Assembly: GCA_013298595.1 (NCBI GenBank)
Contig: JAAFIG010000011.1
Location: forward strand, 1 to 64,000
DNA: 64,000 nt
Reading direction: 5' to 3'
Origin: Deinococcales bacterium
GTDB lineage: Bacteria; Deinococcota; Deinococci; Deinococcales; JAAFIG01
The position numbers and the translations under genes are program-made. Each line of letters starts with the position of its first letter. Within the stretch, counting starts at the first letter, position 1. Shown here one piece after another: positions 1 to 64,000 of this stretch. The notes under the pieces were generated by a model. The model was not told the DNA's origin. It did no database searches and saw only the letters and a program-made list of their open reading frames with translations.

Positions 1-154
1 AGGACAACATCTTTGCTTACCTCAATTGAATTCGTATTGGTCGGTACGAGCTTGTGTTTGCCGCAAGATTGCAGGGCATAATCTGCGGATTTGGTTGGGG
101 CTATAAACCACTAGCACCCGACGTAAGATAGTAAACTGGCACGCCAAACAAGAC

Positions 155-817
155 TCATACTGGAAAACGATAACCACTGCCATGCGCCGTTTCGATCACC
201 CACTCACCAAGTTTGCGTCGCAAATTACGAATATAAACATCTACCACATTACTTTCGGCATTAAATTCTGCACCCCACACCCGATCTGCAATTTCGGAAC
301 GCGAATACACCCGCCCGGGATGCTGGCAGAGCACCTCGAGAATCGCGTATTCCTTGGCGGTTAATTTGATTTCTGTATCCTCGTAAAAAACCCGACGCGA
401 TAACCACTCGAGCCGTAGACCATTGCGTTCAAATACAAGGTCTGGTTGGCTGCGAGTGCGGCGCAATAAAGCCTGTACTCGAGCCATCAGTTCTGCCAGT
501 GCAAATGGTTTAACCAAATAATCATCGCCACCAATGGTAAATCCTTTCAACCGATCTGCGAGGGTATCTCGAGCGGTCAGAAAAAGTGCAGGGGTTTGTA
601 CTCCAACAGCTCGAATTTGCTCGAGTAATTCAAAACCTGCATTGGGGTTACTGGGTAAACGCACATCTAAAATAAACGCATCGAAGGTGTACTCGGCAAT
701 TAAACCAAGTACTTGGCGGCTATTGGTGCATTGATCTACGGCAAAACCCGAAGCTGTTAAATACCGAGCCACGCTTTCTCGGATATCTGTTTCGTCCTCG
801 AGTACTAAAATCCGCAC
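155..817 (-). CDS. OmpR/PhoB-family response regulator
   Basis: DNA-binding response regulator of 220 aa. The receiver domain (about residues 1-115) has acidic residues at 8-9 (EDE), the phosphoacceptor Asp51 in the FILDVRLP strand, the TAR motif and the conserved lysine in LVKPF. A winged-helix effector domain follows (about 125-220), ending in the usual NLRRKLG...GYRFPV wing. The loop after Asp51 is slightly long (SNPNAG). The start is GTG at 815-817, preceded by AGGTG and a weak CAAAAT -10-like box. The stop overlaps an ATG (ATGA), where a sensor kinase would normally begin, but that frame stops after 15 codons. Proteins of this class bind 11-bp-spaced direct repeats, so it is an alternative candidate for the repeat-box promoters at 46.8-57.7 kb. 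The family call is secure; the signal is unknown. Confidence 0.95.
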   Translation of the reverse strand: MRILVLEDETDIRESVARYLTASGFAVDQCTNSRQVLGLIAEYTFDAFILDVRLPSNPNAGFELLEQIRAVGVQTPALFLTARDTLADRLKGFTIGGDDYLVKPFALAELMARVQALLRRTRSQPDLVFERNGLRLEWLSRRVFYEDTEIKLTAKEYAILEVLCQHPGRVYSRSEIADRVWGAEFNAESNVVDVYIRNLRRKLGEWVIETAHGSGYRFPV

Positions 818-860
818 ATCACCTATTTTGCACGAAAAAACTTTGCCCGTATGAGAGTGC

Positions 861-2066
861 CTAAAAACCCAGCCTTAAAACACTGTCGTCGCCACGTAAC
901 ACCACCACACGCACCCCAGCTTCCTCGAGAATCCCAGCCCGCCGTTGCAATTCGCGTACCTCATCAGGTGGAGAGCGGTGCACAGGTCTACCTGACTCGC
1001 CAGGCTCGAGGTAAAACCCTTCAGGCATAGCAATCATGGTGACTCGGGCGGCTCTGGCTCTGGCATGAATTGCCCCAGTCACCAATTCGGCAGGGGCACG
1101 TTCAGTAATCAGAATCAGGTTTGCCCCAGCCTCGGGTAGTGGTACAGTCAAAGGCGCGTTTGGCTCGAGTTTCAGTGTTGCCAGCAACGCCAAAACCCGT
1201 TCGAGTGCTTGGAAACTCGAGCCACTTTCGGTACTGGCAAGCGCACTGGAAACACTAACCCGTAAACTTTGCTCATGGGCTACCCGTAATAAACTAGCAG
1301 CTAAACGCGTCGCACTTTCAAGAAAAATCTCGCCAATTCGCCCCGAACTGGATAAATCCAAATGCACATGTACCCCAGTTGCAGCAACCTGCTCGTATTC
1401 ACGCACCACCAAGCGCTGATACTGCCCATTATGGCTACCAAACCGTGCGGTTTGCTTCCAATGCACTCGGCGTAACTCATCGCCTGGTACATAATCACGC
1501 ACCCCTCGCAACGATAAAGCATCTTCAAGACCAAATACCCTAGCTCGAGGTCCATCTGCCAGCAACGGACGCACCAAATCGGGTAACTCGAGTTGATGCA
1601 AACCCGGATAGACCAGTAATTGCATCGAATCTGCCAGCACTTTACTATTGCGACGAAACAACCCTAACGGATCGCTCCAAGTTAAATCCATCGCACCATA
1701 CACAAATTCACCACGGGTATTCGGCGTAATACGGTACTCGAGGGTATGCGAACTCTGCCCCCAAAACAACCCACTCAAACCAGCCCGCCGGTCTGCAATA
1801 AGTGTTAAAGGGATATTCTCCGATAAGGTTAATAACGTTGGCAACCAGCTTCTCACAACAATCTCGAGCCGAATGGCTAAACCAGTTGCTGTAAACGTCC
1901 GAGCTGTCTCGAGTACCCGTATTGCTTGCACTTTTGGCGGGGCACGATACGCCCAGAACACCACTCCGCCCAGTACTGTAATCCAAACAAGCCAAGGTAA
2001 CACCGTCGGACGAAACAAAACGTAGAGCAACACTACCAGTACAAGCAAACCCGTCCGAAGCCACAT
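861..2066 (-). CDS. DUF58 domain membrane protein
   Basis: A two-helix membrane anchor (about residues 5-45, hydrophobic LRTGLLVLVVLLYVL) is followed by a cytosolic part with the DUF58 signature SLRGVRDYVPGDELRRVHWK (the GD..R.I.W motif), then a vWA-like alpha/beta domain. Family members usually sit beside MoxR ATPases; none is visible here. I start at ATG 2064-2066 (MWLRTG) because TACAAT lies 8 bases upstream on the minus strand, fitting the leaderless pattern of this genome. A start 12 codons further up (2102) is also open but would overlap the divergent gene's promoter. The role is unknown beyond family membership; cell-envelope or stress functions are suggested for the family. Confidence 0.85.
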   Translation of the reverse strand: MWLRTGLLVLVVLLYVLFRPTVLPWLVWITVLGGVVFWAYRAPPKVQAIRVLETARTFTATGLAIRLEIVVRSWLPTLLTLSENIPLTLIADRRAGLSGLFWGQSSHTLEYRITPNTRGEFVYGAMDLTWSDPLGLFRRNSKVLADSMQLLVYPGLHQLELPDLVRPLLADGPRARVFGLEDALSLRGVRDYVPGDELRRVHWKQTARFGSHNGQYQRLVVREYEQVAATGVHVHLDLSSSGRIGEIFLESATRLAASLLRVAHEQSLRVSVSSALASTESGSSFQALERVLALLATLKLEPNAPLTVPLPEAGANLILITERAPAELVTGAIHARARAARVTMIAMPEGFYLEPGESGRPVHRSPPDEVRELQRRAGILEEAGVRVVVLRGDDSVLRLGF

Positions 2067-2075
2067 GAGGAAGTA

Positions 2076-2084
2076 TTGTACAAA
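2076..2084. promoter_or_regulatory. Divergent -10 region with palindrome TTGTACAA
   Basis: The palindrome TTGTACAA at 2077-2084 supplies a -10 box in both directions: TACAAT on the minus strand, 8 bases before the DUF58 ATG at 2066, and TACAAA on the plus strand, 6 bases before an ATG at 2091. A second plus-strand -10 (TATACT, 2117-2122) precedes ATG 2133. Promoter use is inferred from sequence only. Confidence 0.45.
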
Positions 2085-2132
2085 AAACCCATGACGAAAC
2101 AATGGCTCGAGTTGCGTATACTCAACAACATC

Positions 2133-2684
2133 ATGCTAGAAAAATTATTTACCAATTGGTCACGACAATGGTGGTTGATCCTATTTTTTGCCTTGTGCAC
2201 AGCCATCACTATCTGGCAATTTCAAATAGTGGGCGAAACCATGAAAAATACCATTGGTTACTTACCTTTTGATTTGCAAACCCCTCTGGCACTGGCAGAT
2301 GTGCAAAACCAATTACCTGCGTACACCGAAACAGCAAAACAGCAATACATTGTGTTTTTACTCTGGGATACAGCTTTTCCATTCTTTGTTTCAGTCACCC
2401 TGTGTTTAATCCTAGCTCGAGCACTGATTGCATTTTATGCCCTGCGGCAACAACCCTTTACTGGTAACTGGTTGGTGTTAATACCTTTCAATGCTGCCAT
2501 CATGGATTGGCTAGAAAACATGGCTTTTTCCTTAACCATTTGGAATTCAGTAAATTGGGGTGAAACTGCTGTGTTGATCAAAACCATCAAAGTGATTTTA
2601 AGTGTGATCATCACATCCTCGAGCGTTCTGATCTTTGCCTTTGTGATGCTGATATTGAGCCTAAGACAATACCTGAAAAAGTAA
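2133..2684 (+). CDS. Hypothetical four-helix membrane protein
   Basis: I do not recognise the family. The protein (about 183 aa) has four predicted membrane segments: WWLILFFALCTAITIW near the N-terminus, FLLWDTAFPFFVSVTLCLILA, a segment around WLVLIPFNAAIMDWLENMAF, and ILSVIITSSSVLIFAFVMLIL before a short basic C-terminus. An acidic/aromatic pair lies inside the membrane region (LLWDTAF, MDWLEN). The start is ambiguous: ATG 2133 follows TATACT by 10 bases; ATG 2091 follows TACAAA by 6; a third in-frame ATG is at 2076. It is divergent from the DUF58 gene and upstream of fabF, which has its own promoter. It is probably a real gene; its function is unknown. Confidence 0.65.
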   Translation: MLEKLFTNWSRQWWLILFFALCTAITIWQFQIVGETMKNTIGYLPFDLQTPLALADVQNQLPAYTETAKQQYIVFLLWDTAFPFFVSVTLCLILARALIAFYALRQQPFTGNWLVLIPFNAAIMDWLENMAFSLTIWNSVNWGETAVLIKTIKVILSVIITSSSVLIFAFVMLILSLRQYLKK

Positions 2685-2722
2685 GGCAACAAAGCAGACT
2701 ACGTTTTTTAGCCGAGTTCAGG

Positions 2723-2738
2723 TACAATCCTAGGGATG
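2723..2738 (+). promoter_or_regulatory. Leaderless promoter of fabF
   Basis: TACAAT at 2723-2728 is followed by seven bases (CCTAGGG) and the ATG at 2736. There is no Shine-Dalgarno sequence, and the expected transcription start falls at or next to the A of ATG. It is the clearest example of the TANNNT-N5..9-ATG pattern seen repeatedly in this window. Confidence 0.6.
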
Positions 2739-3971
2739 TCGCATCGTGTCGTTATTACAGGAATCGGACCCGTCACCCCAATAGGGATAGGCGCGGAGCA
2801 ATTTCATCAAGCACAACTGGCTGGTAAAAGCGGTGTGCGTTTGATCAAAAAGTTTGACACCAGCAAACTACGGTGTCATTTTGCCGCCGAAATAGACATA
2901 GATTTCTCGCAACACGGCTTAGATGCTCGAGAACTTAAACGCATGGATCGGTACGTGCAAATTACGTTAGTGGCTGCCGAACTTGCCCGCTTAGATTCTG
3001 GGTTAAGTCTCGAGCAACTCCAAGGTCCCGAAGTAGGAACGTTAATTGGTACGGGTATTGGTGGCATGGAAACCTTTGAAAACCAAACTCGGGTGATGAT
3101 TGAACGTGGTGCAGATCGGCTCAGCCCATTTTTTATTCCGATGATGATTGCTAATATGGCAACAGGACATGTTGCCATGCGGTATGGCTCGACAGGAGTC
3201 TCGAGTAGTGTTGTTACTGCTTGCAGCACCAGCACGGTTGCCTTGCACGATGCCTACCATTTCCTTAACCGAGGCGACTGCCAAATCATGATTGCAGGTG
3301 GTGCAGAAGCCAGTGTGACACCCTTGTCCATTGGCGCATTTGGCAACATGGGCGCACTAAGTAGCCGCAACGACGACCCCGCCACAGCCTCCCGACCATT
3401 CACCAAATCTCGAGATGGGTTTGTCATGGGTGAAGGCGCAGGTATTTTAATCCTCGAAACCCTCGAGCATGCCCAAAAACGCGGTGCCAGAATTTATGCC
3501 GAACTGCTTGGCGCAGGCTTAGCTGCCGATGCCTACCACATCACCGCCCCAGCCCCAGAAGGTCGCGGATATACCACCGCCATTCAACGCGCCCTAAAAA
3601 ATTCTAAAGTCAACACAGACCAAGTCGGTTATGCCAACTTACACGGCACCAGCACCCCAATGAACGACCTTGCCGAAACCCAAGGTATGAAAGCAGTCTT
3701 TGGTGCTGACACCAAAATTGCCACCTCGAGTACCAAATCCATGACAGGGCATTTACTTGGCGCAGCTGGAGCTATCGAAGCCATTGCCACCGTCCAAGCG
3801 CTTGCCACAGGAATTTTACCACCCACGATTAATTACATAGATGCCGACCCAGAATGCGACCTTGATTACATCCCCAACACCCCTCGAGAACAACAAGTCG
3901 AATACGCCATTTCTAATTCCAATGCGTTCGGTGGGCAAAACGCTGTAGCAGTTTTTAAGCGCTTTAAGTAA
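2736..3971 (+). CDS. fabF: Beta-ketoacyl-ACP synthase II (KAS II)
   Basis: Condenses malonyl-ACP with acyl-ACP in the elongation cycle of type II fatty acid synthesis in the cytosol. The 411-aa length is normal. The catalytic triad of the thiolase fold is visible: Cys163 in TACSTS, His303 in NLHGTSTPMND and His339 in KSMTGHLLGAAGA. The N-terminus RVVITGIGPVTPIG and the C-terminal NSNAFGGQNA loop are also typical. Transcription appears leaderless. The 3' end overlaps the convergent LRV gene by 8 bases. No other fab genes are adjacent, so this copy sits alone. Confidence 0.96.
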   Translation: MSHRVVITGIGPVTPIGIGAEQFHQAQLAGKSGVRLIKKFDTSKLRCHFAAEIDIDFSQHGLDARELKRMDRYVQITLVAAELARLDSGLSLEQLQGPEVGTLIGTGIGGMETFENQTRVMIERGADRLSPFFIPMMIANMATGHVAMRYGSTGVSSSVVTACSTSTVALHDAYHFLNRGDCQIMIAGGAEASVTPLSIGAFGNMGALSSRNDDPATASRPFTKSRDGFVMGEGAGILILETLEHAQKRGARIYAELLGAGLAADAYHITAPAPEGRGYTTAIQRALKNSKVNTDQVGYANLHGTSTPMNDLAETQGMKAVFGADTKIATSSTKSMTGHLLGAAGAIEAIATVQALATGILPPTINYIDADPECDLDYIPNTPREQQVEYAISNSNAFGGQNAVAVFKRFK

Positions 3972-4971
3972 AACCAAGTTTTTTCTGGGTTTCCAAAACC
4001 ATTTCTCGCACCAAAGTACTTGAGTCTGCACTTAACAACTCGAGAATTTCACAGTTGACACTGGTGTTATAAGCAACTTGCCAACGAATAATTTCGTTAA
4101 CATCTGTGGCAAGTGCTTGTAGCACAAAAAGTGGTGTTTTTATTTTTTTGTTATACACCAAGGCTCGGCGAATATCCGTATGGGAATCTTGTAGCAAAAC
4201 TTCGAGTGCCAAGGTTGGCAAATCAGCTCGAGCTGCTATGTTAGAGCGTACCTCAAAAATGGTGTCGGTCAGTAAATGCCAATGCAATACCTGATTCCAC
4301 GGTTCAACTCTGGCAACTTCGGCACGGACATGTGCCACGTTGTCTCGAGCTAAAACTTCTAAAACATCCCATTGTTGTTGCAAACCCAAGTGAAACACTG
4401 CTCGCATTCTAACAGTTGCATCCTCATCCCTTGCCAAAGCACGCCGAATTTCGAGTGGCGTGTTTGCATTTGCAGCCACACCAGCCCGAACTTTAGCAAC
4501 ACGATCCAATGCTAGTAGCTCGAGTGCAACCACAGGGCAATACTTTCGATACGCCAGCCGCGAACGCACCATCTCATCAGCATCCTTGGCAAGCCACAAA
4601 TACACGTGCGGTGCAACAAAAGCATTGATCGCCACTGCGCCACGCACATCACTATTGGCATGACGGGCTAAAAACTCGAGGGTGGCTAGAGGTGTTTTGG
4701 GATGCACTGCCACACGAACACACACCGAAACTTGAGGATGTATGGCTAATGACTCGAGCATCGCAGGGCTGGCATTGACATGTGATGCAACAGCTTTAAG
4801 GATATTCCATTTGCCATGACCACTTAGGTACTCGAGCGCAGCCACAGGTGTACTTGGATTATTTGCCACTGCCAATTGAATACTGGTATCTGAATTCCTA
4901 GCTAACTCGAGCAATCGTGCTGCTGAGGTTTTCTTACTTTTTGCTTCTCTTTTTAAGACAGCAACATCCAT
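3964..4971 (-). CDS. LRV/HEAT-like repeat protein (paralogue 1)
   Basis: A 335-aa protein made almost entirely of about 26-residue repeats of the form (T/C)PxxxLxxLAxDxDxxVRxxVAxN, the pattern of the leucine-rich repeat variant (LRV) family. Such proteins are right-handed alpha/3-10 solenoids and probably bind other proteins. The first 100 residues (lysine-rich start with KKTSAARLLELARN, then AALEYLSGHGKW) are nearly the same as in the six paralogues at 12.6-19.2 kb. The cysteine cluster of the original Azotobacter LRV protein is absent. The start is ATG 4971 with TATCAT 6 bases upstream (leaderless). No enzyme domain or signal peptide is seen. The partner is unknown. Confidence 0.85.
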   Translation of the reverse strand: MDVAVLKREAKSKKTSAARLLELARNSDTSIQLAVANNPSTPVAALEYLSGHGKWNILKAVASHVNASPAMLESLAIHPQVSVCVRVAVHPKTPLATLEFLARHANSDVRGAVAINAFVAPHVYLWLAKDADEMVRSRLAYRKYCPVVALELLALDRVAKVRAGVAANANTPLEIRRALARDEDATVRMRAVFHLGLQQQWDVLEVLARDNVAHVRAEVARVEPWNQVLHWHLLTDTIFEVRSNIAARADLPTLALEVLLQDSHTDIRRALVYNKKIKTPLFVLQALATDVNEIIRWQVAYNTSVNCEILELLSADSSTLVREMVLETQKKLGFT

Positions 4972-5053
4972 GATGACATGATACCGAAATGACAGTACTC
5001 GAGAACATCTGGTAAAAATTTAGTTTGTATTATTGATTCACTCGAGAACAACA

Positions 5054-5117
5054 GGCGATGACAAGCATCGCCCCTACGAAAACCTGATTTTTGCAGAGGC
5101 GAACCCTATATTCGCCT
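5054..5117. repeat. REP-like paired palindromes
   Basis: Two small hairpins lie in the 309-base gap between the LRV gene and the sugar dehydrogenase gene. The first is GGCGATG (5054-5060) / CATCGCC (5066-5072), followed by CCTACG. The second is AGGCGAA (5097-5103) / TTCGCCT (5111-5117). Hairpins with the same CCTACG or ACTACG right flank recur at 19272-19289 and 22926-22945. They may also end transcription of the convergent genes. The rest of the gap shows nothing. Confidence 0.55.
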
Positions 5118-5280
5118 TTTCTGAAAATGAATAATTCGGACGTGTGCAAGAAGTCTAATGCGTTAGTGTTCAATAAAAATTATCAGGTCGGTCTAATAGG
5201 TAAACTCAACCCAACCATAACCACAAACTTTGGCAGTGCCTCGAGCTTTGGCTTTTGATATGCCTTTTTCATGGTGCTCC

Positions 5281-7248
5281 TTATTGTGGTTTTAAGCGGT
5301 AAATGGTTGAGTTCGTACTTTGGTCAGTCGAAAAGTAAATAAATCCATCTGATCCTACAGTCACATCACGGATACGCCCATACAAGTTGTCAATCAGGAT
5401 TTGCTGGCTTTGCACAGTTTGTCCGTTCAAAGTTAAACGGTATAAACGACCTGTTTTCAAACTAACAAAGAATAAATTTCCTCGCCATTCAGGGAAAGCA
5501 TTAGCGTTATAAAAGACCATGTCAGAAATAGCAATGGTGGTCGAGCCATTTGGTTCGTATTGGGCAACGGCTGGTTTGTAATCAGTTAACGAACCACAGG
5601 TTGCGACTGTGCCTGTGCATGTGTCCCAGCCATAATTGCGTCCGGCTTCAATAACATTCAGTTCATCGTTGTTACTTGGACCATGTTCAGTAGACCAAAG
5701 CACATTGGTTTGCGGTTCAAAAGCCAGTCCTTGTGGGTTGCGATGCCCATAACTCCAAATTGCTCGGTATTGCCCAGTTAGACTCGAATAGAACGGGTTA
5801 TCAGTGGGAATCGAACCATCGTAATTGATGCGGAAAATCTTGCCTGATAAAGAGGTTTTGACTTGGGCTTTGTTTGCACCACTGCCCGTACCATCACCTG
5901 CTGGGTCGGCTGCACCATCGCCATCAGCATTGTAGTCGGCTGCATCTCCCATTGAAAAATACAATTTTCCATCTGACCCATTAGCAACTCGGCAACCATT
6001 ATGATTTGACCAGCCAAGCATATTGTCAAATAAAATTACTTCGTTGGTCAGTTGCGTAGCCGCTACGGTAAACCTCGAGAGCCTGTTACGCCGATTTTGG
6101 TCTGCAACTGCACCACCAACATAATACGAATAACAAACAAAAATATTGGAAGTTGTCGCAAAATCAGGAGCTAATTCCATACCCAACACCCCACCTTCAC
6201 CTTCGTCTCGTACAACACTTGTGGCAGTAGCAGTAGTGATGGCTTTTGTCGCCAGGTTCAAACGATTGACTGTCACTTCACTCGAGTCACGGCTGGTAAA
6301 ATACAAACTACCATCGGGTGCAAAATTGATACTCCACGGTGTGTTGACACCACTAACCACCGTTTCAACAGTGCGGGCTAAGGTACTCGGGTCATCGTAT
6401 AAATTTTTACTACTCGAGATTTTTGCATTGGTTTGACGCACCACACTACAATTCGTGCAGGAAATACTCTGGGCATCACTACCAACCAAGTAAACCTCGG
6501 TAGGAGAGGTACGATCTGTAATGGCATTTGCTCGGTCTGAAGTCTGCACTGCTGTTTCTTCACGGCTACGCGAAACTCGAGTGGTCGCAATGTTCGCCAC
6601 CACAAAAGTAGCAGTAAAACGGTACGGCTCGAGGTTAGAATTACTATTTTTAGGCACACGGAAACCCAAGGTGATCGTACCAGTGGCATTATTAGCAATT
6701 GCACGAGTATTGCCATTACGAGCCACAAAACCATACTCGAGCACACGATCTGCACTGGTAATCACACCACTATTCAAAGCTGTTTGTTGTAAAGTACCGA
6801 CTTCGGTAGTGTTAAACACCTGTAAATCAGCCTGATTAGAATTAATACTTTGGGCATTTTGCATGCCGTGAGTAGGTTTCACCGAATCTGCCCCCGTGGT
6901 CAGGGCTGTTCCAGCAAAGTTCTCGAGGTTCTTTAAAGCTGTACCTGCCACATTATTAGCAGCCTGAGAATACGCGTATAAGGTGAGATTATTTAGGCTC
7001 GCCCCAGTTTTATTTTGCACATTAAAACTTGCGTTAATAAACCGCATTGAACTGGCATCCACAACTGTGACTGCTGTTGCTGTGAACACCAATTTGGATT
7101 CGTCAACAAGTTGCGCTTTACTGACCACGCCATCACTCGAGATTCGCAAATCAATGGTGCCTAATAAATCTACGGGTGTTGTTGGTTTTGGTGCTTGAGT
7201 ACAAGCAGCAATAAGAAGTATCCCAAGCCAAAAAGTGTATTTTATCAT
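5281..7248 (-). CDS. Lipoprotein with PQQ-type sugar dehydrogenase domain
   Basis: Probable surface lipoprotein of 655 aa. The signal peptide ends in a lipobox (LLIAAC, Cys16). Residues of about 20-290 form a beta-rich region I cannot assign. The C-terminal half (about 295-655) is a glucose/sorbosone dehydrogenase-like six-bladed propeller: VSGVNTPWSINFAPDGSLYF, LGMELAPDF, RNPQGLAFEP, STEHGPSNNDELNVIEAGRNYGWD and RIRDVTVGSDGFIYFSTD are characteristic. Enzymes of this family oxidise aldoses with PQQ, but many homologues are uncharacterised and I see no PQQ synthesis genes here. The ribosome binding site is AAGG 8 bases upstream. It is monocistronic. Confidence 0.85.
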   Translation of the reverse strand: MIKYTFWLGILLIAACTQAPKPTTPVDLLGTIDLRISSDGVVSKAQLVDESKLVFTATAVTVVDASSMRFINASFNVQNKTGASLNNLTLYAYSQAANNVAGTALKNLENFAGTALTTGADSVKPTHGMQNAQSINSNQADLQVFNTTEVGTLQQTALNSGVITSADRVLEYGFVARNGNTRAIANNATGTITLGFRVPKNSNSNLEPYRFTATFVVANIATTRVSRSREETAVQTSDRANAITDRTSPTEVYLVGSDAQSISCTNCSVVRQTNAKISSSKNLYDDPSTLARTVETVVSGVNTPWSINFAPDGSLYFTSRDSSEVTVNRLNLATKAITTATATSVVRDEGEGGVLGMELAPDFATTSNIFVCYSYYVGGAVADQNRRNRLSRFTVAATQLTNEVILFDNMLGWSNHNGCRVANGSDGKLYFSMGDAADYNADGDGAADPAGDGTGSGANKAQVKTSLSGKIFRINYDGSIPTDNPFYSSLTGQYRAIWSYGHRNPQGLAFEPQTNVLWSTEHGPSNNDELNVIEAGRNYGWDTCTGTVATCGSLTDYKPAVAQYEPNGSTTIAISDMVFYNANAFPEWRGNLFFVSLKTGRLYRLTLNGQTVQSQQILIDNLYGRIRDVTVGSDGFIYFSTDQSTNSTIYRLKPQ

Positions 7249-8040
7249 GGTCTTACCTTAAAGTAAAAATAACCACACAGTTGTAAAAAATTTCGTATTT
7301 GATATTTAACGTTAGTTCGGGAGAAAAGCAGCGTGACCACAAGGTTTTTGAACACAAAAGTAGTACCTTCGGGCTTAGATCGCTCGCACTTTGCAAAGTC
7401 AAAACCATGATTTTAACTTTAAGGAGGGGCTTCTTGACCATAAAATGTACCTCACAAATATAATCGCTTAGTCCCTCCCTGACTAATTTAACTACAAAAA
7501 AGCACCTAAATGGCAGAAAGATTAAGCGTAGCATCAAAGCGGGTCATGGTGGCTACGTAATTTGGGCTGGAATAGTGCCTAGTAGTTTATAGAAACCATC
7601 TAAGTATAGAGGTAACGGTCGAAGTTTTGATAGAGTGATTTATTAGACTTTTCTCTTAATAAGTTGGGTTGCGTATTCAATGAACCGCTAATATTACTCT
7701 TGATTTTTAGAGAAGTTGAAACCCAAGAAATAGATATCGCATTATGCTACATGCAAAATCCTTTGACTAATTTTATTTGAGTATGCTAGACTCAAATATC
7801 TTAGTTTAATACCTGCTAAGACGAGTAAAGACCAAAAGCGTAAGTTTCCTAGGCGAGCGCTTTCGATCTTAAATCTAGTGCGACAAAGAATTAGGAGGAA
7901 ACCTCTAATGCCCTATCAATGACAAAAATAACACATCGGCAAAAATAAGTACGTGAAAAATGACCCATTGTATCTAAAACGTACTTTGTTTTTTTGGTGT
8001 TCCGCATTATTTCATTCCCTCACTTGGAGGTTATTTTACT
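7249..8040. other. Gene-free A+T-rich stretch before the defence operon
   Basis: I see no convincing gene in these 792 bases. There is not one CTCGAG, against about five expected at the local density. A minus-strand ORF at 7253-7537 (94 aa) has low-complexity hydrophobic content and no family resemblance, so I do not call it. An inverted repeat at 7775-7797 and a small hairpin around 7895-7911 lie upstream of the operon at 8041. The stretch probably belongs to the acquired segment. Confidence 0.5.
7763..7797 (+). promoter_or_regulatory. Possible promoter with overlapping inverted repeat
   Basis: TTGACT (7763-7768) and TAGACT (7787-7792) are separated by 18 bases. The inverted repeat ATTTGAGT (7775-7782) / ACTCAAAT (7790-7797) covers the -10. 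This could be an operator controlling the operon 240 bases downstream. It could also be a terminator-like hairpin of an element outside the operon. Sequence evidence only. Confidence 0.3.
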
Positions 8041-9156
8041 ATGCACAAATTAACATTTTTCCCTTCTGGAAACGCTGATACTGCACTCATTGATATCGAG
8101 AACGGTAAGAAAATACTTATCGATTTTGCAGATATGCACTCCAAAAACGACGCTACCGATAAACGAATAAATCTTTCAGAAGAACTACGAAAAGACCTTA
8201 ATACAGACAGCCGTAATGATTTTGACGTGGTTGCTTTTACACATTTCGATAAAGATCATGTCACTGGAGCGCCTGCATTTTTCTACCTTGATCATGCTGC
8301 AAAATATCAAAGCAGTGATCGAGCCACAATAACAACATTGTGGGTACCGGCTGCTGCAATTATCGAAAGTCGAACCGATATTTGTGAAGATGCAAGAATA
8401 ATTCAAGCTGAAGCACGATACAGATTTGAAAAAGGTTATGGCATTCGTGTTTTCTCAAAACCAAATGAGCTGAAACAATGGCTCAGTGATAAAGGGATTG
8501 AGTTGGAAGATCGTCTCGAGTTAATCAGTGATGCTGGCACAATTATTCCAGGCTTTACTTTAGAAAATGATAGTGTAGAGTTTTTTGTCCATTCACCATT
8601 TGTATCTACAATTAACCAAACTGGTAAGGTAGTTCGCAATAATGAGTGTTTAACTCTTCATGTGACTTTTGATGTCCAAGGGACAAAAACAAGAGTATTT
8701 TTTACAGCAGACGCGTCGCATGAAGTTCTTACCAATATAGTAACAATCACAAAAGATCATCAAAATGAACATCGCCTCAAGTGGGATGTTATGAATATCG
8801 CCCACCACGCAAGTTATAAATCTTTATCAGACGAAAAAGGAAATGATGAAACCGTTCCCCACGAAGAAGTTCGGCAACTCTGTGAAGACTATGCCGAATT
8901 TGGTGCTGTTTTGGTGTCCACTAGTCGAATCGTACCAAGTGACAACACCGATGATCAGCCACCACATAAGCAGGCAGTTTCATTTTATCGTCGTATTGCA
9001 AAGAAAAAGCTTGGAGATTTTCTTATAACGATGGAACACCCAACAGCAGCTAATCCAGAACCCCTAGTGATTGAGATTTTAGGTCGTGGACAACGGGTTG
9101 TAAAAAAGATTGATTCCTTCGCCGCAGTTAGCAGCCCTGCACCTCGAGCAGGCTAA
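8041..9156 (+). CDS. Metallo-beta-lactamase-fold hydrolase of E2-E1-JAB operon
   Basis: A 371-aa cytosolic protein of the MBL superfamily, ComEC-like branch. The metal-binding motif HFDKDH (His68, Asp70, Asp72, His73) follows a hydrophobic strand (DVVAFT), and a second histidine motif NIAHHASYKS lies near residue 258. It is the first gene of a tight operon: 2 bases to the E2-E1-JAB gene. The ribosome binding site is a strong GGAGG. MBL-fold proteins beside E2-E1-JAB fusions have been described in prokaryotic ubiquitin-like operons by comparative genomics; their substrate is unknown. The protein ends in PRAG-stop, a glycine terminus worth noting because no ubiquitin-like gene is present. Only one CTCGAG lies in the gene body plus one at its very end, unlike host genes. 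Confidence 0.85.
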   Translation: MHKLTFFPSGNADTALIDIENGKKILIDFADMHSKNDATDKRINLSEELRKDLNTDSRNDFDVVAFTHFDKDHVTGAPAFFYLDHAAKYQSSDRATITTLWVPAAAIIESRTDICEDARIIQAEARYRFEKGYGIRVFSKPNELKQWLSDKGIELEDRLELISDAGTIIPGFTLENDSVEFFVHSPFVSTINQTGKVVRNNECLTLHVTFDVQGTKTRVFFTADASHEVLTNIVTITKDHQNEHRLKWDVMNIAHHASYKSLSDEKGNDETVPHEEVRQLCEDYAEFGAVLVSTSRIVPSDNTDDQPPHKQAVSFYRRIAKKKLGDFLITMEHPTAANPEPLVIEILGRGQRVVKKIDSFAAVSSPAPRAG

Positions 9157-9158
9157 CC

Positions 9159-11381
9159 ATGAGCTTTCTTGATGCTCCCGGTAATTCTGTGACACCAGAA
9201 TCCCTAAAAAGTGCCTTGGGTAGGGAATTAGTTGTTGCAAGCAGACTCCCATTTGTTAAACTAGTAGAAGTTAGAGCTTTAGATAATGCAGATGTGATTG
9301 TTCTTGATTTTTCCGTAGAACGTCCTCGAGATGTAGTGCATGAAATTAGGCATTGTGAACGAATAGCAGTTATCTGTTTTCATACCTCTGGTGAAATACC
9401 AGAGGTATTGGCACTGCGCGATGACTTTCCGCTAACCCCTCACATCAATCTTAGAAGTTGCGAATTTCCTCGCAGTTTGTGTCTTTATGATGAGGCATTT
9501 GAGTTATTGCAATTACGGAACCTGACTGGAGCAAAACTCATAAGAAGGATACGCGAATGGTTGGCATTAACTGCAATAGGAGAATTACATGCTGACGATC
9601 AGCCACTGGAACCGATAATGCTGAACAGTCAAGATCTGATAATTGTTCCACCTAACATTCACGATTTCTTCAAAGGAAATAGTGCTTTGCAATTTGGAAT
9701 AACTAAGGATCAAGACCATTTAAGTCGCTATATTTTTCGCATCTCACCTGACATAAATTCCACCAATACATCGAATATTCTATGTATTGGTGTTGTAACG
9801 CAAGCTATTCTGCATGGAGTTATTCGTAGCATTCCTAAAACATTGGATGAATTAAGTACACTGCTTAGTGCAGTGGGCTATAAACTGTTGCCAGAGTTAC
9901 GTAAACTTGTTCGTGAGCAAGTAACACATTCTGAATATATGCAAAACAACGTGATTTTGTTTATTGCATTACCTAAAGTGAGATCTATAAGTAGTCCAGT
10001 GGAAAGGATTGAGTGGCGAGCATTTGTTCTACCGAAACTTCAAGAAGTTGCTGTTCAAATTGGAGTTTGTGCAAAAACTGATGGAGAGGTAGGTCTATTA
10101 CTTTCAATAGATGAGTCTTGTAATGGTCAAGATACCAACTTAAATTTACTGGATGTTGTTCATGCACTTACTCAAGATCAAGCGGCATTGTTAAATGGCT
10201 TAGGGTCTGCGAATACTCAAAAAATAGTCCAGATTGGTGTTGGTGCTTTAGGATCACAGGTTTTCTCAAATTTATATAGAGCTGGCTTCGGACAACTCAC
10301 ACTGGTCGATAACGATAGATTGATGCCTCACAATCTGGCGCGTCACGCACTTTCGGAACACTTTATTGGTCAAAATAAAGCCAATTCTATGGCGCTACTA
10401 CTGAATAAGACACTATCAGATAATCCTGTTACTTCAATACCTAACGACATATTTAAATTAAACGAAGATGAACTAAAGACAACACTTAGTGGCATAAATA
10501 TGATCCTTGACTGTTCAGCTTCCGTACCTGTGGCGCGATATTTAGCAAAATTACAGAGTAATGTACGAAGAGTTTCTTTGTTTCTGTCACCAAACGGTAA
10601 AGACCTCGTATTGCTTGCAGAAGATTCCGCACGACAAATTAAACTTGATCAGCTCGAGGCTCAGTATTACGAAGCCTTGATTGAAGAGTCTTCTCTGGAA
10701 GGGCACTTAGCAGTTAGTAATTCCAGAATACGTTATGGAGCGAGTTGCCGAGATGTGTCATCAATCATTCCTCAAGACCTAGTAGCTCTTCATGCTGCTA
10801 TAGGTAGTCGCGCAGTAAAACAGATTTTTGATCAGACACCCGCTCAGATTTCAATTTGGCGCATTAATGATTCAAGTGGCGAAGTTTCACGTATTGAACT
10901 ACAACCTAAGAAAATGCACGTCCTAGAAGCTGATACCTGGAAACTACATGTTAGCGAAAGTGTTCTCGATGAAGTGCGACGCTTACGTAATGCCCAATTA
11001 CCAAAAGAAACAGGTGGGACACTTATTGGTATGCTTGATTTATGCAACAGGAACATCTATTTAACAGGAATTCTTAAAGCTCCAGATGACAGCGTTGAAT
11101 ATCCCACGCACTTTATTAGAGGTTCGCAAGGCTTAGTAGAAAAATACCGAGATATTGCCACTAAAACCCTAGAAATGCTTGAATATTTGGGTGAATGGCA
11201 CACACATCCGAACGGTTGTACAACTCTTCCAAGTAATGATGATAAACAAGTTCTTGAATGGATACGACAAGATAAAGACAGAGATGGGGAACCGAGTTTA
11301 ATGGTCATAGTTGGAGAAAAAGAAATACGTTTTTTTGTAACGGATTCAACTATGGATAACTACCTCGAGGTGTGTTTATGA
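9159..11381 (+). CDS. E2-like / E1 (ThiF) / JAB triple-domain fusion
   Basis: A 740-aa fusion of three ubiquitin-pathway modules. Residues of about 1-150 resemble an E2-like fold with HINLR (His95) and a candidate catalytic Cys108 in SLCLY. Residues 355-560 form an E1/ThiF adenylation domain with the nucleotide loop QIGVGALGS (359-366), Asp384 and Asn392/Arg395 in VDNDRLMPHNLAR, and a candidate thioester Cys530 in GASCRDVSS. Residues 595-740 are a JAB/JAMM metalloprotease: Glu617, HTHP (His681, His683) and Ser692-x-x-Asp695. In CBASS the separate Cap2 (E2-E1) and Cap3 (JAB) proteins add and remove targets from a cyclase C-terminus; fused forms beside MBL genes are known from genome surveys. 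No cyclase or ubiquitin-like gene is seen here. The E1 and JAB domains are certain; the E2 part is moderately so. Confidence 0.9.
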   Translation: MSFLDAPGNSVTPESLKSALGRELVVASRLPFVKLVEVRALDNADVIVLDFSVERPRDVVHEIRHCERIAVICFHTSGEIPEVLALRDDFPLTPHINLRSCEFPRSLCLYDEAFELLQLRNLTGAKLIRRIREWLALTAIGELHADDQPLEPIMLNSQDLIIVPPNIHDFFKGNSALQFGITKDQDHLSRYIFRISPDINSTNTSNILCIGVVTQAILHGVIRSIPKTLDELSTLLSAVGYKLLPELRKLVREQVTHSEYMQNNVILFIALPKVRSISSPVERIEWRAFVLPKLQEVAVQIGVCAKTDGEVGLLLSIDESCNGQDTNLNLLDVVHALTQDQAALLNGLGSANTQKIVQIGVGALGSQVFSNLYRAGFGQLTLVDNDRLMPHNLARHALSEHFIGQNKANSMALLLNKTLSDNPVTSIPNDIFKLNEDELKTTLSGINMILDCSASVPVARYLAKLQSNVRRVSLFLSPNGKDLVLLAEDSARQIKLDQLEAQYYEALIEESSLEGHLAVSNSRIRYGASCRDVSSIIPQDLVALHAAIGSRAVKQIFDQTPAQISIWRINDSSGEVSRIELQPKKMHVLEADTWKLHVSESVLDEVRRLRNAQLPKETGGTLIGMLDLCNRNIYLTGILKAPDDSVEYPTHFIRGSQGLVEKYRDIATKTLEMLEYLGEWHTHPNGCTTLPSNDDKQVLEWIRQDKDRDGEPSLMVIVGEKEIRFFVTDSTMDNYLEVCL

Positions 11382-12184
11382 ATGACTTAAAAACGCTTAT
11401 AGAAACATTTAGATTGAGTTTTTATGAGTCAGTCGCATTGCTCTTACCTGGTGCTGCCTTTTTGATGATGATTAATATATATTTTCCAACGACCTCAATA
11501 CCAGTCGTTGCTGGCATACCATCATGGGGGTTATTTGCTGTGTCGGCATTTGTGCTGGGGTATGTACTTAAAGGTTTTTGGAGTGAGGTCGCAAACCAGT
11601 ATCGCTTTCGTTTTGAACCTTGGTATCGTGGACTAAAAGACCCCACGGTGCAAAATCCAAGTAAAACCTTTTATAAATCAAAGAAACCTCTCCCTTGGTA
11701 CATAGCACCGTGGGGATTACGTGTAATCCTGAAACCATTGTATACATTCATCCTTTGGTCTTATGTAGATTGGCGAAAGATACGCATTGGAAATCTAACT
11801 TATCTAAAATCCGCCGAGTTTACCAAAATCAAAGAACGTGTGCAGAGCATGTATGGTTTTGGAGCAGACGAATTAAAGGATTATGAATATTGGTCAATTT
11901 GTTACGGCAGTTTATCAGAAACTGAACAGCAACAACGAGATCGATTTGATTCAATTGCTGATATGCACAGAAGTTTAGTTACAATTGTTTTTTTTAGTAT
12001 GGGTATTGGAATAGTTCAAAGCTGGTTTTCTTTGAGTACTGTGGGGATTGCTTTCATTCACTGGGTTGTATTTCGCGCGTTATACAACCGTGCATTACGA
12101 TATGAAATACTTGCTACCCGCAATGTTTATCGAAGATTTTTTCATCACTACTGCGGATTGAAATCAGACGAGTCAAATACCTAA
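11378..12184 (+). CDS. Membrane protein of E2-E1-JAB operon
   Basis: A 268-aa protein with an N-terminal pair of membrane helices (VALLLPGAAFLMMINIYF and WGLFAVSAFVLGYVL), a central basic soluble region of about 130 residues rich in Trp and Tyr, and a C-terminal helix pair (LVTIVFFSMGIGIVQSWF, STVGIAFIHWVVFRALY). The ATG overlaps the stop of the fusion gene (ATGA), so the two are translationally coupled; the GTG at 11372 is an alternative start. I do not recognise the family. As the only membrane component in the operon it could be an effector that disrupts the membrane, by analogy with other defence systems, or an anchor for the complex. Both are inference. Confidence 0.75.
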   Translation: MNDLKTLIETFRLSFYESVALLLPGAAFLMMINIYFPTTSIPVVAGIPSWGLFAVSAFVLGYVLKGFWSEVANQYRFRFEPWYRGLKDPTVQNPSKTFYKSKKPLPWYIAPWGLRVILKPLYTFILWSYVDWRKIRIGNLTYLKSAEFTKIKERVQSMYGFGADELKDYEYWSICYGSLSETEQQQRDRFDSIADMHRSLVTIVFFSMGIGIVQSWFSLSTVGIAFIHWVVFRALYNRALRYEILATRNVYRRFFHHYCGLKSDESNT

Positions 12185-12295
12185 ATTGACTTATATAAAG
12201 GAGATCACAGACAACAAACCACTCCTTTAACTCAGATTTGAAACAAATAATAATAGGTCAATATGCCAATTTTTAACAATTGACTAAATGGCTGT

Positions 12296-12481
12296 CTAGC
12301 GAATCGTTGCCCATAACCCAATCATCAACCATACAAATGCTATCCCACGACACCAAATACTGATGGTATAGTGTTTGATTTTGCCAAAAATTAAACTAAC
12401 GTATACAAACGATTCTGCGATGGCTAGTAAAATGAAACAAACATGGAAAAATATTTCTATGTTTGTTTTAGCAAACGACAC
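12296..12481 (-). CDS. Small hypothetical two-helix membrane protein
   Basis: A 61-aa ORF with two hydrophobic segments (IEIFFHVCFILLAIAESFVYVSLIF and IWCRGIAFVWLMIGLWA) separated by a basic loop. The start is GTG, and there is no clear ribosome binding site. It lies 10 bases downstream of another short ORF (12492-12635) on the same strand, in the low-CTCGAG zone between the defence operon and the LRV cluster. Its composition is membrane-protein-like, but at this length chance cannot be excluded. Confidence 0.4.
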   Translation of the reverse strand: MSFAKTNIEIFFHVCFILLAIAESFVYVSLIFGKIKHYTISIWCRGIAFVWLMIGLWATIR

Positions 12482-12491
12482 ATGGGAGCTA

Positions 12492-12635
12492 TCAAGTTGT
12501 TTGAGTTATCTCAAAAATGAGCGGTAAACCAATGTGTTGTTTTAATCTGCCATTGCCAGCAAAGTATTTTTTGTTATATTGCTCGGCTGCATCTGTTAGA
12601 ATTGCTCGTTCCCAACTAGATAAACGAGTTTTCAA
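12492..12635 (-). CDS. Possible small protein of about 47 aa
   Basis: The open frame downstream of the first LRV gene encodes a mixed, protein-like sequence (RLSSWERAILTDAAEQYN, then GNGRLKQHIGLPLIFE). The only reasonable start is TTG 12635, just after the LRV stop codon; without it the frame is open another eight codons into the LRV gene. The amino-acid composition is globular and unlike a chance ORF, but there is no ribosome binding site and no recognised family. Confidence 0.3.
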   Translation of the reverse strand: MKTRLSSWERAILTDAAEQYNKKYFAGNGRLKQHIGLPLIFEITQTT

Positions 12636-12640
12636 TACTA

Positions 12641-13312
12641 CTAGACACGCTTCTGATTTGCAATTGCGGCTTTACGAACCTTAGCACTCGAGTCTGTGCT
12701 TAGTAATGCCAGTGCCGCAGCGCTCGAGGCATAGTTACAAGCAACCCAGTAGCGCACAGTGGTATCGGAATCTTTTGCCAGTGTCTCGAGCGTTACTTTA
12801 TTTTTACAGGCAAAAGCTAAGGCAATTCGCACATTTGAATTCGGATCATTGACCAAAATTTGTAGAATTACTGGACTGAGTTTTGGGCGTTGGGCAATCA
12901 TTTCTCGGATATTGGGGTCAGCATCCTTTGCCATTGCCGCAATAATTACTGCACTCAGTTTTTCTCGAGCCATCACAGTTTCACGCACCTCGGCGCGTTT
13001 ATCCGTGGCAAAAAGTTTGAACAATGCAGTAGTTAGCGGGATTTTTCTAGCAACTGCTTGCCGCACAATTGCATGTGGCAAAGTTGCCAGTTTCTCGAGC
13101 ACTTTTTTGGGTGTATTCTTATGCTTCGCTACTGCCAGCACAGTGTTTTTTTGAGGCACACCACTCAAATACTCGAGGGCAGCGGCTGAGGTTTTGGGAT
13201 TATTCGCCACCAATAATTGCACAGCGGCTGGCGCAGTTTGAGCTAACTCGAGTAAGCGCTTAGAACTGGTTTGGCTATTTACAGCTTCTTTTTTCAAATC
13301 GGCTAGGCTCAT
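12641..13312 (-). CDS. LRV/HEAT-like repeat protein (paralogue 2)
   Basis: A 223-aa LRV-type solenoid protein, last gene of the LRV run. It keeps the family N-terminus (SLADLKKEA, SSKRLLELA, AALEYLSG) and then degenerate repeats rich in lysine (TPKKVLEKLATLPHAIVRQAVA). The start chosen is ATG 13312, which overlaps the preceding gene's stop (ATGA) and has AGAGG five bases upstream; a start six codons further up lacks such support. It is the shortest full-form paralogue besides the 172-aa one. Translational coupling implies it is co-expressed with paralogue 3. Confidence 0.8.
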   Translation of the reverse strand: MSLADLKKEAVNSQTSSKRLLELAQTAPAAVQLLVANNPKTSAAALEYLSGVPQKNTVLAVAKHKNTPKKVLEKLATLPHAIVRQAVARKIPLTTALFKLFATDKRAEVRETVMAREKLSAVIIAAMAKDADPNIREMIAQRPKLSPVILQILVNDPNSNVRIALAFACKNKVTLETLAKDSDTTVRYWVACNYASSAAALALLSTDSSAKVRKAAIANQKRV

Positions 13313-14403
13313 AGTTTCCTCTTGCGCCACGAACGATTTAAGGTTTCCACAGCCGTTTCACGGACTCGTTTTTTGCTGTCCTTAGCTAGTTTTTCTAAAA
13401 TAGCATCAGGTGTAGCATTGTTATACGCCACTTGCCAACGCACGTGTTCGTTGCTATCGGTAGCTAATTGCTCGAGTACAAAATCTGGAGCACCTTCGAC
13501 TTTGGCATGTGCCAAGGCTCGCCTGACATCAGGTTTAGGGTCGCTTAGTAAAATTTGATAAGCTGCTTTTGGCAAAATATCCCGATTGGCTATACTTTCT
13601 CGAATATCAGCGTTTGTGTCCTTGGCAAGTATTAACAAAACATCGGTGGGTAAAGATTCGTGCCAAGCAATTGCCGCACGAATCTCAAGGTTTTTATCAG
13701 TCGCCAGTGATTTGTGCAGCCCAGTATCCCAATCATCAAGTTCAGCGACAGCCAACCGCACTTCATCACTTTTATCTCGAGCCAAGATTTTTAAGAGTTT
13801 ATTTTCACTATAATGCTGCAAGCCACATACCGTTTCAGCTCGAACATTGGAACTGCTATCGGTAGCCAATACTTGCAAAACCTCAAGTGGCGTTTTATCG
13901 TGCCATGCCACTGCACCGCGCACTCGAGTATCGGGGTCAGCAGCCAGTTTTTTTAGTACCGCTATAGGGCAAGCATCACGATAAGCTACCAAAAAACGAA
14001 TATTACTGTCCAAATCAGCAGATAGTATCGTAAAGATTTTTGCAGTCGTACTACGATTACCGATTACTGCCTCGCGGACACTGGCGCTGCGGTGCGCCGC
14101 TAAACGCTCGAGGATTGCCACAGGTGTTTTTTCGTTACTGGCAACGGCTGCACACACCGAAGCTTGTTTATGCACCGCTAATTTCTCGAGAATAGCGATG
14201 GGTGTATTTTCGTTTTGTGCAACTGCTTTAAGAATCGTCCATTTGCCATGCCCACTCAGATACTCGAGAGCAGCGATAGGCGAACTGGTGTTTTTAGCAA
14301 CTGCCAATTGCACACTGGCATCGGTGTTTCTGGCTAACTCGAGCAAACGTTTTGCCGTGGTTTTTTTGCTTCTGGCTTCTTTTTTTATAGCTGCAATATC
14401 CAT
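13309..14403 (-). CDS. LRV/HEAT-like repeat protein (paralogue 3)
   Basis: A 364-aa solenoid with about twelve repeats of 26 residues; consecutive units start TPIAILEKL, TPVAILERL, TTAKIFTIL, CPIAVLKKL, TPLEVLQVL. Each unit ends VR-x-x-VAxN or a variant. The N-terminal 100 residues are almost the same as in paralogues 1, 4 and 5. It has a strong AAGGAG ribosome binding site 7 bases before the ATG. No signal peptide or membrane segment is seen, so it is cytosolic. Solenoids of this kind usually serve as protein-binding scaffolds; nothing here identifies the partner. Confidence 0.85.
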   Translation of the reverse strand: MDIAAIKKEARSKKTTAKRLLELARNTDASVQLAVAKNTSSPIAALEYLSGHGKWTILKAVAQNENTPIAILEKLAVHKQASVCAAVASNEKTPVAILERLAAHRSASVREAVIGNRSTTAKIFTILSADLDSNIRFLVAYRDACPIAVLKKLAADPDTRVRGAVAWHDKTPLEVLQVLATDSSSNVRAETVCGLQHYSENKLLKILARDKSDEVRLAVAELDDWDTGLHKSLATDKNLEIRAAIAWHESLPTDVLLILAKDTNADIRESIANRDILPKAAYQILLSDPKPDVRRALAHAKVEGAPDFVLEQLATDSNEHVRWQVAYNNATPDAILEKLAKDSKKRVRETAVETLNRSWRKRKL

Positions 14404-14480
14404 TACGAACTCCTTGATTTTAAGTGTCTCTTGTTTTTCATCATATTCTCGAGTTCACCCGAGTAAAAGCCCAGTTAAGC

Positions 14481-15569
14481 CTAAGACCACATCATCCTTT
14501 TTTGACAAGTAGATTCGGCTGCTTGGCGAACTTCTGAACTTGGGTCTTGCAGGAGTTTTTCGAGGGTTTCATCTGATACCGCACCAGTACTAGCGACTTG
14601 TTTTCGCACCAGCGTTTCAGCATCCGTGGCTAATCGCTCGAGAACCCAATTGGGTAATCTAGTCCATCTTTCATTGGCTAAAACACAACGTACTTCTGGG
14701 TTTAAATCTTGAAGTAGCACTTCAAAAATACCATCGTTTTGGTCTTCTCGTTGGGCAATACTTTGGCGGATTTGCACGCTTGGATCTTGTGCAAGAATCA
14801 ACATGCAGTCTTGGGGGAGTTCGTGATGAATCGCAAGATTTTCGCGTATTTTTTCTTCAACATCCTGAATTAAGTGAAGATGCAATTGGTCATGCCAAGT
14901 ATAGAGTTCGGTGATCTGGAAACGCACTTGGGCATCAGAATCTCGAGCCAGCACTTGTAATATTTTGTGCTCATCACGCTGAAAAAGATTGCCAATACAG
15001 GCAGCCCGAACACCTGCTTCTGGGTCAGTCGCTAACCTAGACAAAACAGCTGTTGGCAGACGCTTTTTGGCTGCAACTGTGGTACGAACGTATTCGTCAG
15101 GATCATTTGCAAGTTTTTCCAAAATGGCAAGCGAGCAAGTGCTGTACAATGCCACACCATGACGTACCAAGGCATCGGTATCGGTACTAAGCATCGTTAG
15201 CGTTGTATCATTACAATGCTTATTGTACGTAACTGCACGGCGAACATCTGCATCAGAATGCCGTGCTAATTGCTCGAGTAACGCACTCGGTGTGACAAGG
15301 TTTCTAGCCACTGCTACACAAACCGAAATTTGTTTATGCTTCGCTAATTGCTCGAGCAGAACCACACTAATATTTGGGTGCAGTGCCACTGCTTTCACAA
15401 TCGTCCATTTACGATGCCCACTTAAATACTCGAGAGCGGCTAGTGGCGTATTTGGATTTGCAGCCACTGCATATTGCACAGTTGGGTCAGCGTTGCTAGC
15501 CAACTCGAGCAAACGACTAGCCGCAGTTTTTTTGCTTTTGGCTTCTTTTTTCAGCGCAGCGATATTCAT
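14481..15569 (-). CDS. LRV/HEAT-like repeat protein (paralogue 4)
   Basis: A 362-aa LRV solenoid. The N-terminus (MNIAALKKEAKSKKTAASRL) and the EYLSGHRKW unit match the paralogues, while the central repeats diverge (ELYTWHDQLHLHLIQDVEEK corresponds to ELDDWDTGLHKSLATDKNLE in paralogue 3). Its own promoter is likely: CATAAT sits 7 bases before the ATG with no ribosome binding site, the leaderless pattern. It ends 77 bases before paralogue 3 starts. Confidence 0.85.
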   Translation of the reverse strand: MNIAALKKEAKSKKTAASRLLELASNADPTVQYAVAANPNTPLAALEYLSGHRKWTIVKAVALHPNISVVLLEQLAKHKQISVCVAVARNLVTPSALLEQLARHSDADVRRAVTYNKHCNDTTLTMLSTDTDALVRHGVALYSTCSLAILEKLANDPDEYVRTTVAAKKRLPTAVLSRLATDPEAGVRAACIGNLFQRDEHKILQVLARDSDAQVRFQITELYTWHDQLHLHLIQDVEEKIRENLAIHHELPQDCMLILAQDPSVQIRQSIAQREDQNDGIFEVLLQDLNPEVRCVLANERWTRLPNWVLERLATDAETLVRKQVASTGAVSDETLEKLLQDPSSEVRQAAESTCQKRMMWS

Positions 15570-15617
15570 ACTTTAGATTATGCCGTATGTTTGTTGTGAA
15601 TTTCGTGTTAAAAACTT

Positions 15618-16136
15618 TTATCTCTGACCAATAACACTTCTTGCAAAAGAGCGAACACTTTCGTCTGGGTCGTTGACCAATTGTTTAAGAATAATTTTAG
15701 GGCAAGCCAGTGGTAAAATCACAGCGTGACGCACAGCCGCTTCGGAGTCTTGACTGAGCAACGTAAAAATCGCAGCTGTACAATAACGACTTTGAGGCAC
15801 TGCCTGACGAACCGTTGCATCCGGATGTTGCGCTAATTGCTCGAGCAGTGCAACAGAAATCACTTGGCTTTGTATAACAGCCACACAAACCGAGGCTTGT
15901 TTATGAATCGCTAATTGCTCGAGGATAGCAAGACTGACATTGGGATGTGTTGCTACGGCTTTGAGAATCGTCCATTTGCCATGTCCGCTTAAATACTCAA
16001 GGGCAGCCAGCGGCGCATTTGGATTACTGGCAACTGCGTATTGGACACTGACATCTGCATTTCTGGCTAACTCGAGCAAGCGACTAGCTAAAGTTTTTTT
16101 GCTTTTAGCTTCTTTTTTCAGGGCGGCTATATCCAT
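15618..16136 (-). CDS. Short LRV/HEAT-like repeat protein (paralogue 5)
   Basis: A 172-aa version of the family, nearly identical to paralogue 4 over the first 100 residues but ending after about six repeats (VNDPDESVRSFARSVIGQR). It has a good ribosome binding site (GGAG, 7 bases). The C-terminal half present in its neighbours is missing with no remnant in the 49-base gap, so it is either a deletion derivative or a natural short form. It is co-directional with and 10 bases from paralogue 6. Confidence 0.8.
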   Translation of the reverse strand: MDIAALKKEAKSKKTLASRLLELARNADVSVQYAVASNPNAPLAALEYLSGHGKWTILKAVATHPNVSLAILEQLAIHKQASVCVAVIQSQVISVALLEQLAQHPDATVRQAVPQSRYCTAAIFTLLSQDSEAAVRHAVILPLACPKIILKQLVNDPDESVRSFARSVIGQR

Positions 16137-16146
16137 TTTTACTCCG

Positions 16147-17154
16147 TTAAACTCGAGTTAGCTTTTGCTTTTTTAAAGCAGCTTCACGCACTCTTGGGCT
16201 GGGGTCATGGGTTAATTGCTCGAGTACTATTAGGCTAACGCTAACATTAGAAGCTACCCGCCAGCGCACCATTTCATCAGGGTCAAGGGCTAATTGCTCG
16301 AGCACAAAAGCAGGGGTTGATTGGCTTTTATTATCGACTAAATACTGCCTGACAACCGCATCAGAATCCTGAAGTAGATACTCGAACACGTCTTTAGGCA
16401 AGTTATCTCGGCTTGCTAAGACTCGACGAACAAAATGGCTGGAGTCTGAAAAAAATTGTTCATGCCAATCGGCTTCCCATGATTCAACAGCCGAAACCAC
16501 AGCCGCCCGAACTCGCCAGTATTCATCTCGAGCCAAGGTTTTAAGATTAGCAAAATCTTTGTAACGCCCAAGCCCTGTGGCACTGTGTGCGCGTACCAAT
16601 TCGTTGCTATCAGTAGCGAGTTTTCGCAATGTCTCGAGTGGTGTATTTGGATTCCAAGCGACACAGACTCGTACTTCGCTTTCTTTATCCTCTGCCATTT
16701 GCACTAATTCGGCAGTAGGACAATACGTTCGACCTGCCATCCAAATTCGCACAGTCGCATCTTTATCCCGACACAACACTGTATACATTTGCGTTGTTAA
16801 ATTTGGATTCAATGTTAAAAATGCTCGCACTGACGTTTTTTTATGTTGCAATAAAATTTGAGCAACAACCAAAGAAATCTGTAAATTTTTTGCTACCGCT
16901 TCACAAACCTCAGCTCGAGGATGTTGCGCTAATTGCTCGAGGATATGTTCAGGTGTACTTGGGTTTTTTGCAATGGCTTTGAGATGACTGATATTGCCTT
17001 GCTTCAACAAATACTCGAGAGCCATAACAGGTGCATTGGGATTTTTTGCCACGGCTAACGGCACTTTGGTTTCGGGGATTTTTGCTAACTCGAGCAAACG
17101 TACCAGCGAGGTTTGTAGATGTTCTGCTTCTTTTTTTAATGCAGTAATATTCAT
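16147..17154 (-). CDS. LRV/HEAT-like repeat protein (paralogue 6)
   Basis: A 335-aa LRV solenoid, probably the first gene of the minus-strand run. It has the family N-terminus with more changes (MNITALKKEAEHLQTSLVRL, MALEYLLKQGN). The internal block VESWEADWHEQFFSDSSHFV is the counterpart of the helix-rich ELxxW unit in paralogues 1, 3 and 4. I start at ATG 17154; a TTG three codons upstream is less likely. No ribosome binding site is obvious. The function is unknown. Confidence 0.82.
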   Translation of the reverse strand: MNITALKKEAEHLQTSLVRLLELAKIPETKVPLAVAKNPNAPVMALEYLLKQGNISHLKAIAKNPSTPEHILEQLAQHPRAEVCEAVAKNLQISLVVAQILLQHKKTSVRAFLTLNPNLTTQMYTVLCRDKDATVRIWMAGRTYCPTAELVQMAEDKESEVRVCVAWNPNTPLETLRKLATDSNELVRAHSATGLGRYKDFANLKTLARDEYWRVRAAVVSAVESWEADWHEQFFSDSSHFVRRVLASRDNLPKDVFEYLLQDSDAVVRQYLVDNKSQSTPAFVLEQLALDPDEMVRWRVASNVSVSLIVLEQLTHDPSPRVREAALKKQKLTRV

Positions 17155-17322
17155 AATTGTCAATACTCGAGTTTTTCTTAGGCGTTACAACTATTGTTTT
17201 GGTGACCACAAACCATTACCTGAGAAACTGATACTCCATCTGTGTGAAGCTTGAGGTATTCTATTTACAAAGCAGGCTTGTTTGGTATTGCAAAGAAGTT
17301 TGCGTTTTTCAAGTATCGTGTC

Positions 17323-17338
17323 TATAGTTTTTGCTATG
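17323..17338 (+). promoter_or_regulatory. Leaderless promoter of the small membrane pair
   Basis: TTGCGT (17300-17305), 17 bases, TATAGT (17323-17328), 7 bases, ATG (17336). A near-consensus -35/-10 pair directly before the start codon. Confidence 0.55.
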
Positions 17339-17731
17339 GCAGTTCGCACTGTGAGTTGGGCATTATGGGTGACATCAAGTATCATCTTGACGTTATTATT
17401 TATCTTTGAATTTTCCTATGGTACACGGTTACTTAAATTCATTCAAAATGATGTGACACGTTCAGCATTTTCTTTGAATCAATACTCAATTAACCTTTTC
17501 TTAGCTACTGTACTACAATCACCTTATGGTTTTTTAATAATCTTACCAATTGTTAGTTTGCTTTGTTGGATTGCTTTTTTACAACTTTACAAAACAAATC
17601 CAGTCCAAGAACTACTCAAAAATATTATACTTTGTCTTGTCTCAAGTGGCATATTTTTATGGGTTCTGACCGAATTCGCCATTTATATGGTCGTTATGCT
17701 TCCATTGTTGTTATCTAAAAGCCAACCATGA
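17336..17731 (+). CDS. Hypothetical three-helix membrane protein A
   Basis: A 131-aa integral membrane protein with segments VSWALWVTSSIILTLLFIF, YGFLIILPIVSLLCWIAFL and IILCLVSSGIFLWVLTEFAIYMVVMLPLLL. The start at ATG 17336 is decided by the adjacent TATAGT. Its stop overlaps the start of the next gene (ATGA). The last 45 residues resemble those of the next protein in layout (KN..L...LVSS......EF...), so the two may be ancient tandem duplicates. It sits between LRV genes on the opposite strand and contains no CTCGAG. Function unknown. Confidence 0.6.
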   Translation: MAVRTVSWALWVTSSIILTLLFIFEFSYGTRLLKFIQNDVTRSAFSLNQYSINLFLATVLQSPYGFLIILPIVSLLCWIAFLQLYKTNPVQELLKNIILCLVSSGIFLWVLTEFAIYMVVMLPLLLSKSQP

Positions 17732-18123
17732 AATCACGCTTGGAAACAATCACACTTATCAATTTACTGCTGCTTGTAGGTAGTGGACTTATTGGGCACG
17801 TTTTAGTTTTTGTGGTTCAAACACTTATCCCGCACTTAGCAAATCTTCTCAATCAATTCAGTTCGCGTTTGCCACCTTTTCTCGAGTTGGTATCGAATAT
17901 CATCATTTTTTTGACTGGAGGTTTAGGGGGTTTTCTGATGCTATTGGTTATTGGATGGATGATTTGGACACAAAGCCTCAAGCCTGCAAGTGAACGAATT
18001 TTGTTGCGTAATAGTGTGTTATTTATATTTCTGCTGACTGTTTGCACCAGTGTTTTATTGATCTACGCTGCTGAATTTATTTTCACGATTCCAAGGGTGA
18101 TTGGACGAGCTTTTTTGCCTTAG
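17728..18123 (+). CDS. Hypothetical three-helix membrane protein B
   Basis: A 131-aa membrane protein, translationally coupled to the preceding gene. Helices: LINLLLLVGSGLIGHVLVFVV, NIIIFLTGGLGGFLMLLVIGW and FIFLLTVCTSVLLIYAAEFI. A glycine-rich stretch (TGGLGGF) lies in the second helix. One CTCGAG lies near position 17881. No recognised family. The pair could form a hetero-oligomer, by inference from coupling and equal size. Confidence 0.6.
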   Translation: MKSRLETITLINLLLLVGSGLIGHVLVFVVQTLIPHLANLLNQFSSRLPPFLELVSNIIIFLTGGLGGFLMLLVIGWMIWTQSLKPASERILLRNSVLFIFLLTVCTSVLLIYAAEFIFTIPRVIGRAFLP

Positions 18124-18177
18124 TTACTGTCAAAGCTATTCCTGACTGAATAAATTCGGTTTTTAGATAGCAATATC

Positions 18178-19224
18178 TTACAAAGCAGCTAAACGCACTT
18201 TCTCGATTGGGTCTGTAGCTAATAATCGTAGAATCTCGAGACTGACCACGCGGTTTTGTGTCACCCAGTAGCGCACTTCGGCATCGGCATCCTTAGCTAA
18301 AATCTCAAGTACCTCGAGTGGTGCAGCGCTGTTGATAGCTAAACGAATTTTCACTTCTCGAGATTCATCTAAAGCCAGTTTTTGTAGTACCGCAGCACTG
18401 GTTTTTTTATTAGATGCCACTTCTCGGCGCACATCCCAAGAAGCATCTACTGCCAGTACCTCGAGAATTTCTGGTGTGGTATATGGGGCACGAATCACAA
18501 ATAATTTCAATTCCTCATTAGCACTTTTTACCCATTGCCATAATTCTTCTGGGCTGGCTTGCAAAATTTCTTTGTATTCTGGTCTGACCGCACCTGAAAG
18601 CAGCATTTGTTCTCGAGTGCTTTCAGGAACACGTTTGGTATCGTAAATCCAATTGCGTACCAAGGCGCTGTGCGGATAAAAAGCAAACTCCTCGAGAATA
18701 GTATTTGGTAGTCTAAAAAAGTGTTTGAGCAAAACCGTTGTCACCACTTCAGGTTCGGCATCGGTTAATAACTGCTCGAGAATATGCACAGGTGTCCTAG
18801 GCTGATTTGCCACAGCCACACGCACAATTTTAGCAGCATCCATAGCCAGTTGCTCGAGTACTGCAACAGGACAAAGGCTCTGCAAAGCCACCGCTTGGCG
18901 CACAGCCTCGTTTTTATGGAGTGCTAACCGCTCGAGAATATGAACAGGCGTACTTGGATTGGCTGCAACAGCTTTCACCACATCCCCGCGTTTATGCCCA
19001 CTCAAATACTCGAGCAAAACCACAGGCATTTTCTTATTGGCAGCTACCAATTTTTGCAATGTGGCATCTGAACTTCGCGCAAATTCCTCGAGCAGCACAG
19101 GCGGGATATGCGCTGATTTTGCAACAGCCTTAGCTAAATCGGGATGCAAACCCGCTAATTCACGCAATCGAGTTACAGACGTTTTTTTGCTTTTGGCTTC
19201 TTTTTTTAAGGCGACCAAATCCAT
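18178..19224 (-). CDS. LRV/HEAT-like repeat protein (paralogue 7)
   Basis: A 348-aa LRV solenoid, the most diverged copy. It keeps MDLVALKKEAKSKKTSVTRL and the EYLSGHKRGD unit, has a repeat-poor insert around residues 185-235 (HFFRLPNTILEEFAFYPHSA), then returns to canonical repeats. The start at ATG 19224 has TACAAT 6 bases upstream (leaderless); the open frame 12 codons further up is therefore unlikely to be used. It is separated from the main LRV run by the divergent membrane pair. Confidence 0.82.
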   Translation of the reverse strand: MDLVALKKEAKSKKTSVTRLRELAGLHPDLAKAVAKSAHIPPVLLEEFARSSDATLQKLVAANKKMPVVLLEYLSGHKRGDVVKAVAANPSTPVHILERLALHKNEAVRQAVALQSLCPVAVLEQLAMDAAKIVRVAVANQPRTPVHILEQLLTDAEPEVVTTVLLKHFFRLPNTILEEFAFYPHSALVRNWIYDTKRVPESTREQMLLSGAVRPEYKEILQASPEELWQWVKSANEELKLFVIRAPYTTPEILEVLAVDASWDVRREVASNKKTSAAVLQKLALDESREVKIRLAINSAAPLEVLEILAKDADAEVRYWVTQNRVVSLEILRLLATDPIEKVRLAAL

Positions 19225-19271
19225 GCAGTTATTGTATAAGCAGTACTGATGAGCTATCAAAAAGCAGCTCG

Positions 19272-19295
19272 GGTGAGGAACGCCTCACCACTACG
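19272..19295. repeat. REP-like hairpin
   Basis: GGTGAGG (19272-19278) / CCTCACC (19283-19289) with a 4-base loop, followed by ACTACGG. Same design and right flank as the hairpins at 5054 and 22926. It lies between two minus-strand genes. Confidence 0.5.
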
Positions 19296-19302
19296 GCACA
19301 TT

Positions 19303-20073
19303 TTAGAAAGCAGGGCTCATGCCACCATCAAAGTTAATCGCACAACCCGAAATATAAGCTGCTCTGGTACTGACCAAAAAAGCAATAAAATCGGCAAATT
19401 CGGCAGCTTGTCCCACTCGAGCTAACGGAATGTTATTCTCGAGTGGCAATTTAGCATATAAATTTTCCAAACTTTGATTATTTTGGGCAGCCCGACGCAC
19501 CCATTGGTCAGATTCAACCAGTCCAATCAGCACACCGTTGACTCGGATATTATCCTTGCCAAGGTCTTTGGACATGGCTTTCATCAGTGCCATACCAGCG
19601 GCTCGGGAAACAGTGCTTGGCATGCTGTTCGCCCCTGGAGTTTTGCCACCTGTAGCCAGAATATGCACAATACTGCCACCACCAACAGCCCGCATATGTG
19701 GCACAGCCAACCTAGAAAGTCGAATAGCAGCATAGAATTTCATATCTAAATCCTCTTGCCACTCGAGATCGGTGATGCTTTCAAAAGGTTTAGCTGCTGC
19801 CCGACCAGCATTATTAACAATTGCATCTATGCGACCAAAACGGGTCATGGTTTGGGTCACTAAATTTTCCAAATGCACAGGATTGGTCACATCGGTTTGC
19901 ACCGCCAACGCTTGCCCACCAATACTGGCAGCTACACTGGTTAATTTCTCGAGTCCTCGGGCGGCAATGACAACATTGGCACCTTCGGCAGCAAGGGTTT
20001 TAGCCGTTGCTGCACCAAGTCCATCGCTGCCGCCCGTAATGATAATCGTTTTACCTGTCAGTTGTAAGTCCAT
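19303..20073 (-). CDS. SDR-family oxidoreductase
   Basis: A 256-aa classical short-chain dehydrogenase/reductase. The cofactor loop TGGSDGLGAA (residues 14-23) takes the place of TGxxxGxG; NNAGR (NNAG motif) follows strand 4. The catalytic Tyr of YxxxK is not visible: the expected place reads STVSRAAGMALMKAMSKD, so Tyr is replaced (S-R-A-A-G-M-A) while a downstream lysine remains. The C-terminus ends with the usual ISGCAINFDGG. The missing tyrosine puts dehydrogenase activity in doubt. Substrate unknown. TAAATT lies 5 bases before the ATG. Confidence 0.88.
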   Translation of the reverse strand: MDLQLTGKTIIITGGSDGLGAATAKTLAAEGANVVIAARGLEKLTSVAASIGGQALAVQTDVTNPVHLENLVTQTMTRFGRIDAIVNNAGRAAAKPFESITDLEWQEDLDMKFYAAIRLSRLAVPHMRAVGGGSIVHILATGGKTPGANSMPSTVSRAAGMALMKAMSKDLGKDNIRVNGVLIGLVESDQWVRRAAQNNQSLENLYAKLPLENNIPLARVGQAAEFADFIAFLVSTRAAYISGCAINFDGGMSPAF

Positions 20074-20121
20074 AGTTTAATTTACCAAGTTTAAAACTAA
20101 GAAACTGCAATACAAAAACAA

Positions 20122-20147
20122 ATGGGCGCTCTTTTCCGAGCGCCCAT
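20122..20147 (-). terminator. Intrinsic terminator of amtB
   Basis: A perfect 10-bp stem ATGGGCGCTC / GAGCGCCCAT with a 6-base loop; on the minus strand it is followed by a T-rich run (TTGTTTTTG). It lies 24 bases after the amtB stop. Confidence 0.75.
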
Positions 20148-20170
20148 GCTTCAGGGAGTATGAAGCTTAT

Positions 20171-21574
20171 TTAATCACCAGCAACGGCTTTTGCATTGAC
20201 TGGCACGCTTAGTGTTACGCTCGAGCCAATTGAGCCTGCACCTGGTGTTACGCCGTACTCGCCGCCGTGATAACCAGATTCGCCGTGGTCGGCAAGGTCA
20301 AGACCTTGTTCTTCATCGCGGCTATCAGGACGTAAGCCCATAACAGCTTTGAGGGTATACATCAGAACTGCTGTGCCAACCGCCGCTAAAGCAGCAGCAA
20401 ATAACACACCACCCAATTGTTTGAGCATTTGTTCGCCATTACCTTCGATTAAACCACTGCCAAGGCTGTTGATACTCTTTTGGGCAAACACACCTGTTAA
20501 TAACGCACCTGTAATACCGCCAACACCGTGGCAAGCAAAAACATCGAGGGAATCATCTAAGTTTAAGCGGTTCTTGATTTGAATGGCAGTGAAGGAAACA
20601 CCAGCAGCAATTGCACCAATTGCCATGGCAGCCATTGGGCTAACAAAACCTGCAGCTGGAGTGATGGCAACCAAACCCACCACTGCACCTGTAGCCGCGC
20701 CCACAGCAGTTGCATGACCGTTTTTGAACATCTCGAGCAAAACCCAAGCAAACATGGCAACAGCAGCAGCGACATGGGTTGTGATAAACGCATTTGTAGC
20801 AAGATTTCCACCAGCAGCCACAGCGCTACCACCGTTAAAACCAAACCAACCGAACCAGAGTAAACCAGCACCAAGCAAAACAAAAGGCACATTGTGCGGT
20901 GCCATTGCAACACGACCAAAACCACGGCGTGGTCCAAGAATAATGGCTGCAACCAAAGCCGAAACACCAGCAGTGATATGCACCACAGTACCACCAGCAA
21001 AGTCCAAAGCACCCCACTTAAAGAGGAAACCATCGGGTGACCAAACTGCATGACAGACAGGTACATATACAACTAATAACCACAAAGCAATAAACACCAT
21101 GTAGGTTTTGAATTTCATACGTTCAATAATCGCCCCACTAATTAAGGCTGGGGTAATAATGGCAAACATCATTTGGAAAATCATAAATAAACTATTTGGA
21201 ATAGTTGGCGCAGTTGGATACGGTGCTGTGCCATCAATGCCATTTAAGAAAGCGTATTTGAGGCTACCAAGCACACCAGAAATCCAATTGGGGTCTTTAT
21301 CAGTGGTAAAAGCCAAGCTAAAACCAACTGTAATCCAGAGAATGGTTACGATACCAAGGGCAATATACGACATCATCATGGTATTCAACGCATTCTTAGA
21401 ACGCACCAAACCACCATAGAAAAAACCAAGAGCAGGTGTCATTAACATAACCAGCGCTGTCGAAACCAATAACCAAGCGGTATCACCTGTATCAGCAGCC
21501 CATTTTGCATCCTGTGCAAAAGCTAAACCCGAGAAAGCCAAAACCAGCGGTAAAACCATTTTCCAGTTTTTCAT
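20171..21574 (-). CDS. amtB: Ammonium transporter (Amt family)
   Basis: Ammonium channel of the inner membrane, 467 aa with an N-terminal signal-like helix (LPLVLAFSGLAFAQ) and eleven further membrane segments. Family marks include GFFYGGLVRSKNALNTMM, the ammonium-filter region, DFAGGTVVHITAG (with a pore histidine), and DVFACHGVGGITG near the C-terminus (second conserved histidine). The cytosolic tail is about 55 residues. The start at MKNWKMV (21574) has a G-rich ribosome binding site; the frame continues 41 codons upstream but that region is the promoter. It is divergent from the P-II gene, which regulates AmtB in known systems by plugging the pore. Confidence 0.97.
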   Translation of the reverse strand: MKNWKMVLPLVLAFSGLAFAQDAKWAADTGDTAWLLVSTALVMLMTPALGFFYGGLVRSKNALNTMMMSYIALGIVTILWITVGFSLAFTTDKDPNWISGVLGSLKYAFLNGIDGTAPYPTAPTIPNSLFMIFQMMFAIITPALISGAIIERMKFKTYMVFIALWLLVVYVPVCHAVWSPDGFLFKWGALDFAGGTVVHITAGVSALVAAIILGPRRGFGRVAMAPHNVPFVLLGAGLLWFGWFGFNGGSAVAAGGNLATNAFITTHVAAAVAMFAWVLLEMFKNGHATAVGAATGAVVGLVAITPAAGFVSPMAAMAIGAIAAGVSFTAIQIKNRLNLDDSLDVFACHGVGGITGALLTGVFAQKSINSLGSGLIEGNGEQMLKQLGGVLFAAALAAVGTAVLMYTLKAVMGLRPDSRDEEQGLDLADHGESGYHGGEYGVTPGAGSIGSSVTLSVPVNAKAVAGD

Positions 21575-21607
21575 GAAACCCCCTTCATGCGCTAAAACGC
21601 AATCGAA

Positions 21608-21643
21608 TGGCGGGAGTATAAACATGAGATTGCATGATGTCAA
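21608..21643 (-). promoter_or_regulatory. Consensus sigma-70-type promoter of amtB
   Basis: On the minus strand TTGACA (21638-21643), a 17-base spacer and TATACT (21615-21620) match the consensus closely. The start site would be near 21608, giving a 5' leader of about 34 bases. Just upstream lie TTTGTCA and TTTGACT-like direct repeats (about 21645-21660), a possible nitrogen-control operator. Confidence 0.65.
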
Positions 21644-21817
21644 GTCAAACCTGACAAAACGACCAAAAAACAGTGACGATTTAACATAGTTGAGCAAAAC
21701 ATGGAGTTATGTGTCAATATACTATGTCAAGTGTTCACAAAAAAACGTACACATTGCAAAATGCAAAACACCACAAAACCATGTAAACTGTGAAACACAA
21801 GAAAATTGGAGGAAATC

Positions 21818-22168
21818 ATGAAATTAATTACCGCTATTATCCGCCCCGAAAAACTCGACGATGTCAAAGCCGAGCTATTCAAAGAAGAAGTCACAGGACT
21901 GACCATTTCCCGAGTTTCTGGTCATGGTGGCGAAAAAGAACACCTCGAGACATACCGAGGTCGTCCATTGGTTTTTGAATTCCACGAAAAAGTTCGTCTC
22001 GAGATCGCTGTTTCTGAACCATTCGTGGAACGCACCGTGCAAGCCATTGTTCGCAGTGCCCGAACAGGCGCAGTAGGTGATGGCAAAATCTTTGTACAAG
22101 CCCTCGAGCGAGTTGTGCGTATCCGCACCGGCGAATCGGACAATGAAGCTTTAACACCTGTTACTTAA
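21818..22168 (+). CDS. glnK: Nitrogen regulatory protein P-II
   Basis: Small trimeric signal protein, 116 aa. The T-loop (SGHGGEKEHLETYRG) holds the tyrosine of the usual uridylylation site. The B-loop TGAVGDGKIF and the C-terminal RVVRIRTGE match the P-II signatures. It binds ATP, ADP and 2-oxoglutarate and controls ammonium uptake; the divergent amtB gene supports a GlnK-type role, though GlnB cannot be excluded. The start is ATG 21818 with GGAGG 7 bases upstream. Confidence 0.95.
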   Translation: MKLITAIIRPEKLDDVKAELFKEEVTGLTISRVSGHGGEKEHLETYRGRPLVFEFHEKVRLEIAVSEPFVERTVQAIVRSARTGAVGDGKIFVQALERVVRIRTGESDNEALTPVT

Positions 22169-22182
22169 ATCTTGAGTATTTT

Positions 22183-22219
22183 ATGGTCAGTGTATTAAAC
22201 ACTGACCATTTTTTATTTT
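22183..22219 (+). terminator. Intrinsic terminator of the P-II gene
   Basis: An 11-bp perfect stem ATGGTCAGTGT / ACACTGACCAT with loop ATTAA, followed by a T-rich run on the plus strand. Its end overlaps the stop region of the convergent gene at 22213. Confidence 0.85.
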
Positions 22220-22899
22220 TGACAATCTAAACGCACCCGCAAACTAGGGTTTGGTACAGTAAAATTCACGCCTTTAGCTCTGGTGCTATCCCCTATTGTT
22301 CTGCTTAACTCGAGCAAGAACTTGGTTGGGGTTTTGACAGCATTCTCGAGCGTACCAAATGGGTAATAAAACTTGATTTGATGTATTACTGAACCACCAG
22401 GTGGTAAACTGGCAAAAGTTATTTTTTGCACATCCAAACCATCTACACTCAAGGTGCTTGCGTCACTAAAAGCCAGTTGAATCCCCTGTCCAGTCCCATC
22501 AAAACCAGCATCCACTGGCATGATCGTAGCAGGCGAACCATTCTTCACCTCGAGCATCAAACCCCAACCCAATTTATCAGACTTAATCGCCTCGAGTTTA
22601 GTGGCTTTAATCCGCCAAACCCCATTAAACAAAGTCTCACCAAGGCAACCCTCGAGTGACGCACGTTGATTAGCCCCACCGACAAAACCAGGTAACTCGA
22701 GTTTGACATCAGTTTTAGACACCACAGCTTTCACGCCCGCTTTTTGCAGTGCCTCGAGCGGAATGTACGTTTTACCATTTTGCACAATCGCAGCAGCGTA
22801 AGGCTTACCGTTAATGCTGAGTTTAAGCGAACCCGAGGCAGCCCAAGCAACCAGACTCGAGCCGAGAATAACAGCAATAATTAGGAATTTATTTTTCAT
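22213..22899 (-). CDS. Secreted protein with copper-amine-oxidase-N-like domain
   Basis: A 228-aa protein exported by a signal peptide (FLIIAVILGSSLVAWAASG). Residues of about 25-70 (LKLSINGKPYAAAIVQNGKTYIPLEALQKAGVK) match the small stalk-like domain found at the N-terminus of copper amine oxidases and in many cell-surface proteins. The rest is beta-rich and includes a DUF4352-like look (WRIKATKLEAIKSDKLGWGLMLEVKN). It probably acts at the cell surface. The ribosome binding site is AAGGA, and the start chosen is MKNKFL. Confidence 0.75.
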   Translation of the reverse strand: MKNKFLIIAVILGSSLVAWAASGSLKLSINGKPYAAAIVQNGKTYIPLEALQKAGVKAVVSKTDVKLELPGFVGGANQRASLEGCLGETLFNGVWRIKATKLEAIKSDKLGWGLMLEVKNGSPATIMPVDAGFDGTGQGIQLAFSDASTLSVDGLDVQKITFASLPPGGSVIHQIKFYYPFGTLENAVKTPTKFLLELSRTIGDSTRAKGVNFTVPNPSLRVRLDCQK

Positions 22900-22925
22900 A
22901 GGATTTCCTTTCTTGAGTCTCACAA

Positions 22926-22951
22926 GGGCGAGGCGTGCCTCGCCCCTACGG
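22926..22951. repeat. REP-like perfect palindrome
   Basis: GGGCGAGGC (22926-22934), two bases, GCCTCGCCC (22937-22945), then CTACGG. A 9-bp perfect stem between the two minus-strand secreted-protein genes; it could also terminate the upstream gene. Confidence 0.55.
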
Positions 22952-22955
22952 TTTT

Positions 22956-24179
22956 TTATCCTCCGCAGCCAATGCCGATGTCTTCGATGTCTATTCCGAT
23001 GACAATATTTTGGGGGTTTGCGCCGTTGTTATCGGTAGTGATGAGTTCGTGGTAGCCGTTGGTGTTACCGTTGCGATCGAGCCAGAGCGAAGCGGTTCTG
23101 CCGCTTTGTAAACCGCATGGGGCAACATTGTTATTGACTTGCGAAACTTTGCTAATGGTGCTACCAAGTATTTTCCAGACTCCATCGCCATTCCAAGCAG
23201 CATCAAAGGCAATACTTCCATCAGATAAGTAATCGGCATGGTGCGTTGGACCTTTGGTTGTAATACTCGAGGGGGCGTTGCTGGGTGAAACCACAACCCT
23301 GAATCCTGTACCATTCGTACCGATTTCGCAGATGCTCGAGTTTCCCTCGCCAAAAGCCTGAGCGCCACAATCAAACAATACTTTAGTTCCATCGCTCGAG
23401 ATGGCGGGTTGATCGTTGTAATTCTGGGTACTGATTTGCGTAATTTGTACTGGCGCTGCCCAAGTGCTGCCTGTTTTGCGAATCGCCCAGAGATCAAAGT
23501 TATGAGCGCCACCATTGGCGGTGTAAATAATTGTGTTGCCGTCACTCGAGATGGCTGGGAAGCCTTGGGAATCCTGAATTGGGTTTGGAGCGCGAACCAA
23601 AGCGGCACTCGAGGGATTAGCACTGGGTGCAACAGCGAGGCAGTAACTTCCATCGCAAGCAGGGTCAAGATTCTGGGTCTCGAGGACAAGCCAATCGCCA
23701 TTGGGTGAAATGTTCAAGCGGCGCTCTGGTTTGCGTGCGCCAGTGGTGATGAGCGCCGATACATTCTCTGGGGTTACTCCTGCTTGGGCGCTCACGCGGT
23801 AAACACTGTTTTGGTACGTGTACGTGATTTTTCCTGAACTCGAGGGGTCAGGGTTGATGGTCAGGTTTTTGGTGGTTGAGGTGCTGAGTTTCCCATCCGA
23901 AACGGTTAAACCAACCGTGAAACTTCCTGCGGTGGCAAAAGTATGTGAGGTTGTAACACCTGTGCCTGTGCTGGTATCACCAAAGTTCCAAGTGTAGGTT
24001 AAGGCATCACCGTCTGGGTCACTCGAGGTGCTGGCATTAAAGTTCAGACTGGTACCAACTGTGGCAGGGTTGCTCGAGATTGTAAAAGCAGCGATGGGGG
24101 CGCGGTTCGTTAGGCTTGGGTTTGAGTTAGGGCAAGCAACGAGGAGAGCAGCCAGAATAATTGGGGATAGTCGTTTCAT
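22956..24179 (-). CDS. Lipoprotein with PKD and TolB-like propeller domains
   Basis: A 407-aa surface lipoprotein. The lipobox LLVAC is at about residue 16. One PKD domain (residues 26-110) carries the signature SSDPDGDALTYTWNFGDTS. The remainder (about 120-407) looks like a WD40/TolB-type propeller with repeated ISPNGDW, ISSDGNTIIYT, ISSDGTKVLFD and LSDGSIAFD units. Such proteins sense or bind cell-surface material; no enzymatic motif is seen. The ribosome binding site is AGGAG. Confidence 0.8.
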   Translation of the reverse strand: MKRLSPIILAALLVACPNSNPSLTNRAPIAAFTISSNPATVGTSLNFNASTSSDPDGDALTYTWNFGDTSTGTGVTTSHTFATAGSFTVGLTVSDGKLSTSTTKNLTINPDPSSSGKITYTYQNSVYRVSAQAGVTPENVSALITTGARKPERRLNISPNGDWLVLETQNLDPACDGSYCLAVAPSANPSSAALVRAPNPIQDSQGFPAISSDGNTIIYTANGGAHNFDLWAIRKTGSTWAAPVQITQISTQNYNDQPAISSDGTKVLFDCGAQAFGEGNSSICEIGTNGTGFRVVVSPSNAPSSITTKGPTHHADYLSDGSIAFDAAWNGDGVWKILGSTISKVSQVNNNVAPCGLQSGRTASLWLDRNGNTNGYHELITTDNNGANPQNIVIGIDIEDIGIGCGG

Positions 24180-24261
24180 AAAAACTCCTAACTAACGAAT
24201 GTTGATACGTTTGGCTTGAATTTCGTATTTACCAAGGCTTAGGTGAAAACCAAGCCGTGAC

Positions 24262-27200
24262 TTAGCGGAATTTGATACGTTTGACTTGCACCGAATACTG
24301 ACCTGTATTATCAGATCCTGTTCGGGCAAGTATGGCGTAACCAGTACCACCCACAGCAATACGCCGCTCTTCTTGATTTAATGCTGCACTGGCAATGATG
24401 GTTGTCCAAGCGTTGGCATCACTGGCTCGAGAAGCAAACAATGAAGTTGCATTTGGAGCGTTGGCTGGCACAGCCGCGAAAGAACTGACACCATCACCAT
24501 TGGCTGCGAAGGCTGCATCGAAAGTGAATACTGAAATGAGACTGAGTGTTTCGGGATTGCTCCAAGTTTTGCTGGCAAAACTATACCGCCTTGCAAGTGT
24601 AGCTATTAGTGGGTTTAAGTTCTGATACACCAAATTTGCATTGCCGTTTCCATCAACACCAAGTTGATGGTTTCGCCCTTCAAACCCCTGTTCAGGTTGC
24701 CAAGTGCTGGTTGCTGCGTCATAAGCTCGGATTCTTAGCCCTGCATAAGTGGGGCTGGGTGATTGGTTGATGACTGCCATCGCATTGCCATTACTACCAA
24801 ATTCGTATGTTCCAAACTCACTAGCGGCGTTACTAAAAAGAGTTGTGGCAGGATTCCAAGCGTCGTTAGTAGGATTGTACTGGCTTGTCAATACCGTCGA
24901 ACTGGCGTTTTCGTAAAAGAGGTGGATATTGCCATTTTGATCAAAGCGAGCGGAGCCGTTTCTATGCGCTCCAGCAAAAGTCTGGACAGTCCATGTGGAA
25001 TTGGATGCCTTAAACTGAGCAAAACGAATGCGTTTGTCACTAAATATGTTGACCACCTCGAGCCAAGTTGCCACAGCGTTGCCGTTTGCATCAATACGAA
25101 TTTGTGGGTCAGTCAGCGGATTTGTTGTCCCTGTATCTAAAGTTGCAGCAGCACTCCAAGCATTTGAACCACTGGTTTTTCGACTCCAACGGATTTCACG
25201 ACTGGCTGGGAGACTCCACAACGCGATTAAATCATTGTTTGGTGCAATTTCTAGTGCAGTTTGGGAGGCTACACCTTGACTTGATCGGGTTTCTAGGGTG
25301 TTGTTGACTTCCCAAGTGTTGCTCGAGCCATTGTAAGCACTTGCTTTGATGAAAGTACCATTTTGAGTTTCGTTCACCCAAAGCAACCCACCATTGCCAA
25401 GAGCGTTCATTCTCAACTGTTTTTGATTTGGTACGGAAAGCCCATCTGCACCAAAAGAAAACCGATTAAATCCTTGATCTAACGTTTGCCAAACGCCATT
25501 ATCGGTTGGTAAAACTTTCTTGCTTTCCACGCGAATTCGTAATGCTCCACTAAAGCCAGTAATGGGTCGAATCTCGAGAACGTGTTGACCACTGGCTAAC
25601 AATTGTGGCTCAAGAATCAGGGTGGTTGTGCCAATGCTTTCGGTGCTGATTTCGTTGCCTTGTGGGTTGATGACAACAGCCGTGCCAGTAAAACTCGAGC
25701 CTGCACTGCGTTCAAGCGTGATACTCACACCATTTGGACTGGTGCTGCTTTCAAAAGCAAAACGTGTGATCGAATTAATATTGCGAACCGAATCAAAAGG
25801 TAAATTGATGTTTTCGGTATCGGTGCGTTTCAAACGAATTTCAAAAGCTTCGCTCGAGCCAGCCACAAAGTTCTTCACCACACTGCCACAAAAAGCACCA
25901 CCTGCAATACAAGCCCTATAACGAATATTCACACCAGCAGGAACGGGTAACTCGAGACCACCTGTCATTGGCACATCGGCGGTTGCAGCATAGGCAGGTA
26001 GTTGCGGTGGGTCGGCTTGTGGGCGCAGACTTGAGCCTTGAGCGGGAATGGGTTTGTCAATTTCGGCAAGAAATTTGCAGTATGTGGCTTGTTCAAAAAT
26101 ACTGTCATACTGCCCCGGAACATCGTTGATACACTTGGGTTTTGGGCGGCTGGGAATAAAATTCTTATCTACATTCCACCAGCTAAAATGCGTCACCACT
26201 GCCTCAAGCGCCCTTGTTCCGCCACCAGCATCCACAACAATCCCCGAACCTTCTTGCACCCAATCGCCTGTTTGTTCGTTTAAGCTCCACAGTGGAATTG
26301 TATCGCCCAAATTAATCGGGCTGCCATCCAGATTGGTGTTGGCATACATCGGCAAGCGCACTTTGGCACTCGAGCCAGCTTTTAAGTTCAAACGCTGCCC
26401 GCCTTGCTCGAGCGCAAATTCGGTTGTGCCAAGCGAAACAATGCCTGTACTCGAGCCGTTGGCTTGCATTCCTTCAAAGCTACCCGGAAAGGCATTCTTC
26501 TCGAGCGGGTCGTTAATATCCACGGGTGATAAACTGACATTAACCGAACCCGTTACGGGTGTGCCATCGGGTTTGACCAAAGCATTGGCGGCTAACTCGA
26601 GTCGGGCATTGTCCGTGCCAGTGATCGTGCCACCCGTGCTGGCATTGAGTGGCTGGGCTGCGCTGCGAGCCATCAGCGTTGCCTTAAAATCAGCATTGCT
26701 GGCGTTCGATCCAATTGGAAACTCGAGAGCAGCGAAGCCTTCTGCGTATCCTGTTTTGTTCAACACCAAATTGATTGGAATGCCTGTTGATACGGATACC
26801 GTGACTTTGCCGCTGGCATCACTCGAGCCTAGGTTTGTTCCGTCCAGTGCAACACTGACACCCGCCAATGGTGCGCCCAAAGCATCGGTAATTGTCCCGA
26901 CCACACTTAAAGCTGCCCCAGCCACAATACTATTGGCAGTGACTGTAATGGTTTTCTCAAAACTCGAGACCCCACCTTTGCCATCGGCAGCAGTCAGTCG
27001 GGCAGTGAATGAACCAGCTTTTGTGTACATATGAGCAATACTCGAGCCGCCACCACGCACGCCATTGCCAAAATCCCAAGAGAGCGTTAAAGCATCGCCA
27101 TCTGGGTCAGAAGACGTACTCGAGAACCCAAGGGCAGTACCCGCTTGCACTGTGGTTGCCGAAGTGAAACCAGCGATTGGAGCTTTATTCTCCACAGGCG

Positions 27201-27264
27201 GAGTTGGCGGATTACTACACGCCAACAACAAAGCCAAACTACCAAGTAACAAAAATTGTTTCAT
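24262..27264 (-). CDS. Large PKD-domain lipoprotein
   Basis: A 1000-aa lipoprotein (lipobox LLLAC, Cys16). One PKD domain (about 28-110, STSSDPDGDALTLSWDFGNG) is followed by a carboxypeptidase-regulatory-like beta sandwich (about 118-195, GTITDALGAPLAGVSVALDGT). Residues 205-380 include NASTGGTITGTDNARLELAAN, which resembles a ZU5/autoproteolytic-type module. The C-terminal half contains propeller-like repeats (NDLIALWSLPASREIRWSRK, GNAVATWLEV). Adhesion or scaffold roles are plausible. The start overlaps the stop of the zinc-ribbon gene (ATGA), so the two are coupled. Confidence 0.8.
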   Translation of the reverse strand: MKQFLLLGSLALLLACSNPPTPPVENKAPIAGFTSATTVQAGTALGFSSTSSDPDGDALTLSWDFGNGVRGGGSSIAHMYTKAGSFTARLTAADGKGGVSSFEKTITVTANSIVAGAALSVVGTITDALGAPLAGVSVALDGTNLGSSDASGKVTVSVSTGIPINLVLNKTGYAEGFAALEFPIGSNASNADFKATLMARSAAQPLNASTGGTITGTDNARLELAANALVKPDGTPVTGSVNVSLSPVDINDPLEKNAFPGSFEGMQANGSSTGIVSLGTTEFALEQGGQRLNLKAGSSAKVRLPMYANTNLDGSPINLGDTIPLWSLNEQTGDWVQEGSGIVVDAGGGTRALEAVVTHFSWWNVDKNFIPSRPKPKCINDVPGQYDSIFEQATYCKFLAEIDKPIPAQGSSLRPQADPPQLPAYAATADVPMTGGLELPVPAGVNIRYRACIAGGAFCGSVVKNFVAGSSEAFEIRLKRTDTENINLPFDSVRNINSITRFAFESSTSPNGVSITLERSAGSSFTGTAVVINPQGNEISTESIGTTTLILEPQLLASGQHVLEIRPITGFSGALRIRVESKKVLPTDNGVWQTLDQGFNRFSFGADGLSVPNQKQLRMNALGNGGLLWVNETQNGTFIKASAYNGSSNTWEVNNTLETRSSQGVASQTALEIAPNNDLIALWSLPASREIRWSRKTSGSNAWSAAATLDTGTTNPLTDPQIRIDANGNAVATWLEVVNIFSDKRIRFAQFKASNSTWTVQTFAGAHRNGSARFDQNGNIHLFYENASSTVLTSQYNPTNDAWNPATTLFSNAASEFGTYEFGSNGNAMAVINQSPSPTYAGLRIRAYDAATSTWQPEQGFEGRNHQLGVDGNGNANLVYQNLNPLIATLARRYSFASKTWSNPETLSLISVFTFDAAFAANGDGVSSFAAVPANAPNATSLFASRASDANAWTTIIASAALNQEERRIAVGGTGYAILARTGSDNTGQYSVQVKRIKFR

Positions 27265-27464
27265 TTCATCTCCTTACTAAACTTAAATTCCGTGCCGCAA
27301 TGTGAACAGAATCGTGCATATGGGCTGGTAATTGGTGCTTGGCAAGTGGCGCAAGCCTCGAGCAATTTCGTACCATCGTTGCTGCAAAATTTTTCTTCAC
27401 TCTCGAGTGGCACAGCTCTGGCGCACTTAGGACAAATACGGTACGCCACCAATTCTTTGACCAT
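27261..27464 (-). CDS. Double zinc-ribbon small protein
   Basis: A 67-aa protein with three CxxC-type pairs: CPKC, CATC and CSHC, plus one single Cys in KFCSND. The pattern resembles paired zinc ribbons (DUF7577/DZANK type). It is cytosolic and lacks a signal, yet is translationally coupled to the large lipoprotein gene. Its ribosome binding site (GGAGGG, 4 bases before ATG) lies within the 3' arm of a strong hairpin (27467-27497), so translation may be low or regulated. Confidence 0.75.
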   Translation of the reverse strand: MVKELVAYRICPKCARAVPLESEEKFCSNDGTKLLEACATCQAPITSPYARFCSHCGTEFKFSKEMK

Positions 27465-27466
27465 AA

Positions 27467-27497
27467 AACCCTCCTGCTTTTACTATGCAGGAGGGTT
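27467..27497 (-). terminator. Hairpin that masks a ribosome binding site
   Basis: An 11-bp perfect stem AACCCTCCTGC / GCAGGAGGGTT with a 9-base loop. On the minus strand the 3' arm carries GGAGGG and is followed by TTTT and then the ATG of the zinc-ribbon gene. It could be a terminator for the peptidase gene upstream, or a switch controlling translation of the zinc-ribbon gene. Confidence 0.6.
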
Positions 27498-27539
27498 AGT
27501 TACTTCTCGGTTTCTCGAGACGGGGGTTTTGCCGATAAT

Positions 27540-30491
27540 CTAGCGCGGTACAACCGCTGCCACTTGGCATTGACCAGACCAAATGGTTTGGTTACGTACA
27601 CGGATAGGGTCGTAATAGGCACGTATACGGACTTTAACATTGCAAGGGTACATGCCGCCTACGCCGTAGCTCACTTGAGGAATCGCAAATTTTTCTTCGG
27701 TGCTGGTCATACCTAAAAATGCGGTACCTGTGTATTCTCCTGATGGGGTAATCAGGGTCAATTGCCATGCGTATTCCAAAGCATCATTGTCGGGATTCTG
27801 CACGTTGACATAAGCAAAAAACGTGGTTGGGTTTGGTAGTCCATCACAGTTGGTACTTGGCGCGATGCTGCGTAAATCAAGTGTGGTGCGATTGACAGCA
27901 TCCTTGATGCAAAACCCGGTATTGTTCCGTATATCCCAGCGTTGTACACCACCACCCAAAATGACTGGGTAAGGATTGACGGGCGGGTCTTGTACTAAGA
28001 CATTGACCGAACTCGAGCCACTTAAACCATCACTGTCGGTGATGGATACCCGCACTTCATGGTTGCCTGTTCCAGCAAAACGAATTTTTTGGCTGCAACC
28101 ACCAGTCACGGTGTTAGCAATGGTATTACTCTCGATTAAATTGGGTAAGTCCACTTCCCAGCGCATATTGGGGCAAAGCGTTTGTGGGTTGGCTTCGTTT
28201 TTATCCACAATCCTAAGGCTGAACTCTGGGGTTGGCAGGCTGGAAGAATAGGTGTAGATCGGGCTGGGAAAAGTAAACTTTGCCTGTGGAGCGGTATTGA
28301 CTACTGTAAAATCAATGTTTTGCGTGGTGCTTTGCGTTCCGTACCTTGCAGTAACTTGTAGGATTTGATTTCCTGCGCTCGAGAATGTGTATGGTAACTC
28401 GAGTGGCAAAAGTGATTTGATCGAAGTTAATCCGTTGTACAAGGTCGTAGTACCTAAACGCACGGTTACATTTAGTGCACTCACCCCTGGGTTTTCGTGT
28501 GATAAAGAAAATAACGAACCAAGATCTGTTGGTACACGCACATCAACTTGTCTCGGTGCAGTTTTGGCGGTAATAATTGGAGCCGGAGCTTGCACTGCGG
28601 CTTGCTCTGTTGTCCAAGCAGCACTGCGCCGATTATCAAAATTTAGGTAAGAAAGGTTATAAAAAACATCCGCTACGTATTGTGCATCCATGTAAGCATA
28701 ACCACCATCTCCAAAATCGCAACCCCAAGAGTTTTTAATAATAAAGTACCCACCACCAGGGATATCACGCACAGGGTAAAAAGCTGCATTGGGAATAAAT
28801 CCAACGATTTGCACCACATGATCGCCCCTCGAGCCATTCACTTCAATGGTTTGTGCTGGGTTCATTGGATTTGGTGCGTCAATGACACGACGCTTATCTG
28901 TTAAGTAACCATCTGCACCAATTGCACCAAATCCTTTGTAAATCGGAAATGTCCCAATCAATGTATGTCCAGATGCCATTAACCAAATGTATGAAGCCAA
29001 ATTAAACACTTGACCTGAACTCCAAGCTGTACTGCTCGAGCTGGCAAACGTACCTGTAACTGGGCTTTGGTCAAGTTCAATGGCACAATATGGAAGTGGG
29101 TCTGGAACACCTGGCAGAGTTATTTGGGTGCAAACGCCTTTGGCTTGATGGGCGCTATCTGAGCACGTTCCAGTGTATTCGTATGTACCACCTGGTATCC
29201 AATCGCATGATTTAGCATAATTGGTAAAAGCATCATTTCCCATGACCCTACCTTCAGCACGGTTGTACGTCCAGTATGATTCATTTGGAATTGGTTGCAG
29301 AAAAGCACTCGCCATATCAAGGGCAGTTTCAGCCGAAAAACCATCGCCAAAATCGTCTCGAGACCACTCAGCTTTGACTTTGTACGCCAAGAATTGTTCG
29401 GATAAATCCACTACATTGTTATTCTGCACCCGTTCACGGCTTTCTATCGCACCAATGGCACTAAACGCCCAGCATAATCCACGAGTGGCTTGGTCTTTGA
29501 TTGGGGAAATAAATTTTTTCAAAGGAAAACGATACTGTGTCACTAAACCACTTGGCGTTCGGCAATTTGGTGTACCTAAATCATTATCTCTGCCATTGCC
29601 TGCAATCATGGTTTGAGGGCGAATTACGCCGTTGGTCGGTGCAATTGGTTCAAGTCCAGTTCCATCTAAAACAGCTTCTTGGCTTAACAGATCATTCAAG
29701 TTTGTTAACGCTGTTTCAACCACATCCAAAGGCTGCCCCTGCAAGCTGGAAGGTTCTGGAACTTGGGATTTCAATGCATCTGGTAAAGGCTCGTATAAAC
29801 TCGAGTAAACACGTAACGCATTACCAACATCTTGAGATTGTTGAACACTTTTTGCTAAAGCTCGAGCGGTGCTACGCCCACCAAGCAAGACGACCTTTTC
29901 ACCATTAGGAAGTGATATTTCGGAATCAGTGCGAACTGAACTTGCCAGTAATTTTTGTACCGACTCTGACGGATTTTGCACACCCCGCAGCACACTTAAA
30001 TCTGTTTGGAATTGTTGTTCGACAGCATTTTCTTGAGCGGCTCGAGTTGTGTCATTGATAGGTAGTAATTCACCCGCTTCGACCCTTCGTTGGTATTCCT
30101 CAGGGGTAATTTGTTTTGCATTGATGGGAACTGGCACTTTCCAAGCGTTACTCGGATCAAATAATGGGCTTTGCAAAGTCACCAGCACACTTTTTTTATC
30201 TGAACCAGCACTGTTCTGCGCGGTTAATTCAAACGTTGTTGTGACAGCCACATTTACGGTTGTACTCGAGCCAGTCACCACACCAACACCAGGGCTAATG
30301 CTCAGGCTCGAGGCGTTTTGCACACTCCACTCAAGTTTAACAGTGCCTGCCGCCGTTAAACTACTGTTAGACGCAGTAAATGACACTATTTGCGGCGCGG
30401 TTTGCACAGGCGGTTTGGTTGGTTCTGGACAAGCCACCAATGCCATCAGCAACAACGATGAAAGACCAGCAATCCTGAATACGTGTTTCAT
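27540..30491 (-). CDS. Papain-like (C1A) cysteine peptidase lipoprotein
   Basis: A 983-aa exported protein with lipobox LVAC (about residue 21) and an N-terminal Ig-like domain (about 32-110). The peptidase domain starts near residue 328: KDQATRGLCWAFSAIGAIES holds the oxyanion Gln and catalytic Cys, DHVVQIVGF the His, and IIKNSWGCDFGDGGYAYMD the Asn and Trp. The C-terminal 330 residues are beta-sandwich repeats (SSGNQILQVTAR, TGNHEVRVSITDSDGLSGSS). The protein probably digests or processes surface proteins. The leader carries a pair of CTCGAG sites one base apart, then AGGAGG. An 11-bp-spaced repeat lies further upstream (30543-30560). Confidence 0.88.
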   Translation of the reverse strand: MKHVFRIAGLSSLLLMALVACPEPTKPPVQTAPQIVSFTASNSSLTAAGTVKLEWSVQNASSLSISPGVGVVTGSSTTVNVAVTTTFELTAQNSAGSDKKSVLVTLQSPLFDPSNAWKVPVPINAKQITPEEYQRRVEAGELLPINDTTRAAQENAVEQQFQTDLSVLRGVQNPSESVQKLLASSVRTDSEISLPNGEKVVLLGGRSTARALAKSVQQSQDVGNALRVYSSLYEPLPDALKSQVPEPSSLQGQPLDVVETALTNLNDLLSQEAVLDGTGLEPIAPTNGVIRPQTMIAGNGRDNDLGTPNCRTPSGLVTQYRFPLKKFISPIKDQATRGLCWAFSAIGAIESRERVQNNNVVDLSEQFLAYKVKAEWSRDDFGDGFSAETALDMASAFLQPIPNESYWTYNRAEGRVMGNDAFTNYAKSCDWIPGGTYEYTGTCSDSAHQAKGVCTQITLPGVPDPLPYCAIELDQSPVTGTFASSSSTAWSSGQVFNLASYIWLMASGHTLIGTFPIYKGFGAIGADGYLTDKRRVIDAPNPMNPAQTIEVNGSRGDHVVQIVGFIPNAAFYPVRDIPGGGYFIIKNSWGCDFGDGGYAYMDAQYVADVFYNLSYLNFDNRRSAAWTTEQAAVQAPAPIITAKTAPRQVDVRVPTDLGSLFSLSHENPGVSALNVTVRLGTTTLYNGLTSIKSLLPLELPYTFSSAGNQILQVTARYGTQSTTQNIDFTVVNTAPQAKFTFPSPIYTYSSSLPTPEFSLRIVDKNEANPQTLCPNMRWEVDLPNLIESNTIANTVTGGCSQKIRFAGTGNHEVRVSITDSDGLSGSSSVNVLVQDPPVNPYPVILGGGVQRWDIRNNTGFCIKDAVNRTTLDLRSIAPSTNCDGLPNPTTFFAYVNVQNPDNDALEYAWQLTLITPSGEYTGTAFLGMTSTEEKFAIPQVSYGVGGMYPCNVKVRIRAYYDPIRVRNQTIWSGQCQVAAVVPR

Positions 30492-30542
30492 AAAGCCTCC
30501 TAAGTTCCTCGAGTCTCGAGTCTTAACTTAGATTGCTTGAAC

Positions 30543-30560
30543 ATTGGTTTACTGTTGGTT
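30543..30560 (-). promoter_or_regulatory. 11-bp-spaced direct repeat upstream of peptidase gene
   Basis: On the minus strand AACCAAC, 4 bases, AACCAAT: two heptamers with an 11-bp period. A -10-like TAAGTT lies 12 bases after the second repeat, three bases further than in the six promoters of the 46.8-57.7 kb regulon. It may be a related activator site with a different sequence. Confidence 0.3.
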
Positions 30561-30597
30561 AGTTTAAAAGCTGTTTTTGCCGATATGAGATTTCTTA

Positions 30598-30810
30598 TAC
30601 CAAATTAACTTAATCACTCTCGTTTGACCATCTTGACCCTGAAAGCAGCACCTAACGGGCTTGGGTCGCAAAAAACGGTCAAACTGTCGTTCAAGCGTTA
30701 ATTTGGTTTTGTTGCTACTCCTTTTCTTGCTCACAAGACAGCACCTTCGGGCTGTTCGCGCTTAGTCGGTTAATCAGTCAAAATACGCGACTGATTAACA
30801 CAATTTGGTA
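30598..30810. mobile_element. MITE-like element with TTA target duplication
   Basis: A 213-bp stretch with imperfect terminal inverted repeats: TACCAAATT is perfect at both ends, then three mismatches, then TTAATCA. It is flanked by TTA on both sides (30595-30597 and 30811-30813), as for IS5-group or similar transposons. It has no ORF, so it is non-autonomous. It fills the intergenic gap between the peptidase and the BTAD regulator genes. No CTCGAG is present. The rest of this 430-base gap shows only the repeat at 30543. Confidence 0.55.
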
Positions 30811-30921
30811 TTACTGAACAAATAAATCAAGACCTTACATTGTTATTGTCAATAGGTTTCATATTTTCATCTTGGACAAACAGTTGGTAGGTTTTGCCAC
30901 TGTCACGTATAAAAAACGACC

Positions 30922-33900
30922 TTATTGCAAAAAATCCTGCCATGTTTCTGGTAGTACTTCACCAACTTCCAGTAGCTTGGCTCGAGATTCTTGGTACACC
31001 CGTTGCAAAGTGCGGTGGTTGTTATCTAAACGCAGTGCTTGGCAAACCAATTTCAGGGTTGTTAAATCGAACGGGTCAGACTCGAGCAGCAATCGCATGA
31101 CTCGAGCCACTTCTTTAGGGTTTGTCTCGAGTATTTTTTGGGTTTGATTGTGTGCTGTTTGCGTTAAAATGTCACGCACTTCTTCTGTAGTACTCAGACC
31201 TTCTAAGTACACACCGCGCCATAACAAGGTGTTACCTGTTTGCAAAAATTCTTCAGCATCGCTCGAGGTTTGTCCGAGTGCATAACCGTTGCTTGTTGTG
31301 CTAATGATTTGTGCCCCGTGGGCAGCTCGTGTTTTGAAAACACTTTGTTTTAAAGAAGTCATAGCTTCTTCTTCGTGATGATTTGGGTAGAGGCTATCGA
31401 GTAAGTCTAGGGTTTTTACTTCGGTACGTCCGATCATGCGTTGCTCAAGTAAAAAGGCAAGTAATTCTTTGCGTTTTTGTCCTTTAACAATGGTACAAAC
31501 ACCATCAGTACTGATTTGCATTGTTCCTAGTACCTCGAGTCGTAATGATTGGCTTGTTAGGCTGATTTTTTCGCCAGTCAAGGCGGGGAAGTAACGCTCG
31601 GCAATAAAAGCACCATGCAATAAACCTTGTGCCAGAAACCAAGTTCGCAACTCAGCGGCTTGACTGATATTATTTGTAACTCGAGCCAATTCAAGTTGGT
31701 AACACTTGGCATCAAAAGTAAAACCTAATGCTTCGGCTCGAGCTACCACAGTTTGCCACGCTTCAAGTGCAGGTTGTTGTTGTGATTCAAGCCATTTTGC
31801 TTCGGCACTTAAACCATAAAAACTACTGGCATCAGGAGCTTCTTTTAAGACAGCTAAAGCATTGTCAATCAGTGGTGCGACTTCGGCAGTTTGCCCGATC
31901 TCGAGTAGAACCAAGGCGAGATGGGTTTGAGCATTGGCAATTTGTTTTGCTTGTTCTAAACTTTGAGCATGACGCAAAGCATCTCGAGCATATTTAAGAG
32001 CAAGTGTGTGGCTGTACTGTACTTGTTGTTGCAAATGAAAACGCACCAATGCCAGTTCAATCGAAACCAAAAATGGTGTGATGGTAGTTTGTTTCAGGGT
32101 GGCGTAAATCGTATTTAAACAAGTTTCGGCTTGGCTGTACCGACCCGACTCGAGGTCATCGTTGGCTAGGATTAAACTGGCTTGGGAAGCTAAGCCATGA
32201 TTACCTGCTTTCTCGAGCGCAACCAAGGCACGTTCTGCGTTCGCACGCATGGCTTGCCGTTGCCCTTGGCGATCTAAAGTGATGGCTCGGTTAAATAGCA
32301 TAGCGCCAACGGCATTGTGTTGCTCGAGTTTTTCGGCGAGTTCTAAAGCTTTTAAACTTGCTTCTTGGGCGGCTTCGAGTTGTCCTAGTTGGGCTAAGGC
32401 AATGGCTCGGATGTTGTAGATACTCATTTTTTCGCGGTCTTGTAAAGTCGCTGATTGCAATGTTTGTATGCTAAGGGTTTCGGCTCGAGCAAACTGCGCC
32501 GTTTGTACCATTGCTGATAAGACATGAATCAGCAGCGTTGTATCAGCGACTGCTTGTAATTCGGGATGGGCTTCCCACAGAGCAAGTGCTCGAGGGGCTT
32601 GTCCGCACATCATCATGTAACCCAGTAGCGAGGACACATATCTGGCATCACCAATCATGGTTTTTGGTAAACGCGCTAACGATTCCTCGGCAGATGCAAT
32701 GTTACGGGTTGTAGTGACAATACTGTAAGTGGCATGATAAATCGCTTCGGCTTTGGTGATATCTGGTAAATCTGGAATTTCAAGAATCGAATTAGCCAAC
32801 ACCAAGGCTTGCCCAGGTTCACTGTGCATAAAAACACTCAGTGCCTCGAGTAAAAGTTTGGCTCGAGGCTCGCCTATTAATAATTGTGCAGCTCGGGTTT
32901 TAAGTTGTGCGGCTCGAGCTGGTTGGTCTTTTAGCGCATTGGCATAAGACATCAGTGTATTAAATGTTGCTTCGTTTGCCAAATTCGCATCGGTTAAAAA
33001 TTCGGCTGCTAATTCGGGATGGTGTTGTTCAAGGGCTTGTAAGGCTCGAGTGGCAAGGACTTCGCGTTGCGGAACATCCAATTGCTTAAATGCTATTTCA
33101 CGAAAAAGTGGATGAGCAAAGCTATCATTATGCAAAATTCCGCGTCTTTGTAAGGACAATTTGTTTTGCTCGAGTTGAGTTGGTGTTACACCAGCCACAT
33201 TTCCCCAAAGTGCCAATTCGATTTGCAATTGTGGTACTCGAGTTTCAAGAAAGGCTCGAGCATTGATGATCATCTGATGTTCAACGGTATCAGCACTGGT
33301 AAAATGCAATTGTTCAATGAGTGCCTCGACTGTGATTGGCATAATATCGGCTGGTGGTTCACGCCAATGCCAGTATTTTGTATCGTTCCAAAGTAAACCT
33401 TGGCGTACCAAATGCTTAAAAAATTCGAGCGTAAAAAGCGGATTGCCAGCAGCTCGGTTGTAAATCCAAGTGGTGGCTTCGGCTGGCAAGGCAACGCCCA
33501 CTTCAGCCTCGAGCAAAGCTGTGCTGGCACTGATACTCAGTGGCTCGAGTCGCAGGCTTTCTACGGGCATCTCGAGTGGTACTCGGCTGGTAAAAATAAG
33601 TCCAATACCTTTGCTTCGACTAGCCGTTTGGGCAAGTTGTTGCCATAAGGTTTGTTGGGCTTCGGTGGCTTCGTGTACATCCTCGATATGCAACACAAAT
33701 GGTGCGTTACTCTCGAGCAATGCCAGCAATGTTTCCACGCTGCTATCTGCCTGCTCGAGTTTACGTTGTAACCAATCGGATAACCGTTTTGGGCGTGGCA
33801 ATGCAGCAATAACCTGACCCAGCGGTGTGATCGCCCGTTGCGTCAGCCCAGCACAAGGCGAATTTTTCAGTAATTCAGTTACAGCTCGAGTTTTCCCAAT

Positions 33901-34005
33901 ACCTGCTTCGCCATGAATTTGCAGCAACACTTGACTGCGTTTACTGGGTAAGCCTTTGAGTTTACGAGCCACCCAAAGCAGTGGTGATTCTGTTTGGGGT
34001 GGCAT
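30922..34005 (-). CDS. ATPase-TPR-BTAD transcriptional regulator
   Basis: A 1027-aa regulator with unusual domain order. An AAA/STAND-type ATPase is first: Walker A IHGEAGIGKTRAV and Walker B FVLHIEDVHE. A long TPR-like helical region follows (about 330-780). The C-terminus holds a winged-helix (LRLEVLGTMQIS...KRKELLAFLLEQR) and a BTAD-like domain (about 880-1027, DPFDLTTLKLVCQALRL). In SARP regulators the DNA-binding part is normally N-terminal. The start is ATG 34005: TAAAAT lies 6 bases before it, so the ATG two codons further up would overlap no spacer. It is next to the proS gene on the same strand. Confidence 0.88.
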   Translation of the reverse strand: MPPQTESPLLWVARKLKGLPSKRSQVLLQIHGEAGIGKTRAVTELLKNSPCAGLTQRAITPLGQVIAALPRPKRLSDWLQRKLEQADSSVETLLALLESNAPFVLHIEDVHEATEAQQTLWQQLAQTASRSKGIGLIFTSRVPLEMPVESLRLEPLSISASTALLEAEVGVALPAEATTWIYNRAAGNPLFTLEFFKHLVRQGLLWNDTKYWHWREPPADIMPITVEALIEQLHFTSADTVEHQMIINARAFLETRVPQLQIELALWGNVAGVTPTQLEQNKLSLQRRGILHNDSFAHPLFREIAFKQLDVPQREVLATRALQALEQHHPELAAEFLTDANLANEATFNTLMSYANALKDQPARAAQLKTRAAQLLIGEPRAKLLLEALSVFMHSEPGQALVLANSILEIPDLPDITKAEAIYHATYSIVTTTRNIASAEESLARLPKTMIGDARYVSSLLGYMMMCGQAPRALALWEAHPELQAVADTTLLIHVLSAMVQTAQFARAETLSIQTLQSATLQDREKMSIYNIRAIALAQLGQLEAAQEASLKALELAEKLEQHNAVGAMLFNRAITLDRQGQRQAMRANAERALVALEKAGNHGLASQASLILANDDLESGRYSQAETCLNTIYATLKQTTITPFLVSIELALVRFHLQQQVQYSHTLALKYARDALRHAQSLEQAKQIANAQTHLALVLLEIGQTAEVAPLIDNALAVLKEAPDASSFYGLSAEAKWLESQQQPALEAWQTVVARAEALGFTFDAKCYQLELARVTNNISQAAELRTWFLAQGLLHGAFIAERYFPALTGEKISLTSQSLRLEVLGTMQISTDGVCTIVKGQKRKELLAFLLEQRMIGRTEVKTLDLLDSLYPNHHEEEAMTSLKQSVFKTRAAHGAQIISTTSNGYALGQTSSDAEEFLQTGNTLLWRGVYLEGLSTTEEVRDILTQTAHNQTQKILETNPKEVARVMRLLLESDPFDLTTLKLVCQALRLDNNHRTLQRVYQESRAKLLEVGEVLPETWQDFLQ

Positions 34006-34030
34006 AGACATATTTTAAAGCATACCTGAT

Positions 34031-35710
34031 TTACAATTTTTCAATAACCTGCTCGAGATTCACCTCGTATTTCTCGGCTGTTAAACGATCTCGGATTTCG
34101 ACCACACCACGCTCGAGCGATTTTTTACCAAGCACAATGGCTTTGGGAATTCCCATCATTTCAAATTCGGTGAATTTCTCGCCCGCTCGAGCATCACTGC
34201 GATCATCAAAAAGCACTTCAAAACCAGCAGCCAGTAACTCTTGGTAGAGTTTTTCGGCTGCACCACTCGTATCGCCAAGCTCGAGTAAAGCCAGATCAAA
34301 TGGAGCAACGGCTTTAGGGAAACGCAAACCTGTCTCATCGGCATGGGTTTCAGCAATGGCTGCCACCAGTCTGTCCACACCAATGCCATAACTACCCATG
34401 ACCAGTGGCATACGCTGACCACTAGCATCTTGTACCATCGCGCCAAGCGCAGTGGCATAACGGGTACCAAGCTCGAAGATATGCCCAAGTTCTAAACCGC
34501 GCCGCACCGTTAATCTCGAGCCGTCTAACGCCAACTCGCCATCATTGACCATACGCACATCGGCAAAACGGGCTGTAAAATCTCGGTTCGGTGTTATACC
34601 TGCGATATGGAAACCATCTTTATTGGCACCACTGACCATGCCTTGCCGACCCTCGAGCGCAGTATCAGCAATAATTCGCACCGCAATACCAATTGGTCCG
34701 AGACTACCAAAATTTGCTTTCATTGCCGCAAAGGTTTCTTCAGCTCCTGCTGGACGAATATCATCAGTGCCGAGCACCTTGCCGAGCTTGGTGATATTCA
34801 ATTGATGATCGCCACGCAGTAGCACCACAATGGTTTCACCTTGGGCAACCATGACCAAGGTTTTCATTTGCCGTACAGCCGATACACCACTGGGAAATAA
34901 CTCATTTTGAAAACGTACCAAATCGTCTATGGTGTGCACATCTGGTGTACGAAACTGGGTGGGGTCAAGCAAAGCTTCGCTGTCATCCACAGGCTCGAGG
35001 ATACTGACAGCTACTTCAAGATTCGCCGCATACCCTTTTTCAGAGACCACCACAAAATCCTCGCCAGCCTCGAGTAACGCCACAAATTCACTCGAGCGAT
35101 TACCTCCCATGCTGCCGTTGTCGGCATTAGCGACCACAAAGTCTACGCCACAACGTTGAAAAATTCGTTTATACGCCGCTTCATGTGCCAAGAATTGTTG
35201 TTGTAACGTGGTTTCGTCCAGCGCAAAACTATACGAATCTTTCATGGTGAATTCGCGCAAACGAATCAAGCCACCTCTGGGGCGTGGTTCATCCCGAAAT
35301 TTTCGGGCAATCTGAAACCAAATCGTGGGTAATTCCTTATACGAACGCAATTCTTTGGCTAACGAAGCAAAAATTTCTTCATGCGTCATACCTAAACACA
35401 ATTCGCGCCCAGACCGATCACGCAGGCGCAACATCTCCGTACCAATTGCATTCCAGCGCCCAGACGCTTTCCACACCTCGGCGGGTTGCAACGAAGGCAA
35501 ATCAAACTCGAGCGCACCAATAGCCTGCATCTCCTGACGAATAATATTTTCGACCTTGCGTTTCACCCGTAAACCAAGCGGCAACATCGAATAAACACCA
35601 CTGGCGAGTTGACGAATAAACCCAGCCCGTAATAACCATTGATGCGATTTATTTTCAGCTTCGGCGGGCATATCCCGCAGCATTGGCGCATAAAAACCAG
35701 AACGTTTCAT
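34031..35710 (-). CDS. proS: Prolyl-tRNA synthetase, bacterial type
   Basis: Charges tRNA-Pro with proline in the cytosol. The 559-aa length and the presence of an editing insertion between motifs 2 and 3 place it in the bacterial type. Class II motif 2 is visible as FRDEPRPRGGLIRLREFTMKDSY. The C-terminus carries the anticodon-binding domain with FDLALLELGDTS and EKFTEFEMMGIPKAIVLGKK. Thermus, by contrast, has the archaeal-type enzyme. The ribosome binding site is GAGGT. A proline-rich leader ORF and an intrinsic terminator lie directly upstream, which suggests attenuation by proline-tRNA supply. Confidence 0.97.
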   Translation of the reverse strand: MKRSGFYAPMLRDMPAEAENKSHQWLLRAGFIRQLASGVYSMLPLGLRVKRKVENIIRQEMQAIGALEFDLPSLQPAEVWKASGRWNAIGTEMLRLRDRSGRELCLGMTHEEIFASLAKELRSYKELPTIWFQIARKFRDEPRPRGGLIRLREFTMKDSYSFALDETTLQQQFLAHEAAYKRIFQRCGVDFVVANADNGSMGGNRSSEFVALLEAGEDFVVVSEKGYAANLEVAVSILEPVDDSEALLDPTQFRTPDVHTIDDLVRFQNELFPSGVSAVRQMKTLVMVAQGETIVVLLRGDHQLNITKLGKVLGTDDIRPAGAEETFAAMKANFGSLGPIGIAVRIIADTALEGRQGMVSGANKDGFHIAGITPNRDFTARFADVRMVNDGELALDGSRLTVRRGLELGHIFELGTRYATALGAMVQDASGQRMPLVMGSYGIGVDRLVAAIAETHADETGLRFPKAVAPFDLALLELGDTSGAAEKLYQELLAAGFEVLFDDRSDARAGEKFTEFEMMGIPKAIVLGKKSLERGVVEIRDRLTAEKYEVNLEQVIEKL

Positions 35711-35732
35711 ACAAATACCTCAACAAAAAATC

Positions 35733-35758
35733 ATAAAAAAACGAGCCACGCGGCTCGT
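35733..35758 (-). terminator. Intrinsic terminator / attenuator ahead of proS
   Basis: On the minus strand ACGAGCC (35758-35752), loop GCGT, GGCTCGT (35747-35741), then a run of seven T: a textbook terminator 23 bases before the proS ATG and 22 bases after the leader-peptide stop. Two CTCGAG copies three bases apart (35759-35774) can form a further hairpin just before it. A stem over the 3' half of the leader (GCGCC-TCA with TGAGGGCGC) is also possible. Confidence 0.75.
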
Positions 35759-35779
35759 CTCGAGAAACTCGAGTTCGTA

Positions 35780-35851
35780 TTACGCGCCCTCACCCACCGC
35801 CGAGATGAGGCGCTGGGGTCTTGGTGGTCGCGGGTGTAAAACCGAAAACAT
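35780..35851 (-). CDS. Proline-rich leader peptide of proS
   Basis: A 23-codon ORF (ATG 35851 to TAA 35780) with four proline codons within six positions: HPRPPRPQ at residues 6-13 (CCG, CCA, CCA, CCC). The rest reads LISAVGEGA. It has its own promoter (TAGACA, 18 bases, TACAGT) with the start codon 9 bases after the -10 box and no ribosome binding site. It lies upstream of the proS attenuator, the exact arrangement of ribosome-mediated attenuation of amino-acid genes: slow decoding at Pro codons would favour read-through. Not shown experimentally. The chance of four Pro codons in six arising here is low, but the region has G+C-rich composition. Confidence 0.65.
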   Translation of the reverse strand: MFSVLHPRPPRPQRLISAVGEGA

Positions 35852-35860
35852 ATGCTTAGC

Positions 35861-35890
35861 ACTGTACCGAACCAAGACATGTTTTGTCTA
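35861..35890 (-). promoter_or_regulatory. Promoter of the proS leader
   Basis: On the minus strand TAGACA (35885-35890), an 18-base spacer and TACAGT (35861-35866), 9 bases before the leader ATG. Separates proS from the upstream 127-aa gene. Confidence 0.55.
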
Positions 35891-35906
35891 GTGAATCAAT
35901 TAAGAT

Positions 35907-36290
35907 TTACGCAGCTTGAGCAGCAAAGACTTGCTCGAGTAAACCTGTTAATTTCAGCCGATCAAAAACGCGTTTGCCCTCGAGTAAATGCCCGTCATGT
36001 TCGTGTAAATGCCAGTGGCGGGCACCACCAAGTAAACGCAGACTGATGTGTTTGAGTGGTTCGTGCAGTGGTGAGACACTAGCGATAAAAATGGGTTTGC
36101 CGTTCTCTAAGCCTAAGGAAACGCTTTGCACAGTGGTTGGTAAGGTATATTCGCGTTCCATGCGGTAAATGTATTGGGTAAAATCGGATTCCTTATCAAA
36201 GCGCAAGTTGTGGCTTTTGGCGTACTCTTGTAACCAACTCATTAACTCGAGCCAACGTTCATAAATTGCGAAATCATTCACAGATGCCAT
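35907..36290 (-). CDS. Hypothetical 127-aa protein
   Basis: I do not recognise this protein. It begins with an amphipathic segment (YERWLELMSWLQEYAKSHNL), has a mixed alpha/beta centre (VQSVSLGLENGKPIFIASVSP) and a histidine-rich patch (HWHLHEHDGHLLEG) that could bind metal or substrate. No signal peptide or membrane segment. Its start lies 3 bases after the stop of the aldose-epimerase-like gene, with AAGG upstream, so the two form an operon with msrA. An accessory role to the sugar enzyme is possible but unsupported. Confidence 0.6.
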   Translation of the reverse strand: MASVNDFAIYERWLELMSWLQEYAKSHNLRFDKESDFTQYIYRMEREYTLPTTVQSVSLGLENGKPIFIASVSPLHEPLKHISLRLLGGARHWHLHEHDGHLLEGKRVFDRLKLTGLLEQVFAAQAA

Positions 36291-36293
36291 GCC

Positions 36294-37208
36294 TTATGGT
36301 AACACAAGTTGTTCTTGTGACTCGAGCCAAATGTTGATTTCGCCGCGTAGGGTTTGGTTTGGCTCGAGGATTTGATGTCCAATGTTAGGGATGCCTGCAT
36401 GGGCTAAGTTAAAAGCATTGGTGGCATGAGTCACTGGCTCGAGGGCGATGCTCTGGTCGGGTGCGCCTGTAAAAACCACAAGGTGCGAGAATACTTGGCT
36501 GGCAGTCATGTGCATGGTGCAGTCTTGCCATGCCATTTCGAGCTTGCCGTCCCAGTCATTAAAAACATGGTCTATTTGTTTATCCTCGAGTTGTTTGGCT
36601 TGTTGGAATTGTAAATGGGTTGGTATGGGTTCAGCAGCTTTGTTGGGGATATTTGTTTCATCAGTTACGTAAACACCCGTGGCGTTGAATCGTAATGTTG
36701 GTGTTGTACCTCGGCGCAAAAAATACGGGTGAATACCAAAACCTGCTGGCATGGCTTGATGGCTAATGTTGGTTAATTCGAGGGTGGTGCGGTACGTTTG
36801 TTGCTCGAGGGTATGTGTGACTTTCATGGTGAAAGCAAAGGGGAAATTGATATCGGAGTACCAATCTGAATCAAAAATGCAGATTAAACTCGAGGAGGTG
36901 CGCTCGATTTGCCATTCACGGTCTTGAACATCGCCATGACGAGCTGTTTGTTCTTTGGGGATATTGATTCTTAGGGTATACATTTGGTTGTTAAACCAGA
37001 ATTCACCATTTGGGATGCGGTTGCTCCATGGGGCTAAGGTGTAACTCGAGCATTTGGCACTGCTAGCACCAGCCAGAATCTCTTCAGGTGTTGGGCGCAT
37101 AATGTCTTGCCAAACACCAGCAATTTTAGCTTGTAAAGCCATGGGACTGGCACCAAGACGCGGTAAGAGCTGTAAACGCCAATGTTCATTCTCGAGGGTT
37201 GCAATCAT
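36294..37208 (-). CDS. Aldose 1-epimerase family protein
   Basis: A 304-aa galactose-mutarotase-like beta-sandwich enzyme that interconverts alpha and beta anomers of sugars. Marks: LAPWSNRIPNGEFWF (the NRI region), PAGFGIHPYFLRR (conserved GxHPYF with catalytic His), and the EPVTHATNAFNLA segment. Start ATG 37208, 14 bases after msrA. Cytosolic. It could also act on hexose-6-phosphate; the substrate cannot be read from the sequence. Confidence 0.88.
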   Translation of the reverse strand: MIATLENEHWRLQLLPRLGASPMALQAKIAGVWQDIMRPTPEEILAGASSAKCSSYTLAPWSNRIPNGEFWFNNQMYTLRINIPKEQTARHGDVQDREWQIERTSSSLICIFDSDWYSDINFPFAFTMKVTHTLEQQTYRTTLELTNISHQAMPAGFGIHPYFLRRGTTPTLRFNATGVYVTDETNIPNKAAEPIPTHLQFQQAKQLEDKQIDHVFNDWDGKLEMAWQDCTMHMTASQVFSHLVVFTGAPDQSIALEPVTHATNAFNLAHAGIPNIGHQILEPNQTLRGEINIWLESQEQLVLP

Positions 37209-37222
37209 GACCAGCAGTTTAA

Positions 37223-37750
37223 CTATTTTCGTAGCATCTGCGTGAAGTGCTTACGGGCTTTAGCCACTTTTGGAGCAACCACACCAATGCAATAACCCTG
37301 ATTTGGATTTCGAGCATAGTAATTTTGGTGATACGATTCGGCACTAAAAAATTGCTCGAGTGGTTTTACTTGGGTGACAATTGGTTGGTCGTAAATACTC
37401 GAGAATTCAGTAATCACTGTTTTTGTGGTCTCGAGTTGTTCGGGTGTGTGATACAGCACAATACTGCGGTAACTCTCGCCAATGTCGTTGCCTTGGCGGT
37501 TCAGGGTGGTTGGGTCGTGAATGGTAAAAAACACATTGAGAATGTCTCGAAAACTGATTTGTGTGGTATCAAATGCTATTTGCACCACTTCGGCATGACC
37601 TGTGGTTTCGCTGCACACAGCTTGGTAGGTTGGGTTGCTGGTATGCCCGCCTGCATAGCCACTGACCACTTTTTCAATGCCTCGTAACTCAAGAAAAACT
37701 GCTTCTAAGCACCAGAAGCATCCACCGCCAAGCGTTGCTGTTTCAATCAT
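37223..37750 (-). CDS. msrA: Peptide methionine-S-sulfoxide reductase
   Basis: Repairs oxidised methionine (S epimer) in proteins. The catalytic cysteine is in GGGCFWCLEAVF at the N-terminus; VSGYAGG, GHAEVVQIAFD and SYHQNYYARNPNQGYC complete the family pattern. The last one carries a possible resolving cysteine. Length 175 aa. I start at MIETATLGGGC (37750); an ATG four codons earlier is also possible. It heads a probable operon with the epimerase and the 127-aa gene. Confidence 0.95.
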   Translation of the reverse strand: MIETATLGGGCFWCLEAVFLELRGIEKVVSGYAGGHTSNPTYQAVCSETTGHAEVVQIAFDTTQISFRDILNVFFTIHDPTTLNRQGNDIGESYRSIVLYHTPEQLETTKTVITEFSSIYDQPIVTQVKPLEQFFSAESYHQNYYARNPNQGYCIGVVAPKVAKARKHFTQMLRK

Positions 37751-37776
37751 GTTTGGCAGCATACTGCTCAGGTGAA

Positions 37777-38925
37777 CTAACCGTCTACCAGTTCGACTTC
37801 ATCATCGATGTAGTCTGGAACTTCTTGGGGTAAGGTAAAAAAGAAACTGCTGCCTTCGCCACGTTTACTTTTAACCCAAATTGCACCACCGTGCTGTTCA
37901 ACTGCTAATTTGCAAAAAGCCAAACCCATACCTGTGTCATAACGAGTTGAATTGGTTAAACGCGAACCTTCAAAATCTCGGAAGATACGTTCTAAATCTT
38001 CTTGTGGAATACCTTCACCATCATCGTGAACGGCAACTTCAATCATTTCACCAACAGCTCGAGCTGTCAGTTGAATTTTGCCTTGGCTTTGTGTGTGCTT
38101 GGTAGCATTAGAAACCAAATTGGTTAAAACACGGCGCAGAATGTCTTCATCGGCAGAAAATAATGGCAAGCTTTCTGGGACTCGAGCACGCAATTTTCTA
38201 TCTTGGGTACTAAAACCAACATCCATGACTGCACCTTCGATGATGTTTTGCAAATCCTTAGCATTCATGGCTCGAGGCTCGAGTTTGAGTTTGCCATCTC
38301 GCATTTTTCGCACCTCGAGAATATTGCTGGCAAGGTGTAATAAACGCTGGGATTCTTCAAATGCCATTTCGATCAGATCGCTTTGTTGGCGCGGCATTAA
38401 ACGCGCTGCATCGGGACGAATAAAATCTACTGCACCCATAATAGCAGTGATCGGATTTTTTAAATCATGTACCAGCATATGGGTTAAACGATCTCGCAAT
38501 TTTTCTTCCTCGAGTAAATGTGTGTATTTTTGCTCGGCAATATCTATACGTTGCAACAAAGCTTGCTGGGTTTGTTTGGCTCGTAAACCAAGCTCGAGAC
38601 GTAATTTGAAACGCTCTGGGTTGAAAGGTTCGGCTTCGATTTCGCTGACACCTGCTTCGTAAAACGCAGTGTGCATCTCGAGTGGCGCAATTGCCAATAA
38701 CCATGTTTGCCGTAAATCGGCACGGCGCGATAATAAACCAGCAACTTCGGCAGCACCGAGACTGCCACGCAAATTGGCATGAACAATCACAATGGTGGGT
38801 TCAAATAAATGAGCTTCAAGTAAAACTTGATCGGCAGTATCAATATGCCTGATGTCAAAGTCTGCCAACACACTTTGTAGTGCGATGGTCAGTTGAACAT
38901 CACTTGAAGCGATAACTGCTTTCAT
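37777..38925 (-). CDS. Histidine kinase with degenerate receiver
   Basis: A 382-aa soluble sensor kinase. Residues 1-115 have a receiver fold, but the phosphoacceptor aspartate is replaced by His49 (VIVHANLRG) and the conserved lysine by glutamate (EAEPF), so it is a pseudo-receiver. The HisKA domain contains His153 in HMLVHDLKNPITA. The ATPase domain has N-box NLVSNATKHT, G1 DDGEGIP and GMGLAFCKLA. There is no membrane segment, so it senses an internal signal or a partner protein. No response regulator gene is adjacent. TAAGAT lies 6 bases before the ATG (leaderless). Confidence 0.93.
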   Translation of the reverse strand: MKAVIASSDVQLTIALQSVLADFDIRHIDTADQVLLEAHLFEPTIVIVHANLRGSLGAAEVAGLLSRRADLRQTWLLAIAPLEMHTAFYEAGVSEIEAEPFNPERFKLRLELGLRAKQTQQALLQRIDIAEQKYTHLLEEEKLRDRLTHMLVHDLKNPITAIMGAVDFIRPDAARLMPRQQSDLIEMAFEESQRLLHLASNILEVRKMRDGKLKLEPRAMNAKDLQNIIEGAVMDVGFSTQDRKLRARVPESLPLFSADEDILRRVLTNLVSNATKHTQSQGKIQLTARAVGEMIEVAVHDDGEGIPQEDLERIFRDFEGSRLTNSTRYDTGMGLAFCKLAVEQHGGAIWVKSKRGEGSSFFFTLPQEVPDYIDDEVELVDG

Positions 38926-38958
38926 GTGTGTATCTTAACGCAAATTGATTGCAAACGC

Positions 38959-39447
38959 TTACGGTTTTGACCAGTTACCTGTAATTTGTCGCATTGCTTC
39001 AAAAGCTGCGATACCAACACTGACCGATAAATTTAAACTATGAAAACGATGATCTTCGCGCGGTGAATGCTCTGCTCCTGGCATGGGAATTCGTAAACAC
39101 GAGTACTTCTCGAGAATACTTTGTGGTACACCATCTGATTCTCTGCCAAAAACAAGGTAATCGTTTGTCTGATAGGTTATTTGCGTATAAATCTCAGAAG
39201 CCCAACCTGATAAGACAAAAACTCGAGCATCTGCGGCTAAACTTTCTTCAAATGCTTCCCAAGAAGCGTGTTCAACCAATACGGCATCCTCGAGATAATC
39301 CATGCTGGCTCGTTTCATGCGCCGATCTAGTAATTGAAAACCAAACGGACGCACCAAATGCAACCGAGCCTCGAGCATCGCACACGTTCGTGCAATGGCT
39401 CCAGTGTTCTGCGGAATTTCGGGTTGGTAAAGAACAATGTTTAACAT
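38959..39447 (-). CDS. trmL: tRNA (cytidine/uridine-34-2'-O)-methyltransferase
   Basis: SPOUT-family methyltransferase of 162 aa that modifies the wobble base of tRNA-Leu. The start MLNIVLYQPEIPQNTGAIAR, the YLVFGRESDGVP strand and the knot motif MPGAEHSPREDHRFHSLNLSVSVGIAAFE are diagnostic. The catalytic knot lies in the C-terminal third. It stands between the kinase and the M42 peptidase genes, each with a separate promoter-like box. Confidence 0.95.
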   Translation of the reverse strand: MLNIVLYQPEIPQNTGAIARTCAMLEARLHLVRPFGFQLLDRRMKRASMDYLEDAVLVEHASWEAFEESLAADARVFVLSGWASEIYTQITYQTNDYLVFGRESDGVPQSILEKYSCLRIPMPGAEHSPREDHRFHSLNLSVSVGIAAFEAMRQITGNWSKP

Positions 39448-39523
39448 CGTTGTGCAGGATAGCAGAGGTTACGGCAAGCACAAAGGACAAAGCAGGTGCT
39501 TTACTGCTGATACAGGAGGTGCT

Positions 39524-40576
39524 TTACTGGTTTTTAAGGTACTCGAGTAACAACTTGGCAGTATCGAGTAACGCACTGACATGGGTTCGTTCATAGGAAT
39601 GGCTGGCATCCACCCCAGGTCCAATCAGGGCACAACGCGCATCTAAACCCGCATTCCAAGCGGCTGTAGCATCTGAGCTGTAAAATGGGTAGATATCGAT
39701 ACGTAAATCAATACCAGCCTGAATAGCTGCTTGGCGCAACATTTGGCTTAACTGATGATCGTATGGTCCACCACTGTCTTTAACACACAGTGTGCAATGC
39801 GTTTCGAGACTGGTTTGCCCTTCACCAACCGCTGCCATATCCACTGCCACCACTTCGGCAACATCGGATGCCACCATACCCGCTGCGCCATGCCCAACTT
39901 CTTCATAATTGGATAATACAAAATCCACTCGAGTGGGCAATTTTTTAGCTTGCGTCAATAATTCCTTGGTCACAGCCAGTAAAATCACCACACCTGCTTT
40001 GTTATCTAAAAAACGCGATTTGATATACCCATTATCAAAAACTTCGGTGCGTGGTTGCCAAGAAACAAAATCACCCACACCAACACCAATAGCTCGAGCC
40101 TCTAAACTGGTGTTAATCGCACGATTGTTGTGCATTGCATCAAGCCGAATCTCGAGGGTTTCGGCACTGCGTTTATTCTCGCTCAGTGCCACACCCCAGA
40201 CATGAGTGGATTGACGTACATTGACCACTGTTCCTGAAATACATTGCCCCGATTGAGTATGCACCAAACAGTATTCACCTTCGACAGTACCCCAGTCGTA
40301 ACCACCAAGCATAGAAAGTTTTAAGCGCCCGTTGTACTTAATTTCTTTGACCATCGCACCAAGGGTATCAATATGCGCCAGAATGGCTCGAGCTGGTTTC
40401 TTACCAGCACCAACACTCCAACGCAACGCGCCTTTAGCACTGAATTCTGCTTTCACACCCATTGCCAGCAATTCATCTGCACACCATTGCAAAGCTTGGG
40501 TGGTCAAACCAGTCGGAGAAGGAATAGCTAGAATCGCTCGTAACGACTCGAGCATCGCGGTTGATTGTAATGCCAT
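39524..40576 (-). CDS. M42-family aminopeptidase
   Basis: A 350-aa co-catalytic metallopeptidase. Ligands are visible: AHIDTLG (His, near Asp), SRFLDNKAG (bridging Asp), NYEEVGHG (catalytic Glu plus Glu), VDMAAVG (Asp) and YERTHVSAL (His). The IPSPTGLTTQ start resembles the subgroup found with osmoprotectant NAGGN synthesis genes, which are not visible here. Leaderless: TAGAAT lies 7 bases before the ATG. It removes N-terminal amino acids from peptides, in the cytosol. Confidence 0.9.
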   Translation of the reverse strand: MALQSTAMLESLRAILAIPSPTGLTTQALQWCADELLAMGVKAEFSAKGALRWSVGAGKKPARAILAHIDTLGAMVKEIKYNGRLKLSMLGGYDWGTVEGEYCLVHTQSGQCISGTVVNVRQSTHVWGVALSENKRSAETLEIRLDAMHNNRAINTSLEARAIGVGVGDFVSWQPRTEVFDNGYIKSRFLDNKAGVVILLAVTKELLTQAKKLPTRVDFVLSNYEEVGHGAAGMVASDVAEVVAVDMAAVGEGQTSLETHCTLCVKDSGGPYDHQLSQMLRQAAIQAGIDLRIDIYPFYSSDATAAWNAGLDARCALIGPGVDASHSYERTHVSALLDTAKLLLEYLKNQ

Positions 40577-40602
40577 GCCAAGTATTCTACGCGATAACTG
40601 AA

Positions 40603-42000
40603 TTATTTGAGGCTAGGCGCTTTGCGATGCTTGGTGGCTTGCTCAAAAGCAAAAGCAATCTCGAGTAAAGTTTTTTCAGAAAACGCCTTACCCAGAAAAG
40701 AAATACCCACAGGATGCCCAGCTTCGGTAAATCCCGCTGGCACAATAACCGTTGGATACCCAGCTTTAGCTCCAGGTTTAGCACCCCAATACATTGGAAA
40801 AACCAGCGCGTCTACGTTATGTTGTTCAAAAGCAGCATCTAAACCACCTTTAGCATATTTTAAATCTGCCGCTCGAGCCATTGCATACTCGAGTCCGTTA
40901 GTACCAACTGCTCCTGCTGCCGCATTTAATAAGACTTGTCCGAATTTTAATAACTGTTCTGGGTTGGCATCGTTGGTTTTGATTAATGTATTTAAGTTTT
41001 TTAATTTAGTGGTGCGTAAAAATTTATTTAAATCGCGTCGAAATTCTTGCACCAGCACTGCATACCCTTGATCGGCAATGGTTTTGGCTTCGGGTAAATT
41101 CGCTTCGACAAGTGTTGCACCCAATTTTTTAAGCACCTCGAGTGCCGCTTCTAGCACAGGTTTTTCGGCAGCACTGGGGAAATCCCAGAAGACTTCTTTG
41201 GGAATACCAAGCCGTAGCCCTTGTAAATCTAAACGCTCGAGTTGACTGTACGCCACTTTTTTTGGTGCAGTTAACGTAATCGGATCCGATTTATCATGCC
41301 CAGCTAAAACCTCGAGTAGCAACGCCGCATCCATGACAGTTCTTGCCATCGGACCAGCCGTATCTTGGGTGCTGCTAATCGGCACAATCCGATTCCTCGA
41401 GATTAAACCCACTGTAGGTTTAATTCCTACCAAGTTATTTTGATTACTTGGGCTAAGAATTGAACCACTGGTTTCCGTGCCAACAGCCACCATTGCAAAA
41501 TTAGCAGCAATTGCCACGCCACTACCACTTGAAGAACCACCCGTAGTGATGTTCGCATCGTATGGATTGATGGTTTGCCCACCACGACTCGAGTATCCAT
41601 TGGTCATCCCCGTGGTCATAAAATTTGCCCATTCGGTCATATTGGTTTTACCCAAAATCACTGCACCAGCTTGTTTTAATAACTTGACCAATGTGGCATC
41701 ATCCGTTGCAACATGTCCCTCGAGTGCCAAAGAACCCGCTGTGGTCTGCATTTGTGCCGTGCTGATATTATCTTTAAGCAATACAGGAATGCCATGCAAT
41801 GCACCTCGGACATGCCCTGCTTGCCGCTCGAGATCCAATGCCTTAGCTATGTTTAACGCCTCAGGGTTTACTTCGATCACACTGTGCAATTCGCTATCAA
41901 ACCGCTTAATGCGCTTGAGATAAAACCCTGTTAAAACTTCGCTAGACAGCGAACCTGTTTGCATTTGTTGTTGCGCCTCGAGAATGCTTAATTCTTCCAT
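40603..42000 (-). CDS. Amidase signature family hydrolase
   Basis: A 465-aa amidase with the Ser-cisSer-Lys triad: Lys in VLLKDNIST, cis-Ser in TGGSSSGSGVAIA, and the nucleophile in GTETSGSILSPS. It resembles secreted or cytosolic plant-type amidases (ATD1-like) more than GatA; no gatB or gatC is near, and it lacks a signal peptide. The substrate is unknown. It ends 26 bases before the M42 gene. Confidence 0.92.
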   Translation of the reverse strand: MEELSILEAQQQMQTGSLSSEVLTGFYLKRIKRFDSELHSVIEVNPEALNIAKALDLERQAGHVRGALHGIPVLLKDNISTAQMQTTAGSLALEGHVATDDATLVKLLKQAGAVILGKTNMTEWANFMTTGMTNGYSSRGGQTINPYDANITTGGSSSGSGVAIAANFAMVAVGTETSGSILSPSNQNNLVGIKPTVGLISRNRIVPISSTQDTAGPMARTVMDAALLLEVLAGHDKSDPITLTAPKKVAYSQLERLDLQGLRLGIPKEVFWDFPSAAEKPVLEAALEVLKKLGATLVEANLPEAKTIADQGYAVLVQEFRRDLNKFLRTTKLKNLNTLIKTNDANPEQLLKFGQVLLNAAAGAVGTNGLEYAMARAADLKYAKGGLDAAFEQHNVDALVFPMYWGAKPGAKAGYPTVIVPAGFTEAGHPVGISFLGKAFSEKTLLEIAFAFEQATKHRKAPSLK

Positions 42001-42016
42001 GCTTTACGTTACAATA

Positions 42017-43558
42017 CTATTTAAGGTCAAACAAACCAGCAGGAATCTCGAAATTCATGACCACTTTTAATAATTTCTCTATTAAACCCGAGTCAAATTG
42101 CCCAACCGAAGCCGTAACATTCCAAGCTCCCAATGGTGCCAGAATCCCACCAGCATCGGCGAGTTTTTCGGGGATGATGGTCAGTAATTGCACAGCCGAT
42201 AATGGTGATGGCAACACCACCCCAGCGTACTTACCATTACGAATAACAAAACGCGTATACAAACCTTGACGAGCCACAATCAGCATTTGCGAACCATCAG
42301 CCATATTCTCGAGTGTGGCATTCTCCCAACCTAAGCCACCAAAACGTAGCGCCCAGAAATCGGTGTACAAGGCAGCATCTAACTCCTTGGTTTCGACAGA
42401 GACAAATTGCAAACCGTTGCCACCAGCCTCGAGACGATACGTGCCTTTGGCTTTGCCATTCCCAGCCAGGATTTGCCATTCTTTAGCCATAATAACTTGC
42501 TGAGCACCTGTGCCCTGCAAGAATTCGCGGTATAAACGCATTCCTGCAAAATCAAGAATAGTAATGGTTTGCCGCACCACGCCACCTGTGTTACTTTCGC
42601 TGCGATACGCCACGTTTTTTAAACCAGCCCAAGCGTTGGCAGTACCACTGTTGCGCTTAGCATTCTCGAGTACCGCCGTCGCATCAGTTGGTAAAGTCAC
42701 ACCACTGGCTGTTAGCGTTCCAGCCCACTGTGCAGCACAAGTCGAAGTGCCACTCGCGGGCTGATATACCCCACCCACAAAACGATTACCTCGAGCCATT
42801 GCAGCTGTAAACTCACAAGCAAAACCACGATTACCAGTCAATCCATACACTTGCAAAGCACCATTATTGAGTTTGATAAAACCTTGAATTTCATCAGGCG
42901 ACAAACCAAACGCCGAAACACGTTGCACCTTATCGACACGGGCTTCAAACCAACCTGCACTCGAGCCAAGTGAACTTGGCACACTCGAGGCAGCTTTGAG
43001 AATCTTAAATGTAAAAATATCCGAATTGCTAATGCTTACCCGCCACATCTGCCCAAGCTCGAGTTTTTGTGGCAATGCTTGAGCAGCGGGTACAGGTATT
43101 GGCGTATCGGTTTGCACGGTTGTTGGCGCTGTAACTGTTGAACTCGAGCCAGCCACAATTTGCGTAGCACTACAACCCTTGTTTAAATCCTCGGGTTGAC
43201 TACTGGCACTTTTTTGCAACGCTGCGCCTAAACCCTTGGCTGTGTTGCCCTGAATTGGTGGGTTACTCTCAAAAACACAGTAATACTGCCCTTCTTTACC
43301 AAGCCACGTTAGCAAATACCGATTGCCATTGATTGTTCCAAGGGCTTTACCCACAAAACCAGCCATGTCCGAAGTACCTGCAATCGCATTCGGCGTAGCA
43401 TTAGAATTCTCGGTAAAGCGCAAAGTCGCAGCTGCAAGCCCATCAATATCCACCCGCCAAGTCTCACCAATTCTGGGTGGAAAGGACGTTTTTTGTGCCA
43501 ATGCAGACGAAAAAAATACGAAGCTCGAGACAAGTAACAACCAGTAAAATTTCTTCAT
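42017..43558 (-). CDS. Secreted protein with two tandem Cys-pair domains
   Basis: A 513-aa exported protein (signal peptide LLLVSSFVFFSSALA). I recognise no family, but two similar units can be aligned: RIGETWRVDI...QYYCVFES...GCSA (about 28-135) and ELGQMWRVSI...GFACEFTA...YQPASG...CAA (about 165-290). Each has one GxxW opening and two cysteines. The same unit makes up the first half of the 51280 protein. The C-terminal 200 residues are beta-rich. TAAAAT 6 bases before the ATG suggests a leaderless transcript. Confidence 0.7.
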   Translation of the reverse strand: MKKFYWLLLVSSFVFFSSALAQKTSFPPRIGETWRVDIDGLAAATLRFTENSNATPNAIAGTSDMAGFVGKALGTINGNRYLLTWLGKEGQYYCVFESNPPIQGNTAKGLGAALQKSASSQPEDLNKGCSATQIVAGSSSTVTAPTTVQTDTPIPVPAAQALPQKLELGQMWRVSISNSDIFTFKILKAASSVPSSLGSSAGWFEARVDKVQRVSAFGLSPDEIQGFIKLNNGALQVYGLTGNRGFACEFTAAMARGNRFVGGVYQPASGTSTCAAQWAGTLTASGVTLPTDATAVLENAKRNSGTANAWAGLKNVAYRSESNTGGVVRQTITILDFAGMRLYREFLQGTGAQQVIMAKEWQILAGNGKAKGTYRLEAGGNGLQFVSVETKELDAALYTDFWALRFGGLGWENATLENMADGSQMLIVARQGLYTRFVIRNGKYAGVVLPSPLSAVQLLTIIPEKLADAGGILAPLGAWNVTASVGQFDSGLIEKLLKVVMNFEIPAGLFDLK

Positions 43559-43671
43559 ACCAGTATTTTATACAGTAATCATCACAGCAGCGTGACATTA
43601 CCTCATCCTTTGGTACGTGGTGCATTAGCCACCAATAGGCAAAACTAAGTAAACCTAACGGAGGTTTGCAA

Positions 43672-44565
43672 ATGCAGGGCACAGAAAACGCTATTCAACT
43701 CGAGCAACTCGAGAAAAATTTTGGTCAAGTCAAAGCAGTTAAAAACATCAACTTGAGTGTACAACGCGGACAAGTTTATGGTTTCCTTGGTCCGAATGGT
43801 GCAGGTAAAACCACCACCATTCGTATGATGCTGGGCTTAATTTACCCAAGCCACGGTTCAATTCGGGTGTTTAACGAACCTCTCTCGAGTCAAACCCTGA
43901 AACGCATTGGTTCGCTGGTCGAAACACCCAGTGCTTACGCGCATTTAACAGGGCGTGAAAATCTCGAGGTGGCTCGGGTATTACGTAACACCCCGAAACA
44001 TCGGGTGCAAACGGTGCTCGAGATTGTTGGGCTTGCTGATGCTGCTAACCGAGTGGTACGAAATTACAGCCTTGGTATGAAAGGCAGATTGAGTTTAGCC
44101 GCTGCATTGTTGCACGAACCAGAATTGCTGGTGCTTGACGAACCAACCAATGGCTTAGACCCACAAGGTATCCGAGAAATCCGCGATCTGATTCGCAGCT
44201 TTCCGACGCAAGGCATGACGGTTTTGGTCAGCAGTCATTTACTTGCCGAAATCGAACAAATCGCCACCCATGTCGGCATTATTCATGCAGGCAAAATGCG
44301 TTTTGAAGGTTCGCTCGAAGCACTTCAAAACCAGCATCAACCGAGTGTGATTATAGGTGTAAACAACCCTGAAAAAGCCATTAGTATTCTCGAGCAAAAC
44401 AACATCAAAGCCACCATCCACCCAGCAGGTATTGAAATGCTCGAGGTCAGTGCAGCGGCTCAGGCGAACCGCGCTTTAATATACGCAGGGCTGGATGTTC
44501 ACCAAGTACACACACAAAATTTTTCGCTCGAGGATTTATTTCTCGAGATGACCAAGGGGGCATAA
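43672..44565 (+). CDS. ABC transporter ATP-binding protein
   Basis: A 297-aa ATPase of the ABC-2 / bacitracin-export type. Walker A GPNGAGKTT, signature NYSLGMKGRLSLA (weak form of LSGGQ), Walker B LLVLDEPTNGLDPQ and the switch His in VSSHLLAE. The C-terminal 75 residues form the extension seen in BcrA-like subunits. The start is ATG 43672 with GGAGG seven bases before; TTG 43666 is unlikely. Forms an operon with the permease gene one base downstream. Confidence 0.95.
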   Translation: MQGTENAIQLEQLEKNFGQVKAVKNINLSVQRGQVYGFLGPNGAGKTTTIRMMLGLIYPSHGSIRVFNEPLSSQTLKRIGSLVETPSAYAHLTGRENLEVARVLRNTPKHRVQTVLEIVGLADAANRVVRNYSLGMKGRLSLAAALLHEPELLVLDEPTNGLDPQGIREIRDLIRSFPTQGMTVLVSSHLLAEIEQIATHVGIIHAGKMRFEGSLEALQNQHQPSVIIGVNNPEKAISILEQNNIKATIHPAGIEMLEVSAAAQANRALIYAGLDVHQVHTQNFSLEDLFLEMTKGA

Positions 44566-44566
44566 G

Positions 44567-45292
44567 ATGCTATGGGTCTACTACGCAGAAATACTGAAAT
44601 ACAAACGTACCAGCGCACTGTTTTTAGCCATCGGTATTCCATTTGCCATTAACTTATTATTTTTACTGGTTTTTGCCCTAAGCAAAGAATTACGTGAAAG
44701 CCCCGCAGATCAATTATGGACAAATTATCTGAGCGGTTTACACAGCAGTTGGTTACAACTATTCTTACCCATCGGCTTAGGAATCCTCGCAGCACTGGCA
44801 TTAGGACTCGAGCATCAAGATAACCAATGGAAACAACTCTTAACCCTTGGTGTGGCTCGAGTTCCTATTTTTTTAGCGAAATGGTTAGCGGTTCTCAGTT
44901 TAATTTTTCTGGGTGCGATTGCATTGGCTTTGAGCAGTTTACTGATAGGTGGGATTGTTACAGGTTTTCAAAAAATTCCTTGGTTAGATATTTTCAAAGC
45001 CCCACTACTCAGTTTTCTTGGTAGCCTCGGAATTGTCTCGATACAAGTTTGGTTAGCAACGCGGTTCAAGGCATTCGGAGTCAGCATTGGCGTGGCATTA
45101 TTTGGAGCGATTCTGGGTGGTATTGCCATACAAAGTGCAACGTATTGGAAGTTTGTGCCGTGGGCGTACCCTGCTGGGGCATTTGGATTAGCAAACCCAA
45201 ACAACACCTTAGCGATTGGATTATCTCTTGCTGTGACACTGGTGGTGGTTGTGCTAGCAGCAAGAGATTTTCAGACTCGAGACATGCTGTAA
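44567..45292 (+). CDS. ABC-2 type permease
   Basis: A 241-aa membrane permease with six segments, starting MLWVYYAEILKYKRTSALFLAIGIPF, typical of LanE/G-like or BcrB-like subunits of peptide or antibiotic exporters. It would form a transporter with the preceding ATPase. Only one permease gene is present, so it presumably homodimerises. The substrate cannot be inferred; immunity to a bacteriocin is one option. Confidence 0.88.
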   Translation: MLWVYYAEILKYKRTSALFLAIGIPFAINLLFLLVFALSKELRESPADQLWTNYLSGLHSSWLQLFLPIGLGILAALALGLEHQDNQWKQLLTLGVARVPIFLAKWLAVLSLIFLGAIALALSSLLIGGIVTGFQKIPWLDIFKAPLLSFLGSLGIVSIQVWLATRFKAFGVSIGVALFGAILGGIAIQSATYWKFVPWAYPAGAFGLANPNNTLAIGLSLAVTLVVVVLAARDFQTRDML

Positions 45293-45321
45293 AAAAACGC
45301 CACTCGAGTTACTCGAGTGGC
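45292..45321 (-). terminator. Terminator built from two CTCGAG copies
   Basis: GCCACTCGAG (45299-45308), loop TTA, CTCGAGTGGC (45312-45321): a 10-bp stem. On the minus strand it is followed by GTTTTTTT, so it ends the 45336 gene; on the plus strand it follows the permease stop, with A-rich rather than T-rich sequence downstream. Confidence 0.75.
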
Positions 45322-45335
45322 AAAAACCCACAAAT

Positions 45336-46763
45336 TTATAACGAAATAATGTAACTGTTACCTGTTTGCACTTCGTAACGCACAATGCCAAATTGGTTAT
45401 GAGCAAAAATGATGTTGCCATCAAGTGGATCAAACATCAAAGCACCTCGGTTCATCGGACCAACATACCCAGGACCTTTGAGACATGGCACATTATTGGC
45501 TGTGCCAAGGCAACGCACATTTTCTCCAACTCGAGGATTTGCGGAATCAAAATCAAATATCGGTCCGAGTAACGTGCCGTTGCCCACACCCGAAGACCAT
45601 GCGACATTGCGGCTCGAGTCCCAAACAGTGTTGGTGTCGCCTACGGTTTCTTGTACTACCAATTCGCGGTTGCCTGTCTCGGTGTCTACACGCCAGTAAC
45701 TGCTACCAGCAACGGCGTATAACCATTTTTTACCACCCGATTCTCGGTAAAACAAATTGTTGCTGTTCAGGGTCATGCTACTAAAACCTGTGCCCCTTGA
45801 ACCCACACCTGTGGGTTGCCCATAAGTTGGGTCGGCTCGAGTGGTGGTGTTATCGGCATATTTGTTGTTACCTGTGGCGCTAAAGCGTGTCACCCATGAG
45901 CAAGTGCTACCGTCGGCACTGATTTTGATAATGCCATCTGGGCTGCCAAGGTTCGAGGCTTGAATGATGCTGAGATAAAAATCGCCTGTGTTAGGGTTCA
46001 TTTCAAATGGGCTACCTAAACCATTGATTTGTATTGAGCGCCGCGCCGCACTTTGAGGGCTGGTAGGAACTTGTCCGTTCTCACATTGATCGGCTGGAAA
46101 AGCACCAGCGGCATTAAATGGCACGGTTTTTTCTGTCCAAATGGTGTTGCGGTTTCCTGTAGCAGGGTCTATACGAACCACGGTGGCAGGGTTGCCTGCA
46201 TCCATTGTGAACACATAAAACTGATTGTTAAAACGTTTAACACTTCGCACTGTATGCAATGTATCACCAGAACCAACGTCTACATCGCCTTGTTTGGTCA
46301 GGTACTTACCACTAATCACTCGGCGATTACCAACAGCATTACCCGAAAAATTGATGTCTATCTCGAGCAGCACCCCGAAGTTTTTGAGGTTAGGGTCACC
46401 ACCAGCATTGCGATTATCTGACCATGTACCACCCACATAAATTTTTCGTGCGGTATTGTCGAGCATTCCACCCCAGAAGCGAACTGTTCCGGGTGTGGTG
46501 GGTACGCCATACGCCAGTTCGGCGAAGCTACTAGCGCCAGTGCCAATACGTACACCTCGAGCAGCTGCATCATTGATACTTTGTTGTGAAATACCATCAA
46601 GGTAACTACAATGTTTATCCCACTCAGCGCCTGAGCGTTTGCTCAACGAACGGCATTCAAACGGAAAAGCAGTTGCACCTCCAAACAAATCAGGGTCTGG
46701 GATACTCGAGCCACAAGCAGCTAAAACTGCAACAAAAGAAAACATACCAATAAACTTTTTCAT
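45336..46763 (-). CDS. Secreted lipoprotein, propeller-like (paralogue A)
   Basis: A 475-aa lipoprotein (lipobox LAAC, Cys17). It is closely similar along its whole length to the 47777 protein: shared blocks include WGGMLDNTARKIYVGGTWSD, NFGVLLEIDINF, MNPNTGDFYL and NQFGIVRYEVQTGN. The repeated WSDNR.., IDP..GNR, TGNRELV turns suggest a beta-propeller. No enzyme motif is recognised. The promoter carries a paired GTTGCG box, and the leader has a 5' stem-loop and a paired-CTCGAG hairpin followed by AAGGAG. Confidence 0.75.
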   Translation of the reverse strand: MKKFIGMFSFVAVLAACGSSIPDPDLFGGATAFPFECRSLSKRSGAEWDKHCSYLDGISQQSINDAAARGVRIGTGASSFAELAYGVPTTPGTVRFWGGMLDNTARKIYVGGTWSDNRNAGGDPNLKNFGVLLEIDINFSGNAVGNRRVISGKYLTKQGDVDVGSGDTLHTVRSVKRFNNQFYVFTMDAGNPATVVRIDPATGNRNTIWTEKTVPFNAAGAFPADQCENGQVPTSPQSAARRSIQINGLGSPFEMNPNTGDFYLSIIQASNLGSPDGIIKISADGSTCSWVTRFSATGNNKYADNTTTRADPTYGQPTGVGSRGTGFSSMTLNSNNLFYRESGGKKWLYAVAGSSYWRVDTETGNRELVVQETVGDTNTVWDSSRNVAWSSGVGNGTLLGPIFDFDSANPRVGENVRCLGTANNVPCLKGPGYVGPMNRGALMFDPLDGNIIFAHNQFGIVRYEVQTGNSYIISL

Positions 46764-46778
46764 ACAACTCCTTAGACA

Positions 46779-46795
46779 CTCGAGATTTACTCGAG
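46779..46795 (-). promoter_or_regulatory. Paired-CTCGAG leader hairpin
   Basis: Two CTCGAG copies 5 bases apart, 8 bases upstream of the AAGGAG ribosome binding site of the 45336 gene. As each copy is self-complementary they can pair to form a 6-bp stem. Similar pairs lie at 30508-30520, 49225-49237, 51216-51231, 52146-52162 and 54237-54255. Confidence 0.5.
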
Positions 46796-46854
46796 ATAGT
46801 TTTTTTTGGCATCCTCGAGATCACTGGGAGTGAGTGATTCAAGGATGTGTATGC

Positions 46855-46886
46855 AATGTAGAAAATAACCGCAACAAAACCGCAAC
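46855..46886 (-). promoter_or_regulatory. SARP/PhoB-type repeat-box promoter
   Basis: On the minus strand GTTGCG (46881-46886), 5 bases, GTTGCG (46870-46875), 9 bases, TACATT (46855-46860). No -35 consensus: the boxes occupy the -35 zone. Same geometry at five other genes. Confidence 0.65.
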
Positions 46887-46921
46887 AGGGTTTAAAAATG
46901 CATCTTGCAGTAAAATGCACC

Positions 46922-47446
46922 ATGTACAAAATTCGTGAAATGACTCCAAGCACACTCGAAACCGATTTACCACAAGTTGCAATGGTGCATCATCATACGT
47001 GGCTAACAACCTATGTTGGACTTGTACCGCAAAGATATCTTGATACGTTAAGTTTCGAGTCACGGCTCGAGACATGGCGTAAAAACAGCGCTAATATTGG
47101 CACCAATCGGCATTTTTTTGTTGCAGAACACGATGGAAAAATCATTGGGTACGCCGATTGTGGTGCAGTGCGCGAACAAGACACAGGTTGCGATGGCGAA
47201 CTATACGGATTTTATATTCTTCAAGAACATCAACAGCGTGGTATAGGCAGATTGCTACTCGAGGCAGTAAAAACAAATCTGCGCTCTCGAGGTTTTCAAA
47301 AAATGCTGGTCTGGGTGCTTTCAGCTAATCCCTCGAGAGCCTTTTATGAGCGCACTGGCGGGGTGTTTATCCGCGAGCAGTTTTTAGAAATCGGCGGAGA
47401 GCAATTGCTCGAGACTGGCTATGGGTATGATTTAGGGCATAGATAG
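46922..47446 (+). CDS. GNAT-family N-acetyltransferase
   Basis: A 174-aa acetyltransferase. The acetyl-CoA loop is EHQQRGIGRLLL (Q/RxxGxG/A), and the strand FFVAEHDGKIIGYADCG and the C-terminal NPSRAFYERTGGVFI match the fold. The substrate is unknown. The start is ATG 46922: TAAAAT lies 5 bases before it, so the upstream ATG at 46898 is unlikely. The stop codon TAG (47444-47446) is formed at the edge of the MITE-like element: without the insertion it would have been TAA. Confidence 0.88.
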   Translation: MYKIREMTPSTLETDLPQVAMVHHHTWLTTYVGLVPQRYLDTLSFESRLETWRKNSANIGTNRHFFVAEHDGKIIGYADCGAVREQDTGCDGELYGFYILQEHQQRGIGRLLLEAVKTNLRSRGFQKMLVWVLSANPSRAFYERTGGVFIREQFLEIGGEQLLETGYGYDLGHR

Positions 47447-47644
47447 AGGCTGTTTGAATTAGTCCTGGACGCAAAAAATCATAGCCTCATCGTGCGGAAA
47501 TCGGAATTTCTCAGGGAGTTGAGTCCAGCCAAGAATCGGAAGGGGCAAATTGGGCATCGTAGCGAAGAAATCAACTAACGACCAGAACACGATTTTTGCA
47601 GATTTGACCTAGAAATACTTTCCTACACGAATTCAAACAATCTC
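47446..47644. mobile_element. MITE-like element with TA target duplication
   Basis: A 199-bp element with 15-bp imperfect terminal inverted repeats: GAGGCTGTTTGAATT on the left and, as reverse complement, GAGATTGTTTGAATT on the right (13 of 15 match). It is flanked by TA on both sides, as for IS630/Tc1-like transposons. No ORF, no CTCGAG. It interrupts the stop codon of the GNAT gene. The remaining 130 bases up to the 47777 gene show nothing definite. Confidence 0.6.
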
Positions 47645-47776
47645 TAAGATCAACATATTAAGGAGAACTCAGGCGCTACAAGCTCAAGCAGAAATAAAAG
47701 GAAAATTGGGGCAAACACTTGGTTCACCCCACGAAAAAAAATTATAAAAGTCTTGAATAGCGTTGAAGGCAAAAAT

Positions 47777-49207
47777 TTATAACGAGAATGTGTATGTATT
47801 ACCTGTTGCTACTTCAATTCGCACCAAGCCAACAGCATCGTGAGCCATGATTAAATTACCATCGGCTGGGTCGAGGAAAATTCCGCCGCGCAACAGTGGT
47901 CCTGCTTCGCCTGATCCACGAATGCACTGAAACCACGCGGCAGTTGGGTTTAAGCAAAAAATATTGCCAAGTAACTTAGGGTTGTCTTCATCGTTAATTG
48001 TTACAGGGGCAATACCGCTGCCGTTACCTGTACCCGAAGTCCAGAGGAAACCTCGAGTTGGATCCCAGACACTGTGAGTATCGCCGGGTTCTTGTTGTAC
48101 AACCAGTTCACGGTTGCCTGTTTCGATATCAGCCCGCCAGTAACTATTGCCACTCGAGACGTACAACCAAGCTTTGCCTTTGATTTCGTGATAGTACGGG
48201 TTTGTACCATCAAAGGTCATGCTGGTGAAACCTGTTCCCCTTGGACCTGCGCCGTTTGGTTGCCCGTAGCTTGGATCAGCTTTGTTGGTGGCGTTATCGG
48301 TGTATTTGTTGTTACCTTCGGCTCGCATGCGGGTTATCCAAGAGCAGGTGCTGCCATCAGCACTGATTTTCATGATGCCTTGCGGACCTGTGCCTTTGAT
48401 TGGAATCAAGTAAAACTCGCCTGTGTTTGGGTTCATTTCAAATGGGTTGCCACTGATACTGACTTGTTTGGAACGTAACGAACTGGCTGGAACGCTTCCC
48501 GTAACCCCTTGGGCTTGTGGCACGCTGCCTTGTTCGCATTGGTCTTTAGGGAATTCGCTTTTATCCGAATACAAAATGCGTTTTTCTTTCCAGATGGTTG
48601 TGCGGTTGCCATTGCTTGGATCTATTTTCATGATTGTGGGTGGGCTACCGGGATCCATCGTGAAGGCGTAAAACATGCCATCTTTGCCGCGTTTAATGGT
48701 TCTGACTGTACGAAGTGTATCGCCTGTGCCAACATCCACATCACCTGAGCGACTGAGGTACTTACCCGAAATGACTTTGCGGTTACCCACAGAATCTGGT
48801 TTAGTCCAATCAATGTCCACTTCGTAAATCACACCAAAATTTTTGAGTTCGGGGTTGCCGCCCACATCACGGTTATCTGACCAAGTACTACCAATATAAA
48901 TTTTGCGTTTCTCGTTATCTAAAAATCCGCCCCAGTAACGGCTTGTACCCGGTTTGGTTGGGAAACCCGTTGCCAGTTGCGCGGGTCCGATACCTGTACC
49001 TAAACGCGCACCTTTGCCCCATTGATCGGCTACGCGCTGACAACGAAAATTCCAGTTCTGCACAGCTTCGGCAGGGTTAGTTGGACGGCGATCAAGCCCA
49101 CGGCAATCGATGGGAAACTTGGTTGGCAAATTTCGATTCTGTGCCAGTTGAGCCAATGCTACACCAGTCAGCGCCAATACAGACAGCGCTAGTAAACCTT
49201 TTTTCAT
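47777..49207 (-). CDS. Secreted propeller-like protein (paralogue B)
   Basis: A 476-aa protein with signal peptide (LLALSVLALTGVALAQ) and no lipobox, unlike its lipoprotein paralogue at 45336. The two are similar throughout (FEMNPNTGEFYLI, GSTCSWITRMRAEGNNKY, AHDAVGLVRIEVATGNTYTFSL), so they form a tandem duplication separated by the GNAT gene and the MITE. I start at MKKGLLA; the frame continues upstream, but the promoter lies there. The leader has a paired CTCGAG one base apart, then AGGAG. Function unknown, probably cell-surface. Confidence 0.75.
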   Translation of the reverse strand: MKKGLLALSVLALTGVALAQLAQNRNLPTKFPIDCRGLDRRPTNPAEAVQNWNFRCQRVADQWGKGARLGTGIGPAQLATGFPTKPGTSRYWGGFLDNEKRKIYIGSTWSDNRDVGGNPELKNFGVIYEVDIDWTKPDSVGNRKVISGKYLSRSGDVDVGTGDTLRTVRTIKRGKDGMFYAFTMDPGSPPTIMKIDPSNGNRTTIWKEKRILYSDKSEFPKDQCEQGSVPQAQGVTGSVPASSLRSKQVSISGNPFEMNPNTGEFYLIPIKGTGPQGIMKISADGSTCSWITRMRAEGNNKYTDNATNKADPSYGQPNGAGPRGTGFTSMTFDGTNPYYHEIKGKAWLYVSSGNSYWRADIETGNRELVVQQEPGDTHSVWDPTRGFLWTSGTGNGSGIAPVTINDEDNPKLLGNIFCLNPTAAWFQCIRGSGEAGPLLRGGIFLDPADGNLIMAHDAVGLVRIEVATGNTYTFSL

Positions 49208-49245
49208 ATTTCTCCTAAAAAATTCTCGAGTCTCGAGATGCGGGT

Positions 49246-49277
49246 AGTTTAATGACCTAGCGCAATAAAAACGCAAC
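49246..49277 (-). promoter_or_regulatory. SARP/PhoB-type repeat-box promoter
   Basis: On the minus strand GTTGCG (49272-49277), 5 bases, ATTGCG (49261-49266), 9 bases, TAAACT (49246-49251), for the 47777 gene. Confidence 0.65.
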
Positions 49278-49287
49278 AAGCATAAAT

Positions 49288-50103
49288 CTAAGGAATGTAA
49301 CCTTGGCTTAGCTCGAGAATTTCGCCTGTCACATCAGAAATAACGGCATTGAAGTACGAGTCCCAGCTAAAACCCAGTCCGCTCCAAGTACCATTGAAGC
49401 CATCCTCGAGTTGCTTTAAGCTGACATTGACATACTGTTGTACGTCTTTGAACAGTTCAACCACACCAGTTTGGGCGAACTTAAAAGTACGCAGTTGTGG
49501 GTTGGTGTTCGAGATATACAATCCACCAGGAGCTTCTTCCATACTTTTTCCAAGGCGCTGCATTTCGCGGTTGGTCGTGTAGACACTCACAAAATCAAGC
49601 ACAAATTGACCTGTCTTAATTTGGCTTTGCTTAGAAATCAGCACTGTTTGGTAATGAATACCAGTTAAGACTCGGGTATTGACTTGGATTATTTTGGTGA
49701 TTGTCGTACCAGACAACGTTAAATAAAAGTAACTCGGGCTGTACATTTCAAATTCGCTTGGTAGGGTTTCGTCAAACTCGAGAGCTAAACGCAGATTCTC
49801 GAGGGTTGTGGTTTTCAGGGTTAAATTCGGGAAAGTCAGCAGGGCTACACTGGTCTTTGCAGTGATTTTCAGGCTGCGTTTCACAGGATTTTGATTGCTC
49901 AGCACAGCTTTGTAGTGTTTGGCATTCGCTGCTAGAATAATTTTTTTAGCCACGGCATCCTTGGGAGTTAAAACATCAACGTAATCAGCATCTATGATGT
50001 AATCGTTATTACCGACTGCTTTTACCAGATTCGAGAGTTCCGCCACTTGTTGCGCGGTAGCCTGAGAGAGCAGTAAAAAACACAAGATAAACAGAATTTT
50101 CAT
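49288..50103 (-). CDS. Secreted hypothetical protein (operon copy 1)
   Basis: A 271-aa exported protein (signal peptide LFILCFLLLSQATA). Paralogue of the 56306 protein: shared blocks are KITAKTSVALLTFPNLT / NVSPKAKVTLLTFPNLA, QVNTRVLTGIHYQTVLISKQ / QVNTRAVTGVYEQAVLIAKQ, FVLDFVSVYTTNREM and GGLYISNTNP. No known domain. I start at the second of two adjacent ATGs, because AGGAG is 6 bases from it. It is the last gene of a three-gene operon. Confidence 0.7.
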   Translation of the reverse strand: MKILFILCFLLLSQATAQQVAELSNLVKAVGNNDYIIDADYVDVLTPKDAVAKKIILAANAKHYKAVLSNQNPVKRSLKITAKTSVALLTFPNLTLKTTTLENLRLALEFDETLPSEFEMYSPSYFYLTLSGTTITKIIQVNTRVLTGIHYQTVLISKQSQIKTGQFVLDFVSVYTTNREMQRLGKSMEEAPGGLYISNTNPQLRTFKFAQTGVVELFKDVQQYVNVSLKQLEDGFNGTWSGLGFSWDSYFNAVISDVTGEILELSQGYIP

Positions 50104-50112
50104 CATTCGCTC

Positions 50113-50562
50113 CTAAAAAAGTTTTTGCTTAGCTTTGGAAAGCTCAAACCCACGTTTGTCCAGATTGACACAACGCAAACGAGTCTTGGTCAGGTCGCAA
50201 GTAAAACCAGCAATTTTACGAGTTTGTCCGTACTCGAGCCGAGTCATTTTGGGTCGAAATAGCACATCCGAGTAACAAGCTCGTTCGGCTTTGCCTCGTT
50301 CGCCCATGCCAAAACGAGTACCCCAATCGAAATCACAATTTTTGGGCTTCGGTGGAATCGGAGCGGTGCTTTGTGCCACTTCGCAAATTAAATCCGTGCC
50401 GTTCAGAGCAGGGTTGATGCTGCCGTTGATCCGATAAACTTCGCAGTAAATGTTGCCCGTTGGCGTGATGATTGTGCCTAAACTCCCATCGCTGGCTTGA
50501 CCAAAACCATGTGCGACAAACAACAACATCAGGAGGCTCGAGAATCGCAAAAGGTTTTTCAT
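50113..50562 (-). CDS. Secreted DUF6636-like protein (operon copy 1)
   Basis: A 149-aa exported protein of the DUF6636-like pattern: TPTGNIYCEVY, several paired cysteines (CEV, NCDFDWG, ACYSD, FTCDLTKTRLRCVN), a LEYG turn and the C-terminal GFELSKAK. The family is best known from Actinomycetota secreted proteins. Paralogue of the 57136 protein. I start at MKNLLR (50562), next to the preceding stop. The four cysteines suggest two disulphides outside the cytosol. Confidence 0.7.
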   Translation of the reverse strand: MKNLLRFSSLLMLLFVAHGFGQASDGSLGTIITPTGNIYCEVYRINGSINPALNGTDLICEVAQSTAPIPPKPKNCDFDWGTRFGMGERGKAERACYSDVLFRPKMTRLEYGQTRKIAGFTCDLTKTRLRCVNLDKRGFELSKAKQKLF

Positions 50563-50564
50563 GA

Positions 50565-51200
50565 TTAGCACTTGGCGGTTTTACTGTTGAAAGTAAATTT
50601 GCCTGTCTTAAAATCAAAATTTAATTCGGCAGCTAAAGTGTATTTCTTGCCGCTTAAGTTAATATCAAACCCAGAGATTTTAATCGTGTCACTGCCACCT
50701 TTGAGTTCAAAGTGAATGTTCTCCGAGGGAACTTTGCATTTGCCATTGGCAAATGCCACAACTTCTGGGTAATTAAAGACTTTGGTATCGGTGGGTGGTA
50801 CTTGTTTTTTTGTTTTGACACTGTAAAACGCTAAGTCATTACCTCGTCCGTTACTGCCTTTTTGGGCGCTGGTGACCATGCCAATGTAGGTGTCTTCTCG
50901 AGTTGCGTAGGTGTTAAAAGTGACCCAGTAGGTCATTTTGCTTTCAAAAATCTGAACAAAGAACGGGGTTTTGGTGACCTTGTAACTCATTTCAAACCCA
51001 CCTGAATCTTTGAGGTTATAGGTTTTGGTGTCCGATTTGCTGGTGTCACCCATGATTTGTTTTAACACAGGAAGTTCAATGCCAGTGAATAAGAAGTTTT
51101 CGGAAGATGCAACTTTAATTAGTTCAGCAAGGCTATTGGGCGCTTGGGCAAGCGCGAGACTCGAGGCGAATAACAAACTGGCAAACAATACTTTTTTCAT
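50565..51200 (-). CDS. Secreted hypothetical protein
   Basis: A 211-aa exported protein (signal peptide LFASLLFASSLALA). It is beta-rich (FEMSYKVTKTPFFVQIFESKMTYWVTF) and has two cysteines (GKCKV, TAKC-stop). I recognise no family. It is the first gene of the operon with the DUF6636-like and the 49288 genes; the duplicate operon at 56.3-57.6 kb lacks it. Its promoter has the paired GTTGCG box, and the leader has CTCGAG, 4 bases, CTCGAG, then AAGGAG. Confidence 0.7.
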   Translation of the reverse strand: MKKVLFASLLFASSLALAQAPNSLAELIKVASSENFLFTGIELPVLKQIMGDTSKSDTKTYNLKDSGGFEMSYKVTKTPFFVQIFESKMTYWVTFNTYATREDTYIGMVTSAQKGSNGRGNDLAFYSVKTKKQVPPTDTKVFNYPEVVAFANGKCKVPSENIHFELKGGSDTIKISGFDINLSGKKYTLAAELNFDFKTGKFTFNSKTAKC

Positions 51201-51241
51201 TGGGTTTCTCCTTTACTCGAGTTTGCTCGAGGTATGGATAG

Positions 51242-51273
51242 ACTTTACGAACCTATCGCAACAAAACCGCAAC
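51242..51273 (-). promoter_or_regulatory. SARP/PhoB-type repeat-box promoter
   Basis: On the minus strand GTTGCG (51268-51273), 5 bases, GTTGCG (51257-51262), 9 bases, TAAAGT (51242-51247), for the 50565 operon. Confidence 0.65.
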
Positions 51274-51279
51274 ACAGTT

Positions 51280-52131
51280 TTATGAACGGGTCACTAAAAT
51301 GCGGCAAGGTCCATCTTTACTTTGGTTGCCTTTTAAGCCAAGCGAACCCGGAGCAAAAATCGTGTTGTTACGGAAATCACCTAAACTCAGGTCGCACTGC
51401 ATTTGATTGCTGGCATTCTGCATCTCGAGCCGAGCCATATTGCCAATGGTAAAAAGCCTAAAAGTCCAATCATTGAAGGTGTTACCATCGGGGCTGCGAA
51501 CAAGGTCGGCATCGCCAGTAAAACCATTGGGTTGGAGTTTATCGAACCACAATTCAAAACGGTAATTGAACGCCTCGAGCCGCCAGACACTGTTGGTATC
51601 TGGCATGATCTTAGCGAACCAATGCTGATTATCAAATTCAGGTTTGGTTGTGGCTCGAGACGTTTGAGTTGGGTCAGTGACGATGCTTAAAGCGCATTGA
51701 TCCTTGGCAGCAATGGGTGTGTTTGTACCATCTTGGTAGACAAAACCACCACCGCGCACACTTGCACCTCGAGCTGGCATCAGAAACACACAGTGGTATT
51801 GTCGTCCCGCCACGCTAGCGTACAAAGCGGTCATGCCTTTGTCAGGATTACCAAGTCGCACCAGCCCTTTGGTTGAACCGATTTGAATATCGCCTTCGAT
51901 GGCATTCCAAGTCTTAATGCTCGAGAAAATTCGCGCTGGATGCGTAAACGGTGCGCCTGTTACGGCTTTGGTCAGGGTGATTTGACCAAGTGCTTGCAAT
52001 TCGCCAATGCCTAAATTCCATGTTTGCCCGACCTTAAATGCTGTGAATTGTGGATTGGGAGTGGCGGCGGTTTGTGCCACAGCCAAGGCAGTCAGTAACG
52101 AAACTCCAAGAATAGCAATTGTTTTTTTCAT
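51280..52131 (-). CDS. Secreted protein with GxxW/Cys domain
   Basis: A 283-aa exported protein (signal peptide AILGVSLLTALAVA). The first half (KVGQTWNLGI...YHCVFLMP...VYQDGTN...CALSI) matches the tandem units of the 42017 protein. The C-terminal half contains a further beta-rich stretch (NSVWRLEAFNYRFELWF). Unknown function. It lies directly downstream of the RCC1-type gene, separated by a hairpin, and has its own leader with paired CTCGAG (5 bases apart) and AAGGAG. No GTTGCG box precedes it. Confidence 0.7.
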   Translation of the reverse strand: MKKTIAILGVSLLTALAVAQTAATPNPQFTAFKVGQTWNLGIGELQALGQITLTKAVTGAPFTHPARIFSSIKTWNAIEGDIQIGSTKGLVRLGNPDKGMTALYASVAGRQYHCVFLMPARGASVRGGGFVYQDGTNTPIAAKDQCALSIVTDPTQTSRATTKPEFDNQHWFAKIMPDTNSVWRLEAFNYRFELWFDKLQPNGFTGDADLVRSPDGNTFNDWTFRLFTIGNMARLEMQNASNQMQCDLSLGDFRNNTIFAPGSLGLKGNQSKDGPCRILVTRS

Positions 52132-52179
52132 GATTAACTCCTTTGCTCGAGACTGGCTCGAGACTTGATGTGTAATAAA

Positions 52180-52212
52180 TCCTCGAGCCGCGCCAGATGT
52201 GCAGCTCGAGGA
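52180..52212 (-). terminator. Terminator-like hairpin after the RCC1-type gene
   Basis: TCCTCGAGC (52180-52188) / GCTCGAGGA (52204-52212) with a 15-base loop; on the minus strand followed by TTTATT. Weak T-run, but the position just after the stop codon fits. Confidence 0.5.
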
Positions 52213-52221
52213 GAAAAATGT

Positions 52222-54222
52222 TTATGGTAGACGAATGGTGAATGCGCCAAGCAGAACAGATACTGCTGTGGGTTTATCGGCAGTTGTGGCATCATCGCCA
52301 AGCTGCCCAGTGGCATCCCTACCCCAAGCCAGCATCGTGCCATCTTCTTTCAAAGCAAGCGAGTGAAAATCACCAGCCATCACTGAAACAACATTGCTTG
52401 CACCCGAAACAGGTGCAGGGAGGGGTTTGAATGCAAGTGATGCACCATCACCTAACTGTCCGTAATCATCATTTCCCCAAGCCAACACGGTTTTATCGGT
52501 TTTGACCGCCAGTGAATGATAATCCCCTGCGGCAATGGCGGTAATCCCAGTGGCACTTGGAACAACAACAGGACTGTCTTTATTGGCTTGCGAGGCATCA
52601 TCGCCTAATTGCCCAAAGTTATCTGCTCCCCAAGCCAGCATCGTGCCATCAGACCTCAAAGCAAGCGAGTGCTGCTCACCACCCGCGATGGCAATTATAT
52701 TGGTTGCATTCAAAACAGACACAAATGTGGTCTTATTGTCAGTGTTAGCACCATCACCAACTTGCCCACTGCCATCAAATCCCCATGCCACTAGCGTGCC
52801 ATCTTGCTTCAAGGCAAGTGAGTGAAACGCACCAGCCGCAATCGCAACAACATTGCTTACACCAGCCACAGCCACAGGTGTGGGTTGATTGACAGTGGCA
52901 GCATCATTGCCCAATTCTCCTTCGCCGTCATATCCCCAAGCCATGACCGTGCCATCTTGTTTTAAGGCAAGTGAGTGAAAACCACCAGCCGCAATGGCAA
53001 CAATATTGGTGAGACCAGCCACAGGAACAGGTGTTGACTTATTGGCAATAGCTGCATCATCTCCCAATTGTCCATTGGTATCTCTACCCCAAGCCATGAC
53101 CGTGCCATCTTGTTTTAAGACAAGCGAATGTCCAGAACCTGAGGCAATCGCCACAACATTGGTTAAACCAGCAACCGCCACAGGTGTGTTTTTAGCGGCA
53201 ATGGGTACGTCGTCACCCAATGCACCGTAAGTATCTGAACCCCAAGACAGCACAGTGCCATCGGTTTTTAAGGCGAGTGAGAAATCAACACCACCAGCAA
53301 TGGTCTTCTTGACAGCCACAGGTGTTAAAGCTTGTGTGGTCGCTGTGACTTCCACACCGCCGCTCGAGCCTCCAGCACCATTGACCGATTTGACTCGGTA
53401 CATATAGGTCGTGCTGGCGGTCAGACTCGTATCAAAAAAACTTGTTCCAGAGCCGACAGTTGCTACATTCGCGTAGGTTGCTGCGCCAGTTTTGCGCTCG
53501 ACAGTGTAGCCCGTCGCACCGCTGGCAGCCACCCAAGACAAGTCAATCCGACTGCTCGAAATCACTGTCGCAGCTAAATTGGTAGGATTGGCAGGTGCAG
53601 CAACAGCAGCTTGAGTTGTTGCAGTGACTTCTATTCCGCTGCTCAAGCCACCTGAACCACTGGCTCTGACGCGGTAAGTGTAGATGGTATTCGCCGTTAA
53701 ACCTGTATCATTAAAACTATTTGCTCCGACAAGTTGGACAATGCCTACAAAGCCTGCCGAACCTGTTTTTCGGTCTATCAGGTAGCTTGTTGCACCACTT
53801 GAAGCAGTCCAAGACAAGTTGATTGCCGAAGTCGATACCACGGTAGCTGCCAGATTCGTCGGATCGGCAGGTGCAACAACGGGTGCTGTTACCGTTATCG
53901 AAAAAACTGTAACAGCGACTCCAACTGGTGCATTCAGAAGACCAATGGTGGTACTACCAACCGTTACTCCTGTGACCATACCTGCACTCGAGATGGTGGC
54001 GTTGCTCGGCTGGCTCGAGTTCATTGTCAGGGTAGGTTGAGGGACTAAATCTACGCCAGCCGCATCTTTGCCTACCGCTGTACAGGTTGTTGTTGCGCCC
54101 ACAGCAATGCTGCTCGAGGTACAGGTAATCAAAACGCTTTTCAGAACAGGTTGTACTGGCGGTGGTGGGCAAGCGGTTAGAATTGCGGCAGTCAGAACGA
54201 ACAATGGGATTAGTTTTTTCAT
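52222..54222 (-). CDS. Lipoprotein with Big2, FN3 and RCC1 repeats
   Basis: A 666-aa surface lipoprotein (lipobox LTAC). Domain order: a bacterial Ig-like domain (about 25-110, TCTAVGKDAAGVDLVPQPTLT), two fibronectin type III domains (about 115-205 and 207-295, NLSWTASSGATSYLIDRKTG), then about seven RCC1 repeats (about 300-660, SLALKQDGTVMAWGYDGEGELGND). RCC1 propellers mediate protein or surface contacts. I start at the second ATG (54222), 7 bases from AAGGAG. The leader has CTCGAG, 7 bases, CTCGAG, and a strong stem-loop at the predicted 5' end of the mRNA. Confidence 0.88.
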   Translation of the reverse strand: MKKLIPLFVLTAAILTACPPPPVQPVLKSVLITCTSSSIAVGATTTCTAVGKDAAGVDLVPQPTLTMNSSQPSNATISSAGMVTGVTVGSTTIGLLNAPVGVAVTVFSITVTAPVVAPADPTNLAATVVSTSAINLSWTASSGATSYLIDRKTGSAGFVGIVQLVGANSFNDTGLTANTIYTYRVRASGSGGLSSGIEVTATTQAAVAAPANPTNLAATVISSSRIDLSWVAASGATGYTVERKTGAATYANVATVGSGTSFFDTSLTASTTYMYRVKSVNGAGGSSGGVEVTATTQALTPVAVKKTIAGGVDFSLALKTDGTVLSWGSDTYGALGDDVPIAAKNTPVAVAGLTNVVAIASGSGHSLVLKQDGTVMAWGRDTNGQLGDDAAIANKSTPVPVAGLTNIVAIAAGGFHSLALKQDGTVMAWGYDGEGELGNDAATVNQPTPVAVAGVSNVVAIAAGAFHSLALKQDGTLVAWGFDGSGQVGDGANTDNKTTFVSVLNATNIIAIAGGEQHSLALRSDGTMLAWGADNFGQLGDDASQANKDSPVVVPSATGITAIAAGDYHSLAVKTDKTVLAWGNDDYGQLGDGASLAFKPLPAPVSGASNVVSVMAGDFHSLALKEDGTMLAWGRDATGQLGDDATTADKPTAVSVLLGAFTIRLP

Positions 54223-54270
54223 CTTCATACTCCTTACTCGAGACTCCCTCTCGAGACTGGTGTTCTTTGT

Positions 54271-54306
54271 ATCCTCGAGCCATGTGGGAGAGCATGGCTC
54301 GAGGAT
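54271..54306 (-). promoter_or_regulatory. 5'-terminal stem-loop of RCC1-type mRNA
   Basis: A perfect 14-bp stem (54271-54284 with 54293-54306, loop of 8) containing CTCGAGCC. The -10 box at 54313-54318 puts the transcription start near 54306, so the hairpin would form the very 5' end of the mRNA. It may stabilise the message or, alternatively, stop antisense transcription. Confidence 0.45.
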
Positions 54307-54312
54307 GGGCGA

Positions 54313-54344
54313 AGTGTACGAATCAATCGCAACAAAATCGCAAT
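54313..54344 (-). promoter_or_regulatory. SARP/PhoB-type repeat-box promoter
   Basis: On the minus strand ATTGCG (54339-54344), 5 bases, GTTGCG (54328-54333), 9 bases, TACACT (54313-54318), for the RCC1-type gene. Confidence 0.65.
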
Positions 54345-54359
54345 AAGGTTTTTTGGATG

Positions 54360-54391
54360 CGACGCTGGTGCGACGCAATTTGGATTATACT
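54360..54391 (+). promoter_or_regulatory. Repeat-box promoter with CGACGC hexamers
   Basis: CGACGC (54360-54365), 5 bases, CGACGC (54371-54376), 9 bases, TATACT (54386-54391), 9 bases before the ATG of the clostripain-like gene. Spacing is the same as in the GTTGCG promoters, but the hexamer differs. The longer perfect repeat is TGCGACGC. Confidence 0.55.
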
Positions 54392-54400
54392 GTTGGGGAA

Positions 54401-56278
54401 ATGAAAAAAATCCTTTACCTGTTGGTATTTTTTGCCTTCGCTTCTCGAGCCGTGGCGTTTGAATTATTACCGCCTGCGCCTGATCTTGCTTTGGCTCGAG
54501 CCGCGCAAAGTCCTGCTAATTCTTGGACAGTGCTGGTGTACTTACATGCCGATCATAACCTTGATTCCTCGAGTGTAGTGGACATGCTGGAGATGCAGAA
54601 AGTTGGCTCGAGTAACACTTTTAATGTGGTGGTGCAGTGGGACCGCTCGGAGGTTTCTGGGGTGCAACGTGGTGTGGTGCGGCTAGGTAAGTTCGATGTG
54701 GTGCAAAAATTACCTGAGTTAAATTCTGATGATCCTAAAGTGCTGGCAGATTTTATGGCTTGGGGAATTCAAAAGTACCCAGCGCAACGCTATGGTTTAA
54801 TCATGTGGGATCATGGTGGACAATGGGATGGTGGTTTTGGTGGCGACGAAACTAATAAAGGTAGTGGTATCAGTGTTATGGATATGCGGCGTTCTATGCA
54901 AGCTGCAATGGCATTGACGCAACTGAAGAAATTTGAATTTATTGCTTTTGATACTTGCTTGATGGGCGGTCTCGAGTTATTGGCTGGTTTTGCTGACCTG
55001 AGCAGTGTTTATATCGCCAATCCCGAACTCGATTTTGGTGATGGTTGGGAGTATGGCAATACCTTTGGCTACTTAAAAAACAACCCCAGTGTACCAATGA
55101 ACTTATTTGCCAGCAAAGAAAATGAGTACTGGGGTAAGCATCATAATCTTGATGAAGCCGATATCCTGTACCGCGCTCATAGTGCTTACGACTCGAGCAA
55201 ATTACCTGCACTTTTAACTGCCAGTCAAGGTTTTTCTACAGCCCTGACCAATGTCTGGGAAAACGAATCCGAAGTACTGGCTGCCCTACGAAGTCGGGTG
55301 CTCGAGTACAACATTGACACCGATGAACCTCGAGCACCAAAAAATTATGTGGATTTAGGGCATTATGCTGCTTTGGTTGGTAAAACCACTGCCGATGCTG
55401 CCTTAAAAACAGCTGCTGCAAATTTACAAGCAGCGATTAAAAACATGGTGATTGCCAAGACGCTTGGTAAAAATAATCAATCTGCCAGTGGTCTAAGTGT
55501 CTGGATGCCTGCCGATAACACCAATTTACCCGAAAATAGTGTACTCGAGACATACGCAAAGTTAAACAAAGTTGCCAGCAGTGGTTGGAATACGTTTTTA
55601 GCAGCTTGGTTTTCGACTGTTGAAAGTAATAGCCAAGCACCAACCCTTGAATTGCTCGAGAGTCGAAATTTAAGCGCACCGAGTGCCACGAAAACCGCGC
55701 AAGTGGATTTTAAGGTTGCTGGTACAGATTTAGATGGTGTTTATGCCAGTATCGGACGCGAAGTGGGGACAAGTTTTAATTTGTATGGTGATTTATTTTT
55801 TGACCGAGCCGAAGAGGGCGATTTCACAGCCGAATGGGATGGCAGTCTTATTTACTTATCCGATGGTAAGAACCGCGATTTGTTTACAGGCTTCTTTCAA
55901 GATGTTGGCGACAATACACTAGCCGCCACAGCCCAGTACAGCGAACCCAAAGACCAAGAAACCACACCAGTCATTATTTTAATGAATGCGGAAACCCTAA
56001 AAATCACAGCCATGCTCGATGATTCAGGCTCGAGTCCTCGAGAAATGACCGCAAAACCAGGAGCCACCCTCGAGTTTGAGTACTTACGTTACGAAGATAT
56101 TGATGATGAAGACCCAGATTTTGTGCCGACGGGCGGCAAAGTAATTGTGCCAAGCGCTGGTTTAAAAGCCTTAAAAAGTCTGCTTGTACCCGCGCCAAAA
56201 GGTGATTACGTATTGTTGTTTGGTGTGACTGATTGGGCGGGTAACGAACAAAACGACGAAGTTGCAATCAAAATCTAA
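54401..56278 (+). CDS. Clostripain-like (C11) cysteine peptidase
   Basis: A 625-aa exported peptidase of family C11 (signal peptide LLVFFAFASRAVAF). The domain (about 35-330) begins WTVLVYLHADHNLD. The catalytic His is in YGLIMWDHGGQWDGGF and the Cys in FIAFDTCLMGGLELL. The C-terminal 250 residues are beta-rich and may bind substrate or surface. Family members cut after Arg or Lys. The start at MKKILY is preceded by TATACT and GGGGAA. It is divergent from the RCC1-type lipoprotein, each with its own repeat-box promoter. Confidence 0.9.
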   Translation: MKKILYLLVFFAFASRAVAFELLPPAPDLALARAAQSPANSWTVLVYLHADHNLDSSSVVDMLEMQKVGSSNTFNVVVQWDRSEVSGVQRGVVRLGKFDVVQKLPELNSDDPKVLADFMAWGIQKYPAQRYGLIMWDHGGQWDGGFGGDETNKGSGISVMDMRRSMQAAMALTQLKKFEFIAFDTCLMGGLELLAGFADLSSVYIANPELDFGDGWEYGNTFGYLKNNPSVPMNLFASKENEYWGKHHNLDEADILYRAHSAYDSSKLPALLTASQGFSTALTNVWENESEVLAALRSRVLEYNIDTDEPRAPKNYVDLGHYAALVGKTTADAALKTAAANLQAAIKNMVIAKTLGKNNQSASGLSVWMPADNTNLPENSVLETYAKLNKVASSGWNTFLAAWFSTVESNSQAPTLELLESRNLSAPSATKTAQVDFKVAGTDLDGVYASIGREVGTSFNLYGDLFFDRAEEGDFTAEWDGSLIYLSDGKNRDLFTGFFQDVGDNTLAATAQYSEPKDQETTPVIILMNAETLKITAMLDDSGSSPREMTAKPGATLEFEYLRYEDIDDEDPDFVPTGGKVIVPSAGLKALKSLLVPAPKGDYVLLFGVTDWAGNEQNDEVAIKI

Positions 56279-56305
56279 TCAAGTACACTCACCCCTTGCT
56301 TCAGG

Positions 56306-57121
56306 TCAAGGGGTATATCCTTGGCGTAACTCGAGAATTTCGTTTGTGACATCAGATATGGTGGCGTAAAAATATGTTTCCCACGAGAATGTCCAACCGA
56401 ATTCTTTGCCGTTTAAACCTGCTTCGAGGTCTTTGAGGTTGACGTTGCTGTAATCGCTGGCATTTTTTAAGAGTTGGATTTGTCCGTTGCTCGAGAAGTT
56501 CAAGGTTCGTAATAACGGGTTGGTATTGGAGATGTATAAACCACTTGGGTTATCGTTCATGCTTTGACCTTCACGGCGCATTTCACGGTCGGTGGTGTAA
56601 ATATTGACAAAGTCCAACACAAATTTTCCAGCACTGATTTTGCTTTGCTTTGCTATCAGTACAGCTTGTTCGTAGACACCTGTGACTGCACGAGTATTAA
56701 CTTGGGAAATGCTGGTGACAATGTTATTGCTTTGGATAAGTTGAAAGATATAGCTTCGTTCAAATTCGCTAGGTAAAGCTTCATCGCCCGATAGCATCAG
56801 GCGTAAATTCTCGAGCGAAGTGATTTTAGGGGCTAAATTTGGAAATGTTAGTAAAGTTACTTTTGCTTTAGGGCTGACATTCAATGTCGCAAAACCCTTG
56901 GCACTATCGGAGAAAATCATTTTGTAATGCCTTGCCCACGCCTTTGGCAACTGCCCTCGAGCCACCGCCACGCTGGGTTTGACCAGTTCGGTAGCATCGG
57001 CTTTGAGTGTGATACTGCTGCCTTTTATGTTGAGTTCAGACAGGTAGGCAAATTGTGTTTGGGCAGTGGCACTCGAGAAAAAGAAGTAACTCGAGACGAG
57101 TAGCAAAAAAAGTTTTTTCAT
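56306..57121 (-). CDS. Secreted hypothetical protein (operon copy 2)
   Basis: A 271-aa exported protein (signal peptide LLLVSSYFFFSSATA), paralogue of the 49288 protein with the same order of motifs (VNTRAVTGVYEQAVLIAKQ, FVLDFVNIYTTDREM, GLYISNTNP, ISDVTNEILELRQGY). A single CTCGAG lies in the leader. It follows the DUF6636-like gene by 15 bases, as in operon copy 1. Convergent with the clostripain-like gene. Confidence 0.7.
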   Translation of the reverse strand: MKKLFLLLVSSYFFFSSATAQTQFAYLSELNIKGSSITLKADATELVKPSVAVARGQLPKAWARHYKMIFSDSAKGFATLNVSPKAKVTLLTFPNLAPKITSLENLRLMLSGDEALPSEFERSYIFQLIQSNNIVTSISQVNTRAVTGVYEQAVLIAKQSKISAGKFVLDFVNIYTTDREMRREGQSMNDNPSGLYISNTNPLLRTLNFSSNGQIQLLKNASDYSNVNLKDLEAGLNGKEFGWTFSWETYFYATISDVTNEILELRQGYTP

Positions 57122-57135
57122 AAATACCTCGAGGC

Positions 57136-57564
57136 TTAAAAGAATTTTTGTACAGCTTTAGACAGTTCAAAACCGTGTTTCTCGAGGTTAATACAGCGCA
57201 AGCGTATTGTGGTCACATCGCAGGTAAAACCCGTCACTTGCCAAGTTTTGCCATAAGCTAGCGTTTTGTAATTGGGATTTTTGATGGTGTCGCCATGACA
57301 AACCCGTTCGGGTTTACCACGTTCACCAATGCCAAAACGATACCCGTAATCCAATTGGCAATCCTTGGGTTTTGCGGGAATTTTAGCCGTAATTTCGCTC
57401 ATTTCGCATTGCATACTGGCTTTATTGGTCAGTCTATCGCGCCATGCCATACAGTGAATATTGCCGCTGGGGGTTTTGAAATTACCAATTTCTTCATAGC
57501 CTTGTGCATAGGCTAAAGCAACCAGCATAAAACTCGAGATACCAGCCAGCATAATTTTTTTCAT
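57136..57564 (-). CDS. Secreted DUF6636-like protein (operon copy 2)
   Basis: A 142-aa exported protein (signal peptide IMLAGISSFMLVALAYA) with TPSGNIHCMAW, CEMSEI, DCQLDYGYRFGIGERGKPERVC, LAYGKTW and FTCDVTTIRLRCINLEKHGFEL. It aligns with the 50113 protein, including the unusual FGxGERGKxER block. First gene of operon copy 2, with GGAGG 8 bases upstream and a repeat-box promoter. Confidence 0.72.
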   Translation of the reverse strand: MKKIMLAGISSFMLVALAYAQGYEEIGNFKTPSGNIHCMAWRDRLTNKASMQCEMSEITAKIPAKPKDCQLDYGYRFGIGERGKPERVCHGDTIKNPNYKTLAYGKTWQVTGFTCDVTTIRLRCINLEKHGFELSKAVQKFF

Positions 57565-57614
57565 AATTTTGACCTCCGCTGTACTTGTTTATTAAGTCCA
57601 TTGCTTACCGATAG

Positions 57615-57646
57615 AGTATCGCAGTTGAGCGCAACAAAAACGCAAC
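57615..57646 (-). promoter_or_regulatory. SARP/PhoB-type repeat-box promoter
   Basis: On the minus strand GTTGCG (57641-57646), 5 bases, GTTGCG (57630-57635), 9 bases, GATACT (57615-57620), for operon copy 2. On the plus strand a TATACT also lies 9 bases after the box (57656-57661), so the site could in theory serve both directions. Confidence 0.65.
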
Positions 57647-57767
57647 ATTGCAAATATACTGTGCTCGAGATAAGCAATTGGTTTTGATGCCAAAACCAAG
57701 CACGGTGGCAAAAAAAGCTGTTGCGTTTGACCTATCAAAAACAATTTCGTGTTTTATACTTTTACCT

Positions 57768-60700
57768 GTGAGTACGAATGTTCAACTCGAGTTACGGGTG
57801 TTTGCAGTGCCGAGTTTGACATTTGCTGGGCAGGTGCTGCGTTTTCCAAGCCGTAAGGGTTTGGCTTTGTTAATTTTGTTGGCTCTCGAGGGCGAACAAA
57901 GCCGTGAGAAACTGGCAAATTGGTTATGGTTGGATTCGCCCAATCCTCGAGATGCGCTACGTAATGCCTTAGCCCAAGTCAACAAGGTTTTAAGCAGCGC
58001 AGGTCTGATGCCACTGGCAGCGACACGACAAACCGTAAGCTGGCACGAGCCGACATTGTGGGTAGATGCACTGCAACTCGAGCAACACCCCTCCGAAGCG
58101 CTTTTACGCGCCATGCGTGGAGCTTGGCTAGAAGGATTTATGCTCGAGGGAGCACCTGAATTTGATTCATGGGCAACCGAACGAGGCGCGTTTTACACTG
58201 GACTTTTACAACAACAACTCGAGCATGCCATCGAAATCGCAGTGCAATCGGCTCGAGTTTCAGATGCGCTGCTGTTAGCGCAACAGCGTTTGCGTTTGGA
58301 TGCACTCAACGAAAGTGCCTATCAGCAACTGATGCGGGTGCAACGCTTAGCTGGGCGCGAAGCCGAAGCCAGAGAAACGCTTTTACTCTGTCGCACCACC
58401 TTGCAACGCGAATTGGGGGTTACCCCGAGTGCCAAAACACTGGGAGTACTAAACGAAACCTTAACAGTCATTCAAATACCCAACGAAGAAACACCTATTG
58501 GAAGAGTGATAGAGCGTGCTTGGCTCGAGGATATTCGAGCACAAAAAGCCTTTGGTTTGTTACTGGGTGAAGCAGGTGCTGGTAAAACCGCTTTGTTGCG
58601 TTCAGTATTAACACAAGCCATCTGGATTGAATGCCGCCCCAACGATGCTGCCTTACCATTCTCGAGTGTGTCGCGTGGTTTACGCAAAAGATTACGCGAT
58701 CAACCCGAATTGGCAGCGGGTTTACCCGAATGGGCTAGACTCGAGTTGGCACGTTTCTTACCCGAATTGCATCACCACCAACCCACCGAGAGTTTAGATC
58801 GTTTGCGTTTGTACGCGGCGCTCAGTCTGATTTTTCCGAACAGCAGTGCGCTGATTGTAGACGACCTGCACTTTATGGACGAAATGAGTGCGGCTTGGTT
58901 ATGGCAAGTTGCCCAGCAACGCCTCGATGATGCCAGTGCCTTAACAGTTTTGGCGTATCGTCCCAATGATATTACCAACGACACACAAGTGGCATTAACG
59001 CAACTCGAGCGTTTAGGCGCTAAATCTCAACGCATCCTGCCGCTCAGTGCCACCGATTTAGCTGTTTGGTTGCAGCGTTTACAAATCGCACCGCATCTTG
59101 CCGAAGAATTTCTTGGCTTAACCGCTGGTAATGCCTTGTTTTTTAAAGAAGCCGCTTTGGCATACCTGAGCAGTGGCAATCTCGAGCAAGGATTGATGCC
59201 GCTGTTACAACAACGTTTACAAGCCCTCAGTCCACTCGAGTGGCAATTAACCCAATTTGTGGCTGTGGCAAACAGCCAAGCCACGCTGGCACTGGCAACC
59301 CAAGTATTACAAACCGATCAATTACAAATTGCTCAAACATGGGCAAGACTCGAGCAAACCGATGTGCTGCGCGGCTCGAGATTCGCTCATGATTTACTGC
59401 GCGATGCCGCCTTGCAATTAACGCCAAGTGCCATACAAATTGCTTTAGCCAGTGGTTTACTCGAAGCCCTCGAGCAACGATTGCACCGACAAGAATTGGT
59501 TCCTGTGGCGATCCTAGCCGATTTGGCATTTCGCGCTAACGACTTGCAACGCGAAGCCAATTATCGCTTGCAAGCTGCCCTCGAAACGTACCGCATGGGA
59601 TTTATCAGCAATGGCATTGTGCATTTTGAACGCTGTATTCATTTACTCGAAGCCCAGTCCTTACTTTTTAGTGCCGAACAACTCGAGTCTTTGTACTTTG
59701 ATTTACTGCCAATTTATCGAGCCAATTTTTACACTTCCTCAAGTATGCACCCCAGCCTCGAGCAACTCCTCAGCATTTCTCGGGTTCGTGGTTTACGGCA
59801 TTTGGAAGCTGTGGTACTCGCTAATCAAGCCGATGTCTTATCAAAAAATCAACAGCTGGTAGCAGCCACCACACTGTTTAATAGTGCTTTAGAACTCGCC
59901 AAGCATCATAAACGCGCTCAAGCCACAATTTTTGAACTGCGAGCCTGGGCGGAAAATAGTACCAACCAAACCCTGCTTGCCCTCGAGAATGCCAAACAAA
60001 CCCTGATTTTGGCACAAGAATTAGCCGATTCGCACCTCGAGTTTCGGGCGTTAGAAGCCATGTATATGTTCGAGCAAAACCTGAGTTTATGGTTTGAAGC
60101 AGGTCAACACGCCATTCAAGCTGCCGAAGTGGCATTAAGTACCGATCATCATTTTCGTATGCACAGACCGTATGCCTTAACGATGGCGGCTTTCTGTGCT
60201 TTACAAATTGGCAATTTACCCAGTGCCGAACAACAAATCCGACTAGCACTAGATTTACTCGAGAACAGCGATTGGCATAATGGCTTGGGTTTTGCTAAGC
60301 GCACTTTTGCCTTGGTTTTACTCGAGCGCGACGACCTAAGTCAAGCCTTAGAAGCTGCCCTTGAGAGTATTGGGCATAACCAACAAATTCAAAATGATTT
60401 TGCGATTTACAGCGGACTGAGTTGTGTTGCCCGAATTCATATTGCTGCTAACCGACCAAGCGAAGCGTTGGTTTGTCTCGAGCAAGCCGAAGAAGTGTTA
60501 GCAAAAATCAGTGGATTACACATTGCCAATGTCGCCCAGAGTTTTCTGGATAGCCTGCGCTGCGCGGCAAAAACTCAACTAAACGAAGATGCGCTGCACA
60601 ATGCTTTGCGGGCAGTACAAACTCGAGAGAACGCCCCAAATACCAGCAGTTGGTTGTTGCTTGCCCCAAGAGAATACGAAATAGCTGCCTTGTGGAAAGG

Positions 60701-60917
60701 CGGGCAAGAAGCCTTAGCCAAACGCGAACTCGAGAAATTTATGGCATTGCATCCCGATAATCCTCGAGTACAAATTCTGCATGCAAGGGCAAAAGCAGCG
60801 GTTTTATCACTCGAGAATCAAGTAACAGCGGCTGGTCAAATTCGTCAGGAAGCCATAGCAAAAGCGGTTGAACTTGGTTTTGTCATGCAAGCAAAAGTAT
60901 TACAAAACCAAAGATAA
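57768..60917 (+). CDS. SARP-type BTAD/ATPase transcriptional regulator
   Basis: A 1049-aa activator. An N-terminal winged helix (about 1-90, LELRVFAVPSLTFAGQVLRF...LALLILLALEGEQSREKLANWLW) is followed by a BTAD domain (about 95-235, ALLLAQQRLRLDALNESAYQQLMRVQRLAG). A STAND-type ATPase comes next (Walker A LLGEAGAGKTALL; Walker B LIVDDLHFMD), and a long TPR-like C-terminus. Start GTG 57768: TATACT ends 7 bases before it, so the 40-codon open frame upstream is not translated. It neighbours the repeat-box promoters and is the best candidate for the activator that binds them. Confidence 0.9.
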   Translation: MSTNVQLELRVFAVPSLTFAGQVLRFPSRKGLALLILLALEGEQSREKLANWLWLDSPNPRDALRNALAQVNKVLSSAGLMPLAATRQTVSWHEPTLWVDALQLEQHPSEALLRAMRGAWLEGFMLEGAPEFDSWATERGAFYTGLLQQQLEHAIEIAVQSARVSDALLLAQQRLRLDALNESAYQQLMRVQRLAGREAEARETLLLCRTTLQRELGVTPSAKTLGVLNETLTVIQIPNEETPIGRVIERAWLEDIRAQKAFGLLLGEAGAGKTALLRSVLTQAIWIECRPNDAALPFSSVSRGLRKRLRDQPELAAGLPEWARLELARFLPELHHHQPTESLDRLRLYAALSLIFPNSSALIVDDLHFMDEMSAAWLWQVAQQRLDDASALTVLAYRPNDITNDTQVALTQLERLGAKSQRILPLSATDLAVWLQRLQIAPHLAEEFLGLTAGNALFFKEAALAYLSSGNLEQGLMPLLQQRLQALSPLEWQLTQFVAVANSQATLALATQVLQTDQLQIAQTWARLEQTDVLRGSRFAHDLLRDAALQLTPSAIQIALASGLLEALEQRLHRQELVPVAILADLAFRANDLQREANYRLQAALETYRMGFISNGIVHFERCIHLLEAQSLLFSAEQLESLYFDLLPIYRANFYTSSSMHPSLEQLLSISRVRGLRHLEAVVLANQADVLSKNQQLVAATTLFNSALELAKHHKRAQATIFELRAWAENSTNQTLLALENAKQTLILAQELADSHLEFRALEAMYMFEQNLSLWFEAGQHAIQAAEVALSTDHHFRMHRPYALTMAAFCALQIGNLPSAEQQIRLALDLLENSDWHNGLGFAKRTFALVLLERDDLSQALEAALESIGHNQQIQNDFAIYSGLSCVARIHIAANRPSEALVCLEQAEEVLAKISGLHIANVAQSFLDSLRCAAKTQLNEDALHNALRAVQTRENAPNTSSWLLLAPREYEIAALWKGGQEALAKRELEKFMALHPDNPRVQILHARAKAAVLSLENQVTAAGQIRQEAIAKAVELGFVMQAKVLQNQR

Positions 60918-60976
60918 AATAATTTAACTATTAACCCGAGCCACGTGCCGAGCAGCACATCGGTTAATCTAAGTGT

Positions 60977-61453
60977 ATGCAGATTCCAACCGCCATAATT
61001 TCACAACGCGCTTATCGGTTGGCATACATCAAGAAACCATTTGTGCAATCGCCACGGGTTGCCACAGCAGGCATTGGTTTGGTGTTGTCGTATCATATCC
61101 GAGCGAAATTCAAAGAAGATTTCTGTATCAGTTTTTGCGATCACAACTGGCAAGCCCTTGATAATTATCATTTCTCGAGTGTTTACGAAGCGCTGGTCAT
61201 GGCAGAATTGGTCTTTGCTGTGCAGGCAAACGAATGGATAGACTGTCATCCGCCACGTAGCGAGAAACTCTACAAAAGCCAATCTCGAGTCCGACGTAGC
61301 CAATTAGAAAAAATGCACCGCCGAATTGTTGGTGTTTTTACAGACTGGAAAACTTCACTGTATTTTGTCACTCGATTCAATGCAAACGAGTTAGGCTACT
61401 GGTCTGGAATTCGTGCTCGAGTACAGTTTACAGCTGTGCCGCCCGAAGAATAA
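60977..61453 (+). CDS. Hypothetical 158-aa protein
   Basis: A basic, soluble protein of unrecognised family. The N-terminus is Arg/Lys-rich (AYRLAYIKKPFVQSPRVATA), the centre aromatic (FCDHNWQALDNYHFSSVYEAL), and the C-terminus again basic (RVRRSQLEKMHRRIVG). No signal peptide. The leaderless promoter TAATCT lies 6 bases before ATG 60977. CTCGAG is present at the host density, so it is not an obvious import. A nucleic-acid-binding role is only a guess. Confidence 0.6.
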   Translation: MQIPTAIISQRAYRLAYIKKPFVQSPRVATAGIGLVLSYHIRAKFKEDFCISFCDHNWQALDNYHFSSVYEALVMAELVFAVQANEWIDCHPPRSEKLYKSQSRVRRSQLEKMHRRIVGVFTDWKTSLYFVTRFNANELGYWSGIRARVQFTAVPPEE

Positions 61454-61472
61454 GCGTGTTAGCATTGACCTC

Positions 61473-62072
61473 ATGAAAGCCATGATCTTTGATGCCGACG
61501 GAGTGATTATTCGCCCCGAAACATGGTTTTTTGTACCAGCCGAAAAAGTCTACGGCATTCCAAAACAACTATTTCTCGAGTTTATTTATGGCACTTTTCA
61601 GCGTTGCACCACAGGTGAACTCGAGCTATTAGAAATCTTACCGCCTTTACTCGAGCGGTGGGGTGTAAAAATCAGCGCAGCAGAATTTGTCCAGGCGTGG
61701 GTTGAACACGAACATCATCTGGATACGGTGTTACTCGAGCAAATTCAGCAAGTCCGAGCTTCTGGGATTCCGTGTTATCTTGCCACAAATCAGGAGCGCA
61801 ACCGAGCGGTATATCTTAAAAATCAAATGAAGCTCGAGAACATGTTTGATGGTTTATTTATCTCGAGTGAAATCGGTGCGCGTAAACCAGATGCTGTTTT
61901 TTACCAGCATGTGCAAAAAACTTTGCAACTCGAGCCAAAAGACATTCTTTTCTGGGATGACTCGAGCACCAACGTTGAAGCTGCAATAGCCTGTGGTTGG
62001 CACGGCGAAGTTTTTGTGCCAACCACAACTGCAAAGATTTTAGAAAAAATTATTTTGCCACTTCAAAAGTAA
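61473..62072 (+). CDS. HAD-superfamily hydrolase
   Basis: A 199-aa phosphatase-like HAD protein. Motif I is FDADGVI (nucleophile Asp near residue 6), motif II LATNQERN, motif III GARKPDAVFY and motif IV ILFWDDSSTNVEAA. An alpha-helical C1 cap lies between. It resembles beta-phosphoglucomutase-like or YjjG-type enzymes; the substrate is unknown. Start ATG 61473: TAGCAT is 7 bases upstream (leaderless). Its 3' end overlaps the convergent secreted-protein gene by 23 bases. Confidence 0.9.
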   Translation: MKAMIFDADGVIIRPETWFFVPAEKVYGIPKQLFLEFIYGTFQRCTTGELELLEILPPLLERWGVKISAAEFVQAWVEHEHHLDTVLLEQIQQVRASGIPCYLATNQERNRAVYLKNQMKLENMFDGLFISSEIGARKPDAVFYQHVQKTLQLEPKDILFWDDSSTNVEAAIACGWHGEVFVPTTTAKILEKIILPLQK

Positions 62073-62610
62073 AAACAGTGCCATTGAATTTATAGTAGCC
62101 AAGCGCAAATTCGCCCAGTGGCTCGAGCATTTCGATGGTGGTACCTTTTTGAGGGAACTTCAAGTACCAACTGAGTTCGTCTTGCTTCCATTTTTCTTCA
62201 CTGCGTTTTTGGTTGTACACACCAAGCATTGCCTCGAGTTGTTTAGTATTTGGTTTAGCCACAACCACAGTTTGTTTACTGTATGTTTTGCCGTTCCAAA
62301 TTGCAAAAATCAGATCAGTGGTAATACACGCTGGTCCGCAACCCGTGGCGGTAATACCAATCAGGTCGGTGCCGTTTTTCTTACGCCAAACAGCAAATTC
62401 ACCTCTACCCTCCCAGAAACCATCTTTACCACCATTAAACTCGAGGTAATCGTTTTTGACATCTTGGGTTATAATTTTGCGCCCTGACGTGTCATAAATA
62501 CTTTTTGGTAACATTTTCCAATGCTCGAGTAAACTGCGTTTGCTTTGAGCGGCAACCAAACTCGAGATGCTTAAACCAATCAAAACCAATCCTAGAATTA
62601 TTTTTTTCAT
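62050..62610 (-). CDS. Secreted hypothetical protein
   Basis: A 186-aa exported protein (signal peptide IILGLVLIGLSISSLVAA). It is beta-rich, with a Cys pair (GCGPACITTD) and a conserved-looking WNGKTYSKQ strand. No family recognised. The start at MKKIIL overlaps the stop of the preceding gene (ATGA), so it is coupled to it. Confidence 0.65.
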   Translation of the reverse strand: MKKIILGLVLIGLSISSLVAAQSKRSLLEHWKMLPKSIYDTSGRKIITQDVKNDYLEFNGGKDGFWEGRGEFAVWRKKNGTDLIGITATGCGPACITTDLIFAIWNGKTYSKQTVVVAKPNTKQLEAMLGVYNQKRSEEKWKQDELSWYLKFPQKGTTIEMLEPLGEFALGYYKFNGTVFTFEVAK

Positions 62611-63455
62611 ACGCCACATCCCCATTCGAGTATTTTGCTAAAGCCTTTGCCATTCCAATTATAAATGTTGACGCCATACCCTTCGTGGACTAGGTCGTCG
62701 ACAAAAATTTCCATTTTTCCATCGCCATCAATATCGGCTATGGCACTAATAAATTGTGTTAAAACTTGTGGTTGCCCGGATGTACCATCAAAAGGCTTTT
62801 CTATAACGCGTTCGCTAAGACTAAAGGTTTGGACTTTACCAGCTATCACTTTGCGTACCAGCACCAACGAGTACTCGCCTTTTTCGGAGCCATAAGTGCC
62901 ATTTAAACGATTCTGAGCATCAAAACTCAGGCGCGGGTTTTGAGCAACGATTAAGACTTCGTTGCTTTTATCGTTGTCTAAATCCACTTGGAGCACTTGC
63001 GATACCATGGCAGGCTTGGCAATTTTACGTTGCTGTAATTCATCGGCAATAATTTTTTGATACGTGGCATTGGTATTTGCAATACTCGAGATTGCTCGAG
63101 GCACAGGATTCCAAGCAGCAGCAATGGCATAGGTTGGTAAGTACGGTAATTTAACTGGGGTGCTGATATCAGTAACTCGTACCCAATCGCAGGTACTGCC
63201 TATGGATACTTTACCACCAGCCATGGCTTTTCCAATCACACCAGTGTTGTTGAATAAAACGCTCTTTAAGCCACCAGCAATGGCTGCTTGGCTGGATGTG
63301 CTGAGGTCTTCAGCATCAACCCATTTGTTACCCTCGAGTGCGCCAACAATGACGGTTTCGTCTAAATCCAAACGAAGGAGCACAGCTTTGGGTGCGCTTT
63401 GGGCAAGGGCGATGAGGCTCGAGGTGAGTAACAGTCCAATAAATACTTGTTTCAT
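62607..63455 (-). CDS. Secreted protein with FG-GAP-like repeat
   Basis: A 282-aa exported protein (signal peptide FIGLLLTSSLIALAQ). Near the C-terminus ISAIADIDGDGKMEIFVDD resembles an FG-GAP/VCBS calcium-binding repeat, and a second weaker one is VDLDNDKSNEVLIV. Two cysteines (STCDWV, EWGCGV-stop). It probably acts at the surface. The ribosome binding site is CGGAG, and it starts one base after the stop of the preceding gene. Confidence 0.7.
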   Translation of the reverse strand: MKQVFIGLLLTSSLIALAQSAPKAVLLRLDLDETVIVGALEGNKWVDAEDLSTSSQAAIAGGLKSVLFNNTGVIGKAMAGGKVSIGSTCDWVRVTDISTPVKLPYLPTYAIAAAWNPVPRAISSIANTNATYQKIIADELQQRKIAKPAMVSQVLQVDLDNDKSNEVLIVAQNPRLSFDAQNRLNGTYGSEKGEYSLVLVRKVIAGKVQTFSLSERVIEKPFDGTSGQPQVLTQFISAIADIDGDGKMEIFVDDLVHEGYGVNIYNWNGKGFSKILEWGCGV

Positions 63456-63456
63456 A

Positions 63457-64000
63457 TTATTTACTCCGACGGTATGTACCGGTAAAACTGACGTTGACTC
63501 CACCGCAATTATTGTTATCTTGAACAAGTAAAAGATTGTTCAGGTACAAAAAACTTAGTACACAAGTGCTGGCTTGGTAAGTCCAAAGGTTGCCACTCGA
63601 GATGAGTTTTCCGTCCACATCGCCAGTGTTGACTGTTTGACCTGTGTTGAAAGTAGCAATGCCTTTGATGCTATAACTCGAGCTTTGTTTTGCAACATTC
63701 AGCGAGGCATTGTCTGTTTCCCATTTGCCAACAATGTTTTGTTTAATCGTTGTGTCCTTTAAGAATTTTACCTCGAGCCAACCAATGGTAACCACTCCTT
63801 TTTGATTGACATAGACCGCGCAAGCAAAATCGGTTTTGATATTACGAATAGCAACCACATCATTTTTTAGGAGAAAGGCTTTACTTTTTGTTTGCCGATC
63901 ATCTTGGTAAAAAAATGTTTTTGCTACCAGAATACTCGAGTACTGAAAAGCATCTCGAGCACTCCAACTGGTACAACTGTTGCCTTCGGCTCGAACAGGT
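63457..64000 (-). CDS. Partial secreted-type protein, runs off right edge
   Basis: The reading frame is open from the stop at 63457 through the right edge (at least 180 codons) with no stop, so the true start lies outside the window; the internal GTG at 63858 is not the start. Visible sequence is beta-rich and mentions FACAVYVNQKG, ASTCVLSFLYLNNLLLVQD and GGVNVSFTGTYRR. Several cysteines suggest an exported protein. First seen gene of an operon with the two secreted proteins downstream. Confidence 0.7.
   Translation of the reverse strand, partial: PVRAEGNSCTSWSARDAFQYSSILVAKTFFYQDDRQTKSKAFLLKNDVVAIRNIKTDFACAVYVNQKGVVTIGWLEVKFLKDTTIKQNIVGKWETDNASLNVAKQSSSYSIKGIATFNTGQTVNTGDVDGKLISSGNLWTYQASTCVLSFLYLNNLLLVQDNNNCGGVNVSFTGTYRRSK

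Follow-up and report, generated by a model that had tools for sequence, protein, structure and literature searches.

The repeated promoters that precede a cluster of secreted-protein genes in the window (the whole 64-kb stretch of DNA analyzed here, from the uncultured Deinococcales genome G000) are very probably the operator of a cluster-situated SARP-type activator encoded at 57768-60917 on the plus strand. This protein of 1049 amino acids combines a winged helix, a BTAD domain (Pfam 1.3e-7), an AAA_16 ATPase domain (Pfam 1e-8), and TPR repeats, and it is most likely the activator of the secreted-protein cluster. The assignment draws support from conservation in a sister species, the pairing of a similar regulator with a similar operator in genome G003, the recognition helix common to these two regulators, and an 11-bp rule found beside BTAD genes in general. 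All of this is inferred from sequence, most of it taken from metagenome-assembled genomes.

The initial annotation described five minus-strand boxes of the form RTTGCG-N5-RTTGCG with one fixed layout, and all five are present in the window with zero mismatches, each followed after exactly 9 bases by its named -10 box, giving an identical 6-5-6-9-6 spacing throughout. The operator-promoter at 57615-57646 (GTTGCGTTTTTGTTGCG, 9 bp, GATACT) is placed between the divergent regulator gene and the genes 57136-57564 and 56306-57121, which it is predicted to drive. At lower coordinates on the same strand are those at 54313-54344 (ATTGCGATTTTGTTGCG, 9 bp, TACACT), 51242-51273 (GTTGCGGTTTTGTTGCG, 9 bp, TAAAGT; predicted to drive 50565-51200, 50113-50571, and 49288-50106), 49246-49277 (GTTGCGTTTTTATTGCG, 9 bp, TAAACT), and 46855-46886 (GTTGCGGTTTTGTTGCG, 9 bp, TACATT). 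Just beyond the end of the window, in the extended contig, a sixth box of identical geometry (C3:64098-64114, -10 TAAACT; operator-promoter C3:64083-64114) precedes an operon that includes 62607-63527. All six sites fall within 17 kb on one strand.

A fourth-order Markov model of the window (200 simulations) predicts 0.05 boxes per 64 kb; once the -10 box is included, the expectation falls to 0.0. Across the whole 4.58-Mb genome the box alone has 12 matches compared with 5 in the backwards control, and 6 of the 12 are the cluster sites. The remaining six occur at chance-level frequency and none has the T-run and -10, so the promoter set is local and restricted to the cluster, and a genome-wide regulon in the window species is ruled out. 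The fixed pattern proposed earlier thus stands inside the cluster, where it is far above the Markov expectation, and falls outside it, where matches are at the level of chance.

Alignment of 11 sites, six from G000 and five from the sister species G001 (metagenome-assembled genome JAAFJQ01), refines the motif to T-RTTGCG-N-TTTT-RTTGCG-N-T (11/11 sites), followed by a TAnAnT-like -10. The element is composed of two 9-bp units, T-R-TTGCG-N-T, placed an 11-bp turn apart, with 7 bp between the second unit and a -10 whose first base is T at 9 of the 11 sites. In both species its only variation falls at R and N, in the 9-bp spacer, and within the -10, parts of which differ. The 60-bp flanks upstream of the sites are unrelated for all site pairs except one orthologous pair, which argues that the sites within one genome are not recent copies. 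Similar leaders downstream of the sites are due to orthology and to CTCGAG repeats. The sequence CTCGAG is over-represented 19-31 times, at about 6 copies per kb, in each of the family's four genomes, and 3-11 times elsewhere in the order Deinococcales, in its other families; it is a highly iterated palindrome like the cyanobacterial HIP1 and is often paired as hairpins in leaders.

The first gene after every one of the 11 sites begins with a signal peptide or lipobox, as called by a simple hydropathy rule that is heuristic, and for the six sites of G000 this bears out the earlier proposal that the boxes precede secreted-protein genes or operons. The cluster genes of the window all lie on the minus strand. 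The box next to the regulator is followed by a secreted DUF6636 protein (57136-57564, Pfam 6e-16, with a signal peptide) and a secreted protein (56306-57121). A lipoprotein with Big_2/fn3/RCC1 repeats (52222-54225) is followed by a secreted protein (51280-52131) that in the sister species stands directly after the orthologous box. The next group contains a secreted protein that is 93% identical in the sister species (50565-51200), a second secreted DUF6636 protein (50113-50571, Pfam 1.4e-11), which is a paralogue of 57136-57564, and a secreted protein (49288-50106), the paralogue of 56306-57121. The all-β protein at 47777-49204 (475 amino acids; signal peptide, predicted structure) has a 53% identical lipoprotein paralogue at 45336-46763. 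The secreted protein 62607-63527, in the operon of the sixth box, shares 74% identity with a gene that a box is predicted to drive in the sister species. The targets in the cluster are thus three pairs of paralogous families and the repeat-containing lipoprotein, with DUF6636 and RCC1 the only named families. The model of 47777 has a pLDDT of 50, and its top Foldseek matches include many β-propellers at a TM of about 0.3; on this weak model the 475-amino acid pair 47777/45336 may adopt a β-propeller fold. Two other likely surface proteins of the window, a large PKD-domain protein (24262-27264) and a 983-amino acid protein with papain-family peptidase matches (27540-30491), are not preceded by a box.

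The paralogy of several targets (45336/47777, 49288/56306, and 50113/57136) is what would be expected if the promoters were alike through recent tandem copying of gene together with promoter, with no common regulator. This origin is very unlikely, as the upstream flanks of non-orthologous sites show background scores, in contrast to the invariant 17-bp box and -10, the boxes precede unrelated families (the RCC1 protein, DUF6636, 50565, and the 64200 homologue), and paralogues in both the window and G001 carry boxes in new contexts.

A scan of G001 returns five perfect sites including the -10, and the backwards control, with one mismatch allowed, gives 1 match forward and 0 in reverse. The five sites are distributed over three contigs (C36, C44, and C368) with flanking genes that differ from those of the window cluster; the three contigs could still be chromosomal neighbors. 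The sites precede homologues of window genes as well as new genes, all with signal peptides. Judged by its downstream leader, the site at 54313-54344 is orthologous to C36:8357, and the site at 51242-51273 is orthologous to C36:9337. In the same contig the 47777 homologue lacks a preceding box, and the region (L083, about 10560-10755) is taken up by a REP-like palindromic insertion (ATTGCTTCACTTCGTACCTC...). The genomes G002 and G003, which represent other genera of the same family, have zero perfect sites in the motif scan. The BTAD orthologue of 57768-60917 is 62% identical in G001, and the best match in G002/G003 is about 31% identical, so that presence and absence of the regulator across these three genomes parallels that of the boxes. 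No box is found within 8 kb on the G001 contig carrying the orthologue, which counts against the pairing, though this contig ends at the gene. An exact scan of the genomes of about 85,000 species finds the operator in the sister genome and as nine singletons in unrelated taxa; the singletons are taken as chance, and a wide spread of the exact operator is rejected.

Regulators of the OmpR/PhoB family likewise bind 11-bp direct repeats that replace the -35 element, and two of the G001 box loci lie beside response-regulator/kinase pairs. An OmpR/PhoB-type response regulator might accordingly read the boxes with the BTAD gene as a bystander, an explanation that is improbable given how these two response regulators are conserved. 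The one on C36 has counterparts of 96-100% identity in G000, G002, and G003, and two of these genomes lack boxes, indicating a housekeeping pair that lies near the boxes by accident. The one on C44 has no orthologue in G000, where the best match is 61%. Both are excluded as readers of the boxes by this conservation pattern. In addition, the excess of 11-bp repeats described below is tied to BTAD genes, the neighborhoods scanned being those of BTAD genes.

The candidate activator itself lies close to one site, with 122 bp separating the last box from the ATG of 57768-60917, close to the 120 bp given in the initial annotation. It lies directly beside one box only (1/6 in the window cluster), which counts against the assignment. 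On the plus strand of this intergenic region (57630-57660) a TATACT is present 8 bp after the last box. A single operator might therefore act on the regulator gene as well as on the secreted-protein operon, allowing autoregulation. The combination of winged helix and BTAD that characterizes the SARP family is found in 57768-60917, the BTAD scoring above the Pfam cut-off and the profile alignments covering both parts. The profile of 18 relatives matches the structures of AfsR (8hvr/8jke) and EmbR (2fez) over the SARP domain, aligning to positions 39-288 of AfsR and 5-271 of EmbR, and a profile restricted to the winged helix has AfsR as its sole match. The window SARP domain alone gave no PDB relative by phmmer; only the family profile found one. 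A single-sequence AlphaFold model of this domain (pLDDT 47) was set aside. The segment LRNALAQVNK is aligned by the winged-helix profile to Arg-87-Lys-95 of AfsR, which places Asn and Gln at the positions of the base-contacting Thr-88 and Arg-92. The Trp and Arg corresponding to the backbone contacts Trp-74 and Arg-87 are conserved in 12/12 aligned BTADs, and the positions of Thr-88 and Arg-92 vary among paralogues.

It had been suggested that this or another winged-helix regulator of the window switches on the surface proteins together, and it is the adjoining BTAD protein for which the sequence data argue. The protein encoded at 30922-34011, named earlier as a second BTAD protein, has no Pfam BTAD match; it has an AAA_16 ATPase domain at its start and TPR repeats, and its only helix match, near residue 884, is weak. 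The response regulator at 155-817, also put forward as a candidate, lies 46 kb away and nothing links it to the boxes.

Promoters with 11-bp repeats but other words are found in the neighborhoods of other BTAD genes. The general rule was evaluated on BTAD neighborhoods from 12 genomes (2.18 Mb, 106 BTAD genes) and 0.46 Mb of G000 control regions. The strict scan required NNNRCG repeated exactly, with TAnnnT 9-10 bp later, at repeat distances from 7 to 16. In the BTAD regions of G000 outside the cluster it returns 8 sites at 11 bp and no more than 1 at each of the other distances, and the same counts are obtained in G003, which serves as a validation set since the idea was derived from the window genome; in the control regions there is 1 site at 11 bp and again no more than 1 at each other distance. 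The operator search was refined on G000; the other genomes provide independent support, as does the repeat distance, which serves as an internal control. A scan for any hexamer covered 111 BTAD-like genes in the 12 genomes. Sites within 300 bp outside a BTAD gene make up 35/97 of those at 11 bp compared with 12/235 at all other distances (Fisher p 4e-12), a few sites being counted on both strands at every repeat distance because a direct repeat is also a direct repeat on the other strand. The only repeat distance enriched near BTAD genes is 11 bp. An 11-bp site lies within 300 bp of 29 of the 106 BTAD genes, and any other repeat distance accounts for 0-2; the other 77 genes have no strict operator within 300 bp, which counts against the rule. 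Signal peptides are called in 38/57 target genes at 11 bp versus 16/55 at other distances, the figure for all ORFs being 25%.

Several words recur in two genomes: GGAACG in G000 (C21) and G003 (C78), GCTACG in G001 and G003, GCAACG in G002 and G003, and GCCAACG in G023 and G029. A second operator class, TCAGG/TTTCAG with an 11-bp repeat and a -10, is seen beside or near BTAD genes (G000:C13:66000-80925, L185; G000:C67:20000-40000, L151; G001:C33, L177) and once directly before a BTAD gene. In the window, a clostripain-family (C11) gene that runs divergently at 54353-56278 carries a separate 11-bp repeat, TGCGACGCTGGTGCGACGC (54358-54390, plus strand), followed by TATACT 9 bases before an ATG. 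The word in TGCGACGCTGGTGCGACGC is also present beside the G001 BTAD genes L194 and L195, which may place the C11 gene in another SARP regulon.

These data also bear on whether an alternative sigma factor, instead of an activator, could recognize the repeats. Sigma-factor regulons do show a fixed pair of -35-like and -10-like elements, but this reading is the least probable of those considered. The two copies in the element are nearly exact and lie one helical turn apart, a repetition that a -35 with a single reader would not need; the same geometry with other words is present beside BTAD genes; and the -10 is of the TAnnnT type usual in the phylum, experimentally validated for Deinococcota and often found without a -35 (PMC12340547).

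The word of the window boxes is itself paired with one type of recognition helix. In the 2.18 Mb fetched, NTTGCGN5NTTGCG occurs within 300 bp of exactly 2 of the 106 BTAD genes, that of the window and that of G003:C56. The latter is the BTAD most similar to 57768 in G003, and TTTGCGTTTTCGTTGCG-N9-TATCGT is located 45 bp from its gene. The recognition helix LRNALAQ(V/I)N is common to both proteins, whose winged helices are 43% identical, compared with 27-34% for the other aligned BTADs and 74% for the G001 orthologue. Across 30 helix-operator pairs, assigned automatically, differences between recognition helices go together with differences between the nearest operators (Mantel r 0.29 for five positions and 0.35 for the helix, p 0.0005), which suggests that helix and operator word are linked by a code that can be read. 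A rule in which Gln at the Arg-92 position reads the G of GCG was rejected; two BTADs (L135 and L226) have this Gln with other words, so the code does not reside in a single residue.

In the proposed mechanism, the winged helix of 57768 would bind GTTGCGNTTTTGTTGCG, the 11-bp GTTGCG pair, with the two T-R-TTGCG-N-T units one helical turn (11 bp) apart standing in for the -35 element. The bound protein would contact RNA polymerase and activate the secreted-protein genes, and its ATPase/TPR part would sense a signal. The same design, with other operator words, would operate beside many paralogous BTAD regulators of Deinococcales. On balance we favor the broader view that Deinococcota possess an expanded SARP-type family in which each member has its own 11-bp word (mostly NNNACG, here NTTGCG) and runs an insulated secreted-protein module, the word being predictable from the recognition helix and the pairs of activator and promoter being orthogonal. 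SARPs are textbook switches of Streptomyces antibiotic clusters and are numerous in Deinococcota. The present analysis provides concrete candidate operators for about 29 of these regulators and a candidate regulon for 57768, making the role of the expansion directly testable, and indicates secreted surface proteins as their targets. Many naturally distinct activator-promoter pairs would be on offer, and the wiring from regulator to target may be readable from sequence.

Among known systems, PhoB/OmpR boxes have similar 11-bp direct repeats but belong to a different regulator family, no member of which is linked to the window sites. A literature search found no BTAD/SARP operators described in Deinococcus or outside Actinobacteria. 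Deide_19260 of Deinococcus deserti, the one studied in the phylum, induced after irradiation and with targets called unknown, is a SARP-type response regulator (PMC3564903); it shares phylum and type with 57768 but has a CheY-like receiver domain and no described operator. Like the Streptomyces SARPs AfsR, ActII-ORF4, DnrI, and PimR, which often lie within their target clusters, 57768 has a winged helix with BTAD, is cluster-situated, and is associated with 11-bp direct repeats over the -35 region, the last 8 bp from the -10 (PMC10936776, PMC10972967, PMC5930380). It differs in that its host belongs to Deinococcota and not Actinobacteria, its targets would be secreted proteins and lipoproteins and not antibiotic genes, and each Deinococcota paralogue appears to have its own word (GTTGCG, GGAACG, GCTACG, GCAACG, and others). 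In SARP promoters the direct repeats are 11 or 22 bp apart, and 8 bp separate the 3' one from the -10 (PMC10936776); the layout recognized in the initial annotation agrees with this, as the heptamer RTTGCGN is repeated at 11 bp and ends 8 bp before the -10 at 11/11 sites. The AfsR box of 22 bp is centered at -29.5, and each half is bound by one protomer of a dimer arranged side by side, which makes the contact otherwise made at the -35 (PMC10936776); the 22-bp box described here would be centered near -28.5 if the -10 starts at -12. AfsR resembles 57768 further, with the same SARP-ATPase-TPR domain order in about 1000 amino acids and two repeats in a 22-bp box, although AfsR is global and phosphorylated by Ser/Thr kinases, whereas 57768 would act locally and has Asn and Gln in place of Thr-88 and Arg-92 at the base-reading positions.
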